The position numbers and the translations under genes are program-made. Under the pieces are notes generated by a model. The model made no database searches. It saw only the letters and a program-made list of their open reading frames with translations, and was not told where the DNA came from. A stretch of 42,802 nucleotides of DNA from Bacteroidales bacterium (GTDB taxonomy: Bacteria > Bacteroidota > Bacteroidia > Bacteroidales > GWF2-38-335), in contig JAFGXD010000065.1 of the NCBI GenBank assembly GCA_016936815.1, positions 1 through 42,802 on the forward strand, written 5' to 3'. Positions 1 to 42,802 of this stretch are shown here, in pieces; the stretch's first letter is position 1, and each line of letters begins with the position of its first letter.

Positions 1-185
1 AAAAATATTTTCTTTTCACAATCATTTCCAAAGCAATTTGTATCCTTCTTAATATTGTCAAATGCATTAGACTTATTTGATTTAATAAAGGCTTTGTTTT
101 TGCGCTTCTTTGCGCTTTTAATAATTCCATAAATTATAGATATTATTGCAGTTACTATAACTATTGCTAAAACTTTTGCTAACAT
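1..185 (-). CDS. Small membrane protein, C-terminus outside window
   Basis: An open frame starts with ATG at 185 and runs without a stop off the left edge, so at least 61 residues are seen and the end is missing. The first 22 residues (MLAKVLAIVIVTAIISIIYG...) form one membrane segment or signal anchor, followed by a strongly basic stretch (KSAKKRKNK) and a soluble part with two cysteines (NCFGNDC). The start lies 15 bp after the stop of the gene at 201-863 on the same strand, so the two may be co-transcribed. I do not recognise a family. The positive-inside pattern suggests the N-terminus is outside and the basic tail is in the cytoplasm. Confidence 0.5.
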   Translation of the reverse strand, partial: MLAKVLAIVIVTAIISIIYGIIKSAKKRKNKAFIKSNKSNAFDNIKKDTNCFGNDCEKKIF

Positions 186-200
186 ATCAATTACTTTTAA

Positions 201-863
201 TTAGTACATACTTTCCGGCACATAAACATGGCTAATCTTCCACCTCCCATCAATTGCACTTAAACCTCCAACAACATCATAATCAATTGGAATATAGTTT
301 CCGCTAGGTAAAACAGGATTATTTTCTATCTCGTAGTACATATAGCCAGAGGGAATTTTTTCGGTAGTTTTTACCAAACAAAGAGCATGACCAATTACTT
401 TGGTTCTGCCAAAACGTGCTATGTAAGGCTCGTAATTCCAGAATCGCAAAAGCCCTGCTGTCATTAATGACCAATCATCGCATTTTCCACCACCCATTTT
501 AATAAAATTGTCTGGACTCAAAACTGTATCGGTAATAAAGTATTTGTATTTAGCTACAATCATTTTTTGAAAAACCTCAATCTCAGGCCAACTTAATAAT
601 CCGTTTTTGTTTTTATCTGCATTAATGTACATTTTTTCCAAAGTCTCATCAGTAATTCCGGTTACTGACCTAAATACTAGAGAATTAATAGCTATAATTG
701 TCTCGAATTTGGTCTGAAAAGTGTCTTTTGTTACTTCTAAAATATATGCTTTATTTTCCCCAATAGTTATAATTTCATATTCATAATTTCTGTATGAATT
801 ATCATTTTGAGAAAGAAGAATTTTCGTAATAATTACACACAATATTAATAGGCTGAATTTCAT
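201..863 (-). CDS. Secreted transglutaminase-like protein with an EF-hand loop
   Basis: This 220-residue protein has an N-terminal signal peptide (about residues 1-19). Residues 83-94 read DKNKNGLLSWPE, a canonical EF-hand calcium loop with acidic or Asn ligands at positions 1, 3, 5 and Glu at 12. Further on come Cys128 in GGGKCDDWS, His159 in VIGHALCLV and Asp194 in IPIDYD. That order and spacing of Cys, His and Asp match the transglutaminase-like cysteine protease fold (family knowledge), where the three form the catalytic triad. It is therefore probably an exported or periplasmic transglutaminase-fold hydrolase or crosslinker that may need calcium. The substrate cannot be told. It is divergent from the gene at 921 and shares the short promoter region between them. 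The start is the only ATG before the signal peptide. Confidence 0.6.
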   Translation of the reverse strand: MKFSLLILCVIITKILLSQNDNSYRNYEYEIITIGENKAYILEVTKDTFQTKFETIIAINSLVFRSVTGITDETLEKMYINADKNKNGLLSWPEIEVFQKMIVAKYKYFITDTVLSPDNFIKMGGGKCDDWSLMTAGLLRFWNYEPYIARFGRTKVIGHALCLVKTTEKIPSGYMYYEIENNPVLPSGNYIPIDYDVVGGLSAIDGRWKISHVYVPESMY

Positions 864-870
864 TCTGAAC

Positions 871-903
871 TTTTGGTAAAGATAATACTTTTCAATAAAT
901 TTG
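871..903 (+). promoter_or_regulatory. Bacteroidota-type promoter for the gene at 921
   Basis: TTTTG at 871-875 and TAAATTTG at 896-903 are separated by 20 bp. This fits the TTTG / TAnnTTTG promoter recognised by the Bacteroidota primary sigma factor, with an exact -7 box. The ATG at 921 lies 17 bp downstream, which gives a very short leader. Confidence 0.6.
877..884 (-). promoter_or_regulatory. Candidate -7 box for the minus-strand gene at 863
   Basis: Read on the minus strand the bases are TATCTTTA, seven of eight matches to the Bacteroidota -7 consensus TAnnTTTG, 13 bp upstream of the ATG. No clear -33 TTG sits at the usual distance, so the call is weak. It lies between the two boxes of the plus-strand promoter at 871-903, so the two divergent promoters would overlap. 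Confidence 0.3.
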
Positions 904-920
904 TATAAAAAATTGCAAAA

Positions 921-1610
921 ATGAAGAATGATAGAGGTTTTTCTGGTCTCCTTGTATTTTATGTATTTGTAATATTATTTACATTATATGGTGAGATTTT
1001 TGGTATTATCCATTCGTATAACAAACATTCAAAGTCGGATTTAATCGCAACAATTTTTATTCCTCCTTGGGCATGGTATAGGTCGGTAGAAATGTGGTGG
1101 CATGAGGATGAATCCGAGGCCATTGCTGAGGAAATAATTGATGATACAGAGCTTTTCATGAGATTATTATCAATGTCCTCAGAAGAAACAAAGTTAGAGG
1201 AGGTAAATGAGGTTATCAATGAGCTATCAATTTCAATAGAAGAATACCCTGATGAGAAAAAGAACTCCTTAATGGAAAAAGCAAGGTTATATTATGATTT
1301 TAATGAATCAGTAAGTGATGATTTGTTAAATTCAATCTATGCATATTTTGATTCTGGTGTTTTTGAGTGGATTATTAGTGAAAATACTTCAAAATTAGAA
1401 GCAGAACTTATTGAGAATGGACTTGATTTTCAAGTAAAACTATATGAAAGTACCAAAAAGGAAATTCAAAGTACCTTCGTAAAAAAAGACCCTCAAGAAT
1501 TTACAGATAAGGAAGCAAGGAAAATGATTGATAATTTAATTCATTCAATCGATAACCAAAAAGCTACATCAAGGAAAACATTCAAAAGGTTATTCAGAGA
1601 GGATTTGTAG
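921..1610 (+). CDS. Membrane-anchored protein of unknown function
   Basis: The 229-residue product begins with a hydrophobic helix (about residues 8-31) and a second tryptophan-rich hydrophobic stretch (about 40-60, with IPPWAWYRSVEMWW). A long polar, acidic, probably helical domain follows to the C-terminus (DESEAIAEEIIDD, SSEETKLEEVNEV) and ends in a basic tail. I do not recognise a domain. The layout suggests a small inner-membrane protein with a cytoplasmic helical domain. It has a good promoter just upstream and is followed by the hairpin repeats at 1628-1745. It is not obviously linked to its neighbours in function. A role near a mobile or hypervariable site is possible, because the following kilobase is repeat-rich. 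Confidence 0.6.
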   Translation: MKNDRGFSGLLVFYVFVILFTLYGEIFGIIHSYNKHSKSDLIATIFIPPWAWYRSVEMWWHEDESEAIAEEIIDDTELFMRLLSMSSEETKLEEVNEVINELSISIEEYPDEKKNSLMEKARLYYDFNESVSDDLLNSIYAYFDSGVFEWIISENTSKLEAELIENGLDFQVKLYESTKKEIQSTFVKKDPQEFTDKEARKMIDNLIHSIDNQKATSRKTFKRLFREDL

Positions 1611-1627
1611 CAATTCGAAATAAAAAA

Positions 1628-1745
1628 AATCCAACCTAACAAACGTCTTTCGGCTATCAAAGCACGGTACGGAAGTAAAGTTGGATTAAAAATCTGATTT
1701 CACAAACGGTATCTGGCTATCAAAGCTCAGACCGGGAGGAAATCA
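1628..1745. repeat. Two tandem hairpin elements with a shared GGCTATCAAAGC core
   Basis: Element 1 (1628-1687) is closed by the arms AATCCAAC and GTTGGATT. Element 2 (1695-1745) is closed by TGATTTC and GAAATCA. Inside both, at a constant offset of 63 bp, are ACAAACG (1639-1645 and 1702-1708) and GGCTATCAAAGC (1652-1663 and 1715-1726), which can form an inner hairpin with the loop TATCAAA. The outer arms differ in sequence but stay complementary, which is what a conserved fold would show. The arms of element 1 also fit the integron attC box pattern RYYYAAC/GTTRRRY, but those of element 2 do not. Confidence 0.5.
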
Positions 1746-1899
1746 AATTCACTACAAATATATGGTATAAATTCCGAAAAATCAAATTTTTCTTAAAAAC
1801 CCTCCCCCAAAAAACAAAAACAAAATTTTTTGGTCAAAAATACCCTTAGCCCCCCCCTGTAATTGGATGGGTGAAAAAGGGTAGGGTTGTTTGTTCATC

Positions 1900-1971
1900 C
1901 AGGTTATTTAGCATATCTGCGTTTTCTTTTAAGAAGTCCGTTACATCAAGAAAATCCGGTATTATTTTGTT
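1900..1971 (-). repeat. 72-bp direct repeat, copy 1
   Basis: The 72 bp here match 2223-2294 with only two differences. On the minus strand both copies read as an open peptide containing IIPDFLD and FLKENADMLNNL. The two differences change Val to Ile and Asp to Asn, so they look like two diverged pieces of one coding sequence. Neither copy sits in an intact gene. The reading frame around copy 1 continues to about 2055 but is interrupted by the inverted repeat at 1997-2063. Probably a remnant of a duplicated gene or mobile element. Confidence 0.55.
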
Positions 1972-1996
1972 CGACAATTCAGGGTGTTCCGCTACT

Positions 1997-2063
1997 AAAA
2001 CAGAGTGAGTGTGTAGAGTGAGAGACCAGAATGGTCTCGAGCGAAACACACTCACTCTGTTTT
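1997..2063. repeat. Long inverted repeat with 18-bp perfect arms and an inner stem
   Basis: AAAACAGAGTGAGTGTGT at 1997-2014 is the exact reverse complement of 2046-2063. Inside is a second perfect stem, GAGACCA (2022-2028) and TGGTCTC (2032-2038), around a 3-base loop, with 7-base unpaired segments on each side. The whole element can fold into one long hairpin of about 67 nt. It is not followed by a T-run, so it is not a typical intrinsic terminator. CTCAC-rich repeats continue on its right to about 2125. Confidence 0.7.
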
Positions 2064-2222
2064 CAACTGTTAACTCACTCTCAAACTCACACTGTTCTGA
2101 GTACTCACACTCAAACTCACTGATTAAAATAGGTACTTTTTGAAGAATCTTAAACTACTGTTCAACTACCCTTCTCTAGTATGACAATAATTAATATGAA
2201 AATTATTGTTTTTTGTGCAAAT

Positions 2223-2294
2223 CAGGTTATTTAGCATATCTGCGTTTTCTTTTAAGAAGTTCGTTATATCAAGAAAATCCGGTATTATTTTGTT
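2223..2294 (-). repeat. 72-bp direct repeat, copy 2
   Basis: Second copy of the 72-bp element at 1900-1971, with two substitutions, in the same orientation, 323 bp away. The flanks of the two copies are unrelated. On the minus strand it encodes the same peptide core, followed by a different C-terminal sequence. Confidence 0.55.
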
Positions 2295-2585
2295 GTTTAC
2301 GATTACAATATAGTTACAAAAGGCAATTATTTTTGATAGTTTACCCCATAAATCAACAATTTGGTGTAATCATATTTTTGAAATGCAAAGTCAATTTTTC
2401 TTTGCAATTTTAATACTCTTATGAATAGTTTTGTTGGATTTCCTTTATAGAAACTTCTTTTGCTTTTGCTGCTGACCTAAAAGTAATAAAAAAATCCAAC
2501 CCAAGCCGGTGAATTTTCTAAAGTTTTTTCCTGTACTTATGATTTTTAATTAACTTTACCATCCAAATACTTAAAAAATATAACA

Positions 2586-3989
2586 ATGTTTAGCAAAGAA
2601 ACTTACATCAAAAGAAGAGATATTCTTCGTTCGAAACTAAATTCAGGCATCGCTATAATTCTTGGAAACAGCGATGTTCCAATGAACTATCCTGCAAATA
2701 CTTATCATTTTAGACAAGATAGCAATTTTTTATACTTTTTTGGTCTTGATTTACAAGGCTTTGCCGGGGTTTTAGATATTGATGAAAACAAAGATTATAT
2801 TTTTGGTAACGATGTTGATATTGAAGATATTATTTGGATGGGGCCTCAACCAGCAGTTAAAGATCAAGCGGCATTAGTTGGAATAGAAAATACTCAACCA
2901 TTTAGTGCACTAAAGCAATTTCTTAATAAAGCAATATCTGCCGGAAGAAAAATTCACTTCCTCCCTCCTTACAGAGCAGAAAACAAAATTTTGCTTGAAG
3001 AACTTATAGGAATACATCCATACAAACAGAAAGAAAATGCAAGTGTTGATTTAATCAAAGCAGTTGTTGAACTAAGATCCGTTAAAGAAAAACAGGAAAT
3101 TGATCATTTAGATCAAATTATGGAAGTTGCTTATCTAATGCATACAACCGGAATGCAACTGGCACACGAAGGAATTTACGAACGTGAGATTTCAGGAGCA
3201 ATGGAAGGTATTGCACTTTCTTATGGAGGAATGACATCTTTCCCCATAATTTTGACAAAAAGAGGAGAAACTCTTCACAATCACTATCATGGTAATTTGT
3301 TGAAAAAGGGTGACCTGTTGCTAATTGATGCAGGTTTCGATTCACCCATGAAATATGCTACAGACCATACAAGAACTGTTCCTGTTGGCGGAGAATTTTC
3401 ACAAAAACAAAAAGAAATATATCAAATTGTTCTTAATGCAAATAATGCTGCAACTGCTCAAATTAAGCCTGGCATAAGCTATAAATCGGTTCATTTACTA
3501 GCTGCCAGAGTTATTACCGAAGGGTTGCAATCTCTCGGACTAATGCAAGGCAATGTTGAAGAATCGGTTAATGCAGGTGCACACACTATGTTTTTTCCTC
3601 ATGGTTTAGGTCATATGATGGGAATGGATGTTCACGATATGGAAGATTTGGGAGAAAATTTTGTTGGATACGACAATGAAATAACAAGAGAAACAGCTTT
3701 TGGAACTGCTTATTTACGTTTAGGAAGAAAATTGCAACCTGGATTTGTTTTAACTAACGAACCCGGAATTTATTTTATTCCGGCATTAATAGATAAATGG
3801 ATTAAAGAAGGCATTAATACAGAATTTATTAATTTCAATAAAGTTAATCAATACAGAGATTTTGGTGGAATACGTCTTGAAGACGATATCTTAGTTACCG
3901 AAACAGGTAGCAGAAATTTGGGTAAGAAAAGAATTCCTATTGAAATTAATGATGTTGAGGCTGAAGTTAATAAGGGTGGTCTGAAATAA
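2586..3989 (+). CDS. pepP: Xaa-Pro aminopeptidase (aminopeptidase P, M24B)
   Basis: This cytoplasmic metallopeptidase removes an N-terminal residue that precedes proline. The 467 residues fit the family: an N-terminal creatinase-like domain (about 1-170) and a pita-bread catalytic domain (about 170-460). The five expected metal ligands are visible: Asp248 in LLIDAG, Asp260 in YATDHTRT, His343 in HGLGHMMG, Glu392 in TNEPGIY and Glu432 in IRLEDDILV. The first His of HGLGH (339) matches the catalytic histidine. There is no signal peptide. It is transcribed alone and converges on the ceramidase-like gene with only 6 bp between the stops. A weak -7-like box, TAACTTTA, lies at 2551-2558. Confidence 0.93.
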   Translation: MFSKETYIKRRDILRSKLNSGIAIILGNSDVPMNYPANTYHFRQDSNFLYFFGLDLQGFAGVLDIDENKDYIFGNDVDIEDIIWMGPQPAVKDQAALVGIENTQPFSALKQFLNKAISAGRKIHFLPPYRAENKILLEELIGIHPYKQKENASVDLIKAVVELRSVKEKQEIDHLDQIMEVAYLMHTTGMQLAHEGIYEREISGAMEGIALSYGGMTSFPIILTKRGETLHNHYHGNLLKKGDLLLIDAGFDSPMKYATDHTRTVPVGGEFSQKQKEIYQIVLNANNAATAQIKPGISYKSVHLLAARVITEGLQSLGLMQGNVEESVNAGAHTMFFPHGLGHMMGMDVHDMEDLGENFVGYDNEITRETAFGTAYLRLGRKLQPGFVLTNEPGIYFIPALIDKWIKEGINTEFINFNKVNQYRDFGGIRLEDDILVTETGSRNLGKKRIPIEINDVEAEVNKGGLK

Positions 3990-3995
3990 AAATAT

Positions 3996-4688
3996 CTATT
4001 TCAAATCTATTTTTTTTATTGTTTTTTGAACACCAACAAGATACAAACCTAAAAATAGGGCTCCAATACCTGAAAAAACATGCCATAACCAATGTGTACC
4101 CATGTGCATAAACTGTTCGGGAAAGTCGTCGTAAAACCTAAAAAACAAAGAAATACCAAACATCAATGTTGAAAGCAATAGAAGGTTAAGACAGCAATAA
4201 TTGGTTTTTCTAACAAAAAGTAAACCCGGAACAAATATTAAAGAACCGGTATAAAAATACATGATGTTTATTGCATCGGAACCTTCGAAATAGGTAAAAA
4301 TAATTCCTCTTAAGAGAAATAGAAAAACCACAATAGCGGCAACATAATACCATTTTGGAATAAGTCGGTAAATAAACCAAACGCTTAAACCCATTGTTAA
4401 TACAGCAATTGGAGCAATATCTAAAACCAAAAAAAATGTATGAGCTCTAAATGCATGAAACAAAGTGCTTCCTATTCCACCGGCAATAAGCAGAGGGGCA
4501 CAAAAATAAATAACAAAAGAATAAAGTTTATAATTTCCTTTTAATTTCCAAAGAAAATATATAGCCGGAAGAGCAATTACCAAAGAAGAAAAAGCATTCC
4601 AAGGCTCGGCTATAAAATGACTGAGGTCTGTTTCGTGATAAATAGGGCCTCCGTCAGACATTCTATCCATGTGTGTATCGAATTTCAT
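3996..4688 (-). CDS. CREST-superfamily (alkaline ceramidase-like) membrane hydrolase
   Basis: A 230-residue protein with about seven hydrophobic segments. It carries the three signatures of the CREST/ceramidase family: HFIAEPWNAFSS near the N-terminus (Glu, Trp, Asn and Ser in the EFWNxxSN pattern), GSTLFHA in the middle, and HWLWHVFSG near the C-terminus. In characterised members the histidines and a serine bind the active-site zinc and cleave an amide bond in a lipid. Bacteroidota make sphingolipids, so a ceramide or a related aminolipid is a reasonable but unproven substrate. It ends 6 bp from the stop of pepP on the other strand. The start is the ATG that gives a short polar N-terminus before the IAEPWN motif. 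Confidence 0.72.
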   Translation of the reverse strand: MKFDTHMDRMSDGGPIYHETDLSHFIAEPWNAFSSLVIALPAIYFLWKLKGNYKLYSFVIYFCAPLLIAGGIGSTLFHAFRAHTFFLVLDIAPIAVLTMGLSVWFIYRLIPKWYYVAAIVVFLFLLRGIIFTYFEGSDAINIMYFYTGSLIFVPGLLFVRKTNYCCLNLLLLSTLMFGISLFFRFYDDFPEQFMHMGTHWLWHVFSGIGALFLGLYLVGVQKTIKKIDLK

Positions 4689-4751
4689 TTACTGCAAAGT
4701 TAAGTTTTGTTTTTTTCTTAACAGTAAACCAAAGTAAATTGTTTAATTTTT

Positions 4752-5759
4752 CTAAAATTTCGGACAAGGCACAATAACTTTTTTTCTTCCCTTTACTTTT
4801 TGGTCTTGCCAAAATTCATAAATAAGTGAAATTTCATGCGATCCTCCCGAGCGGGCTACTAGTCTCGAAATAGTAAAATCGTAAGAATAACCAATTTTAA
4901 ATTCTGTACTTTGATAGCCTGCCATAAAAACAATTGCGTCGTTGTTGCCGTATCCCGGAGCATATTTTTTAAATAGTGGTAAACCTCTATACCAAAATCC
5001 CAAAACAAGTGGTCTGCTTGTCCAGTAGCACCCCAAATCGAGTTGATCGAATTTCTTCTGAGCCCGGTACATTATAGATGCTGTTATGCTTCGACCCAGC
5101 AGGTCGTTTGCAGAAGAATTAAAAACAAATTTCTTTCCACCAAAGATAGAAACTCTTGTAGGTACTTCGCTTATATGTCCTTGTAAAGACTCGTTTGGCC
5201 TATTCATGTGGTGAATTACCAAACCGCCCCATTCATGCATACCAAAAGCCATTACCGAAGACGAAAAATCTAAATATGAGATATTCTCCATTGTTCCGGC
5301 TTCCGAGTTTATTGGTAAAATACCCTGAAAAGTTAGCTGTTCGAAGAAAATCAGCTTTTCAAAATCAATTTTCCTCTGTGTTACTTGCATTTGAAGTCCA
5401 GGCCTTATGTACCATTTGTGGTTTACTTTAAAGTTAAAAGCATACTGAAGGCCAAGGTTTGTTGTACTTAAATTTCCACTTCCGGCAACATCTTTAATCA
5501 TAAATATTCCAATTCCACTCGACTGAGATGGAAAGTAGTGGTCGTATGAAACCGCAAAGGTTTGATAAGCAACATTAATTGAAGGCCATTGATTTCTATA
5601 GTTCATTACAACTCTGCTTCCATCGGTAGATCCTGCAAAAGAAGGAGCAAGATATAGGGGCGAGGCGTAAAATTGACTAAGTTGTGGGTCTTGCGCAAAA
5701 CCTACAGTAATTCCCAATCTGATGAGAATAATTACTAATATGTATGTTATTGGTTTCAT
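4752..5759 (-). CDS. PorP/SprF family T9SS outer-membrane protein
   Basis: The product is 335 residues from the ATG at 5759. A TTG eight codons upstream would overlap the preceding gene and spoil the signal peptide, so I reject it. After the signal peptide comes the family opening AQDPQLSQFYASPLYLAPSFAG, here split as AQDPQLSQFY and PSFAGS, then NYRNQWPS and an amphipathic beta-strand pattern typical of the outer-membrane barrel. Family knowledge: PorP/SprF proteins work with T9SS cargo that has a type B (gliding-motility-associated) C-terminal domain, and their genes usually lie directly after that cargo gene. Here it starts 5 bp after the stop of the 2979-residue repeat protein, which does have that domain. 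So it is most likely that protein's dedicated partner in secretion and surface attachment. Confidence 0.88.
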   Translation of the reverse strand: MKPITYILVIILIRLGITVGFAQDPQLSQFYASPLYLAPSFAGSTDGSRVVMNYRNQWPSINVAYQTFAVSYDHYFPSQSSGIGIFMIKDVAGSGNLSTTNLGLQYAFNFKVNHKWYIRPGLQMQVTQRKIDFEKLIFFEQLTFQGILPINSEAGTMENISYLDFSSSVMAFGMHEWGGLVIHHMNRPNESLQGHISEVPTRVSIFGGKKFVFNSSANDLLGRSITASIMYRAQKKFDQLDLGCYWTSRPLVLGFWYRGLPLFKKYAPGYGNNDAIVFMAGYQSTEFKIGYSYDFTISRLVARSGGSHEISLIYEFWQDQKVKGRKKVIVPCPKF

Positions 5760-5764
5760 GTCGT

Positions 5765-8700
5765 TTATCTTAATAAGGTGCAATCACCTGTTTTAACAAA
5801 TTTTTCTCCATTGGCACAAATGTAAGTTGCTTTCCAAACATAAACATCCTGTTTACAAAGTTCTTCACGGTAGTAACCATCCCAACCGTAATCCGGATTT
5901 GTGCTAACAAAAATCAGCTCACCCCAGCGATTAAAAATCTCCAATCGGTAATCTGTTATTCCTTTGTATATCGGTCTGAATTTTTTGTTCTCACCCATTT
6001 TAGCCCCTGCCGGTGAAAAGGCATTAGGGAAAATAACCTGACAATCGCTTTGGGCAAGCACTGCATCGTTTAATAATACAGAATCAACACAGCCATCAGG
6101 TGATGTTACATGCAGATAAACGTCGTAAGAGCCTTCCAAAACATAGTAATGAGTTGGCTGAAAAACGGTGTCGGTGGTTCCGTCTCCAAAATCCCAATAC
6201 GAATGTTCAACATTTTCAGAAAGGTTAAAGAAAGTAACCATTTCGTTTGGTATGGAAACAACAGCCGGAATTGGTTTAAAATAGGCTAATGGCTTATCGT
6301 ACACAGTAATTACTCTATCTTCTGCAAGAACTTCTTCTCCATGATAGCCAATTACTTTCAAACTAACAATATATACTCCGGGATGATGATATGTATATGA
6401 AGGATGCTCCATTGTAGAACTTCCCCCATCTCCAAAATTCCAATAAAAAGAAGTTCCGTAAAGAGTCTGATTTTCGAAAATAACATGAAATGGTGCACAA
6501 CCGCTTGCATTTGGTTCAAAAGCCGCTTGAGGAGGTGGTGCATCAATTATAACCGTATGCGAAATACTGTCGGAACAGTTTTCACCGCTTGCAAACAATG
6601 TAATTTGGTAGGTTCCCCAGGTATCGTAATCGTGAGTCCAGGGATTTGCATTGCTTGTTTCCTGTCCGTCACCAAATGTCCAGTAATAATCCCAAATTCC
6701 TGTTGTCTGATTTACAATATCAACAATTGTTGAAGGATAAACCTGAAATGTTGGGGTAGCTGTAAAACTTGCCAAAGGTGTTGCAAAAACTGTAACATGG
6801 TAAATAAAAGTATCCTGACATCCATATTCAGAAGTTGCCACTAATCCCATATTGTAAGTTACATCTGTGTTTGTATAATTGGTATAGGTATGACTTGGGT
6901 TTACTTCGCCCGACGATGCTCCATCGCCAAAATGCCAGTAATAAGTTTCTGCGCCTTCCGACATGTTTATGAAATTAACAGGCAGAGGACTACAACCTTC
7001 GTTAAGGGCAACAAAGCCTGCTGATACATCGGGGTAAATTGTAACATATTGTGCATGATGGTCTTCGCAACCATATTGATTTATTGCCAATAATTCCAGA
7101 TTATAGGTAGATGTTGAACCCGAATAGTTTTCGTAAGTGTGATGAATTATTTCGGAGGAATTATTATCTAAAACTCCATCTCCGTAATTCCAGTAAAAAT
7201 CTTCTCCACCCTGAGTATTGTTTTCAATTATTGCATTAAACGGACTGCATCCTGTTATTTGATTAATTGAAAATACTGTATTTGGAGTTGGGTATGTATT
7301 AATATTGAAAGATACCGAATCAACACATCCAAAAGAAGATGTTGCAAGCATTGTGGCATTACTTATCATTACATTTTCTGCACTCGGATTAAAATAAGTA
7401 TGAGTAGGAACACTATCATTTGATGTGCCTCCATCGCCAAAATTCCATGAATAGGTAGATGCTCCTGTTGTAAAATTATTAAAGGTAATTGAAAGCGGAT
7501 GACAGCCAACAGTATCGCAAATAACGTAAGGGTAAACTTCGGGGTAAACTGTAATTGACTCAAAAACTGTTTTTACACAACCTGATGCTCCCGTTACTTC
7601 AAGTTCCATAACATAAGTTACAGGGTTAAGAGTTGTGTTTACAAAAACATGTGAAAATGCTGCTGCATCTGTGTTTGAACTAGTTCCATCGTCAAAATCC
7701 CATAAATATGTGCTAACTCCTAAAGAGTTGTTTGTAATATCAACTGTTAATGGTGAACAACCTGAGCTTTCACTAATCTCAAATATTGGTTTTGGTTGTG
7801 CCAATACGTTTATGTCCATATAGGCAGTATCGGGACATCCAAAAGTCGAGAGAGTAACCAAATACGGAGTAAAAACAGTGTCGTTTAGACTGTTGTTTAC
7901 ATAGGTATGAGTTGGGCCTGAGCTTGTTGAAACATTTCCATCTCCAAAAACCCATGTGTAACTAACTGAACCCATACTCTGATTTACAAAAGTTACCGTA
8001 TAGGGCGAACAACCCTCGGTTTCCACAGAAAAATCGGCCATTACCTCAGGAAAAACATTTACTGTTTGCAAAACCTGATCAATGCAACCAAAATTGTTTG
8101 TCACATTTAATTGAATATTAACCGTTTGAAGTAATCCCGTAAGATTTTCGTAGGTATGATTGAAAGTTGGCCCTACCGAAGTAGAATTTGTTCCATCGCC
8201 AAAATCCCAGTAATATGAACTGGCTCCAACAGAATTATTGGTAATTACAGCATTAAATGGAGAACAGCCCGAACTTGCCGCCAAAGCAAATGAAGCATCG
8301 GGTTTCGGATAAATTGTAATTGGGAAAGTAGCAGTATCCTTGCAACCATATATTGAAGACGACACAAGTAAAACATTAACAGTTTCAGCATCAAGTCCAT
8401 TGTTTACAAAGGTATGAACAGGATTTGTGTTGGTTGAACTGTTTCCGTCACCAAAATACCAATTGTAGGCATCTGTTCCCATAGAGGAATTCGTAAAATG
8501 AACTTCAAGTGGAGAACATCCAAATTCAGCCGAAACATAAAACCCTGAATGCGATGCCGGAAATACTGTTATTGTTTTTGTCATTACGCTGGTGCAACCA
8601 TTATCGCTTTCAGCAATTAACTGACAGTTATAACTAACAGGAGATAATCCCGGATTTTCGAACGTATGACTAAATATTGGAGATGAGTTTGTAGAGCTAG

Positions 8701-11700
8701 TTCCGTCCCCATAATTCCAAGTATATGAATTTGCTCCAAATGAGTTATTTGTTATTTCAACAACCAAAGGAGTGCAACCTTCCAATGTATCAACGCTATA
8801 ATTGGCAACTGGAGAAGGATGTATAACCAAATCGTGACTTACAGTGTCTTTGCAACCAAAAAATGTTGTTGTAACCAGTTCCACCGTATATGTTGTGTCG
8901 AAAAGAGAGGTGCTACTATACATGTGCCAGGCATTTGCACCTGCAAGTTCCGAGGTTCCGTCACCATAGATCCATTCGTATGAATATTCTCCCGGAATAG
9001 TTGTAAGCTGCACCAAAGAAGGATTGCATGAGGAATCAGGGGTAACTGTGAAGTCGTAATCCGGATTTGGGAAAACTGTTACAAACTGGTTTATTGAATC
9101 TGCACATCCAAAGGCTGAATAGGCTGTTAATACTACATTGTAATATAAAATAAAAGATGTATCGTTAATAAAGGTATGCTGAGGACTTATTTCTGTTGAA
9201 GTATTTCCATCGCCAAAATTCCATAGATAATTGTCGGCATCCGCAGAAAAATTCTCAAAATCAACTAAAAGAGGACTACAGCCGGGTGTAGAATTGGAGG
9301 AAATGGCAGCAACAGGACTAGGATGTATGGTAATATCAATATGAAGAGTATCCCTGCAGCCTTCGGGCGAAATTGCAACAACTGTTACCGGAAAAACCAT
9401 TTCAAGATTTGTATTATTAATAAAAGTATGATTTGGAGAAGGAACAACTGATGTAACTCCGTCGCCAAAATCCCAAAAATAGGAAGAGGCTCCTGTTGTA
9501 TTGTTGGTGAAAACCACATTTGTGTAATTACATCCATCGGTTGCAGATGGGGAAATATCTATAACAGGAATGGGATTAATATAAATCAATTGTGTGTCGG
9601 CATCGGTACAATTTGCCGTTGAAACTTCAAGAATTAGATTGTAATTTCCTTCGTTTGCGTAAAGGTGAAAAGGATTCTGCTCGTTACTGGTAAAACCATC
9701 GCCAAAATCCCATGTCCACGAAATAATTGTATCATCGCTTATTACCGACATATCGTTAAAACCTAAAAGTTCACCTGCACAATATCCCGAAAGTAGCATT
9801 GCTGCTGTTGGTCTCGGGAAAATTGTAATTGTGTCGAATTTCTGTGCAGAACAACCATTAGCATCTGTTATTGAAAGAGATACTTCGTAATCTCCCGCCA
9901 TTGGGTAGGTTTGATTAATTGGTGTTTGACTAGTACTTGTGTTGCCATTACCAAAAACCCATAACCAAGAAGCTGCCGGTGTTGAATTGTCGGTAAAGGC
10001 AACTAAATCGTCTGCGCAATCGGGAGAATAAAGAAAATCGGCAACAGGAGGAGGCAAAACCGTAACTTGTTGCGTTATTGCATCGGAACAACCAATGTTG
10101 GAATATTCTGTAAGTTGAATGTCATAAATTCCCGGAAAGGTAAATGTGTGCGTAACGTCTTCTGTATAGTACACATTACTGCCAAAATTCCACTGATGGA
10201 AAACAATACTGCCTTCACTAATAGTTGATGTGTTTGTAAAAACTGTTGGTGCATTTAGACAAACAACTGCAGGAAAATCAAAACCTGCAATAGGATTTAC
10301 TCCGAATGAGATTCTCATTGTATCGCTTACAGGAAAACAATCTCCATTATTTGTAGATGTTAATACTAGTGTAACAATTTCATTATCAATATCTCCTGCA
10401 CTCAAATTGTAAACAGCGTTAAGTGCATTGGCATTTGGAACGAAACTTCCTGTTCCATTTGTTGTCGTCCACAAACCCTGAGAAGCCCCGGCTGAAACTG
10501 TTCCGTTAAGTTGTACCGACGTAATGTTGTCGCATATTAGTTGGTCGGGACCGGCATTTACAATCGGCGAAGGAGTTATTGTAAGAATAAGAGTATCTCT
10601 TACGGGTACACAAGCATCGGTTGCAGTGAAAATAATTATTACATCTCCAAGTGCAGCATCATTAATTCCGGGATAATATGTTGTTGTAAAACTTGTTTCA
10701 GATGGAGAGAAACTTCCTGTTCCGTTTGGAGTTGACCATTGTCCTGTTCCGGGAGTTCCAAAAACAACCCCGTTTAGGAGAGTTGCCGAGTTATTTGCAC
10801 AAACTACCTGATCGGGACCTGCGTTTACAGCCGGTATTTCAGTAACAATAACTCTAACAGTATCGGTAACAGGTAAGCAGTTTCCATTACCTGTTGAAGT
10901 AAGCACCAAATCTACCCAACCATTTGAAAGATCTGCCGAGCTTAAATTATAAGTGGAGTGAAGGAAAGTGGAAGATGGAAAAAATGATCCGGAACCTAGT
11001 GTCGACCAAACGCCTGTAACAGTAGGTCCGGAAACCGAACCCGATAAAGAAGCCGTTGTGGTTCCCTCACATACATAAATATCTGTTCCTGCATTTACAA
11101 CCGGCGAAGGTGTAAAAACAATCCTCATTGTGTCGCTAACCGGCAAACAAAGTCCGTTTCCTGTTGAACTTAGTACCAAACTAACCGACCCGTTAGCAAC
11201 ATCGGCAGCACTTGCAGTAAATTGAGCATTTAGATTTCCGGCATCGGGGAAAAACCAACCGCCGCCCAAAGAAGACCAGACTCCTCCTGTAGCAATTGTA
11301 ACAGAACCCGATAAATTAACCGTAGGATTATTGCTACACGCAAACAAATCAGAACCGGCATTAACAGATGGTGCAGGTTGAATTGTTATTATTGCATTGT
11401 CAACAGCAGGAAAACAACCCCCGTTATTTATGCTTGTAAGTGTTAAAGTAACAGAACCGGAAGAAATATCGGAAGGTCCCGGCATGTATTGGTTTATTAT
11501 AGTTGAATCGCTGTTTAGAAAAGAACCATCTCCGGAAGTTGTCCAAATTCCCAGCCCCGAACCTCCTGTTATAGAGCCGTTTATTGCGGTTGAATTATTA
11601 GCGCAAACAGTTTGATTTCCACCTGCATTAGCAATTGGTGGTGGTAAAATTGTTATATGTATCTGATCATTTCCGGCATCGCAAATTCCATTATTGGTTG

Positions 11701-14700
11701 ATATTAATGTAAGAAAAACTTCGCCTGCTGCAATATCTGCGGCAGAAGGATTATAAGTAGCATTAAGGGTAAAACTATTAGGCGTAAATGTTCCGGTTCC
11801 TGAGCTTGTCCATTGTCCCGGCTGAGCCCATAATGAAATTTCACCGTTAAGGGAAACGTTTGGAGCATCCTGACAAACAATTTGATCTGAGCCTGCATTA
11901 ACATAAGGACCATCGAGAATTGTTAAAACAAGAAAATCTGAATTTGGTTCGCAAGCATCGGTGGCTGTTAGTACGAGATTAACCTGACCTGCAGCCGTAT
12001 CGGCATCGGAAGGAACGTAAGTTGCATTAAGGCTTGTTGCATCGGGTAGAAAATAGCCCGTTCCGTCGGGTGTTGACCATATTCCTGTTCCGGCGCCATC
12101 AGTAATGCTCCCTGAAATGGAGGCTGTCATGTTTCCACAGATTGTTTGATCCGGTCCGGCATCAACGCTTGGTATTGTTGTAATAGAAACCTGAACATTA
12201 TCTGAAACCGGCAAACAATTGCCATTATTGGTTGAAGTCAAAATTAACTCAACTCCTCCGTTTGCAAGGTCATCAGGACTCATTATATAAGAGGTTGTTA
12301 GCAATTCGTCATCGGGTAAGAAATATCCTGTTCCCATGCTGGTCCATATTCCCGTACTTGCCCCAACAGAAATTGTTCCTGAAATATCAACCAAAGTATC
12401 TCCGAAGCAGATAAAATAATCTCCATTTCCATTTACATAAGGTCCCGGATTAATGGTAATATTCATATTATCAGAAATTGTCTCACAACCATCGGTAGAA
12501 GTCAGGGTTAGAGTAACAAAGCCTGCTGCTGTATCTGCTTCGCTTGGATAATAAATTGCGTTAAGGTCTGTATTGGAAGGTAAAAACATTCCTGTTCCCG
12601 AGCTTGTCCATATACCGTTTGAAGCTCCGTTTGAAACATTACCGAAAAGATTCACGGCAGCATTATTAGCACAAACAATTTGGTTTGGACCTGCAAAGAC
12701 CATTGGACTAGGCTCCACTGTTACCAAAATATTATCGAATGCCGGATTACAAGTTCCGTTGTTTGTTGAGGTAAGGACAAGGGTAAACGATCCGGCAGCA
12801 TAATCGTCGTTACTGGGATAATAAACAGCGTCTAAATATGTATGATCAGGTGAAAATGAGCCTGTTCCATCAGGTGTTGTCCATATTCCTGTACCCGAAC
12901 CTCCTGTAATTATTCCGTTTAGAGGAACAGGATCGAAATTACAAATAAGCAAATCTGAACCTGCATTTGCAATTGGCACATCAAGAATTGTAACAAGAAT
13001 TTGGTCGCTCACCGGGTTACAATTCCCATTATTTGTTGATGTTAGTGTAATAGTAACCGACCCCGCTGCAATGTCGGCAGCAGAAAAATTATAAGTGGCA
13101 TTAAGATTGGTTGCCGAGGGTGAAAAATTACCTGTTCCAGATGAAGTCCACAAACCTGTAGCTGTTCCTCCACTAATTATTCCACTAAGAGCTACACCCG
13201 GATCTGTTTCACAAACCAATCTGTCGTCGCCTGCATTTACAAAAGGTGCAGGCAGAATTGTTAAAATCATTTGGTCGGAAATATCTGCACAACCATCGGT
13301 GGAAGTAAATGTAAGACTTACAAAGCCATTTGCTGTATCTGCGTTGCTTGGGGTGTAAATAACATTCCAATCTGTTGTTGAGGGCGCAAAATTTCCGGTT
13401 CCTGAACTTGTCCATATTCCCTGAGTGGCATTGAGAATTGTTCCGCTGACATTTACAACACTGTTATTAGCGCAGACCGTCTGGTCGGGACTCACTGTTA
13501 CAATAGGTTCGTCCATAAATGTAACATTAATTACATCAGTAACAGGAGGACATCCTGAATTACCTGTTGTTGTGAGAAATAAGGATAGAAAACCTGATGA
13601 TATTTCAGCAGCAGTTGGAGTGTAAGTGGCATTTAAGGTTGTGGCATTAGGAGAAAAGGTGCCTGTTCCACCAGACCAAATTCCTCCTGTGGCAGTACCT
13701 ATTGATCCGTTTAAATTAACATCGGCATTATTAGAACAAAGTAATTGATCGGCTCCTGCATTGGCCGTTATGGGAGCAAGATGTTGGGTAACAACAACGG
13801 TATCGTAAACCGGAGGGCAATCGGTTTGGTCTGTAACGGCAACAATATAAGTACCTAAACCAACACTAACAGATTGAGTTGTTTCGCCGGTATTCCACAA
13901 ATATTCGTAAGGAGGATTGCCTCCAACAGGTGTAGCCGTTAAAACCGCTGAACTGGCTCCAAAACATACAACTGCACTATCAGGTTCTATATCAACCCAT
14001 TTTTCATCATAAAAATATACTCTTACCGTATCAGAAGTATTAAACATGCTGCATGGCCCCAACATTGCACCGCTTACTTCAAAATCAATAAATGGAGGAA
14101 ATCCGGGTTGGGCAATTACATGAGCTGTATCGCAACCTGCTGCACAATCAAGAAAGTAATTATATTCGCCATAAGCTCCGGGAAATATCGAATTCCATAA
14201 TATTGATGATTCATCTAGGCCTGAAGACCAAATCATTCCAGTACAGCCGTCTGCTACTCCAATATCAGGGCCGGCTTCTACAGTTTCGCTAACGGTAATA
14301 CTGTATGCGCTAATGTCAGCCCCGGGTTTGCAGTAAACTATGCAATGCGGACCGGCTCCCGAAATACACAAAGGCTCTCCGGCAGATACGTAAGGTCCGC
14401 AATCGTATTGATAAAACTGACCGGGTGGAATGGGTGGAGTGGCAATATTAAAGGAAATCTGGTCGGTGGAGGGATGAGTATATACAATAAATCTTAAACA
14501 TCTTAATCCAGCATTATCACAACATACTCCGTCCCGGTTTGTTTCAGGACTTATCCAGGTTGAGTCAGGAGAAGCGGTTAGGTCAACATAAAAAGTAATT
14601 GTATTATCGCAAGTGTCGCATTGAGAAAAAACAGGAGAATTGAAAAAAAGTGAAAGAAGTATTATTAGGGGAATTATTTTGATAGAATTAATTTTCTGGT

Positions 14701-14704
14701 ACAT
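5765..14704 (-). CDS. Giant secreted PKD-repeat protein with type B T9SS sorting domain (SprB-like)
   Basis: A 2979-residue surface protein. Order: signal peptide (1-28), a unique Cys-rich region (about 29-230), one SprB-like repeat (about 236-310, with YEYLWNTGETTQS), 13 tandem modules of about 82 residues that open with a NAGxDQxxC-type line and contain GxWTSSGTG...LNATY...LTSTNNG (about 311-1380), 17 PKD-type modules with a WxFGDG core and usually a cysteine at each end (about 1380-2870), and a final gliding-motility-associated C-terminal domain (about 2880-2979, FPNAFSP, FNRWGELIF, GWDG, DVYVWKATY). This domain sends the protein through the T9SS. Such proteins act as adhesins or gliding motility filaments at the cell surface. 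The PorP/SprF gene follows at once. I cannot tell its ligand. No frameshift interrupts the 8.9-kb frame. Confidence 0.92.
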   Translation of the reverse strand: MYQKINSIKIIPLIILLSLFFNSPVFSQCDTCDNTITFYVDLTASPDSTWISPETNRDGVCCDNAGLRCLRFIVYTHPSTDQISFNIATPPIPPGQFYQYDCGPYVSAGEPLCISGAGPHCIVYCKPGADISAYSITVSETVEAGPDIGVADGCTGMIWSSGLDESSILWNSIFPGAYGEYNYFLDCAAGCDTAHVIAQPGFPPFIDFEVSGAMLGPCSMFNTSDTVRVYFYDEKWVDIEPDSAVVCFGASSAVLTATPVGGNPPYEYLWNTGETTQSVSVGLGTYIVAVTDQTDCPPVYDTVVVTQHLAPITANAGADQLLCSNNADVNLNGSIGTATGGIWSGGTGTFSPNATTLNATYTPTAAEISSGFLSLFLTTTGNSGCPPVTDVINVTFMDEPIVTVSPDQTVCANNSVVNVSGTILNATQGIWTSSGTGNFAPSTTDWNVIYTPSNADTANGFVSLTFTSTDGCADISDQMILTILPAPFVNAGDDRLVCETDPGVALSGIISGGTATGLWTSSGTGNFSPSATNLNATYNFSAADIAAGSVTITLTSTNNGNCNPVSDQILVTILDVPIANAGSDLLICNFDPVPLNGIITGGSGTGIWTTPDGTGSFSPDHTYLDAVYYPSNDDYAAGSFTLVLTSTNNGTCNPAFDNILVTVEPSPMVFAGPNQIVCANNAAVNLFGNVSNGASNGIWTSSGTGMFLPSNTDLNAIYYPSEADTAAGFVTLTLTSTDGCETISDNMNITINPGPYVNGNGDYFICFGDTLVDISGTISVGASTGIWTSMGTGYFLPDDELLTTSYIMSPDDLANGGVELILTSTNNGNCLPVSDNVQVSITTIPSVDAGPDQTICGNMTASISGSITDGAGTGIWSTPDGTGYFLPDATSLNATYVPSDADTAAGQVNLVLTATDACEPNSDFLVLTILDGPYVNAGSDQIVCQDAPNVSLNGEISLWAQPGQWTSSGTGTFTPNSFTLNATYNPSAADIAAGEVFLTLISTNNGICDAGNDQIHITILPPPIANAGGNQTVCANNSTAINGSITGGSGLGIWTTSGDGSFLNSDSTIINQYMPGPSDISSGSVTLTLTSINNGGCFPAVDNAIITIQPAPSVNAGSDLFACSNNPTVNLSGSVTIATGGVWSSLGGGWFFPDAGNLNAQFTASAADVANGSVSLVLSSTGNGLCLPVSDTMRIVFTPSPVVNAGTDIYVCEGTTTASLSGSVSGPTVTGVWSTLGSGSFFPSSTFLHSTYNLSSADLSNGWVDLVLTSTGNGNCLPVTDTVRVIVTEIPAVNAGPDQVVCANNSATLLNGVVFGTPGTGQWSTPNGTGSFSPSETSFTTTYYPGINDAALGDVIIIFTATDACVPVRDTLILTITPSPIVNAGPDQLICDNITSVQLNGTVSAGASQGLWTTTNGTGSFVPNANALNAVYNLSAGDIDNEIVTLVLTSTNNGDCFPVSDTMRISFGVNPIAGFDFPAVVCLNAPTVFTNTSTISEGSIVFHQWNFGSNVYYTEDVTHTFTFPGIYDIQLTEYSNIGCSDAITQQVTVLPPPVADFLYSPDCADDLVAFTDNSTPAASWLWVFGNGNTSTSQTPINQTYPMAGDYEVSLSITDANGCSAQKFDTITIFPRPTAAMLLSGYCAGELLGFNDMSVISDDTIISWTWDFGDGFTSNEQNPFHLYANEGNYNLILEVSTANCTDADTQLIYINPIPVIDISPSATDGCNYTNVVFTNNTTGASSYFWDFGDGVTSVVPSPNHTFINNTNLEMVFPVTVVAISPEGCRDTLHIDITIHPSPVAAISSNSTPGCSPLLVDFENFSADADNYLWNFGDGNTSTEISPQHTFINDTSFILYYNVVLTAYSAFGCADSINQFVTVFPNPDYDFTVTPDSSCNPSLVQLTTIPGEYSYEWIYGDGTSELAGANAWHMYSSTSLFDTTYTVELVTTTFFGCKDTVSHDLVIHPSPVANYSVDTLEGCTPLVVEITNNSFGANSYTWNYGDGTSSTNSSPIFSHTFENPGLSPVSYNCQLIAESDNGCTSVMTKTITVFPASHSGFYVSAEFGCSPLEVHFTNSSMGTDAYNWYFGDGNSSTNTNPVHTFVNNGLDAETVNVLLVSSSIYGCKDTATFPITIYPKPDASFALAASSGCSPFNAVITNNSVGASSYYWDFGDGTNSTSVGPTFNHTYENLTGLLQTVNIQLNVTNNFGCIDQVLQTVNVFPEVMADFSVETEGCSPYTVTFVNQSMGSVSYTWVFGDGNVSTSSGPTHTYVNNSLNDTVFTPYLVTLSTFGCPDTAYMDINVLAQPKPIFEISESSGCSPLTVDITNNSLGVSTYLWDFDDGTSSNTDAAAFSHVFVNTTLNPVTYVMELEVTGASGCVKTVFESITVYPEVYPYVICDTVGCHPLSITFNNFTTGASTYSWNFGDGGTSNDSVPTHTYFNPSAENVMISNATMLATSSFGCVDSVSFNINTYPTPNTVFSINQITGCSPFNAIIENNTQGGEDFYWNYGDGVLDNNSSEIIHHTYENYSGSTSTYNLELLAINQYGCEDHHAQYVTIYPDVSAGFVALNEGCSPLPVNFINMSEGAETYYWHFGDGASSGEVNPSHTYTNYTNTDVTYNMGLVATSEYGCQDTFIYHVTVFATPLASFTATPTFQVYPSTIVDIVNQTTGIWDYYWTFGDGQETSNANPWTHDYDTWGTYQITLFASGENCSDSISHTVIIDAPPPQAAFEPNASGCAPFHVIFENQTLYGTSFYWNFGDGGSSTMEHPSYTYHHPGVYIVSLKVIGYHGEEVLAEDRVITVYDKPLAYFKPIPAVVSIPNEMVTFFNLSENVEHSYWDFGDGTTDTVFQPTHYYVLEGSYDVYLHVTSPDGCVDSVLLNDAVLAQSDCQVIFPNAFSPAGAKMGENKKFRPIYKGITDYRLEIFNRWGELIFVSTNPDYGWDGYYREELCKQDVYVWKATYICANGEKFVKTGDCTLLR

Positions 14705-14968
14705 TTTTTGCGTTTTTCAAGGTCAACAGTTTCTATTTGTAAATACGCCATTTAACCTGTAAAGTTTCCTATTTAACAGTTGAGTTTTTAACATTGTGGA
14801 AGCAAAAACAAGTAATTGCCGGTAAGATTATTAATTGAAAAATTAGTAATGATTCAGCCATTCAAATAGATTATTTTTGTTAAAACAACAAAAGTTTTTC
14901 AATTCAAATAATAAAATCAGAGTATTTTAGTTTAAGTTTTACTAATATTGTAAAGAAATTATTTTTAT

Positions 14969-17290
14969 ATGAAAACCTTACTTTTTTCTCTTATTGGGTT
15001 GTTTTTGTTTATTCAGGTTAATGCACAAATTGCTTTAGGTGAGTGGCGCGATCACCTTCCTTACACCGAGGGTTTGTTTGTTGCCAAGGCCGAAACAAAA
15101 GTCTATTGCGCAAATGCTTCGGGCTTGTCTTATTTAGATTTAGGCGATAATTCAATAAACAGACTTAACAAAGTGCAGGGTTTGTCGGATGTTGGTATTA
15201 GCTCCCTTGCCTATAATTCTAACCTTAAAATTCTTTTTATTGGTTATTCAAATGGAAATATAGATTTAATTGAAAATAACACTATTATTAATATTTCCGA
15301 TATTAAAAGGAAATCTATTATTGGAAGTAAATCTGTTAATAATGTTTTTTTTGAAAGCAATTTGGCTTATTTGTCATGCGGTTTTGGTATTGTGGTTCTC
15401 GATTTAACAAGAAGAGAAATAAGAGATACTTATTACATTGGCGAAAATGGAGTTAAAACAGCAGTTTACGATTTAACTTCCAATGGAACTTTCTTTTTTG
15501 CCGCTACTGAAAAAGGTATCTACAAAGCCGATAAAAACAGCCCCAATCTTGTAGATTTTGCCTATTGGGAAAGATTAGATTACATACCAAACTACAATAA
15601 GGAATTCAACAATATAGCATTTTTTAATAATCAAATATTTTCAACTTACAATAATGGAGAAAATGCAACCGGCGATACTTTATACATTATTAATGAAACC
15701 GGTTGGCAGTATGTTGATACTACCATGGCATCTTCAATTTCAACTATTTCAGAAGGCCCTGATAAATTACTAATTTGTGGAGCAGCTAAGGTTTATATGT
15801 ACAGACCTGAATTAGATAGCTTAGATTATATTTATACTTACGGAGGTTTCAATATTAGTTCTTCTCAGGCCATTTGCGACGAAAATAATTCGGAATTACT
15901 ATGGGTGGCCGATAAAATTTCCGGTCTGGTTAGAAAAGATCTTACACAAGGTTATGGAAACTCTTTTGTTCCAAACGGCCCTTCAAATTTTAATGCTTTT
16001 TCAATTACAGCAGAAAATAACGAGGTATGGGTTTGTGCAGGAGGACGTGATGGCTCCTGGAATAATCTTTTTAGATTAGGAAATGCCTTTGTCTTTTCCG
16101 ATAACAACTGGACAAGTAAAACATGGGGCGATACTCCCTACGGAAGGGTGCGTGATGTAATAAAAGCAGAATTTTTTCCGGGCGACCAATCAAGGGTTTT
16201 TATTGCTACATGGGGATTTGGTCTTATGGAACTAAAAAATAAAGAGCTGGTAAACATTCATAAAGCCGATAATTCAAGTTTACAATCAATTTACGAAGGT
16301 CAGAATTACGTTAGACTTGGAGGACTTTGTTTTGATGCTGAAAACAACTGCTGGGTTACTAATTCGGGCGTTCCAAATCCAATTTCTGTTTTAACCCCTT
16401 CGGGAGATTGGTTTTCGTTTCCTTATGGAAGCCTCTTTAATAATACTGATATTGGAGAAATTTTAGTTACACAAACCGGTAACAAATGGGTTTTACTACC
16501 CAGAGGAAGAGGGCTTTTTGCTTTTAACGAAAATGGAACATTCGAAGATGATGACGACGACAATTACAAAGCCTTTAGTGTGTTAGATGAAACCGGAGCT
16601 ATTATTTCAAACGATATTTACGATATTGCCGAAGATAAAAACGGAACCATTTGGGTTGCCACTAACAAAGGTGCAGTAGCTTATTTTAATCCCGATAATA
16701 TTTTTGAAAACAGTGATTTTTATGCCCAGAAAATAATTCTCGATTTAGATGGTACTGCCCAATATTTGCTTGAAACAGAAATTGTTACATGTATTGCAAT
16801 AGATGGAGCCAATCGCAAATGGTTTGGTACACAAAATTCAGGGGTTTATCTTATGTCGGAAGATTGTACCGACGAAATTTATCGTTTCAATAAAGATAAT
16901 TCGCCTCTTTATTCAAATTCAATTTTAAGCATAGATGTTGAACCTGCCTCCGGAGAGGTTTTTATTGGCACCGATAAGGGAATTATTTCCTTTAGAAGTA
17001 CCGCCACAGAACCTAATAACTTATTTGGCGAGGTTTATGCTTTTCCAAATCCTGTAAAACACGATTATCAGGGCGATATTGTTATTAAAGGTCTGGTTGC
17101 CAATTCGAACGTAAAAATTACAGATATTGCCGGAAATCTTGTTTTCGAAACAAATGCTTTGGGCGGACAAGCTATTTGGAACGGAAAAACTGTAGATGGA
17201 GATAAGGTTAAAACAGGTGTTTATCTGGCTTTCTGCACCAACGAAGACGGTTCGAAAACTCATGTTACAAAAATTCTGGTAATAAACTAA
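14969..17290 (+). CDS. porZ: T9SS surface protein PorZ
   Basis: The 773-residue product has a signal peptide (MKTLLFSLIGLFLFIQVNAQ) and then the PorZ-type opening ALGEWRDHLPYTEG. Repeated propeller strands follow (VYCANASGLSYLD, LFIGYSNGNIDLIE, IWVATNKGAVAYF, VFIGTDKGIISF), consistent with two beta-propeller domains. A C-terminal type A T9SS sorting domain (about 690-773) has YAFPNPVKHDY, KITDIAGNLVFE and GVYLAF. Family knowledge: PorZ is part of the T9SS attachment complex on the cell surface and helps deliver the anionic lipopolysaccharide that anchors cargo. It is followed by recO after 4 bp, an arrangement I recall as common in Bacteroidota. This gene shows that the host has the T9SS needed by the giant protein next door. 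Confidence 0.87.
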   Translation: MKTLLFSLIGLFLFIQVNAQIALGEWRDHLPYTEGLFVAKAETKVYCANASGLSYLDLGDNSINRLNKVQGLSDVGISSLAYNSNLKILFIGYSNGNIDLIENNTIINISDIKRKSIIGSKSVNNVFFESNLAYLSCGFGIVVLDLTRREIRDTYYIGENGVKTAVYDLTSNGTFFFAATEKGIYKADKNSPNLVDFAYWERLDYIPNYNKEFNNIAFFNNQIFSTYNNGENATGDTLYIINETGWQYVDTTMASSISTISEGPDKLLICGAAKVYMYRPELDSLDYIYTYGGFNISSSQAICDENNSELLWVADKISGLVRKDLTQGYGNSFVPNGPSNFNAFSITAENNEVWVCAGGRDGSWNNLFRLGNAFVFSDNNWTSKTWGDTPYGRVRDVIKAEFFPGDQSRVFIATWGFGLMELKNKELVNIHKADNSSLQSIYEGQNYVRLGGLCFDAENNCWVTNSGVPNPISVLTPSGDWFSFPYGSLFNNTDIGEILVTQTGNKWVLLPRGRGLFAFNENGTFEDDDDDNYKAFSVLDETGAIISNDIYDIAEDKNGTIWVATNKGAVAYFNPDNIFENSDFYAQKIILDLDGTAQYLLETEIVTCIAIDGANRKWFGTQNSGVYLMSEDCTDEIYRFNKDNSPLYSNSILSIDVEPASGEVFIGTDKGIISFRSTATEPNNLFGEVYAFPNPVKHDYQGDIVIKGLVANSNVKITDIAGNLVFETNALGGQAIWNGKTVDGDKVKTGVYLAFCTNEDGSKTHVTKILVIN

Positions 17291-17294
17291 AACA

Positions 17295-18008
17295 ATGCTT
17301 CTTAAAACAAGATGTATAGTTCTGCGACAAATTCCCTTTTCAGATAATGCCATTATTGTTCATGTTTATACCAGAGAATCGGGCAGAATGGCTTTTATGG
17401 CAAGAATTAGCAAATCGAAAACAGCCAAACTAAGAAAAAACCTTTTTCAGCCATTTTTTTTACTCGAAATTGAATACAGCAACAAGAATTCCAGAGACTT
17501 GCAACAAATTTCGGAAGCAGTATTAACTCCTCTGCTTCAAACAATTCCAATTAATCCAAACAAAAATGCAACTGCTCTTTTTTTATCGGAAATTCTATAT
17601 TTATGCTTGAAAGAAGAGGAAGGCAACAATCAGCTTTTCGATTTTTTAGAGAATTCCATTAAATATTTCGACTTACTTGAAAGCAATACAAATGATTTTC
17701 ATTTAATTTTTCTCTCTAAGCTGTTGAAATACTTAGGATTTTCGCCATTAATAAAAAATGACGACAATAATTATTTCGACATACAAAACGGAATATTTAC
17801 CGTTTCTAAACCCTTATCGTATGTTTTCTTAAATCCCGATGAAACAAAAGTTTTTATAGATTGCCTTACGCTTTCTTTTTCTGAAATACCCGATTTATCT
17901 AAGCTAAGAAAGCCTGTCCTTGCTAAAATTGTTGACTACTATAAAATACACCTTCTTTCGGGCAAAGAGCCAAAATCTTTGGCGGTTTTACAGGAGGTTT
18001 TTGGTTAA
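17295..18008 (+). CDS. recO: DNA repair protein RecO
   Basis: RecO anneals DNA strands and, with RecR, loads RecA on SSB-coated gaps. The 237 residues match in length. The N-terminal OB-fold signature is clear: LLKTRCIVLRQIPFSDNAII, then VYTRESGRMAFMARISK. An alpha-helical C-terminal domain follows. The CxxC pairs of the zinc finger found in many RecO proteins are absent here, as only isolated cysteines occur. It starts 4 bp after the porZ stop and so is probably translated from the same message. Confidence 0.88.
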   Translation: MLLKTRCIVLRQIPFSDNAIIVHVYTRESGRMAFMARISKSKTAKLRKNLFQPFFLLEIEYSNKNSRDLQQISEAVLTPLLQTIPINPNKNATALFLSEILYLCLKEEEGNNQLFDFLENSIKYFDLLESNTNDFHLIFLSKLLKYLGFSPLIKNDDNNYFDIQNGIFTVSKPLSYVFLNPDETKVFIDCLTLSFSEIPDLSKLRKPVLAKIVDYYKIHLLSGKEPKSLAVLQEVFG

Positions 18009-18208
18009 TCCAACTTTTTTCCTATTCATTATTAATCAGAAAATTGTTTCAAACTCGGCTTCAACATATGGCGATGTTACACAAGAGATTCCCCATAAAA
18101 TCCCGTAATTAAATCGAAAAAATCTAATTTTGAACAAAGCAGTATGAAATTCTAAAAATTTTATGCTAACTTGCTAAACTTTAAAAACATAAGTTTTTAG
18201 CGACAAGG

Positions 18209-18228
18209 AGTTCAGATTATACTGAACT
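18209..18228 (+). promoter_or_regulatory. Perfect 7-bp dyad just upstream of the PAS kinase gene
   Basis: AGTTCAG and CTGAACT flank ATTATA as a perfect dyad that ends 9 bp before the ATG at 18238. Its left arm overlaps AAGGAG (18205-18210). It could be an operator for an auto-regulating protein, or an RNA hairpin close to the start codon. A second small hairpin, AAAAAC/GTTTTT, lies at 18183-18198. No clear TAnnTTTG box was found in this gap. Confidence 0.4.
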
Positions 18229-18237
18229 ATACTGTTT

Positions 18238-21200
18238 ATGAAGAAATTAGGATTATATATTTGCCTTCTGTTTTTGTCTTTGGTTATGTTTTCGAATAAC
18301 CAAAACGACAGCCTGAAACTTCGTTTGCAAAAGGCCAATTATAAAGAAAAATCAATTGTGTACCACCAAATCGGTAAACAATTTTTGGCAGAAAATAAAA
18401 ATGATTCCGCAATATACTCTTTCTCCGAATCACAAAAAATTGCAGAGTATTTTAATAATAATCAACTTATTGCGCAAAATAATTTCTTCCTTGGAGAAGC
18501 TTATTTTCATCTTAATATGAAATCTAGAAGCGAAGAGGCTTTCGATGCTTACATTGCAATGGTGAAATCCGATACTAGCATTATTTATGTAAAAGCTCTT
18601 TATTATCTGGGAATTATTGCTCAAAAACAAAATAATAATCTTGAAGCTCTGGATTATTTCCAAAATGCTTATGAACTAATTAAAGGTTCTCGTCACAACC
18701 TCTTAAAAGCCAAAATTTTAAACAATATTGGTATTGTGCATTTGCAAACCAAAGATAAAATTGAACTTGCTCTTGACTATTTTTACCGTTGTCTTAATAG
18801 CCTTCCAAATAATGAGGAGGGAAAAAGAGAACAGGCTTTTGCCTATATAAATATTACCAGATCTTATATTGCACTTCAGGAATACGATAGAGCCAAAGGT
18901 TATTTAACTCATGCTGAGTCTATTAACAGAGATTTCAACGACAATAGTCTTTCTGCTAATATAGATTTTAATCGGGGATTGATCTTTAGAAACACTAATC
19001 AAATCGATTCTGCAATTATCTATTTTAATTCGTCCTACAATTTGTTTTACAACCTTAACGACAATTTTGGGCTTTCAAAATCCCTAATAAATATTGCCGA
19101 TTTATATCTCCTGATTAATCAACCCGACAGTGCCGTTTTCTTTTACAATTATGCTCTTGTAAATGCCGGTAATCAAGGCAATTATAGCGATGTTTTAAAT
19201 GCTCTACTAGGTATGTCTAAAGTTCATTTTAGTCTTGCAAATTACCAGAAGGCTTACAGTTTCCTAAATAAGTATATCGTAACTAAAGACTCTATTTATT
19301 TGGTGCTTGAACAAAAGAAAATATCAGAATTTTTGCTGAAAAATACTCTTACCGAAAAGGAAAAGGAAATTCAACTTCTTAAACAGGAAAAGACAATCAG
19401 GGAGCTAGAATCTGAACGTCACCAAAACGAAAAGAACTTCTTTATTGTAATTTCTATTCTTGTTCTAATTCTCGCAATAATCGTTTATAACAGAACCCGA
19501 TTAAAACAAAAGTCGGAAAAAAGACTTGGTGAACAGGCAAAAAAGCTTGAACAACTTTCTGTAATTCTTAACAAAACCAATAACGCCATTCTGATTATGG
19601 ACAAATTTGGTAATTTCGAATGGATGAATGAGGAGTTTGTTAGTCTTTCGGGCTACAGTTTCGATGAATACAGAAAAATTGGAATTACAAATTTGCATAA
19701 AGCCTCTTTTTACAACAAAATTGAAGAGGCAATAAAGGAATGTGTTGAATCGAAAAAAACAGTAAACTATACAGCCCAACATGTTACAAAATCGGGAAAA
19801 GAACTTTGGTTGCAAACCACTCTAAGTCCTATTCTCAACAAAGAAGATGAGGTTATTCAGTTGGTTGCAATTGATTCGGATATTACCGGACTTAAAAAGG
19901 CAGAGGAACTAATTCAGCAAAAAAATCTGGAACTCGAAGAAAAGAATCGTCAAATGCAGGAATCCGAAGAACGACTTAGAAGAAAATCGGAAGAGCTGCG
20001 AAAATTGGCAACCATTGCAAGTAAAACCGATAACGCTGTTTCCATAATGGATGCAGATGGAAATTTCGAGTGGGTAAACGACGGTTTCGTAAATATGTTT
20101 GGATATACTCTAGAAGAATTTATTCAACTTAAAAAAGGAAGAAATCTTTCCGATATTAGCTCTAACCCAAGAATTAAAGAAATACTGGAAGAATGTAGAA
20201 AAAACCAACGTTCTGTTACCTATTCTTCATTTAAAATCTCCAAATGGGGCAAACATATTTGGCTGCAAACAAACCTTACTCCGGTTCTCGACGAATATGG
20301 TGAGATTTTTAACCTTATTGCTATAGATTCAGATATCTCATCGCTTAAAATTGCTGAAAAGGAAATTAGCAAGATTAACCTTCAACTTGAAAAGAAAAAT
20401 CAGGATCTTAATCGTTTATCTATTGTTGCCAGTAAAACCGATAATGCCGTAATGATTATGGATTCGAAAGGAAATTTCCAATGGACTAACGATGGCTTTA
20501 CCAGAATGTACGGCTATTCTTTCGATGAATATTGTGAAAAACACGGAGGAAGTATTTTGCAAAGTAGCTCTAATCCAAATATTAAGCAGATTCTTAATTC
20601 ATGTACCAACAATCACGAATCGTTTACTTATTCTTCTTACGCAATTAGAAAAAATGGAGAAAAAGTTTGGCTGCATACTACCCTTACACCTGTTTTGGAT
20701 AATGAAGGTAAAACCTCAAATATTGTTGTAATTGAATCGAATATAAATAAACTAAAAGAAACCGAAGAGGAGGTAAGACAAAAGAATATTAAACTTCAGG
20801 AAACTAACAAGAAACTTATGGAATCTCAGGAGAATCTTAAGGAACTTAACGCCATGAAAGATAAGTTTTTCTCAGTTATTGCTCACGATCTTAGAAGTCC
20901 TATAAGCTCATTTTTATCGGTTTCCGATTATTTGTCAAACCCGTCTCACAATGTCTCCAGAGAACAAATGCTTCACTTTGCCAAAGGTCTTAATGCCTCT
21001 GCCGGACACCTTTATAAACTTCTGGAAAACCTTCTGCAATGGTCTATTTTTCAAACAGGAGGACTAATTTTTAAACCAACGAATTTCGACCTAAAAGATA
21101 TTATTGATTTTAATATTGAATTAATAAAAAAAGATGCCGATAACAAGAAGATTTCTGTTGTCAACAGTCTTAAAACCAGCATATTTGCCTATGCCGATGT

Positions 21201-21534
21201 AAACATGATTAATACTGTTTTAAGAAATTTGATTAATAATAGCATAAAATTTTCTAATATTGGGGGGAAAATTAATATCTTGGTAACAGAAAAAAGCCGG
21301 TTTCTTGAAGTAAGTGTTGAAGATAACGGGGTAGGAATAAGCGAAGCAAATATTGATAAGCTTTTTAGAATAGATTTTAGACTTACAACGGAAGGAACTA
21401 TGGAGGAAAAAGGAACCGGTTTGGGGCTTATTTTATGCAAGGAGTTTGTTGAAAAAAATGGCGGTATTATTAAGGTTGAAAGCAAACCCGGAAAAGGTAC
21501 AATAATTAAGTTTACATTAGTAAAACAAAACTAA
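18238..21534 (+). CDS. Sensor histidine kinase with TPR repeats and three PAS domains
   Basis: The 1098-residue protein has a signal sequence (1-20), a periplasmic TPR-like helical region (about 30-350), a coiled coil and one membrane helix (about 399-418). Three closely related PAS domains follow at about 440-565, 590-705 and 727-845; each opens with a KTxNA(V/I)xIMD line and has F(E/Q)WxN. A coiled coil leads to the HisKA domain with His883 in FFSVIAHDLRSP and the ATPase domain with NLINNSIKFSN, VEDNGVGIS and GTGLGLILC. It senses an unknown signal and should phosphorylate the NarL-type regulator encoded 16 bp downstream. The similarity of the three PAS units suggests internal duplication. 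TPR-kinase/NarL pairs are common in Bacteroidota. Confidence 0.9.
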   Translation: MKKLGLYICLLFLSLVMFSNNQNDSLKLRLQKANYKEKSIVYHQIGKQFLAENKNDSAIYSFSESQKIAEYFNNNQLIAQNNFFLGEAYFHLNMKSRSEEAFDAYIAMVKSDTSIIYVKALYYLGIIAQKQNNNLEALDYFQNAYELIKGSRHNLLKAKILNNIGIVHLQTKDKIELALDYFYRCLNSLPNNEEGKREQAFAYINITRSYIALQEYDRAKGYLTHAESINRDFNDNSLSANIDFNRGLIFRNTNQIDSAIIYFNSSYNLFYNLNDNFGLSKSLINIADLYLLINQPDSAVFFYNYALVNAGNQGNYSDVLNALLGMSKVHFSLANYQKAYSFLNKYIVTKDSIYLVLEQKKISEFLLKNTLTEKEKEIQLLKQEKTIRELESERHQNEKNFFIVISILVLILAIIVYNRTRLKQKSEKRLGEQAKKLEQLSVILNKTNNAILIMDKFGNFEWMNEEFVSLSGYSFDEYRKIGITNLHKASFYNKIEEAIKECVESKKTVNYTAQHVTKSGKELWLQTTLSPILNKEDEVIQLVAIDSDITGLKKAEELIQQKNLELEEKNRQMQESEERLRRKSEELRKLATIASKTDNAVSIMDADGNFEWVNDGFVNMFGYTLEEFIQLKKGRNLSDISSNPRIKEILEECRKNQRSVTYSSFKISKWGKHIWLQTNLTPVLDEYGEIFNLIAIDSDISSLKIAEKEISKINLQLEKKNQDLNRLSIVASKTDNAVMIMDSKGNFQWTNDGFTRMYGYSFDEYCEKHGGSILQSSSNPNIKQILNSCTNNHESFTYSSYAIRKNGEKVWLHTTLTPVLDNEGKTSNIVVIESNINKLKETEEEVRQKNIKLQETNKKLMESQENLKELNAMKDKFFSVIAHDLRSPISSFLSVSDYLSNPSHNVSREQMLHFAKGLNASAGHLYKLLENLLQWSIFQTGGLIFKPTNFDLKDIIDFNIELIKKDADNKKISVVNSLKTSIFAYADVNMINTVLRNLINNSIKFSNIGGKINILVTEKSRFLEVSVEDNGVGISEANIDKLFRIDFRLTTEGTMEEKGTGLGLILCKEFVEKNGGIIKVESKPGKGTIIKFTLVKQN

Positions 21535-21550
21535 CTAAAAATATATTGGC

Positions 21551-22210
21551 ATGAACAAAATAAGAGTTGTTTTAGTTGACGACCACCAGGTTGTAAGAGA
21601 CGGACTAAAAATTTCGCTTCTTAGCTCTAATGAAATTGAGGTGGTTGGCGAAGCTTCCAGTGGAGAAAAACTTCTTAAACTTCTCGAAAAGCTTAAAACC
21701 GATATTGTTTTGCTTGATATTTCTCTGCCCGAACAATCAGGAATTGAAATTACAGAAATTCTCAAAAAGCAATTTCCGAGAATTAAAGTTATTATTTTTA
21801 CTGCTCATACCAACGAAGAATTTATTTTTGAATCGCTTAAAGCCGGAGCAAAAGGATTCCTTACAAAAGAGGCTGATAAAGAAGATATTATTAACTCTAT
21901 TAAGGATGTTCATGAAGGAAAAAGTTTTCTTTCCGACACTATTTCAAACACTCTGCTTATTGACTATATTGCCAAAGAAAAAGACCCTGCATCTCGTGCC
22001 GCTCAGAAACTAGAAGATTTAACCCAAAGAGAAATGGAAATTCTTAAACTTATTGTTGAGGGTTATGCCAACAAAGATATTGCCGATAGACTCTTTATTT
22101 CAATTAGAACTGTGGAAACTCACCGTACAAACATTATGCACAAACTGGAAATGAACAGCATTATTGATTTGGTGAAATTTGCCATAAAAAAGAAGCTTAT
22201 CAGTTTATAA
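21551..22210 (+). CDS. NarL/LuxR-family response regulator
   Basis: The 219-residue protein has a receiver domain (1-120) with the acidic pair Asp10-Asp11, phospho-acceptor Asp56 in VLLDISLP and the switch residues in IIFTAH and FLTKEA. A LuxR-type helix-turn-helix (about 153-219) follows with LTQREMEILKLIVEGYANK and TVETHRTNIMHKL. It should bind DNA when phosphorylated by the kinase encoded just upstream. Its downstream neighbours, 35 bp away, are the O-acyltransferase pair, so that operon is a plausible target, but no operator could be identified. Confidence 0.92.
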   Translation: MNKIRVVLVDDHQVVRDGLKISLLSSNEIEVVGEASSGEKLLKLLEKLKTDIVLLDISLPEQSGIEITEILKKQFPRIKVIIFTAHTNEEFIFESLKAGAKGFLTKEADKEDIINSIKDVHEGKSFLSDTISNTLLIDYIAKEKDPASRAAQKLEDLTQREMEILKLIVEGYANKDIADRLFISIRTVETHRTNIMHKLEMNSIIDLVKFAIKKKLISL

Positions 22211-22245
22211 TAATTAGCTGAAATACTTTTTTATTATTTTCCTTT

Positions 22246-23652
22246 ATGCTTTTTAATTCCCTTGAATATGTAATTTTTCTTCCTGCGGTTATTCTGCTTT
22301 ATTATTTAACTCCATGGAAGCTACGTTGGATTCTGCTTCTTTTTGCCAGTTACTATTTCTACGCTTGCTGGAGGGTAGAATATCTGGGACTTATAGCTTT
22401 TTCTACATTAATTGATTACTATGCCGCAAGAAAAATGGGCAAAATTGATGAAAAGAAAAGAAGAAAACCCTGGCTTGTTTTAAGCCTTTTTACAAATATT
22501 GGACTGCTTTTTTTCTTTAAATACTACAATTTTGCTTCAGAATCTTATGTTGTTCTAATTCAGAATTTTAACATTTTCCAGCAATCCAGCGTTCTTGATG
22601 TTTTGCTGCCGGTTGGAATTTCTTTCTACACTTTTCAAACTCTTAGCTACAGCATTGAGGTTTACCGCGGAAAACAAAAGCCTGAGAAACATTTAGGCAT
22701 TTTTGCCGTTTATGTTTCATTTTTTCCTCAACTTGTTGCCGGTCCTATTGAACGTTTTAACCGTCTGGGGCCGCAGTTGATGAAGAAAATTAATTTTTCC
22801 TATAACAATTTTGTAAATGGTATGCGTCTGATTCTATTCGGACTCTTTATTAAAATGGTAGTTGCCGATAATCTTGCTGTTTATGTAGATTTAATTTATT
22901 CCAATGCCCTCAGCTATTCAAGTTTGGATATTCTAACGGGTCTGTTTTTCTACTCTTTTCAGATTTATGCCGATTTTGCCGGATATTCACTAATTGCAAT
23001 TGGTTCCGCCTTAACTCTTGGGGTTTTTCTAATGGACAATTTCAAAACTCCTTATCTCTCAAAAAGCATTGCTGAATTTTGGCAAAGATGGCATATTTCT
23101 CTTTCAACCTGGTTTAGAGATTATTTGTATTTTCCTCTGGGCGGAAACAGGGTGAAGTGGTTTAGAGCAGGCTTAAATATTCTGGTAGTCTTTGCAATAA
23201 GCGGGTTGTGGCACGGTGCCGGCTGGACATTTCTAGTTTGGGGATTAATCTTTGCTTTTTTCTATTTGGCCGAGAAAAGTGCAAACAAAATATTCAAGTT
23301 AAAATCAAAAAATTCGCAACTAATTTCAGCCTTGCTAATAATAAAAACTTTTGCTGTTGTAAGCATTGCCTGGATATTTTTCAGATCATCAGATATTTAC
23401 GAGGCCGAAAGGGTTTTTACAGGTTTATTCCAAAATAGCATCACCTCTTCTTATCTAAGGGTAGAGCCGGTTGTTTGGCTGTTTTTAGCTTTATTTATTT
23501 TATCTGAATTTGTTCTTTACAACAAACGATTCGATTTTTGGTGTGCTAAGCTTCCTGTTTTGGCCCGATGGACAGTTTACAGCGTTCTTATTTTTGCAAT
23601 TATTGTATTTTCGGGAGTTCAGGAGTTTCCATTTATTTATTTTCAGTTTTAA
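22246..23652 (+). CDS. MBOAT-family O-acyltransferase (AlgI-like)
   Basis: A 468-residue membrane protein with about ten or more hydrophobic helices. The MBOAT signatures are present: FFPQLVAGPIER, AEFWQRWHISLSTWFRDY followed by LYFPLGGNR, and SGLWHGAGWTFLVWG, whose histidine (about residue 323) is the conserved active-site residue. AlgI and DltB proteins move an acyl group, usually acetyl, across the inner membrane to a periplasmic acceptor sugar, and work with a second periplasmic protein. That partner is probably the next gene, 3 bp downstream. The acceptor may be an exopolysaccharide or peptidoglycan, and no polysaccharide synthesis gene lies nearby to decide. Its place behind a two-component pair suggests regulated modification of the cell envelope. 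Confidence 0.9.
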   Translation: MLFNSLEYVIFLPAVILLYYLTPWKLRWILLLFASYYFYACWRVEYLGLIAFSTLIDYYAARKMGKIDEKKRRKPWLVLSLFTNIGLLFFFKYYNFASESYVVLIQNFNIFQQSSVLDVLLPVGISFYTFQTLSYSIEVYRGKQKPEKHLGIFAVYVSFFPQLVAGPIERFNRLGPQLMKKINFSYNNFVNGMRLILFGLFIKMVVADNLAVYVDLIYSNALSYSSLDILTGLFFYSFQIYADFAGYSLIAIGSALTLGVFLMDNFKTPYLSKSIAEFWQRWHISLSTWFRDYLYFPLGGNRVKWFRAGLNILVVFAISGLWHGAGWTFLVWGLIFAFFYLAEKSANKIFKLKSKNSQLISALLIIKTFAVVSIAWIFFRSSDIYEAERVFTGLFQNSITSSYLRVEPVVWLFLALFILSEFVLYNKRFDFWCAKLPVLARWTVYSVLIFAIIVFSGVQEFPFIYFQF

Positions 23653-23655
23653 AAA

Positions 23656-24693
23656 ATGAAAAGAGATTTATTTAAAATATTGCTTAAGTTTCTGATAATC
23701 TTTATTATGCTTTTTGGAATGCATTTTATTTATTCTGAGTATTTTCTAGAAAAAGATTTGCAAAAACATTCTTCAATAATTAATAAGGTTTATGATATTA
23801 GCGATTCTTGTGAAATCCTTTATCTGGGCGAATCATCTAATGTTACAACAGGCTACAGAGATAAGAGTAAATTGAGTATTTCCGGTTTTCTGGCTGAATT
23901 GCTGCCCGATAAAAAGGTCTGCGATATTACAAAAGGTGCTTTGCATGCCGATATTTACTATGTTTTGCTTTCTAAAATTCCTGAAAACAATAATATTAAT
24001 ACAGTAATTGTAACAATGAATTTAAGGTCGTTTAGTGCGCATTGGTTGTATTCGCATTTAGAAACTTCATTAATGAAATCTATGGTACTTTTACGAAACA
24101 GACCGGCTCTACTTAACAGATTTCTTTTGTCTTTTAAGGGCTACGATTTGAAAACCCCCGAAGAAAGAGATAGACAAGTAATAAGAAAATGGGAAAGAGA
24201 ACATTACAAACTTCCTTTTGATTTTCCCTACAAAAATCTTAATGATTGGGATGCCGATGCATGGAAAAATGGCTCGTGGAATGCTGATGGCACAAGGGAC
24301 TTGACTAAGAGAAAATTAGCGGCACATTATGTAAAAGCATTCGGCTTTATTATTAAGCCCGAAAACAGCTCCAGAATTTCCGATTTCGATAAAATTGTTG
24401 ATTTGTGCAAAAAGAGAAAATGGAATCTTGTATTTAATCTAATGGCAGAAAACACGGAAAAAGCAGAACAACTGTTGGGAAAAAGAATTAAGTACTTTTT
24501 CGAATTCAACAGAAAACTTCTTATTAACCGTTATCAAAAAGAAGGAGTAATAGTTTGCGATAATCTTTATGCTTTAACAGACAGTCTTTTTATAGACCAA
24601 AACTGGACAACCGAGCATTACTACGAGGCCGGCAGGAAAAAAATTGCAGAGAAATTGGCAGAAATAGTTTTGGGGATTTATAAGCAAAAATAA
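23656..24693 (+). CDS. Membrane-anchored SGNH-like partner of the O-acyltransferase
   Basis: The 345-residue protein has an N-terminal membrane anchor (about 8-28), then CEILYLGESSNVTTG, which fits the GxSxS-type block I of SGNH/DltD-like proteins with Ser as nucleophile. A late DQNWTTEHYYEAG segment carries the His expected in the last block. That layout resembles AlgJ/AlgX, DltD and PatB-type proteins, which accept the acyl group from an MBOAT partner and place it on a polysaccharide. The gene follows the MBOAT gene by 3 bp, which supports the pairing. Sequence identity to a named family is low by eye, so the function rests on the motif and context. Confidence 0.65.
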   Translation: MKRDLFKILLKFLIIFIMLFGMHFIYSEYFLEKDLQKHSSIINKVYDISDSCEILYLGESSNVTTGYRDKSKLSISGFLAELLPDKKVCDITKGALHADIYYVLLSKIPENNNINTVIVTMNLRSFSAHWLYSHLETSLMKSMVLLRNRPALLNRFLLSFKGYDLKTPEERDRQVIRKWEREHYKLPFDFPYKNLNDWDADAWKNGSWNADGTRDLTKRKLAAHYVKAFGFIIKPENSSRISDFDKIVDLCKKRKWNLVFNLMAENTEKAEQLLGKRIKYFFEFNRKLLINRYQKEGVIVCDNLYALTDSLFIDQNWTTEHYYEAGRKKIAEKLAEIVLGIYKQK

Positions 24694-24799
24694 TAAGGAT
24701 GCATTATTGCATAATTATTCTTAGTTTTCCAGTCTGCGTTTATTATTGAACTTCGTTTTACAATTAGACTTGAAAAGAATGGAAAAAACGTATTATTTA

Positions 24800-24820
24800 C
24801 TGTATTTTAATGAAATACAG
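24800..24820. terminator. Hairpin between convergent genes
   Basis: CTGTATTT and AAATACAG pair perfectly around the 5-base loop TAATG. It lies between the convergent genes ending at 24693 (plus) and 24827 (minus). T-rich sequence follows on both sides, although without a strict T-run, so it may serve as a weak bidirectional terminator. Confidence 0.4.
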
Positions 24821-24826
24821 AATTTA

Positions 24827-25468
24827 TTAATCAATTTTAATCAGTTTATTTTTAATAGCATAAATCACCAAACCAACCGTGTTTGCGGCTCCAATTTTTT
24901 CAAGCATTCGAGCTCTATGACCATCTACTGTTCGGTTGCTAATAAAGAGTTTTTCGCCTATTTGATGATTGGTTAATCCGTCACAAATTAATTGTAATAC
25001 TTCAATTTCTCTTTTAGAAAACTCTGAATCTTCTTTAACCGGTTCGGGTTTTTTAATATATTTATTTGCAAGTATATTCATAAGTTCTTCGGAGAAAAAC
25101 CTATAACCTTGCATTACCGAATGTATTGCCTTTTCTATATCGACCATGGTAGCATTTTTTAATAAAAATCCCATAGCTCCGGCTTCAAGCATTTTCTCCA
25201 AATAGTCTTCCTCGTTATGCATACTTAATGCAATAACTTTCAATTTATTGTTTTTAGCTATAGCTATTTTTGTTGCTTCAATACCATCTATTTCGGGCAT
25301 TCTAATATCCATAAAAACTATATCGGGCTTAATAGTTTCTATTTTTTCAAGAAAATCTTTGCCATTTTCAGCTTCAGCCATAACTTCAACATCTTTAATG
25401 TCGTTAAGCAAATTTATTATTCCTTTTCTGAAGATTTCATGATCTTCAACTACCATAATTTTTATCAT
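24827..25468 (-). CDS. NarL/LuxR-family response regulator
   Basis: From the ATG at 25468 the product is 213 residues. A TTG two codons upstream is a poorer start. The receiver domain has Glu8-Asp9, phospho-acceptor Asp54 in IVFMDIRMPEIDG and the lysine in GFLLKNA. The C-terminal LuxR helix-turn-helix has SKREIEVLQLICDGLTN and RTVDGHRARMLEKI. It follows the histidine kinase gene by 10 bp and is its obvious partner. It is related to, but clearly different from, the regulator at 21551. Confidence 0.91.
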   Translation of the reverse strand: MIKIMVVEDHEIFRKGIINLLNDIKDVEVMAEAENGKDFLEKIETIKPDIVFMDIRMPEIDGIEATKIAIAKNNKLKVIALSMHNEEDYLEKMLEAGAMGFLLKNATMVDIEKAIHSVMQGYRFFSEELMNILANKYIKKPEPVKEDSEFSKREIEVLQLICDGLTNHQIGEKLFISNRTVDGHRARMLEKIGAANTVGLVIYAIKNKLIKID

Positions 25469-25478
25469 AAGCAAAAAT

Positions 25479-26891
25479 TTATTGTATTACATTATTTTCA
25501 AAGGTAAGCCTAAAATTAAAACCTTTTCCCCATTTATCCAAAAATTCATAGTTTCCCGATAACATCTTTATTTTATTAATTATTCCGACTAATCCGTAAC
25601 CCGGCGATTTTTCAGGATTTTTTATCAAGTTAGAGTCGAAACCTATTCCATTATCTCCAAACAGAAGTTCTAGTTTTTTACTGCTTTTTGATATTCTGAG
25701 TGAAATTTTTGTAGCTTTTGAATGTTTTATCGAATTATTAATTAGTTCTATTGAAATTCTATAGAGCAGAGTTTCAATATGTTTAGGAATAGATATTTCT
25801 TCAATAAGTATTTCAAATTCTAGATTTTCTGCAAGTTTTATTTTTCCTACAAAAGATTCAACAGCTTTTCTTAAACCTCCTACCTCTAATACATTTGATG
25901 AAAGTGTATTAGAAATCTCTCTGGATTTTTTAATAGTATTGTCTATTACTTCTGCTGCCGATTCAATTATTTCATTTTGCTTTTGCGGATTATCACTAAA
26001 ATTCTTAATCCTTTCGAAATATAGTTTAATTACTGATAAAAGGGGTCCTAAATCGTCGTGAATTGTTTCAGCAATTTTCTTTCTTTCTTTTTCTTCAGCT
26101 TCAATAACTTTTTGAAAAAGCATTCTTTCATTTTCTTTATTTTTGCTAATATCTTGAGCAACGCCAATAATAGCAGATTCGTTACGACCTATTTTTATTA
26201 TGGAACATGAAATTGAAACGTAAATATTTTTGTCTTCATGGCTTCTTAAAATGGTTTCGAATGAGTTTACTGAGCCCTTGTTTCTTATTTCTTTGCTCAT
26301 TAAGGCAAAATCGTCTGGCCTTCTAAAAAGTTTTTTAATACAGGTGTTAATTAAATCGTAAGCAGGAATACCAAGAATTTTCTTAACGGAAGGACTTAAC
26401 TCTCTAATTGTTCCATCTTCCTCAATCATAAAAAATATATCCTCAATATTCTCAAAAATAATGCTGAGTTTTAGTTCACTTTGTCTTATATTTTCAATAG
26501 ATTTATTTAGTGCATCACGCATTAGTTTAACTTCATAGGCTTTGTTTGTAGCATGAATGATTTTATCGTTGAAATCTAAATCCTTTACTACATAATCTAA
26601 AGCTCCATGTTTCATTACATCTACGCCAAGATTTTCCTTATCGAATCCCGTAATTACTAAAAAACTTATTTCTACTTTTTCAAAATTTAGTTTTTCAATA
26701 AAATCAATACATGTCATATCCGACAATCTATAATCGGTAATTAGGAAATAATCTTGATTTTGCATTAAAAAATCAAAGCCGTCAGAACCCGAATGCCTAC
26801 ATTCAACTTCATATCCGGCTTTTATAAGATTAATCTTGATTAGTTCGGCCAACAAATAATCGTCTTCAAGTATTAAAACTTTTTTTTTCAT
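25479..26891 (-). CDS. Cytoplasmic hybrid histidine kinase (receiver-PAS-HisKA_3)
   Basis: The 470-residue protein has no membrane segment. It starts with a receiver domain (1-120; Asp10-Asp11 and phospho-acceptor Asp53 in LITDYRLS), then a PAS domain (about 135-255; FENIEDIFFMIEEDG), then a HisKA_3 dimerisation domain with the phospho-histidine in IAETIHDDLGPLLS (about 280-345) and an ATPase domain with GDNGIGFD and GYGLVGI. The HisKA_3 type is the one that pairs with NarL regulators, and such a gene follows at once. An N-terminal receiver means that another kinase may control it. A good promoter lies directly upstream. Confidence 0.9.
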   Translation of the reverse strand: MKKKVLILEDDYLLAELIKINLIKAGYEVECRHSGSDGFDFLMQNQDYFLITDYRLSDMTCIDFIEKLNFEKVEISFLVITGFDKENLGVDVMKHGALDYVVKDLDFNDKIIHATNKAYEVKLMRDALNKSIENIRQSELKLSIIFENIEDIFFMIEEDGTIRELSPSVKKILGIPAYDLINTCIKKLFRRPDDFALMSKEIRNKGSVNSFETILRSHEDKNIYVSISCSIIKIGRNESAIIGVAQDISKNKENERMLFQKVIEAEEKERKKIAETIHDDLGPLLSVIKLYFERIKNFSDNPQKQNEIIESAAEVIDNTIKKSREISNTLSSNVLEVGGLRKAVESFVGKIKLAENLEFEILIEEISIPKHIETLLYRISIELINNSIKHSKATKISLRISKSSKKLELLFGDNGIGFDSNLIKNPEKSPGYGLVGIINKIKMLSGNYEFLDKWGKGFNFRLTFENNVIQ

Positions 26892-26909
26892 TAGTTTTTT
26901 GTCTTACAA

Positions 26910-26940
26910 CAAACCTACATATTTTTATTTGAACAAACAA
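26910..26940 (-). promoter_or_regulatory. Bacteroidota-type promoter for the kinase/regulator pair
   Basis: On the minus strand TTG (26940-26938) is followed after 20 bp by TAGGTTTG (26917-26910), an exact TAnnTTTG box. The kinase ATG at 26891 lies 18 bp further down, so the leader would be very short. Confidence 0.6.
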
Positions 26941-26962
26941 CCTTTAAAAATCTATTTATGGT

Positions 26963-28021
26963 TTATTGTACAACTAATTTCTTATTGCATAATGTTTTAC
27001 CATTTTCTGAAGCATTTACAAAATAGATTCCTTGTTTTAAATCGCTAATATAAATCTTTTCATTATTCGATATTTGTAGTCTTTTGACTGAAATTCCCGA
27101 GCAGTTATGTATGTTAACTTCAGCTAATTTAAAATTCATACTCCCTTCAATAACAAAATATTCGTTTGCAGGGTTTGGATAAATTTCTAATATTTTTGAA
27201 TTTTCATTTGCGTCCAAGTTTGTTGTAAGTGGCATTTCAACATAGTAAATTGAATCAGAGTCATTATTAATATACCACAAACCTTCTTTACTGTATGCCA
27301 GTCCGTTAGGATAAACACCGCCCGGTGTAATAATTCTGTCAATTAATTCAAAATCTGTGGCACTTAATCTAAAAGTCGACATACTTACATTATCAGTTAT
27401 CCAAATGTAATCTTCGTTTCTGGCAATACCGGTTGGAAAATCGCCGAAGGCTTCAAATCCTTTATCTGTTTCTCCTGTGTTTGAAATTACATTTAGGGTA
27501 GAATCGTTTTCAACAATAGGACTTGGGCCCTGAGTATCGTTAAACCACAAAGAACCATCGCAAACACACAAACCGGTTGGATATCCTACTGAACAATCCG
27601 ATCTTGCCGGACTTGTGCTAATTACCGTTCCATCTAATTCCATTGTTTCAATAGTTTTCTCCTGATTATCCAAAACATACAATATTCCATCTTTAATAGC
27701 TATTCCGTAAGGTCTTTGAATTCCTGTTGGAATGGTTTCAACCAAACTGCCATCTTCAACCGATAATTTAAAGATTTGATATTCGTTATAACCAATAACG
27801 TATAAATACTCGTTGTCGCAAGCTATACCGGTTGGTAAACTTGTTGGAGAGGCAAATATTTTTGAAATAGTTACAGGCATTACCTCAATATCGCTTAGGT
27901 CTATACTTGCTTTTTCTGAGTTAATAATTTTATCTGAAACGGGTATTCCCATTGGGTCTGTAAACGATTGCGCAAAGAGAACGTTTGCTGCTAAACTGAG
28001 GATGATTATTAAATTTTTCAT
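26963..28021 (-). CDS. Secreted beta-propeller protein with type A T9SS sorting domain
   Basis: The 352-residue product has a signal peptide (MKNLIIILSLAANVLFAQ). Repeated NHL/Vgl-like propeller strands follow (LPTGIACDNEYLYVIGYN, IQRPYGIAIKDGILYVLD, YPTGLCVCDGSLWFND, FPTGIARNEDYIWITDN, YPNGLAYSKEGLWYINND). A C-terminal type A sorting domain covers about 270-352 (EIYPNPANEYF, VNIHNCSGISVKRL, GIYFVNAS). It is probably exported by the T9SS and attached to the surface or released. Propellers of this type bind ligands or act as lyases, but no catalytic residues can be assigned. It has its own candidate promoter and is divergent from the M16 peptidase. Confidence 0.82.
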   Translation of the reverse strand: MKNLIIILSLAANVLFAQSFTDPMGIPVSDKIINSEKASIDLSDIEVMPVTISKIFASPTSLPTGIACDNEYLYVIGYNEYQIFKLSVEDGSLVETIPTGIQRPYGIAIKDGILYVLDNQEKTIETMELDGTVISTSPARSDCSVGYPTGLCVCDGSLWFNDTQGPSPIVENDSTLNVISNTGETDKGFEAFGDFPTGIARNEDYIWITDNVSMSTFRLSATDFELIDRIITPGGVYPNGLAYSKEGLWYINNDSDSIYYVEMPLTTNLDANENSKILEIYPNPANEYFVIEGSMNFKLAEVNIHNCSGISVKRLQISNNEKIYISDLKQGIYFVNASENGKTLCNKKLVVQ

Positions 28022-28038
28022 ATCTGAATGTTTTTATT

Positions 28039-28070
28039 TAAAGGTAAGTCAATATATATAGCCTTTTCAA
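28039..28070 (-). promoter_or_regulatory. Candidate promoter for the secreted propeller gene
   Basis: On the minus strand a TTG is followed after about 21 bp by TACCTTTA (28046-28039), seven of eight matches to TAnnTTTG. The ATG at 28021 is 17 bp downstream. Confidence 0.4.
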
Positions 28071-28193
28071 GGGATTTATTACTCTATTTGTGTGGGTGAT
28101 TTTACCTGTTATTTCAAAAGTTAAATATTCCCTAAATTATACATATTCCGATTTTTAAAATACTACATTCTTTCCATTGAACTTAATAATTTG

Positions 28194-28201
28194 TACTTTT
28201 G
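28194..28201 (+). promoter_or_regulatory. -7 box for the M16 peptidase gene
   Basis: TACTTTTG matches TAnnTTTG exactly, 25 bp before the ATG at 28227. The only TTG upstream (28177-28179) is 14 bp away, shorter than the usual 19-21, so the -33 element is uncertain. Confidence 0.45.
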
Positions 28202-28226
28202 TCTTGTATTAATAAAATTTATTATC

Positions 28227-31034
28227 ATGAAAAAGATAAACTTATTCTTTTTAACACTCACTCTTACTTTATTTTGCGGGTCAATTTTGGCTCAAACAAA
28301 AATTAATCCACAGGATAAGCTTCCTATGGATAAGGATGTAATCTATGGCAAATTATCAAATGGTCTTACTTACTATATTAAGCAAAACAAGACTCCTGAA
28401 AATCGTGCCGAACTTACTCTTGCTGTTGCTGCCGGCTCCATTATGGAGGATGAGGATCAAAGAGGTCTTGCTCACTTCTGCGAACACATGGCTTTTAATG
28501 GTTCTGAGAATTTTCCAAAACATGAATTAATTAATTATTTGGAAAGTATTGGAATGAAATTCGGCCCCGAAGTTAATGCCTACACAAGCTTCGATGAAAC
28601 TGTATATGGCATTAAAGTTCCCTTAGACAGTATGGAATATTTAGACAAAGGCCTTCTTGTTCTTCACGACTGGGCTTTTAAAGTTTCTTATGAGGGAGAG
28701 GAAATTGATAAGGAAAGAGGCATTATTCATGAGGAATGGAGAATGAATCAGGGAGCTCAGTTTAGAATGATGGAAAAAATGATTCCTGCTCTTTTCAAGA
28801 ATTCAAAATATGCAGAACGTCTTCCAATAGGTCTTATGTCGGTGGTTGATAGTTGCGAATACGATGCATTAAGAAGATTTTACCGCGATTGGTATCGTCC
28901 TGATTTAATGGCTGTAATTGCAGTTGGCGATTTCGACCCAAAAATGGTTGAACAAAAAATTAAAGAACTTTTTGGAAAACAACCAGCTGCAACCAATCCA
29001 CGTTCTGCTACATATCCAGAAATTCCTGATCATAAGGAACCTGTTATTTCAATTGCAACCGACCCGGAAGCCCCCGGAGTAGCTGTGCAGATGTATATTA
29101 AGCATCCCATTTTTATTATTGAAACAGCTGACGATTACAAAACTGCTCTAACACATTCTCTTTACAATTCAATGATTAACAAAAGATTAACAGAACTTAC
29201 TTTGGAAAAAGATCCACCTTTTATGTATGGAGTTTCTGCTTATTCTAATTTTTTAGGACCAAAATCTGTTTACATGGCAATTGCTGCTACTACAAACGAA
29301 AAACTTAAAAGAGGATTTGAAGCTTTGTTAACAGAAAACGAAAGAGTTAAGCAACATGGATTTACAGCTACTGAACTAGAAAGGGAAAAGAAATCTCTTC
29401 TTAGAGAAATAGAAAAACAACTTAAAGAAAAAGACAAGCGTAAATCTGCCGATATTGTTGAAGAACTTAAAGGTAATTTTCTTATGTCGAAACAACCGGT
29501 GCCGGGTTTAGATTATGAATATTTGCTTTATCAGCAGTTTATGCCCGAAATTTCCTTGGAAGAAATAAATAAACTTGCTCATCAATGGATTACAGACGAA
29601 AATATGGTTGTAATTGTAACAGCTCCCGAAAAAGAGGGTGTTGCTCTGCCAACCGAAGATGAACTTAAAAATATGATTCAGGATGCCAAGAAACAAAAAC
29701 TTGAACCTTATGTAGATAAAGTATCCGACAAACCTCTTTTGGCAAAAAAACCTGTTGCTTCAAAAGTTGGAAAGGTAGAAAAAGATAAGGAATTAGGCAC
29801 AGAAACATGGACTTTGAAAAATGGCGTTAAGGTTGTTATTAAACAAACCGATTTTAAAGACGATGAAATTCTAATGTCTTCATATACAATGGGTGGACTG
29901 TCTTTGGTTGCCGAAGAATACGATGTTTCTGCAATGGTTGCAGCCGATATTGTTATGGAATCAGGTGTTGGAGAATTCGATAAAATTGAACTTGACAAGT
30001 ATCTTTCAGATAAAATAGTTTCTGTAACCCCTTACATAAACGATTTAGATGAAGGTCTTTATGGAAATTCAAGTCCTCAGGATTTTGAAACAATGCTTCA
30101 ACTAGTTCACCTGTATTTTACTAAACCTCGTAAAAGCGAAAATGCTTTCGAAGCTTATATGGAAAGAATGATTGGCGTTTACGAAAATCGTAGTCAGAGT
30201 CCTGAAGTTGCTTTTCAAGATAGTATTCAGGTTATTATGGCTCAATATCACCCAAGAAAGAAAATCTTAAATACCGAAATGCTCAAAGAGGCAAATCTTA
30301 ACAGTGCTTTTAAAATTTACAAGGAAAGATTTGGCGATGCATCTAATTTTACCTTCTATTTTGTGGGAAATATTGACCTTAAAACAGCTAAACCTCTTAT
30401 AGAAACTTACCTTGGCGGTCTTCCTGTGGTTAACAGAACAGAAACTTACAAAGATTTAGGAATACGTCCTCCAAAAGGAAAGGTTGATAAAGAAGTTAAA
30501 TTTGGCAAGGAACCAAAAAGTATGGTTTATATGAGCCTTAACGGTGATTTAGATTACAACCTGCAAAATCTTTTGGAACTTAAAGCAATTGGCGAAATTC
30601 TTTCAACAAAACTACTTGAGACAATTCGTGAAGAAATGAGTGGAGTTTATTCAATTGGAGCATATCCTCAATACAAACAGTTTCCTTATTCAGGATATTC
30701 AGTAATTGTATTTTTTGGATGTTCTCCCGACAATATTGATAATCTTACCGAAGGTGTTTTCAAGGAAATGAAAAAACTAATTGATAACGGTCCTTCTGAG
30801 GTTGATCTTAACAAAGCCAAAGAAAAACTTTTTAGAGAAAGAGAATCAGATATTAAAGAAAATCGTTTTTGGTTAAATCAATTGAGAAATATTGATTACA
30901 ACAAATTAGACAAAACAAGCCTCGATAAATACAATGAAATTGTTAAATCAATGTCGGTTGAAAGCCTTAAAAAAGCTGCAATTAAATATCTAAACAATGA
31001 AAACTACACTAGAGTGGTTCTTAAACCCGAATAA
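28227..31034 (+). CDS. M16-family zinc metallopeptidase (insulinase-like, two M16 units)
   Basis: From the ATG at 28227 the product is 935 residues. A TTG 12 codons upstream lies inside the promoter and is rejected. After a signal peptide (to about residue 23, ILAQ) the active N-terminal M16 domain has the inverted zinc motif His83-Phe-Cys-Glu86-His87 in LAHFCEHMAFNG and the distal zinc ligand Glu163 in DKERGIIHEEW. The C-terminal half (about 520-930) is the second, inactive M16 unit. Together they form the clam-shell that degrades peptides. The signal peptide places it in the periplasm or outer membrane. A strong terminator follows at 31045. The gene overlaps the start of the next frame by 38 bp. 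Confidence 0.93.
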   Translation: MKKINLFFLTLTLTLFCGSILAQTKINPQDKLPMDKDVIYGKLSNGLTYYIKQNKTPENRAELTLAVAAGSIMEDEDQRGLAHFCEHMAFNGSENFPKHELINYLESIGMKFGPEVNAYTSFDETVYGIKVPLDSMEYLDKGLLVLHDWAFKVSYEGEEIDKERGIIHEEWRMNQGAQFRMMEKMIPALFKNSKYAERLPIGLMSVVDSCEYDALRRFYRDWYRPDLMAVIAVGDFDPKMVEQKIKELFGKQPAATNPRSATYPEIPDHKEPVISIATDPEAPGVAVQMYIKHPIFIIETADDYKTALTHSLYNSMINKRLTELTLEKDPPFMYGVSAYSNFLGPKSVYMAIAATTNEKLKRGFEALLTENERVKQHGFTATELEREKKSLLREIEKQLKEKDKRKSADIVEELKGNFLMSKQPVPGLDYEYLLYQQFMPEISLEEINKLAHQWITDENMVVIVTAPEKEGVALPTEDELKNMIQDAKKQKLEPYVDKVSDKPLLAKKPVASKVGKVEKDKELGTETWTLKNGVKVVIKQTDFKDDEILMSSYTMGGLSLVAEEYDVSAMVAADIVMESGVGEFDKIELDKYLSDKIVSVTPYINDLDEGLYGNSSPQDFETMLQLVHLYFTKPRKSENAFEAYMERMIGVYENRSQSPEVAFQDSIQVIMAQYHPRKKILNTEMLKEANLNSAFKIYKERFGDASNFTFYFVGNIDLKTAKPLIETYLGGLPVVNRTETYKDLGIRPPKGKVDKEVKFGKEPKSMVYMSLNGDLDYNLQNLLELKAIGEILSTKLLETIREEMSGVYSIGAYPQYKQFPYSGYSVIVFFGCSPDNIDNLTEGVFKEMKKLIDNGPSEVDLNKAKEKLFRERESDIKENRFWLNQLRNIDYNKLDKTSLDKYNEIVKSMSVESLKKAAIKYLNNENYTRVVLKPE

Positions 31035-31449
31035 AATAATTTTACCCCGAAAATTTTTCGGGGTTTTTTTATTTGTTTTGCTTAGTTCACAATGCTTTTC
31101 TCAGCAAAAAGATACGGTGAAGTACATTAACAAACAAGTTAATATTGATGTTGAAGCTCATTATCCACAAGGAGAAATGGCTTTGTATTCTCACTTTTTT
31201 CAAAATCTTAAATTCCCCGAAGAAGCAAAAAAGAAGACAATTGACGCAGTAATTTCACTTTCTTATGAAGTAATGCCCGACTCAACTGTTGGAAATATTA
31301 CTGTCCTTAAAAAAATTGGTTACGGTGTTGATGAAGAAATCACTAAGATTCTTAAACCATTGAAGTTTGCTCCCAGAATTGAGGAAGGTGTACCCGTGCG
31401 TTCCAACATGATGTTGAATATTCCAATACAACGAAGAGGAGATTTATAA
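30997..31449 (+). CDS. TonB C-terminal-domain-like exported protein
   Basis: The 150-residue product ends in a TonB_C-like domain: ALYSHFFQNLKFPEEAKK, SYEVMPDSTVGNITVLKKIG, VDEEITKILKPLKFAP and an exposed last strand. It lacks the N-terminal helix plus proline-rich spanning region of a true TonB. Instead it has a signal peptide, FFGVFLFVLLSSQCFSQ, after a long N-terminus. The only ATG that includes this signal is at 30997, inside the 3' end of the M16 gene. That puts the terminator hairpin at 31045-31070 inside the signal-peptide codons. A non-ATG start closer to the hydrophobic part is possible. Probable role: a periplasmic protein using the TonB-C fold for protein interaction. Confidence 0.65.
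   Translation: MKTTLEWFLNPNKIILPRKFFGVFLFVLLSSQCFSQQKDTVKYINKQVNIDVEAHYPQGEMALYSHFFQNLKFPEEAKKKTIDAVISLSYEVMPDSTVGNITVLKKIGYGVDEEITKILKPLKFAPRIEEGVPVRSNMMLNIPIQRRGDL
31045..31070 (+). terminator. Intrinsic terminator of the M16 gene, inside the next reading frame
   Basis: CCCCGAAAA (31045-31053) and TTTTCGGGG (31055-31063) form a near-perfect stem followed by seven Ts (31064-31070). It begins 11 bp after the M16 stop. The same bases encode the start of the signal peptide of the following gene, so they either end most transcripts before that gene or act as an attenuator. Confidence 0.85.
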
Positions 31450-31552
31450 TAAAAATTTGCCGAATTTTTGTTCTCTCCCATCAGGGTAAAGGTCAGATTT
31501 GGAATACAGAATTTCAGGGTGTTGATTCTGTGAAATGAAAATATGGTTCAAA

Positions 31553-31580
31553 AAAAAGAGGCCAATCACAGCCCCTTTTT
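31553..31580. terminator. Bidirectional terminator between converging units
   Basis: AAAAAGAGGC and GCCCCTTTTT pair with one mismatch around the 8-base loop CAATCACA. A-run and T-run flanks make it usable from both strands. It sits 104 bp after the plus-strand TonB-C-like gene and 41 bp after the end of the minus-strand qmoC-like gene, where a stop for the whole sulfur operon is expected. Confidence 0.65.
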
Positions 31581-31620
31581 CAATTAACAATCACAAATTA
31601 GTATTTGAATCTCAACAGTC

Positions 31621-32676
31621 CTATTTTTTAGCCAGTTCCTTAACTCTGGCAAAATACATGGCAAACGAACGGTACATAAAGTGTGTCCATTTTCCGAAAG
31701 GAACAATTATTAAAGCCCACTGAACCAAAATAATTAGGTGGAAATAGTAAATCCACGAATTGTCGACAATTAGCTCTAAATCTATAAATAATCTAACTAC
31801 AAAAGCCGTAACACCCATTAAAAACAACCAGATTACAAAAAACCAGTCGCTGGGTTGTGAGTATTTACTAATTTCTTTTTTGCGCTTTATTCTTCCTGAA
31901 ACAAAATCTATTGTTACCAGAAAAACTATTGCGCTAAACAAATAACCAATGGCAATAATTATTTGATTTGAAGTGCCAAACCAATCGAGAACCACAGTTG
32001 TAAACAAAAGAGACAAGTACCCTAAAACGAGAATAAAATGTTCGAACCAGCGAAACTGATTATCGTCGCAGCCCAATGCTCTTTTTTGTGTAAACATGTG
32101 AATAAACAATTCCCCCATTGCCTTAAAATATATTCCTATTCCGGCCTTTGAACCGGGCTTTAAGACTGTAAAATTCCACATTCTAAAAATGTTGGGAAGA
32201 AGTATTATTGCAAAAACAGCTCCAATGGAAATCATTTCGAAAAGATGTCCGTAATGCATTATTTTTGCCAAATTAAAGTTTTCGTATGCTCCATAGCCAA
32301 TTACTCCTGCTGCTAATAACAAAAAAGCAAAAATGCTGAGAGGAAGAGATTTATACAAGAGTCCTGAAAGTCCTGTCCAGTCGTATTTTGCAGTTAACCA
32401 TCTTCTTAGCGCCTGCATTAGTTCTCCGGGGTTGGCAGTTTGAGGACAATGTTCAGAACATTCGCCACAGTAGTAACATTCCCAAGGCTTTAAAGATGCT
32501 GAAATTTCTTCCTGCATTCCCATAACACCATAACGAACCATTTCTCTGGGAAAGGAGCTGTCTTGAGTTGATAAGGAACAAACTGCTGTGCAATTTCCAC
32601 AGTTGTAGCATGCAGTAAAATCTACCGCACCATATTTTTTCAACTTAATTCCGAATTGGGGATCTATCTTATTCAT
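31621..32676 (-). CDS. qmoC: QmoC-like membrane subunit (two 4Fe-4S clusters plus b-type cytochrome domain)
   Basis: The 351-residue protein joins an HdrC-like N-terminus to a NarI/HdrE-like membrane domain. The first cluster is Cys23-Cys26-Cys29-Cys33 in CYNCGNCTAVC, the second Cys67-Cys70-Cys73-Cys77 in CYYCGECSEHC. From about residue 105 there are six hydrophobic helices with histidines placed as possible heme b ligands (MHYGHLFEMIS, WFEHFILVLGYL, YYFHLIILVQW). In sulfate reducers QmoC exchanges electrons with the menaquinone pool for the QmoAB flavoproteins. It is the last gene of the cluster and overlaps the winged-helix gene by 8 bp. The next features are a terminator and a converging gene. 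Confidence 0.85.
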   Translation of the reverse strand: MNKIDPQFGIKLKKYGAVDFTACYNCGNCTAVCSLSTQDSSFPREMVRYGVMGMQEEISASLKPWECYYCGECSEHCPQTANPGELMQALRRWLTAKYDWTGLSGLLYKSLPLSIFAFLLLAAGVIGYGAYENFNLAKIMHYGHLFEMISIGAVFAIILLPNIFRMWNFTVLKPGSKAGIGIYFKAMGELFIHMFTQKRALGCDDNQFRWFEHFILVLGYLSLLFTTVVLDWFGTSNQIIIAIGYLFSAIVFLVTIDFVSGRIKRKKEISKYSQPSDWFFVIWLFLMGVTAFVVRLFIDLELIVDNSWIYYFHLIILVQWALIIVPFGKWTHFMYRSFAMYFARVKELAKK

Positions 32677-32956
32677 TTACTTTCTTAATTTTATAAGTGA
32701 AATACTCATCCATATCGTCAATTTCTCCTTTTTCTACAATACCGTATTTTAAAAGAGACATCAGATAGTACAATACATCAGTTTTTGGCATAGCAAGTTT
32801 TTCGCTTAACTGACTAATAGTTAATTCTTCCTCCTTAAGAGCATCTACAATACTTTTCTTTATTCTTGTGAATTGCTTAAGATTTTCAATAGCAGCAGGC
32901 GAAACAGCTTGTTGCTCTTTTAAAAATTTAGCGGTTTTTCCTTTTTCGGGTTCCAT
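32669..32956 (-). CDS. Small winged-helix protein inside the Qmo-like operon
   Basis: The 95-residue product has a winged-helix-like core: IKKSIVDALKEEELTISQLSE, split as the helix IKKSIVDALKEE and the helix-turn-helix LTISQLSEKLAMP, then DVLYYLMSLLKYGIVEKG and a wing. It could bind DNA and control the cluster, or act as a small structural partner of the Hdr-like proteins. It sits 10 bp after the HdrA-like gene and overlaps the qmoC-like start by 8 bp, so it is translationally coupled to the complex subunits. The position inside the complex genes, not at the operon end, favours a close link to the enzyme. Confidence 0.7.
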   Translation of the reverse strand: MEPEKGKTAKFLKEQQAVSPAAIENLKQFTRIKKSIVDALKEEELTISQLSEKLAMPKTDVLYYLMSLLKYGIVEKGEIDDMDEYFTYKIKKVNE

Positions 32957-32966
32957 AATATTCTTA

Positions 32967-34898
32967 TTAATCTTTTGCCAATAATTTTATCATACTTTCA
33001 ATTTCCTTGTTAGAAAAGGCTATAAGCTCAATTGAGTCGGAAGGACAAACCGGAAGACACATTCCACAACCTTTGCAATTAGAATTGTTAATAACAGCAA
33101 CTGCTTTTCCGTTGTAATCAACTTTCTTTATTGCATCGAAAGGACAAGCTTCCGAGCAGATTCCGCACCAAGTGCAGGTATCTTTATCTACTTCAGCTAC
33201 AATTGGTTCTAGCTCTAATTCACCTTTACTTACATAGGAAAAAGATTTTGTAGCCGCCGAAAGAGCAGAATTTACCGATTCGGCAATATTTTTCGGACCC
33301 TGACAAGTTCCTGCAATGGTAATTCCATCTATTACAGTCTCTACAGGACGAAGTTTCATGTGAATTTCGTTAAAAAACTTATCTCTTCCTTTTGGTAATT
33401 TGAATAATGAACCTATTGAATTTTCGGCTCTTGGAGTCATTCCCGTTACCAAAACCACCAAATCGGCTTCCACCATCATTTCTTTTGTTCCGGTAAGAAT
33501 ATCGTTAATTTTTACAATTGTTTTTCCGTTCTGAATATCAACTACCGGAGGATCGTTTTCGTAAGATTGCAAGTAAATATCGCCCATTTTTGAAGATTCG
33601 TGGTACAAGGCTTCTTGTTTTCCATAAGTTCTTATTCCTCTGGTAAAGTGGAAGTTAAATATACCCGGAAACTTTTTCTTTGCTTCAATTGATGAGTGAA
33701 TTGTTGTGGTGCAACAGTAACGTGAACAAAATTTGTTTTCTCCTTCTGATTGTCGGCTTCCAACACAATAAATGTATGCTATATTTTTGATTTTCTTTCC
33801 GTTATAAATCAATTCCTTATTACTTGCACTAACAAGTCTCTGAAACTGAGAAAGAGTAATTACATTATCAATAGCATTAAAACCAAATTCACCTGTTTCC
33901 GGCAAATATGGGTCAAAACCTGTTGCCATAAGAATTGATCCTACATGCAAATCTACTGTTTCCTCTTTTTGGGAAAAGTCAATATTTTCGCAAACCTTTT
34001 CGCATTCTCCGCAACGGGTGCAGTTTATATTATCAATAACAGGCCTTTTTGGAAATTCAGATTCCTTATTTTGGTAAATTGCTTTTCTCTTTTTTAGGTT
34101 GAATTCGAATTCATCGTCAACTTCCACAGGACAAACGCTAATTGCTTTTTCAATGTTTTCCTTTTTGAATTCGCTTTTTACAAACGAAGGCTTAATTCTT
34201 ATTTTAAGATGAAAATCTCCAATACTACCCGAATACGATTCGGCCTCGGCACCTGTGTAAAGAATAATGTTTTTATGATTCTTAATTTTTTCATAAAGTT
34301 CGGAAACAATTTCTCCACCGGATTGATTGCTTGTACAAACCGAATCCCACTGTGCAGTTCGTCCCCCAACAAAAAATTCTCTTTCCACCAGAAAAACCTC
34401 TGAGCCCATATTTGCAAGTTCTATTGCAGCTTTCATACCGGCAACACCTGCTCCAAAAACAGCAACAGCTTTTTTCGACTTAATTTTTATTGGTTCAAGC
34501 GATTCGGCGTAGCGAACCTTAGCAATAGCAGCTTTTACAATGTGAATAGCCTTTTCGGTAGCCCCGGCTTTATCGTCGGAATGTGCCCAGGAAGCCTGTT
34601 CTCTAATGTTAGCATGAACGTAATTGTATTTATTAAGACCTGCACGTTCTGTAACAGCTCTAAAAGTTATTTGGTGAAGTTTTGGAGAGCATGAAGCCAC
34701 GATAACACCATCGAGCCCATTACTTTTAATATCTTCAACCATTTCTTTTTGGTTAGAATCGGCACAGGCAAACATAGTGGTTTTTGCCATAGCCACTCCT
34801 TCTTCGTTTTCAATGGCTTTTTTTACCTTTTCCACATCCACATAATCGGAGATATTTCCGCCACAGTGACAAATATATATACCTAGTTTTTTATTCAT
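32967..34898 (-). CDS. qmoB: HdrA-like iron-sulfur flavoprotein (QmoB-like, without MvhD domain)
   Basis: The 643-residue protein has the HdrA layout: an N-terminal domain with Cys10/Cys12 in YICHCGGNI and further cysteines (MFACADSN, ASCSPKLH), an FAD-binding thioredoxin-reductase-like domain (about 140-560, AVFGAGVAGMKAAIELA), an inserted ferredoxin motif (CTRCGECEKVC, about 290) and two C-terminal 4Fe-4S motifs (CTWCGICSEACP and CKGCGMCLPVCP, about 580-630). It should pass or bifurcate electrons between sulfur chemistry and the membrane subunit. Typical QmoB carries a C-terminal MvhD domain, which is missing here; a separate MvhD-like gene lies two genes upstream. Its gene starts 7 bp after the QmoA-like stop. 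Without HdrB/HdrC in view, Qmo is the better label than heterodisulfide reductase. Confidence 0.82.
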   Translation of the reverse strand: MNKKLGIYICHCGGNISDYVDVEKVKKAIENEEGVAMAKTTMFACADSNQKEMVEDIKSNGLDGVIVASCSPKLHQITFRAVTERAGLNKYNYVHANIREQASWAHSDDKAGATEKAIHIVKAAIAKVRYAESLEPIKIKSKKAVAVFGAGVAGMKAAIELANMGSEVFLVEREFFVGGRTAQWDSVCTSNQSGGEIVSELYEKIKNHKNIILYTGAEAESYSGSIGDFHLKIRIKPSFVKSEFKKENIEKAISVCPVEVDDEFEFNLKKRKAIYQNKESEFPKRPVIDNINCTRCGECEKVCENIDFSQKEETVDLHVGSILMATGFDPYLPETGEFGFNAIDNVITLSQFQRLVSASNKELIYNGKKIKNIAYIYCVGSRQSEGENKFCSRYCCTTTIHSSIEAKKKFPGIFNFHFTRGIRTYGKQEALYHESSKMGDIYLQSYENDPPVVDIQNGKTIVKINDILTGTKEMMVEADLVVLVTGMTPRAENSIGSLFKLPKGRDKFFNEIHMKLRPVETVIDGITIAGTCQGPKNIAESVNSALSAATKSFSYVSKGELELEPIVAEVDKDTCTWCGICSEACPFDAIKKVDYNGKAVAVINNSNCKGCGMCLPVCPSDSIELIAFSNKEIESMIKLLAKD

Positions 34899-34905
34899 TG
34901 CTTAT

Positions 34906-36204
34906 TTATTTATTATTAAGATATGAAATAGCTTCCGATGAGGCCGAGCCTGCGGAAAGAATTGAATCCGGAATATCCATTGGTCCTGAGGCCGTTCCTG
35001 CAACAAAAACTCCTTTTATACTTGTTTTTGCGGGACTTACCAATTGCTCGGGTTGTTTCACAAAATTGTATTCATCTAATTGAAGGCTTTTGTCAACGAA
35101 TAGTTTTTCGGATTCTGTATTTGGAAGAACTCCAACAGAAAGCACCACCATATCGTGTTCGGCTTCTTTTAAGATATTCTCGTTAATATCTTCGTAGCGC
35201 AAAATCAAGTTACCTTTTGCGTTTTCTGTTATTTTTCCAATTTTTCCTTTAACAAAATTTACTCCCATACCTTTGGCTTGTTCGTAGAATTCTTCAAATC
35301 CTTTTCCAAACGACCTGATATTTATGTAGTAAATTGTAATATCGGCCATAGGCAAAGCGCCCATAAGAAGTTGAGCTTGTTTTATTGAGTACATGCAACA
35401 AATTTGAGAGCAAATTGGGTTTCCAACCGATGCATCTCTGGAGCCGGTGCAAAGAACGTATGCAATTTTGTCGGGCATTTTTCCGTCGCCCGGTCGTAAA
35501 ATTGTGTGAAAAGGTCTTGTTGGAGCAAGTTGTCTTTCCATTTGCATACTGGTAATAACATTTTTATACTCACCAAAGCCGTATCTAGGAATATTTACAG
35601 GGTCGAAAAGATTAAATCCTGTGGCAACCACAACAGTTCTTACCTTAACAGAATATTCAACAGGCTTTTGGGTAAAGTCTATACATTTTGTTGGGCAAGC
35701 TCTTTCGCAAGCTCCACAAAGAGTACAATTCTCAATGTCTATTGCAGCTACTCTGGGACTTGCAATGCTGAAAGGAATATATGCAGCTTTTCTTCCCACC
35801 AAGCCATATTGGTATTGATCGGGAACATTTACCGGACAAGCTTCTTCGCAAAGTTGGCAACCGGTGCAGTCTTCCGCAATAACATATCTGGGTTTACGCA
35901 CAACCTTAGCATCGAAATCGTTTTCCCCATTTTTCACAATTCCTTTAACCTCCGTTTCAGTAAAAATTGTAATTAGAGGATGTCGGGAAATTTCCGAAAC
36001 CTTTGGAGTTGTAATGCAAGCCGAACAATCGAGAGTAGGAAAAACCTTGCTTAGGTGAATCATTTTTCCACCAACAGAAAGGTCTTTTTCAACTACCAAC
36101 ACTTTAAAACCGTTAGTTGCGAGATTTAGTGCAGCTTCTCCTCCGGCAATGCCGCCGCCGACAACAAGAGCATCAAAGGCAAGAGATGTATTTTTTTCTG
36201 ACAT
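34906..36204 (-). CDS. qmoA: HdrA-like iron-sulfur flavoprotein (QmoA-like)
   Basis: The 432-residue protein has an N-terminal FAD-binding motif (ALVVGGGIAGGEAALNLA, 12-29), HdrA-type cysteines Cys60 and Cys63 in LDCSACITTPK, two 4Fe-4S motifs (Cys113-116-119-123 in CTGCQLCEEACPV; Cys160-163-166-170 in CTLCGACERACPT), and a second flavin-domain half ending with GVFVAGTASGPMDIPDS. Its short length, with no N-terminal HdrA extension, matches QmoA rather than full HdrA. In QmoABC this subunit faces the partner enzyme, adenylylsulfate reductase in sulfate reducers. That enzyme is not in the window, so the partner here is unknown. The start is 2 bp after the MvhD-like stop. Confidence 0.83.
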   Translation of the reverse strand: MSEKNTSLAFDALVVGGGIAGGEAALNLATNGFKVLVVEKDLSVGGKMIHLSKVFPTLDCSACITTPKVSEISRHPLITIFTETEVKGIVKNGENDFDAKVVRKPRYVIAEDCTGCQLCEEACPVNVPDQYQYGLVGRKAAYIPFSIASPRVAAIDIENCTLCGACERACPTKCIDFTQKPVEYSVKVRTVVVATGFNLFDPVNIPRYGFGEYKNVITSMQMERQLAPTRPFHTILRPGDGKMPDKIAYVLCTGSRDASVGNPICSQICCMYSIKQAQLLMGALPMADITIYYINIRSFGKGFEEFYEQAKGMGVNFVKGKIGKITENAKGNLILRYEDINENILKEAEHDMVVLSVGVLPNTESEKLFVDKSLQLDEYNFVKQPEQLVSPAKTSIKGVFVAGTASGPMDIPDSILSAGSASSEAISYLNNK

Positions 36205-36206
36205 AA

Positions 36207-36614
36207 TCAGTTGTTTACATTATTTATTAAATATTCATTGAAGGATTTCATTTGCTTAACAAACGATTCGCTACAAACCGAACAAATAGCTGCCATGCGC
36301 AACCTTGCACTTTCAATATTTTTTTCCTTCATTAATTCGTGGGTTTTTGCAACAATATGACCGGTTTTTTCGGTGCAGGATTCTCCGTAGGGACAATCGC
36401 TTCCGTCTGCTGCAATAAAGACACCGCTAAACCCTTCTTCAAAAGCGTTTAGAATCCACCTTGGTTTAATTCCGCTCGAGCATGGAACCGGAATAGTATA
36501 AACTGTTGGAGGATAATGCAATTTCAGAAGTCCTGCCATATCAATGGCAGGATCTGAAATCTTCTCAGTGGAAAACACTAAGATTTTAGCATATTTCTTG
36601 TTTGAAACAGGCAT
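36207..36614 (-). CDS. Stand-alone MvhD-like protein
   Basis: The 135-residue product matches the MvhD/FlpD family: AKILVFSTEKISDPAIDMAG, then YPPTVYTIPVPCSSGIKPRW, AFEEGFSGVFIAADGSDCPY and a conserved ESARLRMA segment. Cysteines 45, 74, 80, 111 and 114 are available for a 2Fe-2S cluster. The N-terminal CNWC pair seen in many family members is replaced by STEK. MvhD carries electrons between a hydrogenase or dehydrogenase and HdrA, or forms the C-terminus of QmoB. Here it sits 7 bp after tusA and 2 bp before qmoA, as if the QmoB tail had become a separate subunit. Confidence 0.78.
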   Translation of the reverse strand: MPVSNKKYAKILVFSTEKISDPAIDMAGLLKLHYPPTVYTIPVPCSSGIKPRWILNAFEEGFSGVFIAADGSDCPYGESCTEKTGHIVAKTHELMKEKNIESARLRMAAICSVCSESFVKQMKSFNEYLINNVNN

Positions 36615-36621
36615 GTTTTAA

Positions 36622-36873
36622 TTAGTTTTTCTTCATGTAAATTTTAAAAAATCCGCTTTCTTCAACGGTTCCAAGGTATTCGTGACCTTGTTTTGTGCAC
36701 CATTTTGGAATATCAACTCTTGTTCCTTCGTCCGCCGATAATACTTCCATAATATCGCCTGATTTAATAGTTCCAATAGCTTTTTTTGCTTCCAATAATG
36801 GACCGGGACAAGCTGTTCCGCGTGCGTCAACTGATTTGTTAACCTCTAATGCTTTTAATTCTTGTTCATTCAT
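36622..36873 (-). CDS. tusA: Sulfur carrier protein TusA
   Basis: The 83-residue cytoplasmic protein has the TusA/SirA signature DARGTACPGPLLEAKKA with the persulfide-carrying Cys22 in the CPGP motif, followed by the usual two-layer fold residues (LSADEGTRVDIPKWCTKQG). TusA takes sulfur from a rhodanese or DsrE-type protein and passes it on. It lies 20 bp after a DsrE-family gene and 7 bp before the MvhD-like gene, linking the sulfur carriers directly to the Qmo-like complex. In this setting a role in energy metabolism is more likely than tRNA thiolation. Confidence 0.92.
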   Translation of the reverse strand: MNEQELKALEVNKSVDARGTACPGPLLEAKKAIGTIKSGDIMEVLSADEGTRVDIPKWCTKQGHEYLGTVEESGFFKIYMKKN

Positions 36874-36893
36874 GATTGTAAATTATTAATTGA

Positions 36894-37259
36894 TTAATAT
36901 GTTAATACTGATTTTGCTGAAATTACTTCGTCAACCAACGTGCCTGCTGCTGCAGGTTCTGCACCTTGCACTAAATCTTTAGCAGAAATACCTCTTTCTT
37001 TTATACAAGGAGCACAAATATACAATTTTCCTCCTTCATCGTAAAAATTATCTAAAAGTTCTTTCAATGGGAGTAAACCATGAGCTCTAACATTCTCCGC
37101 TTCTCCTTTCTTAGAAAGTACTACTGCTTCCGATTGAAGAAACATTACCACTTCAACATCCATAGATTGAGCTGCTGTAGCAAAAACAAAGGGTAAAGTA
37201 GCCTTTTCAGGATTCTCTAAACCAATTGTACTAATGATAACTATTTTTTCTTTGTTCAT
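36894..37259 (-). CDS. DsrE-family sulfur carrier
   Basis: From the ATG at 37259 the product is 121 residues. A GTG four codons upstream is a poorer start. The DsrE/F-like fold is shown by VIISTIGLENPEKA, DVEVVMFLQSEAV and the conserved region KLYICAPCIKERG with Cys82 and Cys85, the usual position of the active cysteine. DsrE proteins accept persulfide sulfur and exchange it with TusA, whose gene follows after 20 bp. It is the first gene after the 140-bp control region with a CRP/FNR-type dyad, so it probably begins its own transcript that runs to qmoC. Confidence 0.88.
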   Translation of the reverse strand: MNKEKIVIISTIGLENPEKATLPFVFATAAQSMDVEVVMFLQSEAVVLSKKGEAENVRAHGLLPLKELLDNFYDEGGKLYICAPCIKERGISAKDLVQGAEPAAAGTLVDEVISAKSVLTY

Positions 37260-37332
37260 CTTTTTTTTCACAAATGTCAGTAATTAATATACCGATTGAA
37301 AGTAAATTGATGTTAAACGAAATATGTTTTTT

Positions 37333-37387
37333 TTTGAATCTTATCATACTGCAACATGACCAAAGTCATATCATAGTGTGATTCAAA
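37333..37387. repeat. Nested inverted repeats in the control region between the DsrE genes
   Basis: TTTGAATC (37333-37340) and GATTCAAA (37380-37387) form a perfect outer 8-bp inverted repeat around a second dyad, ATGAC-CAAA-GTCAT (37356-37369). The outer right arm overlaps the CRP/FNR-type site at 37377-37392. The inner dyad may be a second operator. Its minus-strand reading contains TGACTTTG, one mismatch from a -7 box. Confidence 0.55.
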
Positions 37388-37392
37388 TCACA
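37377..37392. promoter_or_regulatory. CRP/FNR-family operator
   Basis: TGTGATT-CA-AATCACA has perfect 7-bp arms and meets the CRP consensus TGTGA-N6-TCACA exactly. It lies 8 bp beyond the stop of the first DsrE gene and 118 bp before the ATG of the second. It is well placed to control the DsrE-tusA-qmo part of the cluster. HcpR, a CRP/FNR-family regulator known in Bacteroidota and sulfate reducers, recognises sites of this general type, so it is the first candidate; this is inference. Confidence 0.65.
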
Positions 37393-37399
37393 AAAAGAT

Positions 37400-37813
37400 T
37401 TATATGTTTATGTGAATATCTGCTTCTTTGGCAGCATCAATATACTGACCAATACCGCAAAGACCATCAACAATATCAATAAAATCTTCCTTTTTTTCTC
37501 CACCCCAAAGTTTACCGGCAAGAGAGCATATATAGATTTTAACATCGGTAAATTCTTTTGCTTGTTCAAAAAACTCTAACCAAGTTGGTACAGCAAGTTT
37601 TTCCATATTGGCAAAGAATTCGCTTTTTAGATGAGGATATTCTACCAAAGAGTCGGTAAGATCTTCATTTCCTTTAATAAAAGCTCTTGCAGCCGTTAAG
37701 AGAACATAAACCTCAACATCCATATCATCGGCAGCAGCACCACTCATTATTACTCCTGTACCAACCAGTTTGTCAACACTTCCCGAAGAAAGTCCAATAA
37801 CCATTTTCGACAT
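37400..37813 (-). CDS. DsrE-like sulfurtransferase-fold protein
   Basis: The 137-residue product has the DsrE/DsrF/DrsH-like fold: KMVIGLSSGSVDKL, AAADDMDVEVYVLLTAARAF and KIYICSLAGKLWG with Cys96, plus Cys119 in GLCGIGQ. It resembles the longer peroxiredoxin-like or DsrE3-type members rather than DsrE of the DsrEFH complex. It probably binds sulfur on Cys96 in the cytoplasm and exchanges it with the second DsrE or TusA. The start is fixed by a good ribosome-binding site at 37821-37828. It is the only cytoplasmic protein in the otherwise exported upstream half of the cluster. Confidence 0.82.
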   Translation of the reverse strand: MSKMVIGLSSGSVDKLVGTGVIMSGAAADDMDVEVYVLLTAARAFIKGNEDLTDSLVEYPHLKSEFFANMEKLAVPTWLEFFEQAKEFTDVKIYICSLAGKLWGGEKKEDFIDIVDGLCGIGQYIDAAKEADIHINI

Positions 37814-37820
37814 ATTTTTA

Positions 37821-37828
37821 TCTCCTTT
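37821..37828 (-). promoter_or_regulatory. Strong Shine-Dalgarno site before the first DsrE gene
   Basis: On the minus strand AAAGGAGA lies 7 bp before the ATG at 37813. Such a clear site is rare in this window, where most genes lack one, and suggests high translation of this DsrE protein. Confidence 0.6.
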
Positions 37829-37843
37829 GTTTTAATTAATAAA

Positions 37844-38347
37844 TCAACCTCCACAGCCTCCTGAAGGCGGACCTGCTACCTTCGTTTCATGTTGTGCAGA
37901 TTTTGGTTCCAGCTCCACTAAATCTGGAAATTGCTGTTTCCAATTTTCAAATCCTCCTTCAAGAACCACAACATTGCTAAATTTCATTTTTGGCAAAACC
38001 GAGGCCAATAGACTGCTTCTGTCGCCATTGCTGCAATACACAACCAATTTTGATCTTCTTTCGGGAGCGGCATTACTAATTGTAAATTCTGCCAAGCCTC
38101 TTGGAACATTTACTGCTCCTTTAATACAGGCCGAATCGTACTCGTTTTCTTCACGGCAATCGATAATGTAGAGTTTTTCCTCATTTTCTACTGCCGACTT
38201 TAAATCTTCTGCTGTAATAGTTTCAACACAAGATTGAGCATCTTTTACCATATCGCTGCTGCTTTCGTAAACCTTCATTTCCTTTTCGGAACATGAAGAA
38301 AACAGAACAGCCAAAGCCAGTAATGATATTTGAATTATTTTTTTCAT
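37844..38347 (-). CDS. Rhodanese-domain lipoprotein with C-terminal GGCGG tail
   Basis: From the ATG at 38347 the product is 167 residues. The earlier ATG at 38386 would overlap the previous gene and hide the lipoprotein signal. The signal MKKIIQISLLALAVLFSSC ends in a lipobox with Cys19. One rhodanese domain (about 45-145) has LYIIDCREENEYD, VNVPRGLAEF and the active loop Cys105-SNGDRS. The C-terminus is PPSGGCGG with Cys165, almost the same tail as in the lipoprotein at 41282-41767. It should carry or transfer sulfane sulfur outside the inner membrane. The extra tail cysteine could hold a second persulfide. Confidence 0.86.
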   Translation of the reverse strand: MKKIIQISLLALAVLFSSCSEKEMKVYESSSDMVKDAQSCVETITAEDLKSAVENEEKLYIIDCREENEYDSACIKGAVNVPRGLAEFTISNAAPERRSKLVVYCSNGDRSSLLASVLPKMKFSNVVVLEGGFENWKQQFPDLVELEPKSAQHETKVAGPPSGGCGG

Positions 38348-38357
38348 CTTTTTTTGT

Positions 38358-39152
38358 TTATTTACTCCATTCGCTATATGCACCATCGTAAACTTTTACA
38401 TTGGTATAATTAAGCAATGATGTTAAAATAAAATAAGCCAAACCTGCCGATGTGCTTGTTTTACAATAAAGAATAACCTCTTTGTCTTTTGTAACACCTG
38501 CAGTTTCGAAAAGGGTAGTAAGAGCTGCATTAGCTTTTATTTTGGTGCCTGTAAGGAAACCTTCGTAACAAACATTTATAGCATTCCCAATATGCCCTGC
38601 ATCGTAATCAGCTTTTTTTCTTGTATCAACAATAATAGTTCCCGAAGCAGACAGTTTAGACTGTACATAAGCTTTATCAACCAAAATACTGCTTTTTACC
38701 GCAGGAGTAAATGTTGCCGCAGTTGGAGTTTTAGCTACTTTTGTAATAGGTTTTCTTGCGCTAAACCAGCCGTCCATTTGTCCATCTAGCATTTTAACAT
38801 CTTTGCAACCCATATATTTTAGAATCCAGTAAAGACGTCCGGCATTAACACCGGTTTTACAATAAACAACAATGGTTTTATCGGCTGTAATTCCGTGTTT
38901 TCCCAAAATGGAAGCCAAAGATGCTTTATCTTTCAGTTTTCCTTCGTAAGGAGTTTTATCGCATAATGTTTCAACATCCAAATTAATAGCGCCGTTAACG
39001 TGAGTTTTAAGGTAATCTGCAGAAGTTCTTGCATCTACAACAACCACATTTGGTTTTCCAATAAGAGGAGCCAAATCGTTTGCCGAAATTTTCTGAGCAG
39101 ATAGCTGAGAAATAATCAGCAGCGAAAAAATTAGTGAAAAAATTGTTTTCAT
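38358..39152 (-). CDS. Secreted tandem-rhodanese sulfurtransferase
   Basis: The 264-residue product has a signal peptide (MKTIFSLIFSLLIISQLSAQ) and two rhodanese domains. The first (about 24-140) has VVVVDARTSADY and the active loop Cys98-KTGVNAG. The second (about 150-264) has IIVDTRKKADYDAGH and Cys230-KTSTSAG. Unlike classical two-domain thiosulfate sulfurtransferases, where only the second domain keeps the cysteine, both domains keep it here. It acts in the periplasm, probably on thiosulfate or a polysulfide. The gene lies 11 bp from the porin gene and 10 bp from the following lipoprotein. Confidence 0.88.
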   Translation of the reverse strand: MKTIFSLIFSLLIISQLSAQKISANDLAPLIGKPNVVVVDARTSADYLKTHVNGAINLDVETLCDKTPYEGKLKDKASLASILGKHGITADKTIVVYCKTGVNAGRLYWILKYMGCKDVKMLDGQMDGWFSARKPITKVAKTPTAATFTPAVKSSILVDKAYVQSKLSASGTIIVDTRKKADYDAGHIGNAINVCYEGFLTGTKIKANAALTTLFETAGVTKDKEVILYCKTSTSAGLAYFILTSLLNYTNVKVYDGAYSEWSK

Positions 39153-39163
39153 GATATTATTTT

Positions 39164-40246
39164 TTAAAATTTTGCCTGTAATTGAATCATTAACATATCG
39201 TTATCTATTGGAGTATGTTCCGACACATTTACATAGTTAATTTGAACTCTTGAATAGTCGTTTACAAAGTAATTTAATCCAATAGTAAGGTAATTAATCT
39301 CATCGTTATCTGTTTCGCTGCTTGCATCCCAACTGTCGTATTTAACAACAGGTTCAAGATTCCACTTTGTTTTAAAAGCAGCCATTACAGCGTAACCCGA
39401 TTTTCCGTAAGTTCCTTCCTGAAGAGTGTTATAGCCGACGATTCCTCCGCAACCTCCATAAACAGGTACTCTTGAAGCACTATAAAGCTTATCGTTTCCG
39501 GTAATATATTCGGTTTGAAATGTTAGATTATTGTATTTTACCTCTAATTCTCCTCCAAAACGCTGAATATCGTTCAAATCTTGAGTCAAATCTGTTGGAT
39601 TAGTTTTTTCCATCTTAAAACTACCTCCAACTTTTACGAATTTATGAGGATTAAATACCAGTCTTCCAACTATTTCCTTATTATTATTGTTGTCTGTTGT
39701 ATTCATTCCTGCTCCGTTCATTATTCCTAAACTGTATTTTACCAATAGAGTGTCGTGACCACCGGCAATTACCATTCCCAAATCTCTTTGAGGTCCGGCA
39801 AGCTGATTAACAACTTCTGAACGATTTACAGTGTATAACTCAGAACATCCTGTTGATTGTTCTATACCAAATGAAGATTTAAACTGACCTAAAGAAATTT
39901 TTGCCCATTTGGCAAAGCGGGTATAAGTAACAAAAGCATCAAGAAGATGTGGAGTTGCCGCTTGAGATTTAAAGGCGCTCATTTCAACAAAGAAATAATA
40001 TTCAATGTCGTATGGAATTTCACCAAGAACACCTAGTCTAGCCCGGTTAAAAGTAAAATTATTTTCATCCAGGCTATTGCCATCATCATCCTTACCGTTT
40101 AGGAAATAGTTGTATTGAGGTTGAATAAAGCCTTTAAGGTTTACACCTTCTTTGCCTCCGCCCATGCAGCCTTGCGAAAAGCTGTTTAAACTTGTTCCTG
40201 CAATAAGGATGATGATTAGTCTAAAAATATTTGTTTTTAAACGCAT
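39164..40246 (-). CDS. Outer-membrane porin (phosphate-selective porin O/P-like)
   Basis: The 360-residue product has a signal peptide (to SFSQ, about residue 25) and alternating beta-strand sequence of a 16-stranded barrel of the OprO/OprP type: GFIQPQYNYFLNG, FTFNRARLGVLGEIPYDIEYYFFVEMS in its parts, ISLGQFKSSFGIEQ, and a C-terminal strand ending in MIQLQAKF. Porins of this family select anions. Its place in the middle of four rhodanese genes suggests uptake of a sulfur anion such as thiosulfate, tetrathionate or polysulfide across the outer membrane; this is inference. The gene starts 20 bp after the double-rhodanese lipoprotein gene. Confidence 0.82.
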   Translation of the reverse strand: MRLKTNIFRLIIILIAGTSLNSFSQGCMGGGKEGVNLKGFIQPQYNYFLNGKDDDGNSLDENNFTFNRARLGVLGEIPYDIEYYFFVEMSAFKSQAATPHLLDAFVTYTRFAKWAKISLGQFKSSFGIEQSTGCSELYTVNRSEVVNQLAGPQRDLGMVIAGGHDTLLVKYSLGIMNGAGMNTTDNNNNKEIVGRLVFNPHKFVKVGGSFKMEKTNPTDLTQDLNDIQRFGGELEVKYNNLTFQTEYITGNDKLYSASRVPVYGGCGGIVGYNTLQEGTYGKSGYAVMAAFKTKWNLEPVVKYDSWDASSETDNDEINYLTIGLNYFVNDYSRVQINYVNVSEHTPIDNDMLMIQLQAKF

Positions 40247-40266
40247 AGCAATAGTTTATTTATTTA

Positions 40267-41229
40267 TTAGTTTTCGTAAACAAAACTTCCTGAGCTTGTC
40301 CAGTTGTGAGATTCAAGTGTGCTGTGAATCATTCCATTGGCACCAAATTTTAAACTAACTGCATCGTAACCTAAAACAGTTAAGTAAGCAGTAATTAAGC
40401 TTGAAGTTTGTCCAGTCCAGCAGTAAGTTACAACAGTAGAAGCACCATCAAGATATTTAAAACCATCGGCTGCAAGAGTTAAATCTTCTTTAATTCTGTA
40501 AGCACCTTTAATATGACCGTAATGTTCAACATCAGTTAAAGCCCAGTAGTTGTTAATAAAGTAGTTGGTTGGTGTAGCCAAAACATCGGCAGCATTAACT
40601 CCTTTAAATCCACCTTCAAGCATTGCTTCAACTCTTTCGGCAAGAATAGCCTGACCGGTAGTTGCTGTAGTTGTAAAAGTAGGTTTTGTAAAAGTTACAT
40701 TTGTTTCCAGAGTATTTGTAGTTGACCAGTTGGAATTACCTGTACCCATGTCGCTAACATTTGCTGTCCATTTGTCGAAATCAACATTCCATGAGCTCAT
40801 TCCCCACATTAATATTTTGCTGTCGAAGCCGCTAAGTTTAAGAGCAACATGACCATGTGCAGCAGTTTGACCTGTATAACAAACAACCACAATAGGTTTT
40901 CCACCGTTACTTGCAGCCTGATTTACAACATTTGCTAAAGTTGTATTAACAGCTCCGGGAATATGACCAAGGTTATAGTCAACTTCAGCTCTTAGGTCGA
41001 TAATGTAAAAATTCTCTTTTGTAGTATCAAGAGCAGCAGCGGTAATAGTCCATGTTGTCATAATTTCGTTAAGATCCATTCCATTTGCAGCCATGTAATC
41101 TGTCATTTCCTTAACATAGTCTGTAGTTGGAGTTGGATCATCGTCTTTATCCTTTTTACAACCTGTTGAAACAATAATTATTGATGCAAAAAGCACCGCC
41201 ATTAATTTGTAAAGATTTTTTGTATTCAT
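40267..41229 (-). CDS. Double-rhodanese lipoprotein
   Basis: The 320-residue product has a lipoprotein signal with Cys24 in IIIVSTGCKKDKDDD. Two rhodanese domains follow. The first (about 40-160) has FYIIDLRAEVDYNLGH and Cys118-YTGQTAAHG. The second (about 190-315) has Cys270-WTGQTSSLI. The matching C-(Y/W)-TGQT loops show that the domains are close relatives and differ from those in the other rhodaneses here. Both keep the active cysteine. It is anchored outside the inner membrane and should relay sulfane sulfur between the porin side and the YeeE permease. Confidence 0.87.
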   Translation of the reverse strand: MNTKNLYKLMAVLFASIIIVSTGCKKDKDDDPTPTTDYVKEMTDYMAANGMDLNEIMTTWTITAAALDTTKENFYIIDLRAEVDYNLGHIPGAVNTTLANVVNQAASNGGKPIVVVCYTGQTAAHGHVALKLSGFDSKILMWGMSSWNVDFDKWTANVSDMGTGNSNWSTTNTLETNVTFTKPTFTTTATTGQAILAERVEAMLEGGFKGVNAADVLATPTNYFINNYWALTDVEHYGHIKGAYRIKEDLTLAADGFKYLDGASTVVTYCWTGQTSSLITAYLTVLGYDAVSLKFGANGMIHSTLESHNWTSSGSFVYEN

Positions 41230-41281
41230 TTTATTTAATTTAATTGGTTACTAATTTTTTATTTGTTTTAGAATTATTTGT

Positions 41282-41767
41282 TTACCCTCCGCAACCTCCC
41301 GAAGAAGCTTTTGGTTTTGCGTTTGGGTCTTGATTTGGGTTAAAAGCATCGTAGCCACCTTCAAGATTTTTTACATTTTTAAATCCAAGTTGTTTTAGAC
41401 TTCTTACTGCCAAAATACCTCTGTTTCCGCTTTTGCAATAAACTACAATTTCGGTACTGTCTTTCATTGGTGGGTAAAGGTATTGCGATGACCAGAATTC
41501 TTCATCGTATATTTTGAACTCCAAAATTCCTCGCGGAAGCAGAATGGAACCGGGAATGTTTTCGGTATAATATTCGCCGGGTTGTCTAATATCCAGAAGA
41601 AGAAATTCCTCACCGGATTCAATCTTTTTGTGTAAATCGTCAACTGAAATTTGTTCAATGCTCGATTTATAGTTTTCGGCCATTTCTGTACCGTCTTCAT
41701 AAATTCCGGTACAACCGAAAAACAGTACTGAAAAGGAAAGAAGAAATAATATTGATAATTTTCTCAT
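41282..41767 (-). CDS. Rhodanese-domain lipoprotein with C-terminal GGCGG tail
   Basis: The 161-residue product has a lipobox Cys19 in SVLFFGC. One rhodanese domain (about 38-145) has FLLLDIRQPGEYYTENIPG, LLPRGILEFKIYDEEFW and the active loop Cys111-KSGNRG. The C-terminus is KASSGGCGG with Cys159. It shares the PRG(I/L)xEF segment and the GGCGG tail with the lipoprotein at 37844-38347, so the two are probably paralogues placed at the two ends of the rhodanese set. It lies 12 bp after the YeeE gene, which suggests that it hands sulfur to that permease. Confidence 0.87.
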   Translation of the reverse strand: MRKLSILFLLSFSVLFFGCTGIYEDGTEMAENYKSSIEQISVDDLHKKIESGEEFLLLDIRQPGEYYTENIPGSILLPRGILEFKIYDEEFWSSQYLYPPMKDSTEIVVYCKSGNRGILAVRSLKQLGFKNVKNLEGGYDAFNPNQDPNAKPKASSGGCGG

Positions 41768-41779
41768 GATAATTTTGTT

Positions 41780-42802
41780 TTAGAAAGCTGAAAATCTTCC
41801 GGTTTTTTCATTCCACTTAACAAATGCATACCAAACAAATAGAAAAGCTAAAACAGCCACAAAAGCGCCATCGTAACCAATATAGTCGGGCAGAAAGTTC
41901 TTGAATCGGGTTGAATGAGGTAAGATATTATCGAAAACCGGTACAATAAAAGCTTTAGAAAGAGGAGAAACCACAATAAATCCTAAAGCAGCCATCCAAA
42001 GTTTAATCTGCCCCTCACCTACTCTCCACAAAGTTCCAACAGCGCAACCACCGGCAATTGTCATTCCCACGCCAAAAATCAATCCTCCAATTCCTGCTTT
42101 TGCCCAGAAATGAGGAAATACCCAAGTCATTTCTCTTGCACGCAAAGCTTCATCGCCGGCACCAATTCCAAAGATTTTAATAACAGTAAAGCCAATTAAA
42201 CCCACCAGAAGTCCGGCCATTACACCAACTGCTCCATGCGATTCGCCACTCATAAACGGGTCTCGAAAAGCTTTAACAATACAAAATCTGGAACGTTGAG
42301 AAATTAATCCCATTAATCCGCCAATAATTATGAACCAAGTCATTACATTATTATTTCCGGCGTAAGAATAGGCCAGAATAATAACGCCTAGAACCATAAT
42401 CCAACCAAGAATTACTTGCCAACCGCCTTTTTGGGGACTTGCTGCAAGAAAGGTATAAGATTTTCCTGTTGACCATTTTGGAAATTTGTCCATTTCCCAT
42501 AATAAATAGCGTAAAGCAATAATTACCCCAATAAACAAACCTAAAGTAAAAACCAGTGCTCCACCAGATAATGCTGCAACACCGCTAAAAAATGCTCCAA
42601 TAGTGCAACCAATTCCAACAGTAGCACCTATTGCCATTAATCCACCGCCAAGTAAACCTTTTAATAATTCTCCTTTTGGTGGAATACGTAGAGCAAATTC
42701 TTTGGAAAACAATGCGCCAATAAAAGAACCCAATACTATTAAAATTCCCAACATAGCATAAAGATTCATATTTACAGGGCTTAAATTCTCGAACGACATC
42801 AT
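41780..42802 (-). CDS. YeeE/YedE (TsuA-like) sulfur permease, N-terminus probably outside window
   Basis: At least 340 residues with about nine membrane helices. The conserved pore motifs of the family are GIGCTIGAFFSG (Cys66), RSRFCIVKAFRDPF (about Cys174) and GMTIAGGCAVGTLWR (about Cys254). In TsuA such cysteines pass thiosulfate through the membrane. The first motif normally has its own RxRFC-type segment upstream, and that is not present. An ATG ends exactly at the window edge, so the true start is probably further right. It is the first visible gene of the cluster and may move thiosulfate or sulfane sulfur to the cytoplasmic DsrE and TusA. Confidence 0.87.
   Translation of the reverse strand: MMSFENLSPVNMNLYAMLGILIVLGSFIGALFSKEFALRIPPKGELLKGLLGGGLMAIGATVGIGCTIGAFFSGVAALSGGALVFTLGLFIGVIIALRYLLWEMDKFPKWSTGKSYTFLAASPQKGGWQVILGWIMVLGVIILAYSYAGNNNVMTWFIIIGGLMGLISQRSRFCIVKAFRDPFMSGESHGAVGVMAGLLVGLIGFTVIKIFGIGAGDEALRAREMTWVFPHFWAKAGIGGLIFGVGMTIAGGCAVGTLWRVGEGQIKLWMAALGFIVVSPLSKAFIVPVFDNILPHSTRFKNFLPDYIGYDGAFVAVLAFLFVWYAFVKWNEKTGRFSAF

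Follow-up and report, generated by a model that had tools for sequence, protein, structure and literature searches.

RESULTS

The operon and its two modules

The window that we analyzed is the whole 42,802-nt contig JAFGXD010000065.1 of a Bacteroidales bacterium. Its part from 31621 to 42802 is filled by 14 genes, all on the minus strand and located where the original prediction had placed them; profile searches of the window proteins gave Pfam/NCBIfam family support for every gene name. Gaps had been described as mostly under 55 bp, and this holds: they range from −29 to 52 bp, with the sole exception of 128 bp between the DsrE2 and DsrE1 genes.

The operon starts with a YeeE/SoxT-like sulfur transporter (41780–42802; Sulf_transp PF04143, E 3e-41), with three transport cysteines conserved in 9/9 orthologs. 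The family named in the original prediction was right, but the gene is not complete in the window: truncation by the contig end leaves the last 340 of ∼404 aa (relatives have 404 aa). Contig C60 carries on YeeE in frame, with an overlap of 18 bases and one mismatch; also present on it are another tusA and a pair of divergent Crp/Fnr genes. Downstream of YeeE are four rhodanese genes, two of them coding for two-domain proteins, and a porin gene. Rho1 (41282–41767; PF00581) is a lipoprotein rhodanese with a C-terminal GGCGG tail; both its catalytic and its tail cysteine are retained in 9/9 orthologs. Rho2 (40267–41229; two rhodanese domains) is a lipoprotein with the residues CKKDKDDD following the lipobox, a surface-export-like signal that would place it at the cell surface. 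The outer-membrane porin (Porin_O_P, PF07396; 39164–40246) has a conserved mature N-terminus, QGC. Rho3 (38358–39152; two PF00581 domains) is exported as well, and Rho4 (37844–38386; PF00581) is a lipoprotein rhodanese-fold carrier, again with a GGCGG tail; its tail cysteine is present in 10/10 orthologs, while the catalytic cysteine is missing in 7 of the 10. All nine Rho1 and all ten Rho4 sequences carry the GGCGG motif, exactly or nearly so: its last residue is G, D or E or is lacking, and one sequence reads SGCGG. A Pfam/NCBIfam search found no SoxY domain in Rho1 or Rho4; the rhodanese domain alone was matched. The final gene of this import module encodes DsrE2 (37400–37813; PF13686), a DsrE-family protein with an active-type Cys96, invariant in 19/19 sequences, whose closest relatives are in extended operons.

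The core module is opened here by DsrE1 (36894–37271; PF02635, E 4e-16), a DsrE/TusC-like protein with Cys86 and Cys89, the latter invariant (7/7). It is followed by the sulfur carrier TusA (36622–36873; PF01206), with Cys22 of the CPGP motif invariant in 35/35 sequences, and by FlpD (36207–36614; PF02662), a FlpD/MvhD-fold protein with an altered cysteine set. The AlphaFold model of FlpD matches MvhD (5odh_D) with TM 0.84 and E 1e-12. In comparison with MvhD, however, it has lost the N-terminal CCxxC cysteines, with no cysteine left in that region, and has gained C80 and a CSVC motif; C45, C74, C80, C111 and C114 are invariant in 40/40 sequences.

Two flavin Fe-S proteins come next, one QmoA-like/HdrA2-like (34906–36204; NF040770, 474.7 bits over 133–561) and one QmoB-like/HdrA2-like (32967–34898; NF040770, 561.8 bits over 1–640). 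An ArsR-type winged-helix protein (HTH_5; 32669–32956) is encoded between qmoB and the gene for the QmoC-like membrane subunit (31621–32676; NF038018, E 2e-38), and a winged-helix gene occupies this position in 33/40 loci. The names QmoA, QmoB and QmoC proved to be apt as far as likeness goes, but the complex is not canonical: the top-scoring models of both flavoproteins are HdrA2, and the QmoC-like subunit scores 133 bits, under the NCBIfam equivalog cut-off of 300. This subunit has two 4Fe-4S sites and ∼6 transmembrane helices; eight cysteines and three histidines (His213, His313 and His332) are conserved in 40/40 sequences. In some relatives, QmoA contains an inserted GltD-like NAD(P) domain resembling HdrL (PMC12142623); no such domain is seen in the window.

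Judged from sequence comparison, the operon is a junction of two modules, a common Bacteroidales core (DsrE-TusA-FlpD-QmoA-QmoB-wHTH-QmoC) and a rarer import cassette (TusA-YeeE-Rho1-Rho2-porin-Rho3-Rho4-DsrE). Among the best 80 of at least 587 loci found, the core order is repeated in the named loci of sufficient length, and the long form is repeated, almost gene for gene, in five named loci; such recurrence argues that the order did not arise by chance. The nearest relatives of the import genes differ from those of the core genes, so simple vertical descent of the operon in its entirety is not supported. The ‘outside-to-quinone sulfur relay’ of the original prediction is well supported as anatomy (exported rhodaneses, the cysteines of YeeE, TusA and DsrE, a quinone-type membrane subunit).

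The 128-bp gap (37272–37399), largest in the operon, is the place where nearest relatives switch, and it is likely to be the original promoter region of the core. It contains a perfect Crp/Fnr-type palindrome, TGTGA-N6-TCACA (TGTGATTCAAATCACA, 37377–37392), the single match in the window. The motif is present upstream of the core in 23/27 related loci (0.18 in shuffles), and a divergent Crp gene usually adjoins the core in carrier genomes. A Crp/Fnr regulator would therefore probably govern the core, and perhaps the import module too, under anoxia.

Distribution and other sulfur enzymes

The core was found in 52 of the 295 sampled genomes of the order, with its gene order conserved over many genera, several of them known as fermenters; carriers include the isolates Seramator thermalis and Prolixibacter denitrificans. 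The import-module YeeE is present in 15 of the 295 genomes, 11 of which also have the core (∼2.6 expected). Since core-only operons exist, the import module is not essential for core function, and the native substrate of the core may not be external sulfur.

We studied the genome by family searches and by inspection of selected stretches; with the assembly at 95.5% completeness, a gene scored as absent may have been missed. The core enzyme had been reported as not visible, with a full aprAB-sat-dsr set elsewhere named as the finding that would make this an ordinary qmo locus. The family searches gave no match in the genome for DsrAB (sulfite-reductase domain, NIR_SIR), Sat, AprA, DsrC or HdrB/CCG; the top AprA match in the profile search had 23 bits (cut-off 642). 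On these searches we reject a sulfate-reduction qmo locus, for lack of a match to Sat, AprA and DsrAB, and the sHdr pathway, for lack of the HdrB-type CCG domain. DsrC, missing here and found in 22/40 carriers, is likewise rejected as an obligatory partner. The sulfite-reductase domain is missing in 36 of 40 core-bearing genomes and Sat in all 40; therefore, the core is independent of both. We found no downstream enzyme that is constant, which suggests that the FlpD-Qmo complex itself probably performs the redox step.

A check for soe and psr/phs genes revealed a PhsABC-PmpAB operon on contig C72, with two exported rhodaneses ending in GGCG; the genome has only three molybdopterin enzymes, none of them SoeA-like by family matches and gene context.

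DISCUSSION

Proposed mechanism and alternatives

Gene content and order, conserved cysteines, the junction, the shared operator and the missing sulfate and sulfite genes are read directly from the sequence; chemistry and direction of the sulfur step we infer. The reading that we favor, at close to an even chance, is a modular operon for sulfane-sulfur import and redox conversion, in which persulfide would most likely be reduced to sulfide by a menaquinone-linked, putatively type II Qmo/Hdr-like complex. The porin would admit polysulfide, S0 or thiosulfate, from which the surface and periplasmic rhodaneses Rho2 and Rho3 would strip sulfane sulfur; Rho1 and Rho4 would ferry it, as persulfide on the GGCGG arm, to YeeE, and YeeE would hand it over to TusA, the product of the adjacent gene. 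In the cytoplasm, TusA and DsrE would bring sulfur to FlpD-QmoA-QmoB-QmoC, and this complex, rather than a Dsr, Apr or sHdr enzyme, would carry out the redox step, with electrons coming from menaquinol via QmoC. As a donor to S0 menaquinol is weak, and such a reduction would call for energy coupling; ferredoxin is perhaps a co-donor through the HdrA-type flavins. Core-only operons would have an equal role, with sulfane sulfur entering the cytoplasm by other routes.

One could go further, more tentatively and at rather less than even chance, and see in FlpD-QmoABC a new kind of enzyme for sulfur respiration, namely a persulfide reductase that faces the cytoplasm, is linked to quinone and, as the core, is present in about one-sixth of sampled Bacteroidales genomes. 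Its MvhD-fold protein would take sulfur from TusA/DsrE with the new cysteine set, Hdr-type flavins may join menaquinol and ferredoxin electrons, and SoxY-like GGCGG arms on rhodaneses would feed it from outside.

The complex could also run in reverse, as an Hdr/Qmo-built sulfide:quinone oxidoreductase that converts cytoplasmic sulfide to TusA/DsrE persulfide and passes electrons to menaquinone. The acceptor would then be fumarate, nitrate or oxygen, and YeeE would work outward or on another substrate. Menaquinone is a favorable acceptor for sulfide, P. denitrificans takes its name from denitrification, and in a related system sulfur moves both ways between TusA and DsrE (PMC13293266). However, the set of porin, YeeE and exported carriers with GGCGG tails resembles an import line, and an importing function has been described for the YeeE family (PMC11582611); we consider the reverse run unlikely. 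That several carriers belong to genera known as fermenters, which also speaks against it, would suit a non-respiratory role, about as improbable: polysulfide detoxification, or sulfur supply or sensing for biosynthesis, with electrons leaving through Qmo. TusA and DsrE also feed tRNA and Fe-S sulfur needs, and tight regulation is suggested by the Crp gene and the winged-helix gene; still, a dedicated import line of 7–8 genes, together with a membrane subunit of the quinone type that is intact, would be costly for detoxification.

Oxidation or disproportionation is less probable yet, and we favor reduction over both. Imported sulfane sulfur would be oxidized past S0 by an unrecognized enzyme, and the electrons would reach menaquinone by way of the Qmo-like complex, a scheme put forward for cable bacteria or for disproportionators with YTD genes. 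YeeE-TusA-DsrE sets do occur in such organisms (PMC12998232, PMC13293266), and two relatives have genes for DsrC, a DsrK-like protein and cysteine desulfurase upstream of the core, but neither DsrAB, AprA, Sat, HdrB nor DsrC was matched in the genome itself, and among carriers sulfite reductase is nearly always missing and Sat is always so. Very improbable is the notion that the Phs/Psr-like operon is the missing core enzyme, which the window operon merely feeds or drains. The Phs operon is in the same genome, and the GGC tail on its exported rhodanese is conserved across Phs operons of the order; yet Phs and the core are distributed independently over the 295 genomes (14 shared, 15.5 expected, p 0.74), and a sister genome (G033) has Phs without the core.

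Relation to known systems

Clusters of the YTD/DsrEFH type II are known in cable bacteria, Desulfobacterota and Nitrospirota (PMC13293266, PMC12998232). They share with our operon yeeE/yedE, tusA and a dsrE-like gene in one cluster as well as the conserved DsrE cysteine. They differ in having a DsrE-F-H trio/trimer, where our operon has two DsrE-family genes, and usually accompany reductive DsrAB (73.9%, typical, not strict), whereas the present genome gave no NIR_SIR match; our operon, in a Bacteroidales host, has no DsrAB/DsrC and is fused to rhodaneses, porin and FlpD-Qmo. The original prediction called such sets common in sulfur disproportionators; they are found there, but not all authors still take the set as a disproportionation marker (PMC13293266).

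We found no description of the gene set for Bacteroidota in the open-access literature searched, but systems resembling two of its elements were already known: the Hdr-like type II Qmo, which can occur without Dsr and Apr (PMC10504309), and the cluster of porin, exported lipoprotein rhodaneses and YeeE in Desulfurivibrio dismutans, proposed to import sulfur (PMC12142623). Our complex resembles type II QmoABC in the absence of Dsr and Apr, and it may also do so in its flavoproteins, for which HdrA2 models score best and which have a QmoC beside them; unlike type II, it is constantly accompanied by TusA, by DsrE and by an FlpD that is a protein of its own with new cysteines, and it has no Apr partner. 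Canonical QmoABC differs both in its AprAB/Sat partners, missing from this genome, and in a QmoC that reaches the NCBIfam cut-off. The electron-bifurcating HdrA-MvhD complexes (PDB 5odc, 8rvu) likewise combine HdrA-type flavin Fe-S subunits with a protein of MvhD fold, but ours has no HdrB, has a FlpD devoid of the MvhD N-terminal cysteines and includes membrane QmoC; HdrB-type CCG subunits also set the sulfur-oxidizing sHdr complex apart. As to import, the D. dismutans cluster works in a Dsr/Psr disproportionator, and no operon that joins it to Qmo is described. The C-terminal GGCGG of SoxY is a sulfur-carrying arm motif (PMC6067878), and SoxYZ-SoxT import (PMC11582611) similarly has a GGCGG carrier beside a YeeE-family transporter and TusA; here, the arm is on a rhodanese fold rather than on SoxY, and the operon has no Sox enzymes. 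Bacteroidales PhsABC-PmpAB operons also place a GGC-tailed exported rhodanese next to a YeeE-family transporter but encode a molybdopterin reductase with a Tat-like signal.

If the favored reading is true, many anaerobic Bacteroidales would have sulfur respiration overlooked by surveys using dsrAB, aprA, soxB or psrA markers, the persulfide of TusA or DsrE would become a testable substrate for HdrA/Qmo complexes without HdrB, and there would be a second, SoxY-like carrier design delivering sulfur to YeeE transporters. With S. thermalis and P. denitrificans as core-carrying isolates, the reading is testable now.

Structure of the operon and the contig join

The fourteen predicted genes, lying at 31621-42802 of the minus strand, are all present in the proposed order, YeeE through QmoC, and every family assignment stands; intergenic distances are short as stated (-29 to 52 bp), the sole exception being 128 bp between DsrE2 and DsrE1. 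The relay had been described as complete-looking: all listed genes are there, but YeeE runs past the window end. The window is an entire contig (C188) of a 3.58-Mb assembly, 95.5% complete. On contig C60 of the same genome a TusA gene is located 228 bp from the contig end, and this terminus is the missing first part of YeeE; the overlap with the window is 18 bases, with one mismatch and the frame kept. As C60 supplies TusA and the YeeE start, the full operon has fifteen genes, provided the contig join is correct. On the opposite strand of C60, upstream of TusA, lie two tandem Crp/Fnr genes that diverge from the operon (L198:596-2047); after them come, on the other strand, genes for a response regulator and a histidine kinase.

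The porin (39164-40246) has QGC near the mature-chain start in all orthologs, a conserved N-terminal cysteine being unusual for a porin. Elsewhere in the window, a 2979-aa PKD-repeat protein with a CHU_C type IX secretion signal (5765-14704) adjoins a PorZ-like gene (14969-17290).

Distribution of the core and its possible partners

Close QmoA orthologs were found in 45 of 295 genomes of the order, a further seven having an inserted NAD(P) domain; beyond the order, a phylum-wide draw of 396 genomes gave only two matches (∼52% identity). Around QmoA matches one unit recurs: a divergent Crp gene, one or two DsrE, TusA, the MvhD-like FlpD, QmoA, QmoB, a small winged-helix protein and QmoC. When named genomes were scanned, at least 587 loci emerged, and the best 80 of them share this core. 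It is carried, among others, by two isolates, Seramator thermalis and Prolixibacter denitrificans, and by assemblies with the names Paludibacter, Proteiniphilum and Petrimonas; within the last genus, P. sulfuriphila is known to reduce S0. In five loci (L066, L067, L068, L069 and L070) the normal 432-aa QmoA is replaced by an HdrL-like version, 914-921 aa long, in which the first Fe-S site is followed by an inserted GltD-like NAD(P)-binding domain. Two of them carry, directly upstream of the core, genes for a cysteine desulfurase, DsrC, a membrane protein, a DsrK/TmcB-like protein and a second cysteine-desulfurase-like protein (L067:12175-17263, L070:1039-6110), an arrangement suggesting that cysteine may supply sulfur in these loci.

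Of the genes that the original prediction had advised looking for, dsrAB, aprA, sat and the HdrB-type subunits of sHdr had no match in this genome; an ordinary sulfate-reduction locus is thus not supported. Family searches of this genome found no sulfite-reductase domain, ATP sulfurylase, DsrC or HdrB-type CCG domain, and the best AprA match reached 23 bits, where the cut-off is 642. Among 40 core carriers, the sulfite-reductase domain was absent in 36 and Sat in all 40. The genome encodes three molybdopterin enzymes, of which one resembles formate dehydrogenase, one is an NADH-linked fusion and one is a PhsA-like reductase. Phs operons (PhsABC, PmpA, PmpB, rhodaneses) occur in 88 of 295 genomes, independently of the core (14 genomes with both, 15.5 expected). 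As no enzyme in the tested set (sulfite reductase, Sat, AprA, DsrC, HdrB and Phs) is a constant partner, the redox step is best assigned, as a candidate, to the Qmo-like complex.

Two modules and their junction

YeeE of the window type occurs in 15 of 295 genomes, 11 of which also have the core (hypergeometric p ∼1.5e-6, kinship ignored). In the long form, TusA-YeeE-Rho1-Rho2-porin-Rho3-Rho4-DsrE stands in front of the core. This arrangement recurs in L162, L165, L166, L171 and L173, in part in L154, and with some differences in L052 and L056; in L057 import module and core are arranged tail to tail.

For YeeE through DsrE2, the closest relatives of the window's genes are in extended operons (YeeE: 80% to L173, with no core-only relative), whereas for DsrE1, TusA, FlpD, QmoA, QmoB and the winged-helix protein they are in core-only operons (QmoB: 73% versus 60%); QmoC does not discriminate. 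The QmoA tree, in which many branches are weak, agrees, placing the window among core-only sequences and most other extended ones in a different clade. The switch of nearest relatives falls in the 128-bp gap, which contains TGTGATTCAAATCACA, the sole such site in the window; since one match per window is at chance level, its weight rests on its position. When at most one mismatch is allowed, 23 of the 27 regions between Crp and DsrE in core loci contain this palindrome (mean in shuffled sequences 0.18). The simplest account of these sequence relationships would be that an import cassette was placed before a core that retained its own promoter.

The operon closest to the window's import module (L025/L173, genome G026) has an in-frame TAG in QmoA, either a sequencing error or a broken gene.

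Conserved residues and the proposed route

Invariant in the loci read are TusA Cys22, DsrE Cys96, DsrE1 Cys89 and three YeeE cysteines; in QmoC, eight cluster cysteines and three histidines are conserved in 40 of 40. FlpD has the MvhD fold (model mean pLDDT 81, TM 0.84 to 5odh_D); unlike MvhD, it lacks CCNWC and has C80, a C-S-V-C motif (C111, C114), C45 and C74, all in 40 of 40. These cysteines are candidates, whether as cluster ligands or as sulfur acceptors.

The genes, their order, the conserved residues, the modularity, the shared operator and the missing partners are seen in the sequence; beyond them, a route may be proposed. Sulfane sulfur would be imported via the porin, rhodaneses, their C-terminal arms and YeeE, then handed to TusA and DsrE; FlpD-QmoAB would reduce it to sulfide, and QmoC would provide the menaquinone contact. 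Oxidation, reduction and disproportionation had all been considered; we prefer reduction, since the relay is directed into the cell and none of the cytoplasmic oxidising enzymes tested occurs in the genome. The complex running in reverse is a chemically possible alternative.

For parts of the operon there are precedents: YTD/DsrEFH type II clusters (PMC13293266, PMC12998232), type II Qmo, which occurs with or without Dsr/Apr (PMC10504309), the porin-rhodanese-YeeE cluster of Desulfurivibrio dismutans (PMC12142623) and SoxT import (PMC11582611). The claim that no Bacteroidota pathway with this exact combination has been described agrees with our search of an open-access literature collection, where we found no description of the single-operon combination, the FlpD cysteine set or the GGCGG-armed rhodaneses.

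Exported rhodaneses with GGCGG tails

In every ortholog read, the C-terminus of Rho1 and of Rho4 is GGCGG or a close variant. According to a paper citing Sauve et al. 2007, SoxY holds its sulfur substrate on the cysteine of a C-terminal GGCGG (PMC6067878). Rho4 has lost the rhodanese cysteine in 7 of 10 proteins and retained the tail cysteine, suggesting that the tail is the functional site. A count over ∼7,060 open frames from the loci examined gave 43 with such tails, all exported rhodaneses except two short spurious frames. In nearly all loci read, GGC(G/S) also terminates the rhodaneses encoded in the separate Phs-PmpAB operons. As a YeeE-family transporter adjoins the tailed rhodaneses in both settings, the arm probably hands sulfur to it.

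In Rho2, acidic residues stand behind the lipobox cysteine, a feature of surface lipoproteins in Bacteroidota; by this analogy Rho2 may face outward. An additional Rho2-like exported protein, ending in QGGC, is encoded outside the operon in L056 (1144-2223). PhsABC-PmpA-PmpB operons with GGC-tailed rhodaneses are widespread in the order; the one on contig C72 of this genome (L080:8419-14638) has two exported rhodaneses ending in GGCG, one with Ser replacing the catalytic Cys.

Follow-up and report, generated by a model that had tools for sequence, protein, structure and literature searches.

The operon and its rhodanese genes

In the window, by which we mean the whole stretch of 42,802 nucleotides analysed here, a single operon of 14 genes occupies positions 31,621 to 42,802 on the minus strand and runs into the contig end (Table 1). 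Its middle is a cluster of four genes for exported rhodaneses. An earlier note on this DNA had assigned 1, 2, 2 and 1 rhodanese domains to these proteins, and the translations and a PF00581 scan lead to the same count (65, 75, 135 and 74 bits for the four proteins, cut-off 22.2). The six active-site loops read exactly as quoted there. Three of the proteins are lipoproteins, as had been proposed, with the lipoboxes LFFGC (Rhd1), VSTGC (double rhodanese) and FSSC (Rhd5) in the translations; the MST-like protein of 264 residues has a plain signal peptide (...LSAQ). Rhd5 probably starts at 38,347 and not at 38,386. The genome of 3.58 Mb contains nine rhodanese matches, six of which lie within these 4 kb, so the clustering is not due to chance. 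The three remaining matches are two exported proteins on another contig (C72), which adjoin a split YedE and a molybdopterin enzyme of the Psr/Phs type, and a protein of 345 residues without a signal peptide (contig C51). The earlier note had omitted the Porin_O_P gene inside the rhodanese interval and had missed both the GGCGG ends of Rhd1 and Rhd5 and the operon context.

Table 1. Genes and sequence features of the operon
Feature	Position	Strand	Evidence
YedE/YeeE-type sulfur importer, N-terminal ~64 aa cut by contig end	41780..42802	-	PF04143 142 bits
Rhd1 lipoprotein, one rhodanese domain (CKSGNRG), C-terminal GGCGG arm	41282..41767	-	PF00581, structure model, arm conservation
Rhd1 GGCGG tail codons	41285..41299	-	translation, alignment
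Rhd2x2 (double rhodanese) lipoprotein, two catalytic rhodanese domains (CYTGQT, CWTGQT)	40267..41229	-	PF00581, model
Porin_O_P outer-membrane channel, three conserved Cys	39164..40246	-	PF07396 68.6 bits
MST-like protein, two rhodanese domains (CKTGVNAG, CKTSTSAG), plain signal peptide	38358..39152	-	PF00581
Rhd5 lipoprotein, one rhodanese domain (CSNGDRS), C-terminal GGCGG arm	37844..38347	-	PF00581, alignment
Rhd5 GGCGG tail codons	37847..37861	-	translation, alignment
DsrE2-like cytoplasmic sulfurtransferase, one invariant Cys (C96)	37400..37813	-	PF13686 34 bits
Intergenic gap, two palindromes TGTGATTTGAATCACA, ATGACTTTGGTCAT	37356..37392	-	sequence
DsrE-family protein (CAPC)	36894..37271	-	PF02635 59.6 bits
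TusA sulfur carrier (ACPGP)	36622..36873	-	PF01206 80.8 bits
FlpD/MvhD iron-sulfur electron-transfer subunit	36207..36614	-	PF02662 97.9 bits
HdrA-like FAD/FeS subunit (QmoA-like)	34906..36204	-	HdrA2 model 475 bits, partial, below cut-off 1100
HdrA-like FAD/FeS subunit (QmoB-like, without FlpD domain)	32967..34898	-	HdrA2 model 562 bits, below cut-off 1100
Small winged-helix protein	32669..32956	-	PF01022 30 bits
QmoC-like membrane subunit, two 4Fe-4S motifs	31621..32676	-	NF038018 qmoC 133 bits, below cut-off 300

The importer is 404 residues long in relatives and has three invariant channel cysteines, C130, C238 and C317 in A1 numbering, which align with the cysteine motifs of the importer 6leo. 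The truncated YedE of the window scores 91 and 82 bits against the curated TsuA models, below their cut-offs of 400 and 645, and the MST-like protein likewise stays below the cut-off of the MST model NF008557 (107 against 250 bits). Downstream, the cysteine of the DsrE2-like protein is kept in 45/45 sequences and C22 of TusA in 30/30, and the QmoC-like subunit has eight invariant cysteines among relatives; the winged-helix protein has no conserved cysteine among its relatives. Most porins of these operons keep their cysteines in the contexts QGC, at the mature N-terminus, NT[AP]C and GGGC. Unrelated Porin_O_P proteins hold between zero and three cysteines, so that in the operon porins only the conservation of the columns is notable and the cysteine count alone is weak.

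The C-terminal arm and the catalytic cysteines

Rhd1 and Rhd5 both end in SGGCGG, that is, in a C-terminal GGC(GG) arm of the SoxY type, as seen in the translations and the alignment. The cysteine of the SoxY GGCGG sequence is an established sulfur-binding site (PMC6067878). In a Pfam scan Rhd1 and Rhd5 give rhodanese matches only and the SoxY domain PF13501 is absent; our search of open-access papers found no description of a rhodanese with a GGCGG tail. In the structure model of Rhd1 the rhodanese domain is confident, with 6mxv and 2hhg as the best PDB matches. Its last helix ends at residue 142, and over the remaining 19 residues the pLDDT drops from 82 over 56 to 36. The tail is predicted to be disordered, and its low confidence (pLDDT 36) places Cys159 on a flexible end. 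We rejected the tail as a sorting signal of the GlyGly-CTERM type; neither a hydrophobic segment nor a basic end follows it.

When 17 exported rhodaneses encoded beside YedE are aligned, the C-terminal Gly-Cys is invariant and the active-site cysteine is not. For counts near the fused YedE of 404 residues, sequences more than 90% identical were removed. Among these non-redundant relatives the tail is present in all 36 Rhd5 proteins, in 36 of the 45 single-domain Rhd1 proteins (absent in 9) and in none of the 38 double rhodaneses; for the single-domain rhodaneses near fused YedE this amounts to 72/81. In Delongbacteria the end is GG and has no cysteine. As controls served 67 rhodaneses from 60 genomes of the phylum, 28 of which look exported by a crude hydrophobicity rule, and the tail occurs neither in the whole set (0/67) nor among the exported ones (0/28). 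Fisher's test of the fused-YedE set against the controls gives 1e-32, a value uncorrected for shared ancestry. At 20 further loci with a split YedE, 28 of 32 complete rhodaneses carry the GGC tail, and both other exported rhodaneses of the window's genome, beside its own split YedE, end in GGCG. A third class of YedE, with 345 residues, has no rhodanese at any of 20 loci. Thus, the tail is common to both YedE classes that have rhodanese neighbours, the fused and the split one.

The tail is not confined to rhodaneses. Of 1004 complete non-rhodanese proteins of more than 120 residues in 119 loci only four end in such a GC; each of these is exported and encoded near YedE. Three are TPR-like; such a tailed protein stands directly upstream of a YTD-type yedE in three Desulfobacterota-type records. 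The fourth is a genuine SoxY (PF13501, E = 4.7e-16) from a SAR324 record.

The earlier note had stressed that all six rhodanese domains keep the active cysteine. This holds in the window, but it is specific to the window's clade and the residue is often lost in relatives. Among the non-redundant relatives at fused YedE loci Rhd5 has kept its catalytic cysteine in 13/36 and lost it in 23/36 cases, where it is replaced by Ser (11), Gly (8), Asn (2), Asp (1) or Ala (1). Rhd1 retains it in 38 of 45 single-domain proteins, the double rhodanese retains both in 38/38, and the MST-like protein always has the cysteine of the second domain (36/36) and less often that of the first (13/36). No complete Rhd5 of these operons has lost its tail, while five residues fill the lost catalytic position; the tail cysteine of Rhd5 is kept by evolution more strictly than its catalytic cysteine. 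We note, however, that the difference in the catalytic cysteine of Rhd5 corresponds to one change on the YedE tree, and the counts are therefore not independent events. For the same reason we rejected the agreement between the Rhd5 cysteine and that of the first MST domain (34/34) as a sign of functional coupling.

These counts bear on the suggestion, made in the earlier note, that the active-site loops fit the four proteins, as enzymes, to different donors and acceptors. It was right in that the proteins are not plainly redundant; across many genera each has a conserved place and conserved features of its own, and their roles differ. The loop types are also reproducible for each protein: the double rhodanese has C[YW]TGQT, the second MST domain C[AK]TS and Rhd1 CKxGxR. 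The loop type is, however, not what evolution conserves: the catalytic cysteine is gone from most Rhd5 proteins and most first MST domains, and the suggestion leaves out the C-terminal arm, the invariant feature. We consider such loop-based specialisation unlikely. From the sequences it instead looks as if the work around the YedE importer is divided between catalysts (the double rhodanese and the MST-like protein) and proteins that carry the tail. The model of the double rhodanese shows two confident domains (pLDDT 91) which each match rhodaneses; classical two-domain enzymes are a poor match to their relative arrangement (TM-score about 0.26-0.31).

Distribution of the operon

The order YedE-Rhd1-Rhd2x2-porin-MST-Rhd5-DsrE2-TusA-FlpD-HdrA-HdrA-HTH-QmoC recurs in many Bacteroidales and partly in other phyla. 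An identical gene order is found in another family of Bacteroidales (locus L033) and in many further genomes (loci L056-L069). We gathered 80 loci via YedE among GTDB species. Most of them belong to Bacteroidales and some to Zixibacteria, Krumholzibacteriota, Delongbacteria, KSB1 and archaea, and not all have every gene. Where the contig reaches far enough, a second TusA usually precedes yedE.

Some archaeal loci are differently composed. Those of Hodarchaeota (L140-L144) have YedE near DsrE2-TusA-FlpD-HdrA-HdrA-HTH-QmoC but neither rhodaneses nor a porin. In records from Methanomassiliicoccales and other archaea (L132, L136, L138) YedE stands beside one untailed protein with four to six rhodanese domains. 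This gene content suggests that the rhodaneses and the porin may be the front end, outside the cytoplasm, of a core built around YedE. By the same token the arm is not obligatory for YedE.

A proposed route for sulfur import

We suggest, as the probable reading, that the four exported rhodaneses act outside the cytoplasm as the entry stage of a relay which imports sulfane sulfur in the following steps. Polysulfide, thiosulfate or a similar sulfane-sulfur compound would cross the outer membrane via the porin. The double rhodanese and the MST-like protein, which have conserved catalytic cysteines, could then take up the sulfur as cysteine persulfide. From there it might be passed to the lipoproteins Rhd1 and Rhd5, whose disordered GGCGG end would be loaded with sulfur and, as in SoxY, serve as a swinging arm. 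The arm could hand the sulfur to the YedE channel with its three cysteines. Inside the cell TusA and the DsrE-type proteins would carry it onward to the FlpD-HdrA-HdrA-QmoC-like complex, and finally this complex could exchange electrons between the protein persulfide and the quinone pool. How carrier-bound periplasmic sulfane sulfur enters the cytoplasm has been described as poorly understood, and it has been considered conceivable that sulfur passes from the SoxY cysteine along the three channel cysteines of the YeeE-like SoxT (PMC11582611). The tailed carriers that dozens of genomes encode next to the importer are likely partners in such a handover, with the tail cysteine as the residue concerned. 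With the relay, Bacteroidota would have a sulfur route from the outer membrane to the cytoplasm that lacks recognised Dsr and sHdr enzymes.

More tentatively, the Gly-Cys arm may be a general delivery device for YedE/YeeE importers. It would be mounted on exported proteins of unrelated kinds (rhodaneses, catalytically dead ones among them, TPR-like proteins and SoxY) and would hand persulfide into the cysteine channel of the importer, in Bacteroidales feeding a Dsr-independent Qmo/Hdr-like respiratory complex. We regard this generalisation as quite possible, and a role as carrier would account for the persistence of rhodanese domains whose active sites are dead.

Parts of the proposed relay have counterparts in known systems. 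In SoxY/SoxYZ the C-terminal arm carries sulfur covalently on an exported protein, and import by the YeeE-like SoxT has been proposed as the step that follows; the scaffold of Rhd1 and Rhd5 is, however, a rhodanese lipoprotein and not the SoxY fold, and the operon has no Sox genes. The SoxT1A-TusA/DsrE3C-sHdr route of Hyphomicrobium also leads from a periplasmic carrier over a YeeE-like importer and TusA/DsrE to an Hdr-type enzyme. Here the carrier is a rhodanese, and FlpD and QmoC-like subunits are present instead of HdrB (CCG), for which a search of the genome with PF02754 found no match (12/14 controls positive). With QmoABC the operon has in common two HdrA-type flavoproteins, a FlpD/MvhD unit and a QmoC-like membrane subunit. 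It differs in that FlpD is a separate gene, the QmoC-like protein stays below the qmoC cut-off, and the partner AprAB was not found; the best aprA score in the genome is 23 bits against a cut-off of 642. All these absences come from single-family profile searches of a genome that is about 95% complete and are provisional. This also applies to DsrAB, as NIR_SIR (PF01077) has no match in the genome (11/14 controls positive). A SoxY search of the genome gave no match, but no control matched either.

The operon could also be the Bacteroidota version of the YTD cluster (yedE-tusA-dsrE; DsrEFH type II) of sulfur disproportionation or sulfur oxidation. Both unite genes for import and for cytoplasmic sulfur transfer (PF04143, PF01206, PF02635/PF13686), yedE, tusA and DsrE-fold genes being common to them (PMC12998232), and the YedE of Desulfobacterota-type YTD loci is homologous with 37-38% identity. 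However, the small proteins of 97-102 residues beside yedE at two of these loci (L146/L148) have no BLAST match in the operon at 1e-5, where remote homology is possible, and neither DsrAB nor an aprA above the cut-off was found in the genome. In addition, the operon comprises exported rhodaneses, a porin and the FlpD-HdrA-HdrA-QmoC-like genes. We therefore think it improbable that it is a YTD cluster.

Another explanation concerns only the tail, which might not carry sulfur but have a structural or regulatory task: it could tie Rhd1 to Rhd5 by a disulfide, bind a metal or sense the redox state. A mixed disulfide is conceivable for a lone cysteine on such a flexible end, and Rhd1 and Rhd5 are usually both present. 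Yet there are genomes with only one tailed protein, and the tail recurs beside YedE on unrelated folds including SoxY, whose cysteine is a known sulfur carrier, which makes this explanation rather doubtful in our view. We think it very unlikely that oxyanions of selenium or tellurium are what the system handles, as is the case for the ext cluster of Geobacter, where a rhodanese gene (ExtH) also adjoins a porin gene (ExtI) (PMC5877670): the porin, the MST-like protein and YedE match the ExtI, ExtH and selenium YedE models with 54, 69 and 121 bits, but these scores are all below the curated cut-offs (150, 200 and 350), the operon has no cytochrome genes, its DsrE/TusA/Hdr-type genes point to sulfur, and the YedE class of 345 residues is a separate one without rhodaneses.

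As to the direction of the proposed sulfur relay, the genome holds three molybdopterin genes, one of which belongs to a Psr/Phs-like operon that also encodes tailed rhodaneses. Because of this operon and because DsrAB, HdrB and AprA were not found, reduction to sulfide is slightly favoured over oxidation.

The two palindromes between the DsrE2 and DsrE genes, TGTGATTTGAATCACA and ATGACTTTGGTCAT, resemble CRP/FNR sites and may have a putative function as such. Similar palindromes are also present upstream of the operons of some relatives.

Agreement of catalytic cysteines

The catalytic cysteine of Rhd5, the tailed single-rhodanese lipoprotein, has the same state as the first-domain cysteine of the MST-like double rhodanese in all genomes compared (34 of 34), an agreement which amounts to one change on the YedE tree.

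Further features of the operon and the window

The operon porin has three conserved cysteines, located in the mature N-terminal QGC, in NT[AP]C and in GGGC, and such conserved columns are unusual for an outer-membrane channel. The two palindromes within the operon resemble CRP/FNR sites. Comparable palindromes lie upstream of some relatives' operons, and there a divergent gene of about 231 aa, CRP/FNR-regulator-like in appearance, is often present. Elsewhere in the window, a very large ORF is followed by one of 343 aa on the same strand.

Rhodaneses and tailed proteins at other YedE loci

The same genome encodes a second YedE system, placed within a Psr/Phs-like molybdoenzyme operon. The archaeal multi-rhodanese proteins immediately follow YedE, lack the C-terminal Gly-Cys tail and have C[FY]TG[HQ][TS] loops. 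Fused rhodaneses also adjoin YedE in two other loci, and a further single frame appears to join half of YedE to a rhodanese. The TPR-like exported protein found at three loci directly upstream of the yedE of the YTD (yedE-tusA-dsrE) type is a candidate handover partner in Desulfobacterota.

Coordinates of the features (L-numbers, loci of other contigs or genomes)
Locus	Position	Feature
Window	5765-14704	ORF, 2979 aa
Window	37356-37392	Two palindromes
Window	39164-40246	Porin
L031 (contig C72)	4418-10637	Psr/Phs-like operon with split YedE and two exported rhodaneses with GGCG ends
L138	5536-8574	Archaeal, six or four rhodanese domains in one protein
L132	1904-3979	As L138
L136	3702-5780	As L138
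L107	11314-12540	Three fused rhodanese domains, GGCGG end
L110	10947-12506	As L107
L067	2920-4146	Apparent fusion, 408 aa, GGC tail
L146	9542-9964	TPR-like protein, EGC end
L148	280-714	As L146
L151	7962-8384	As L146
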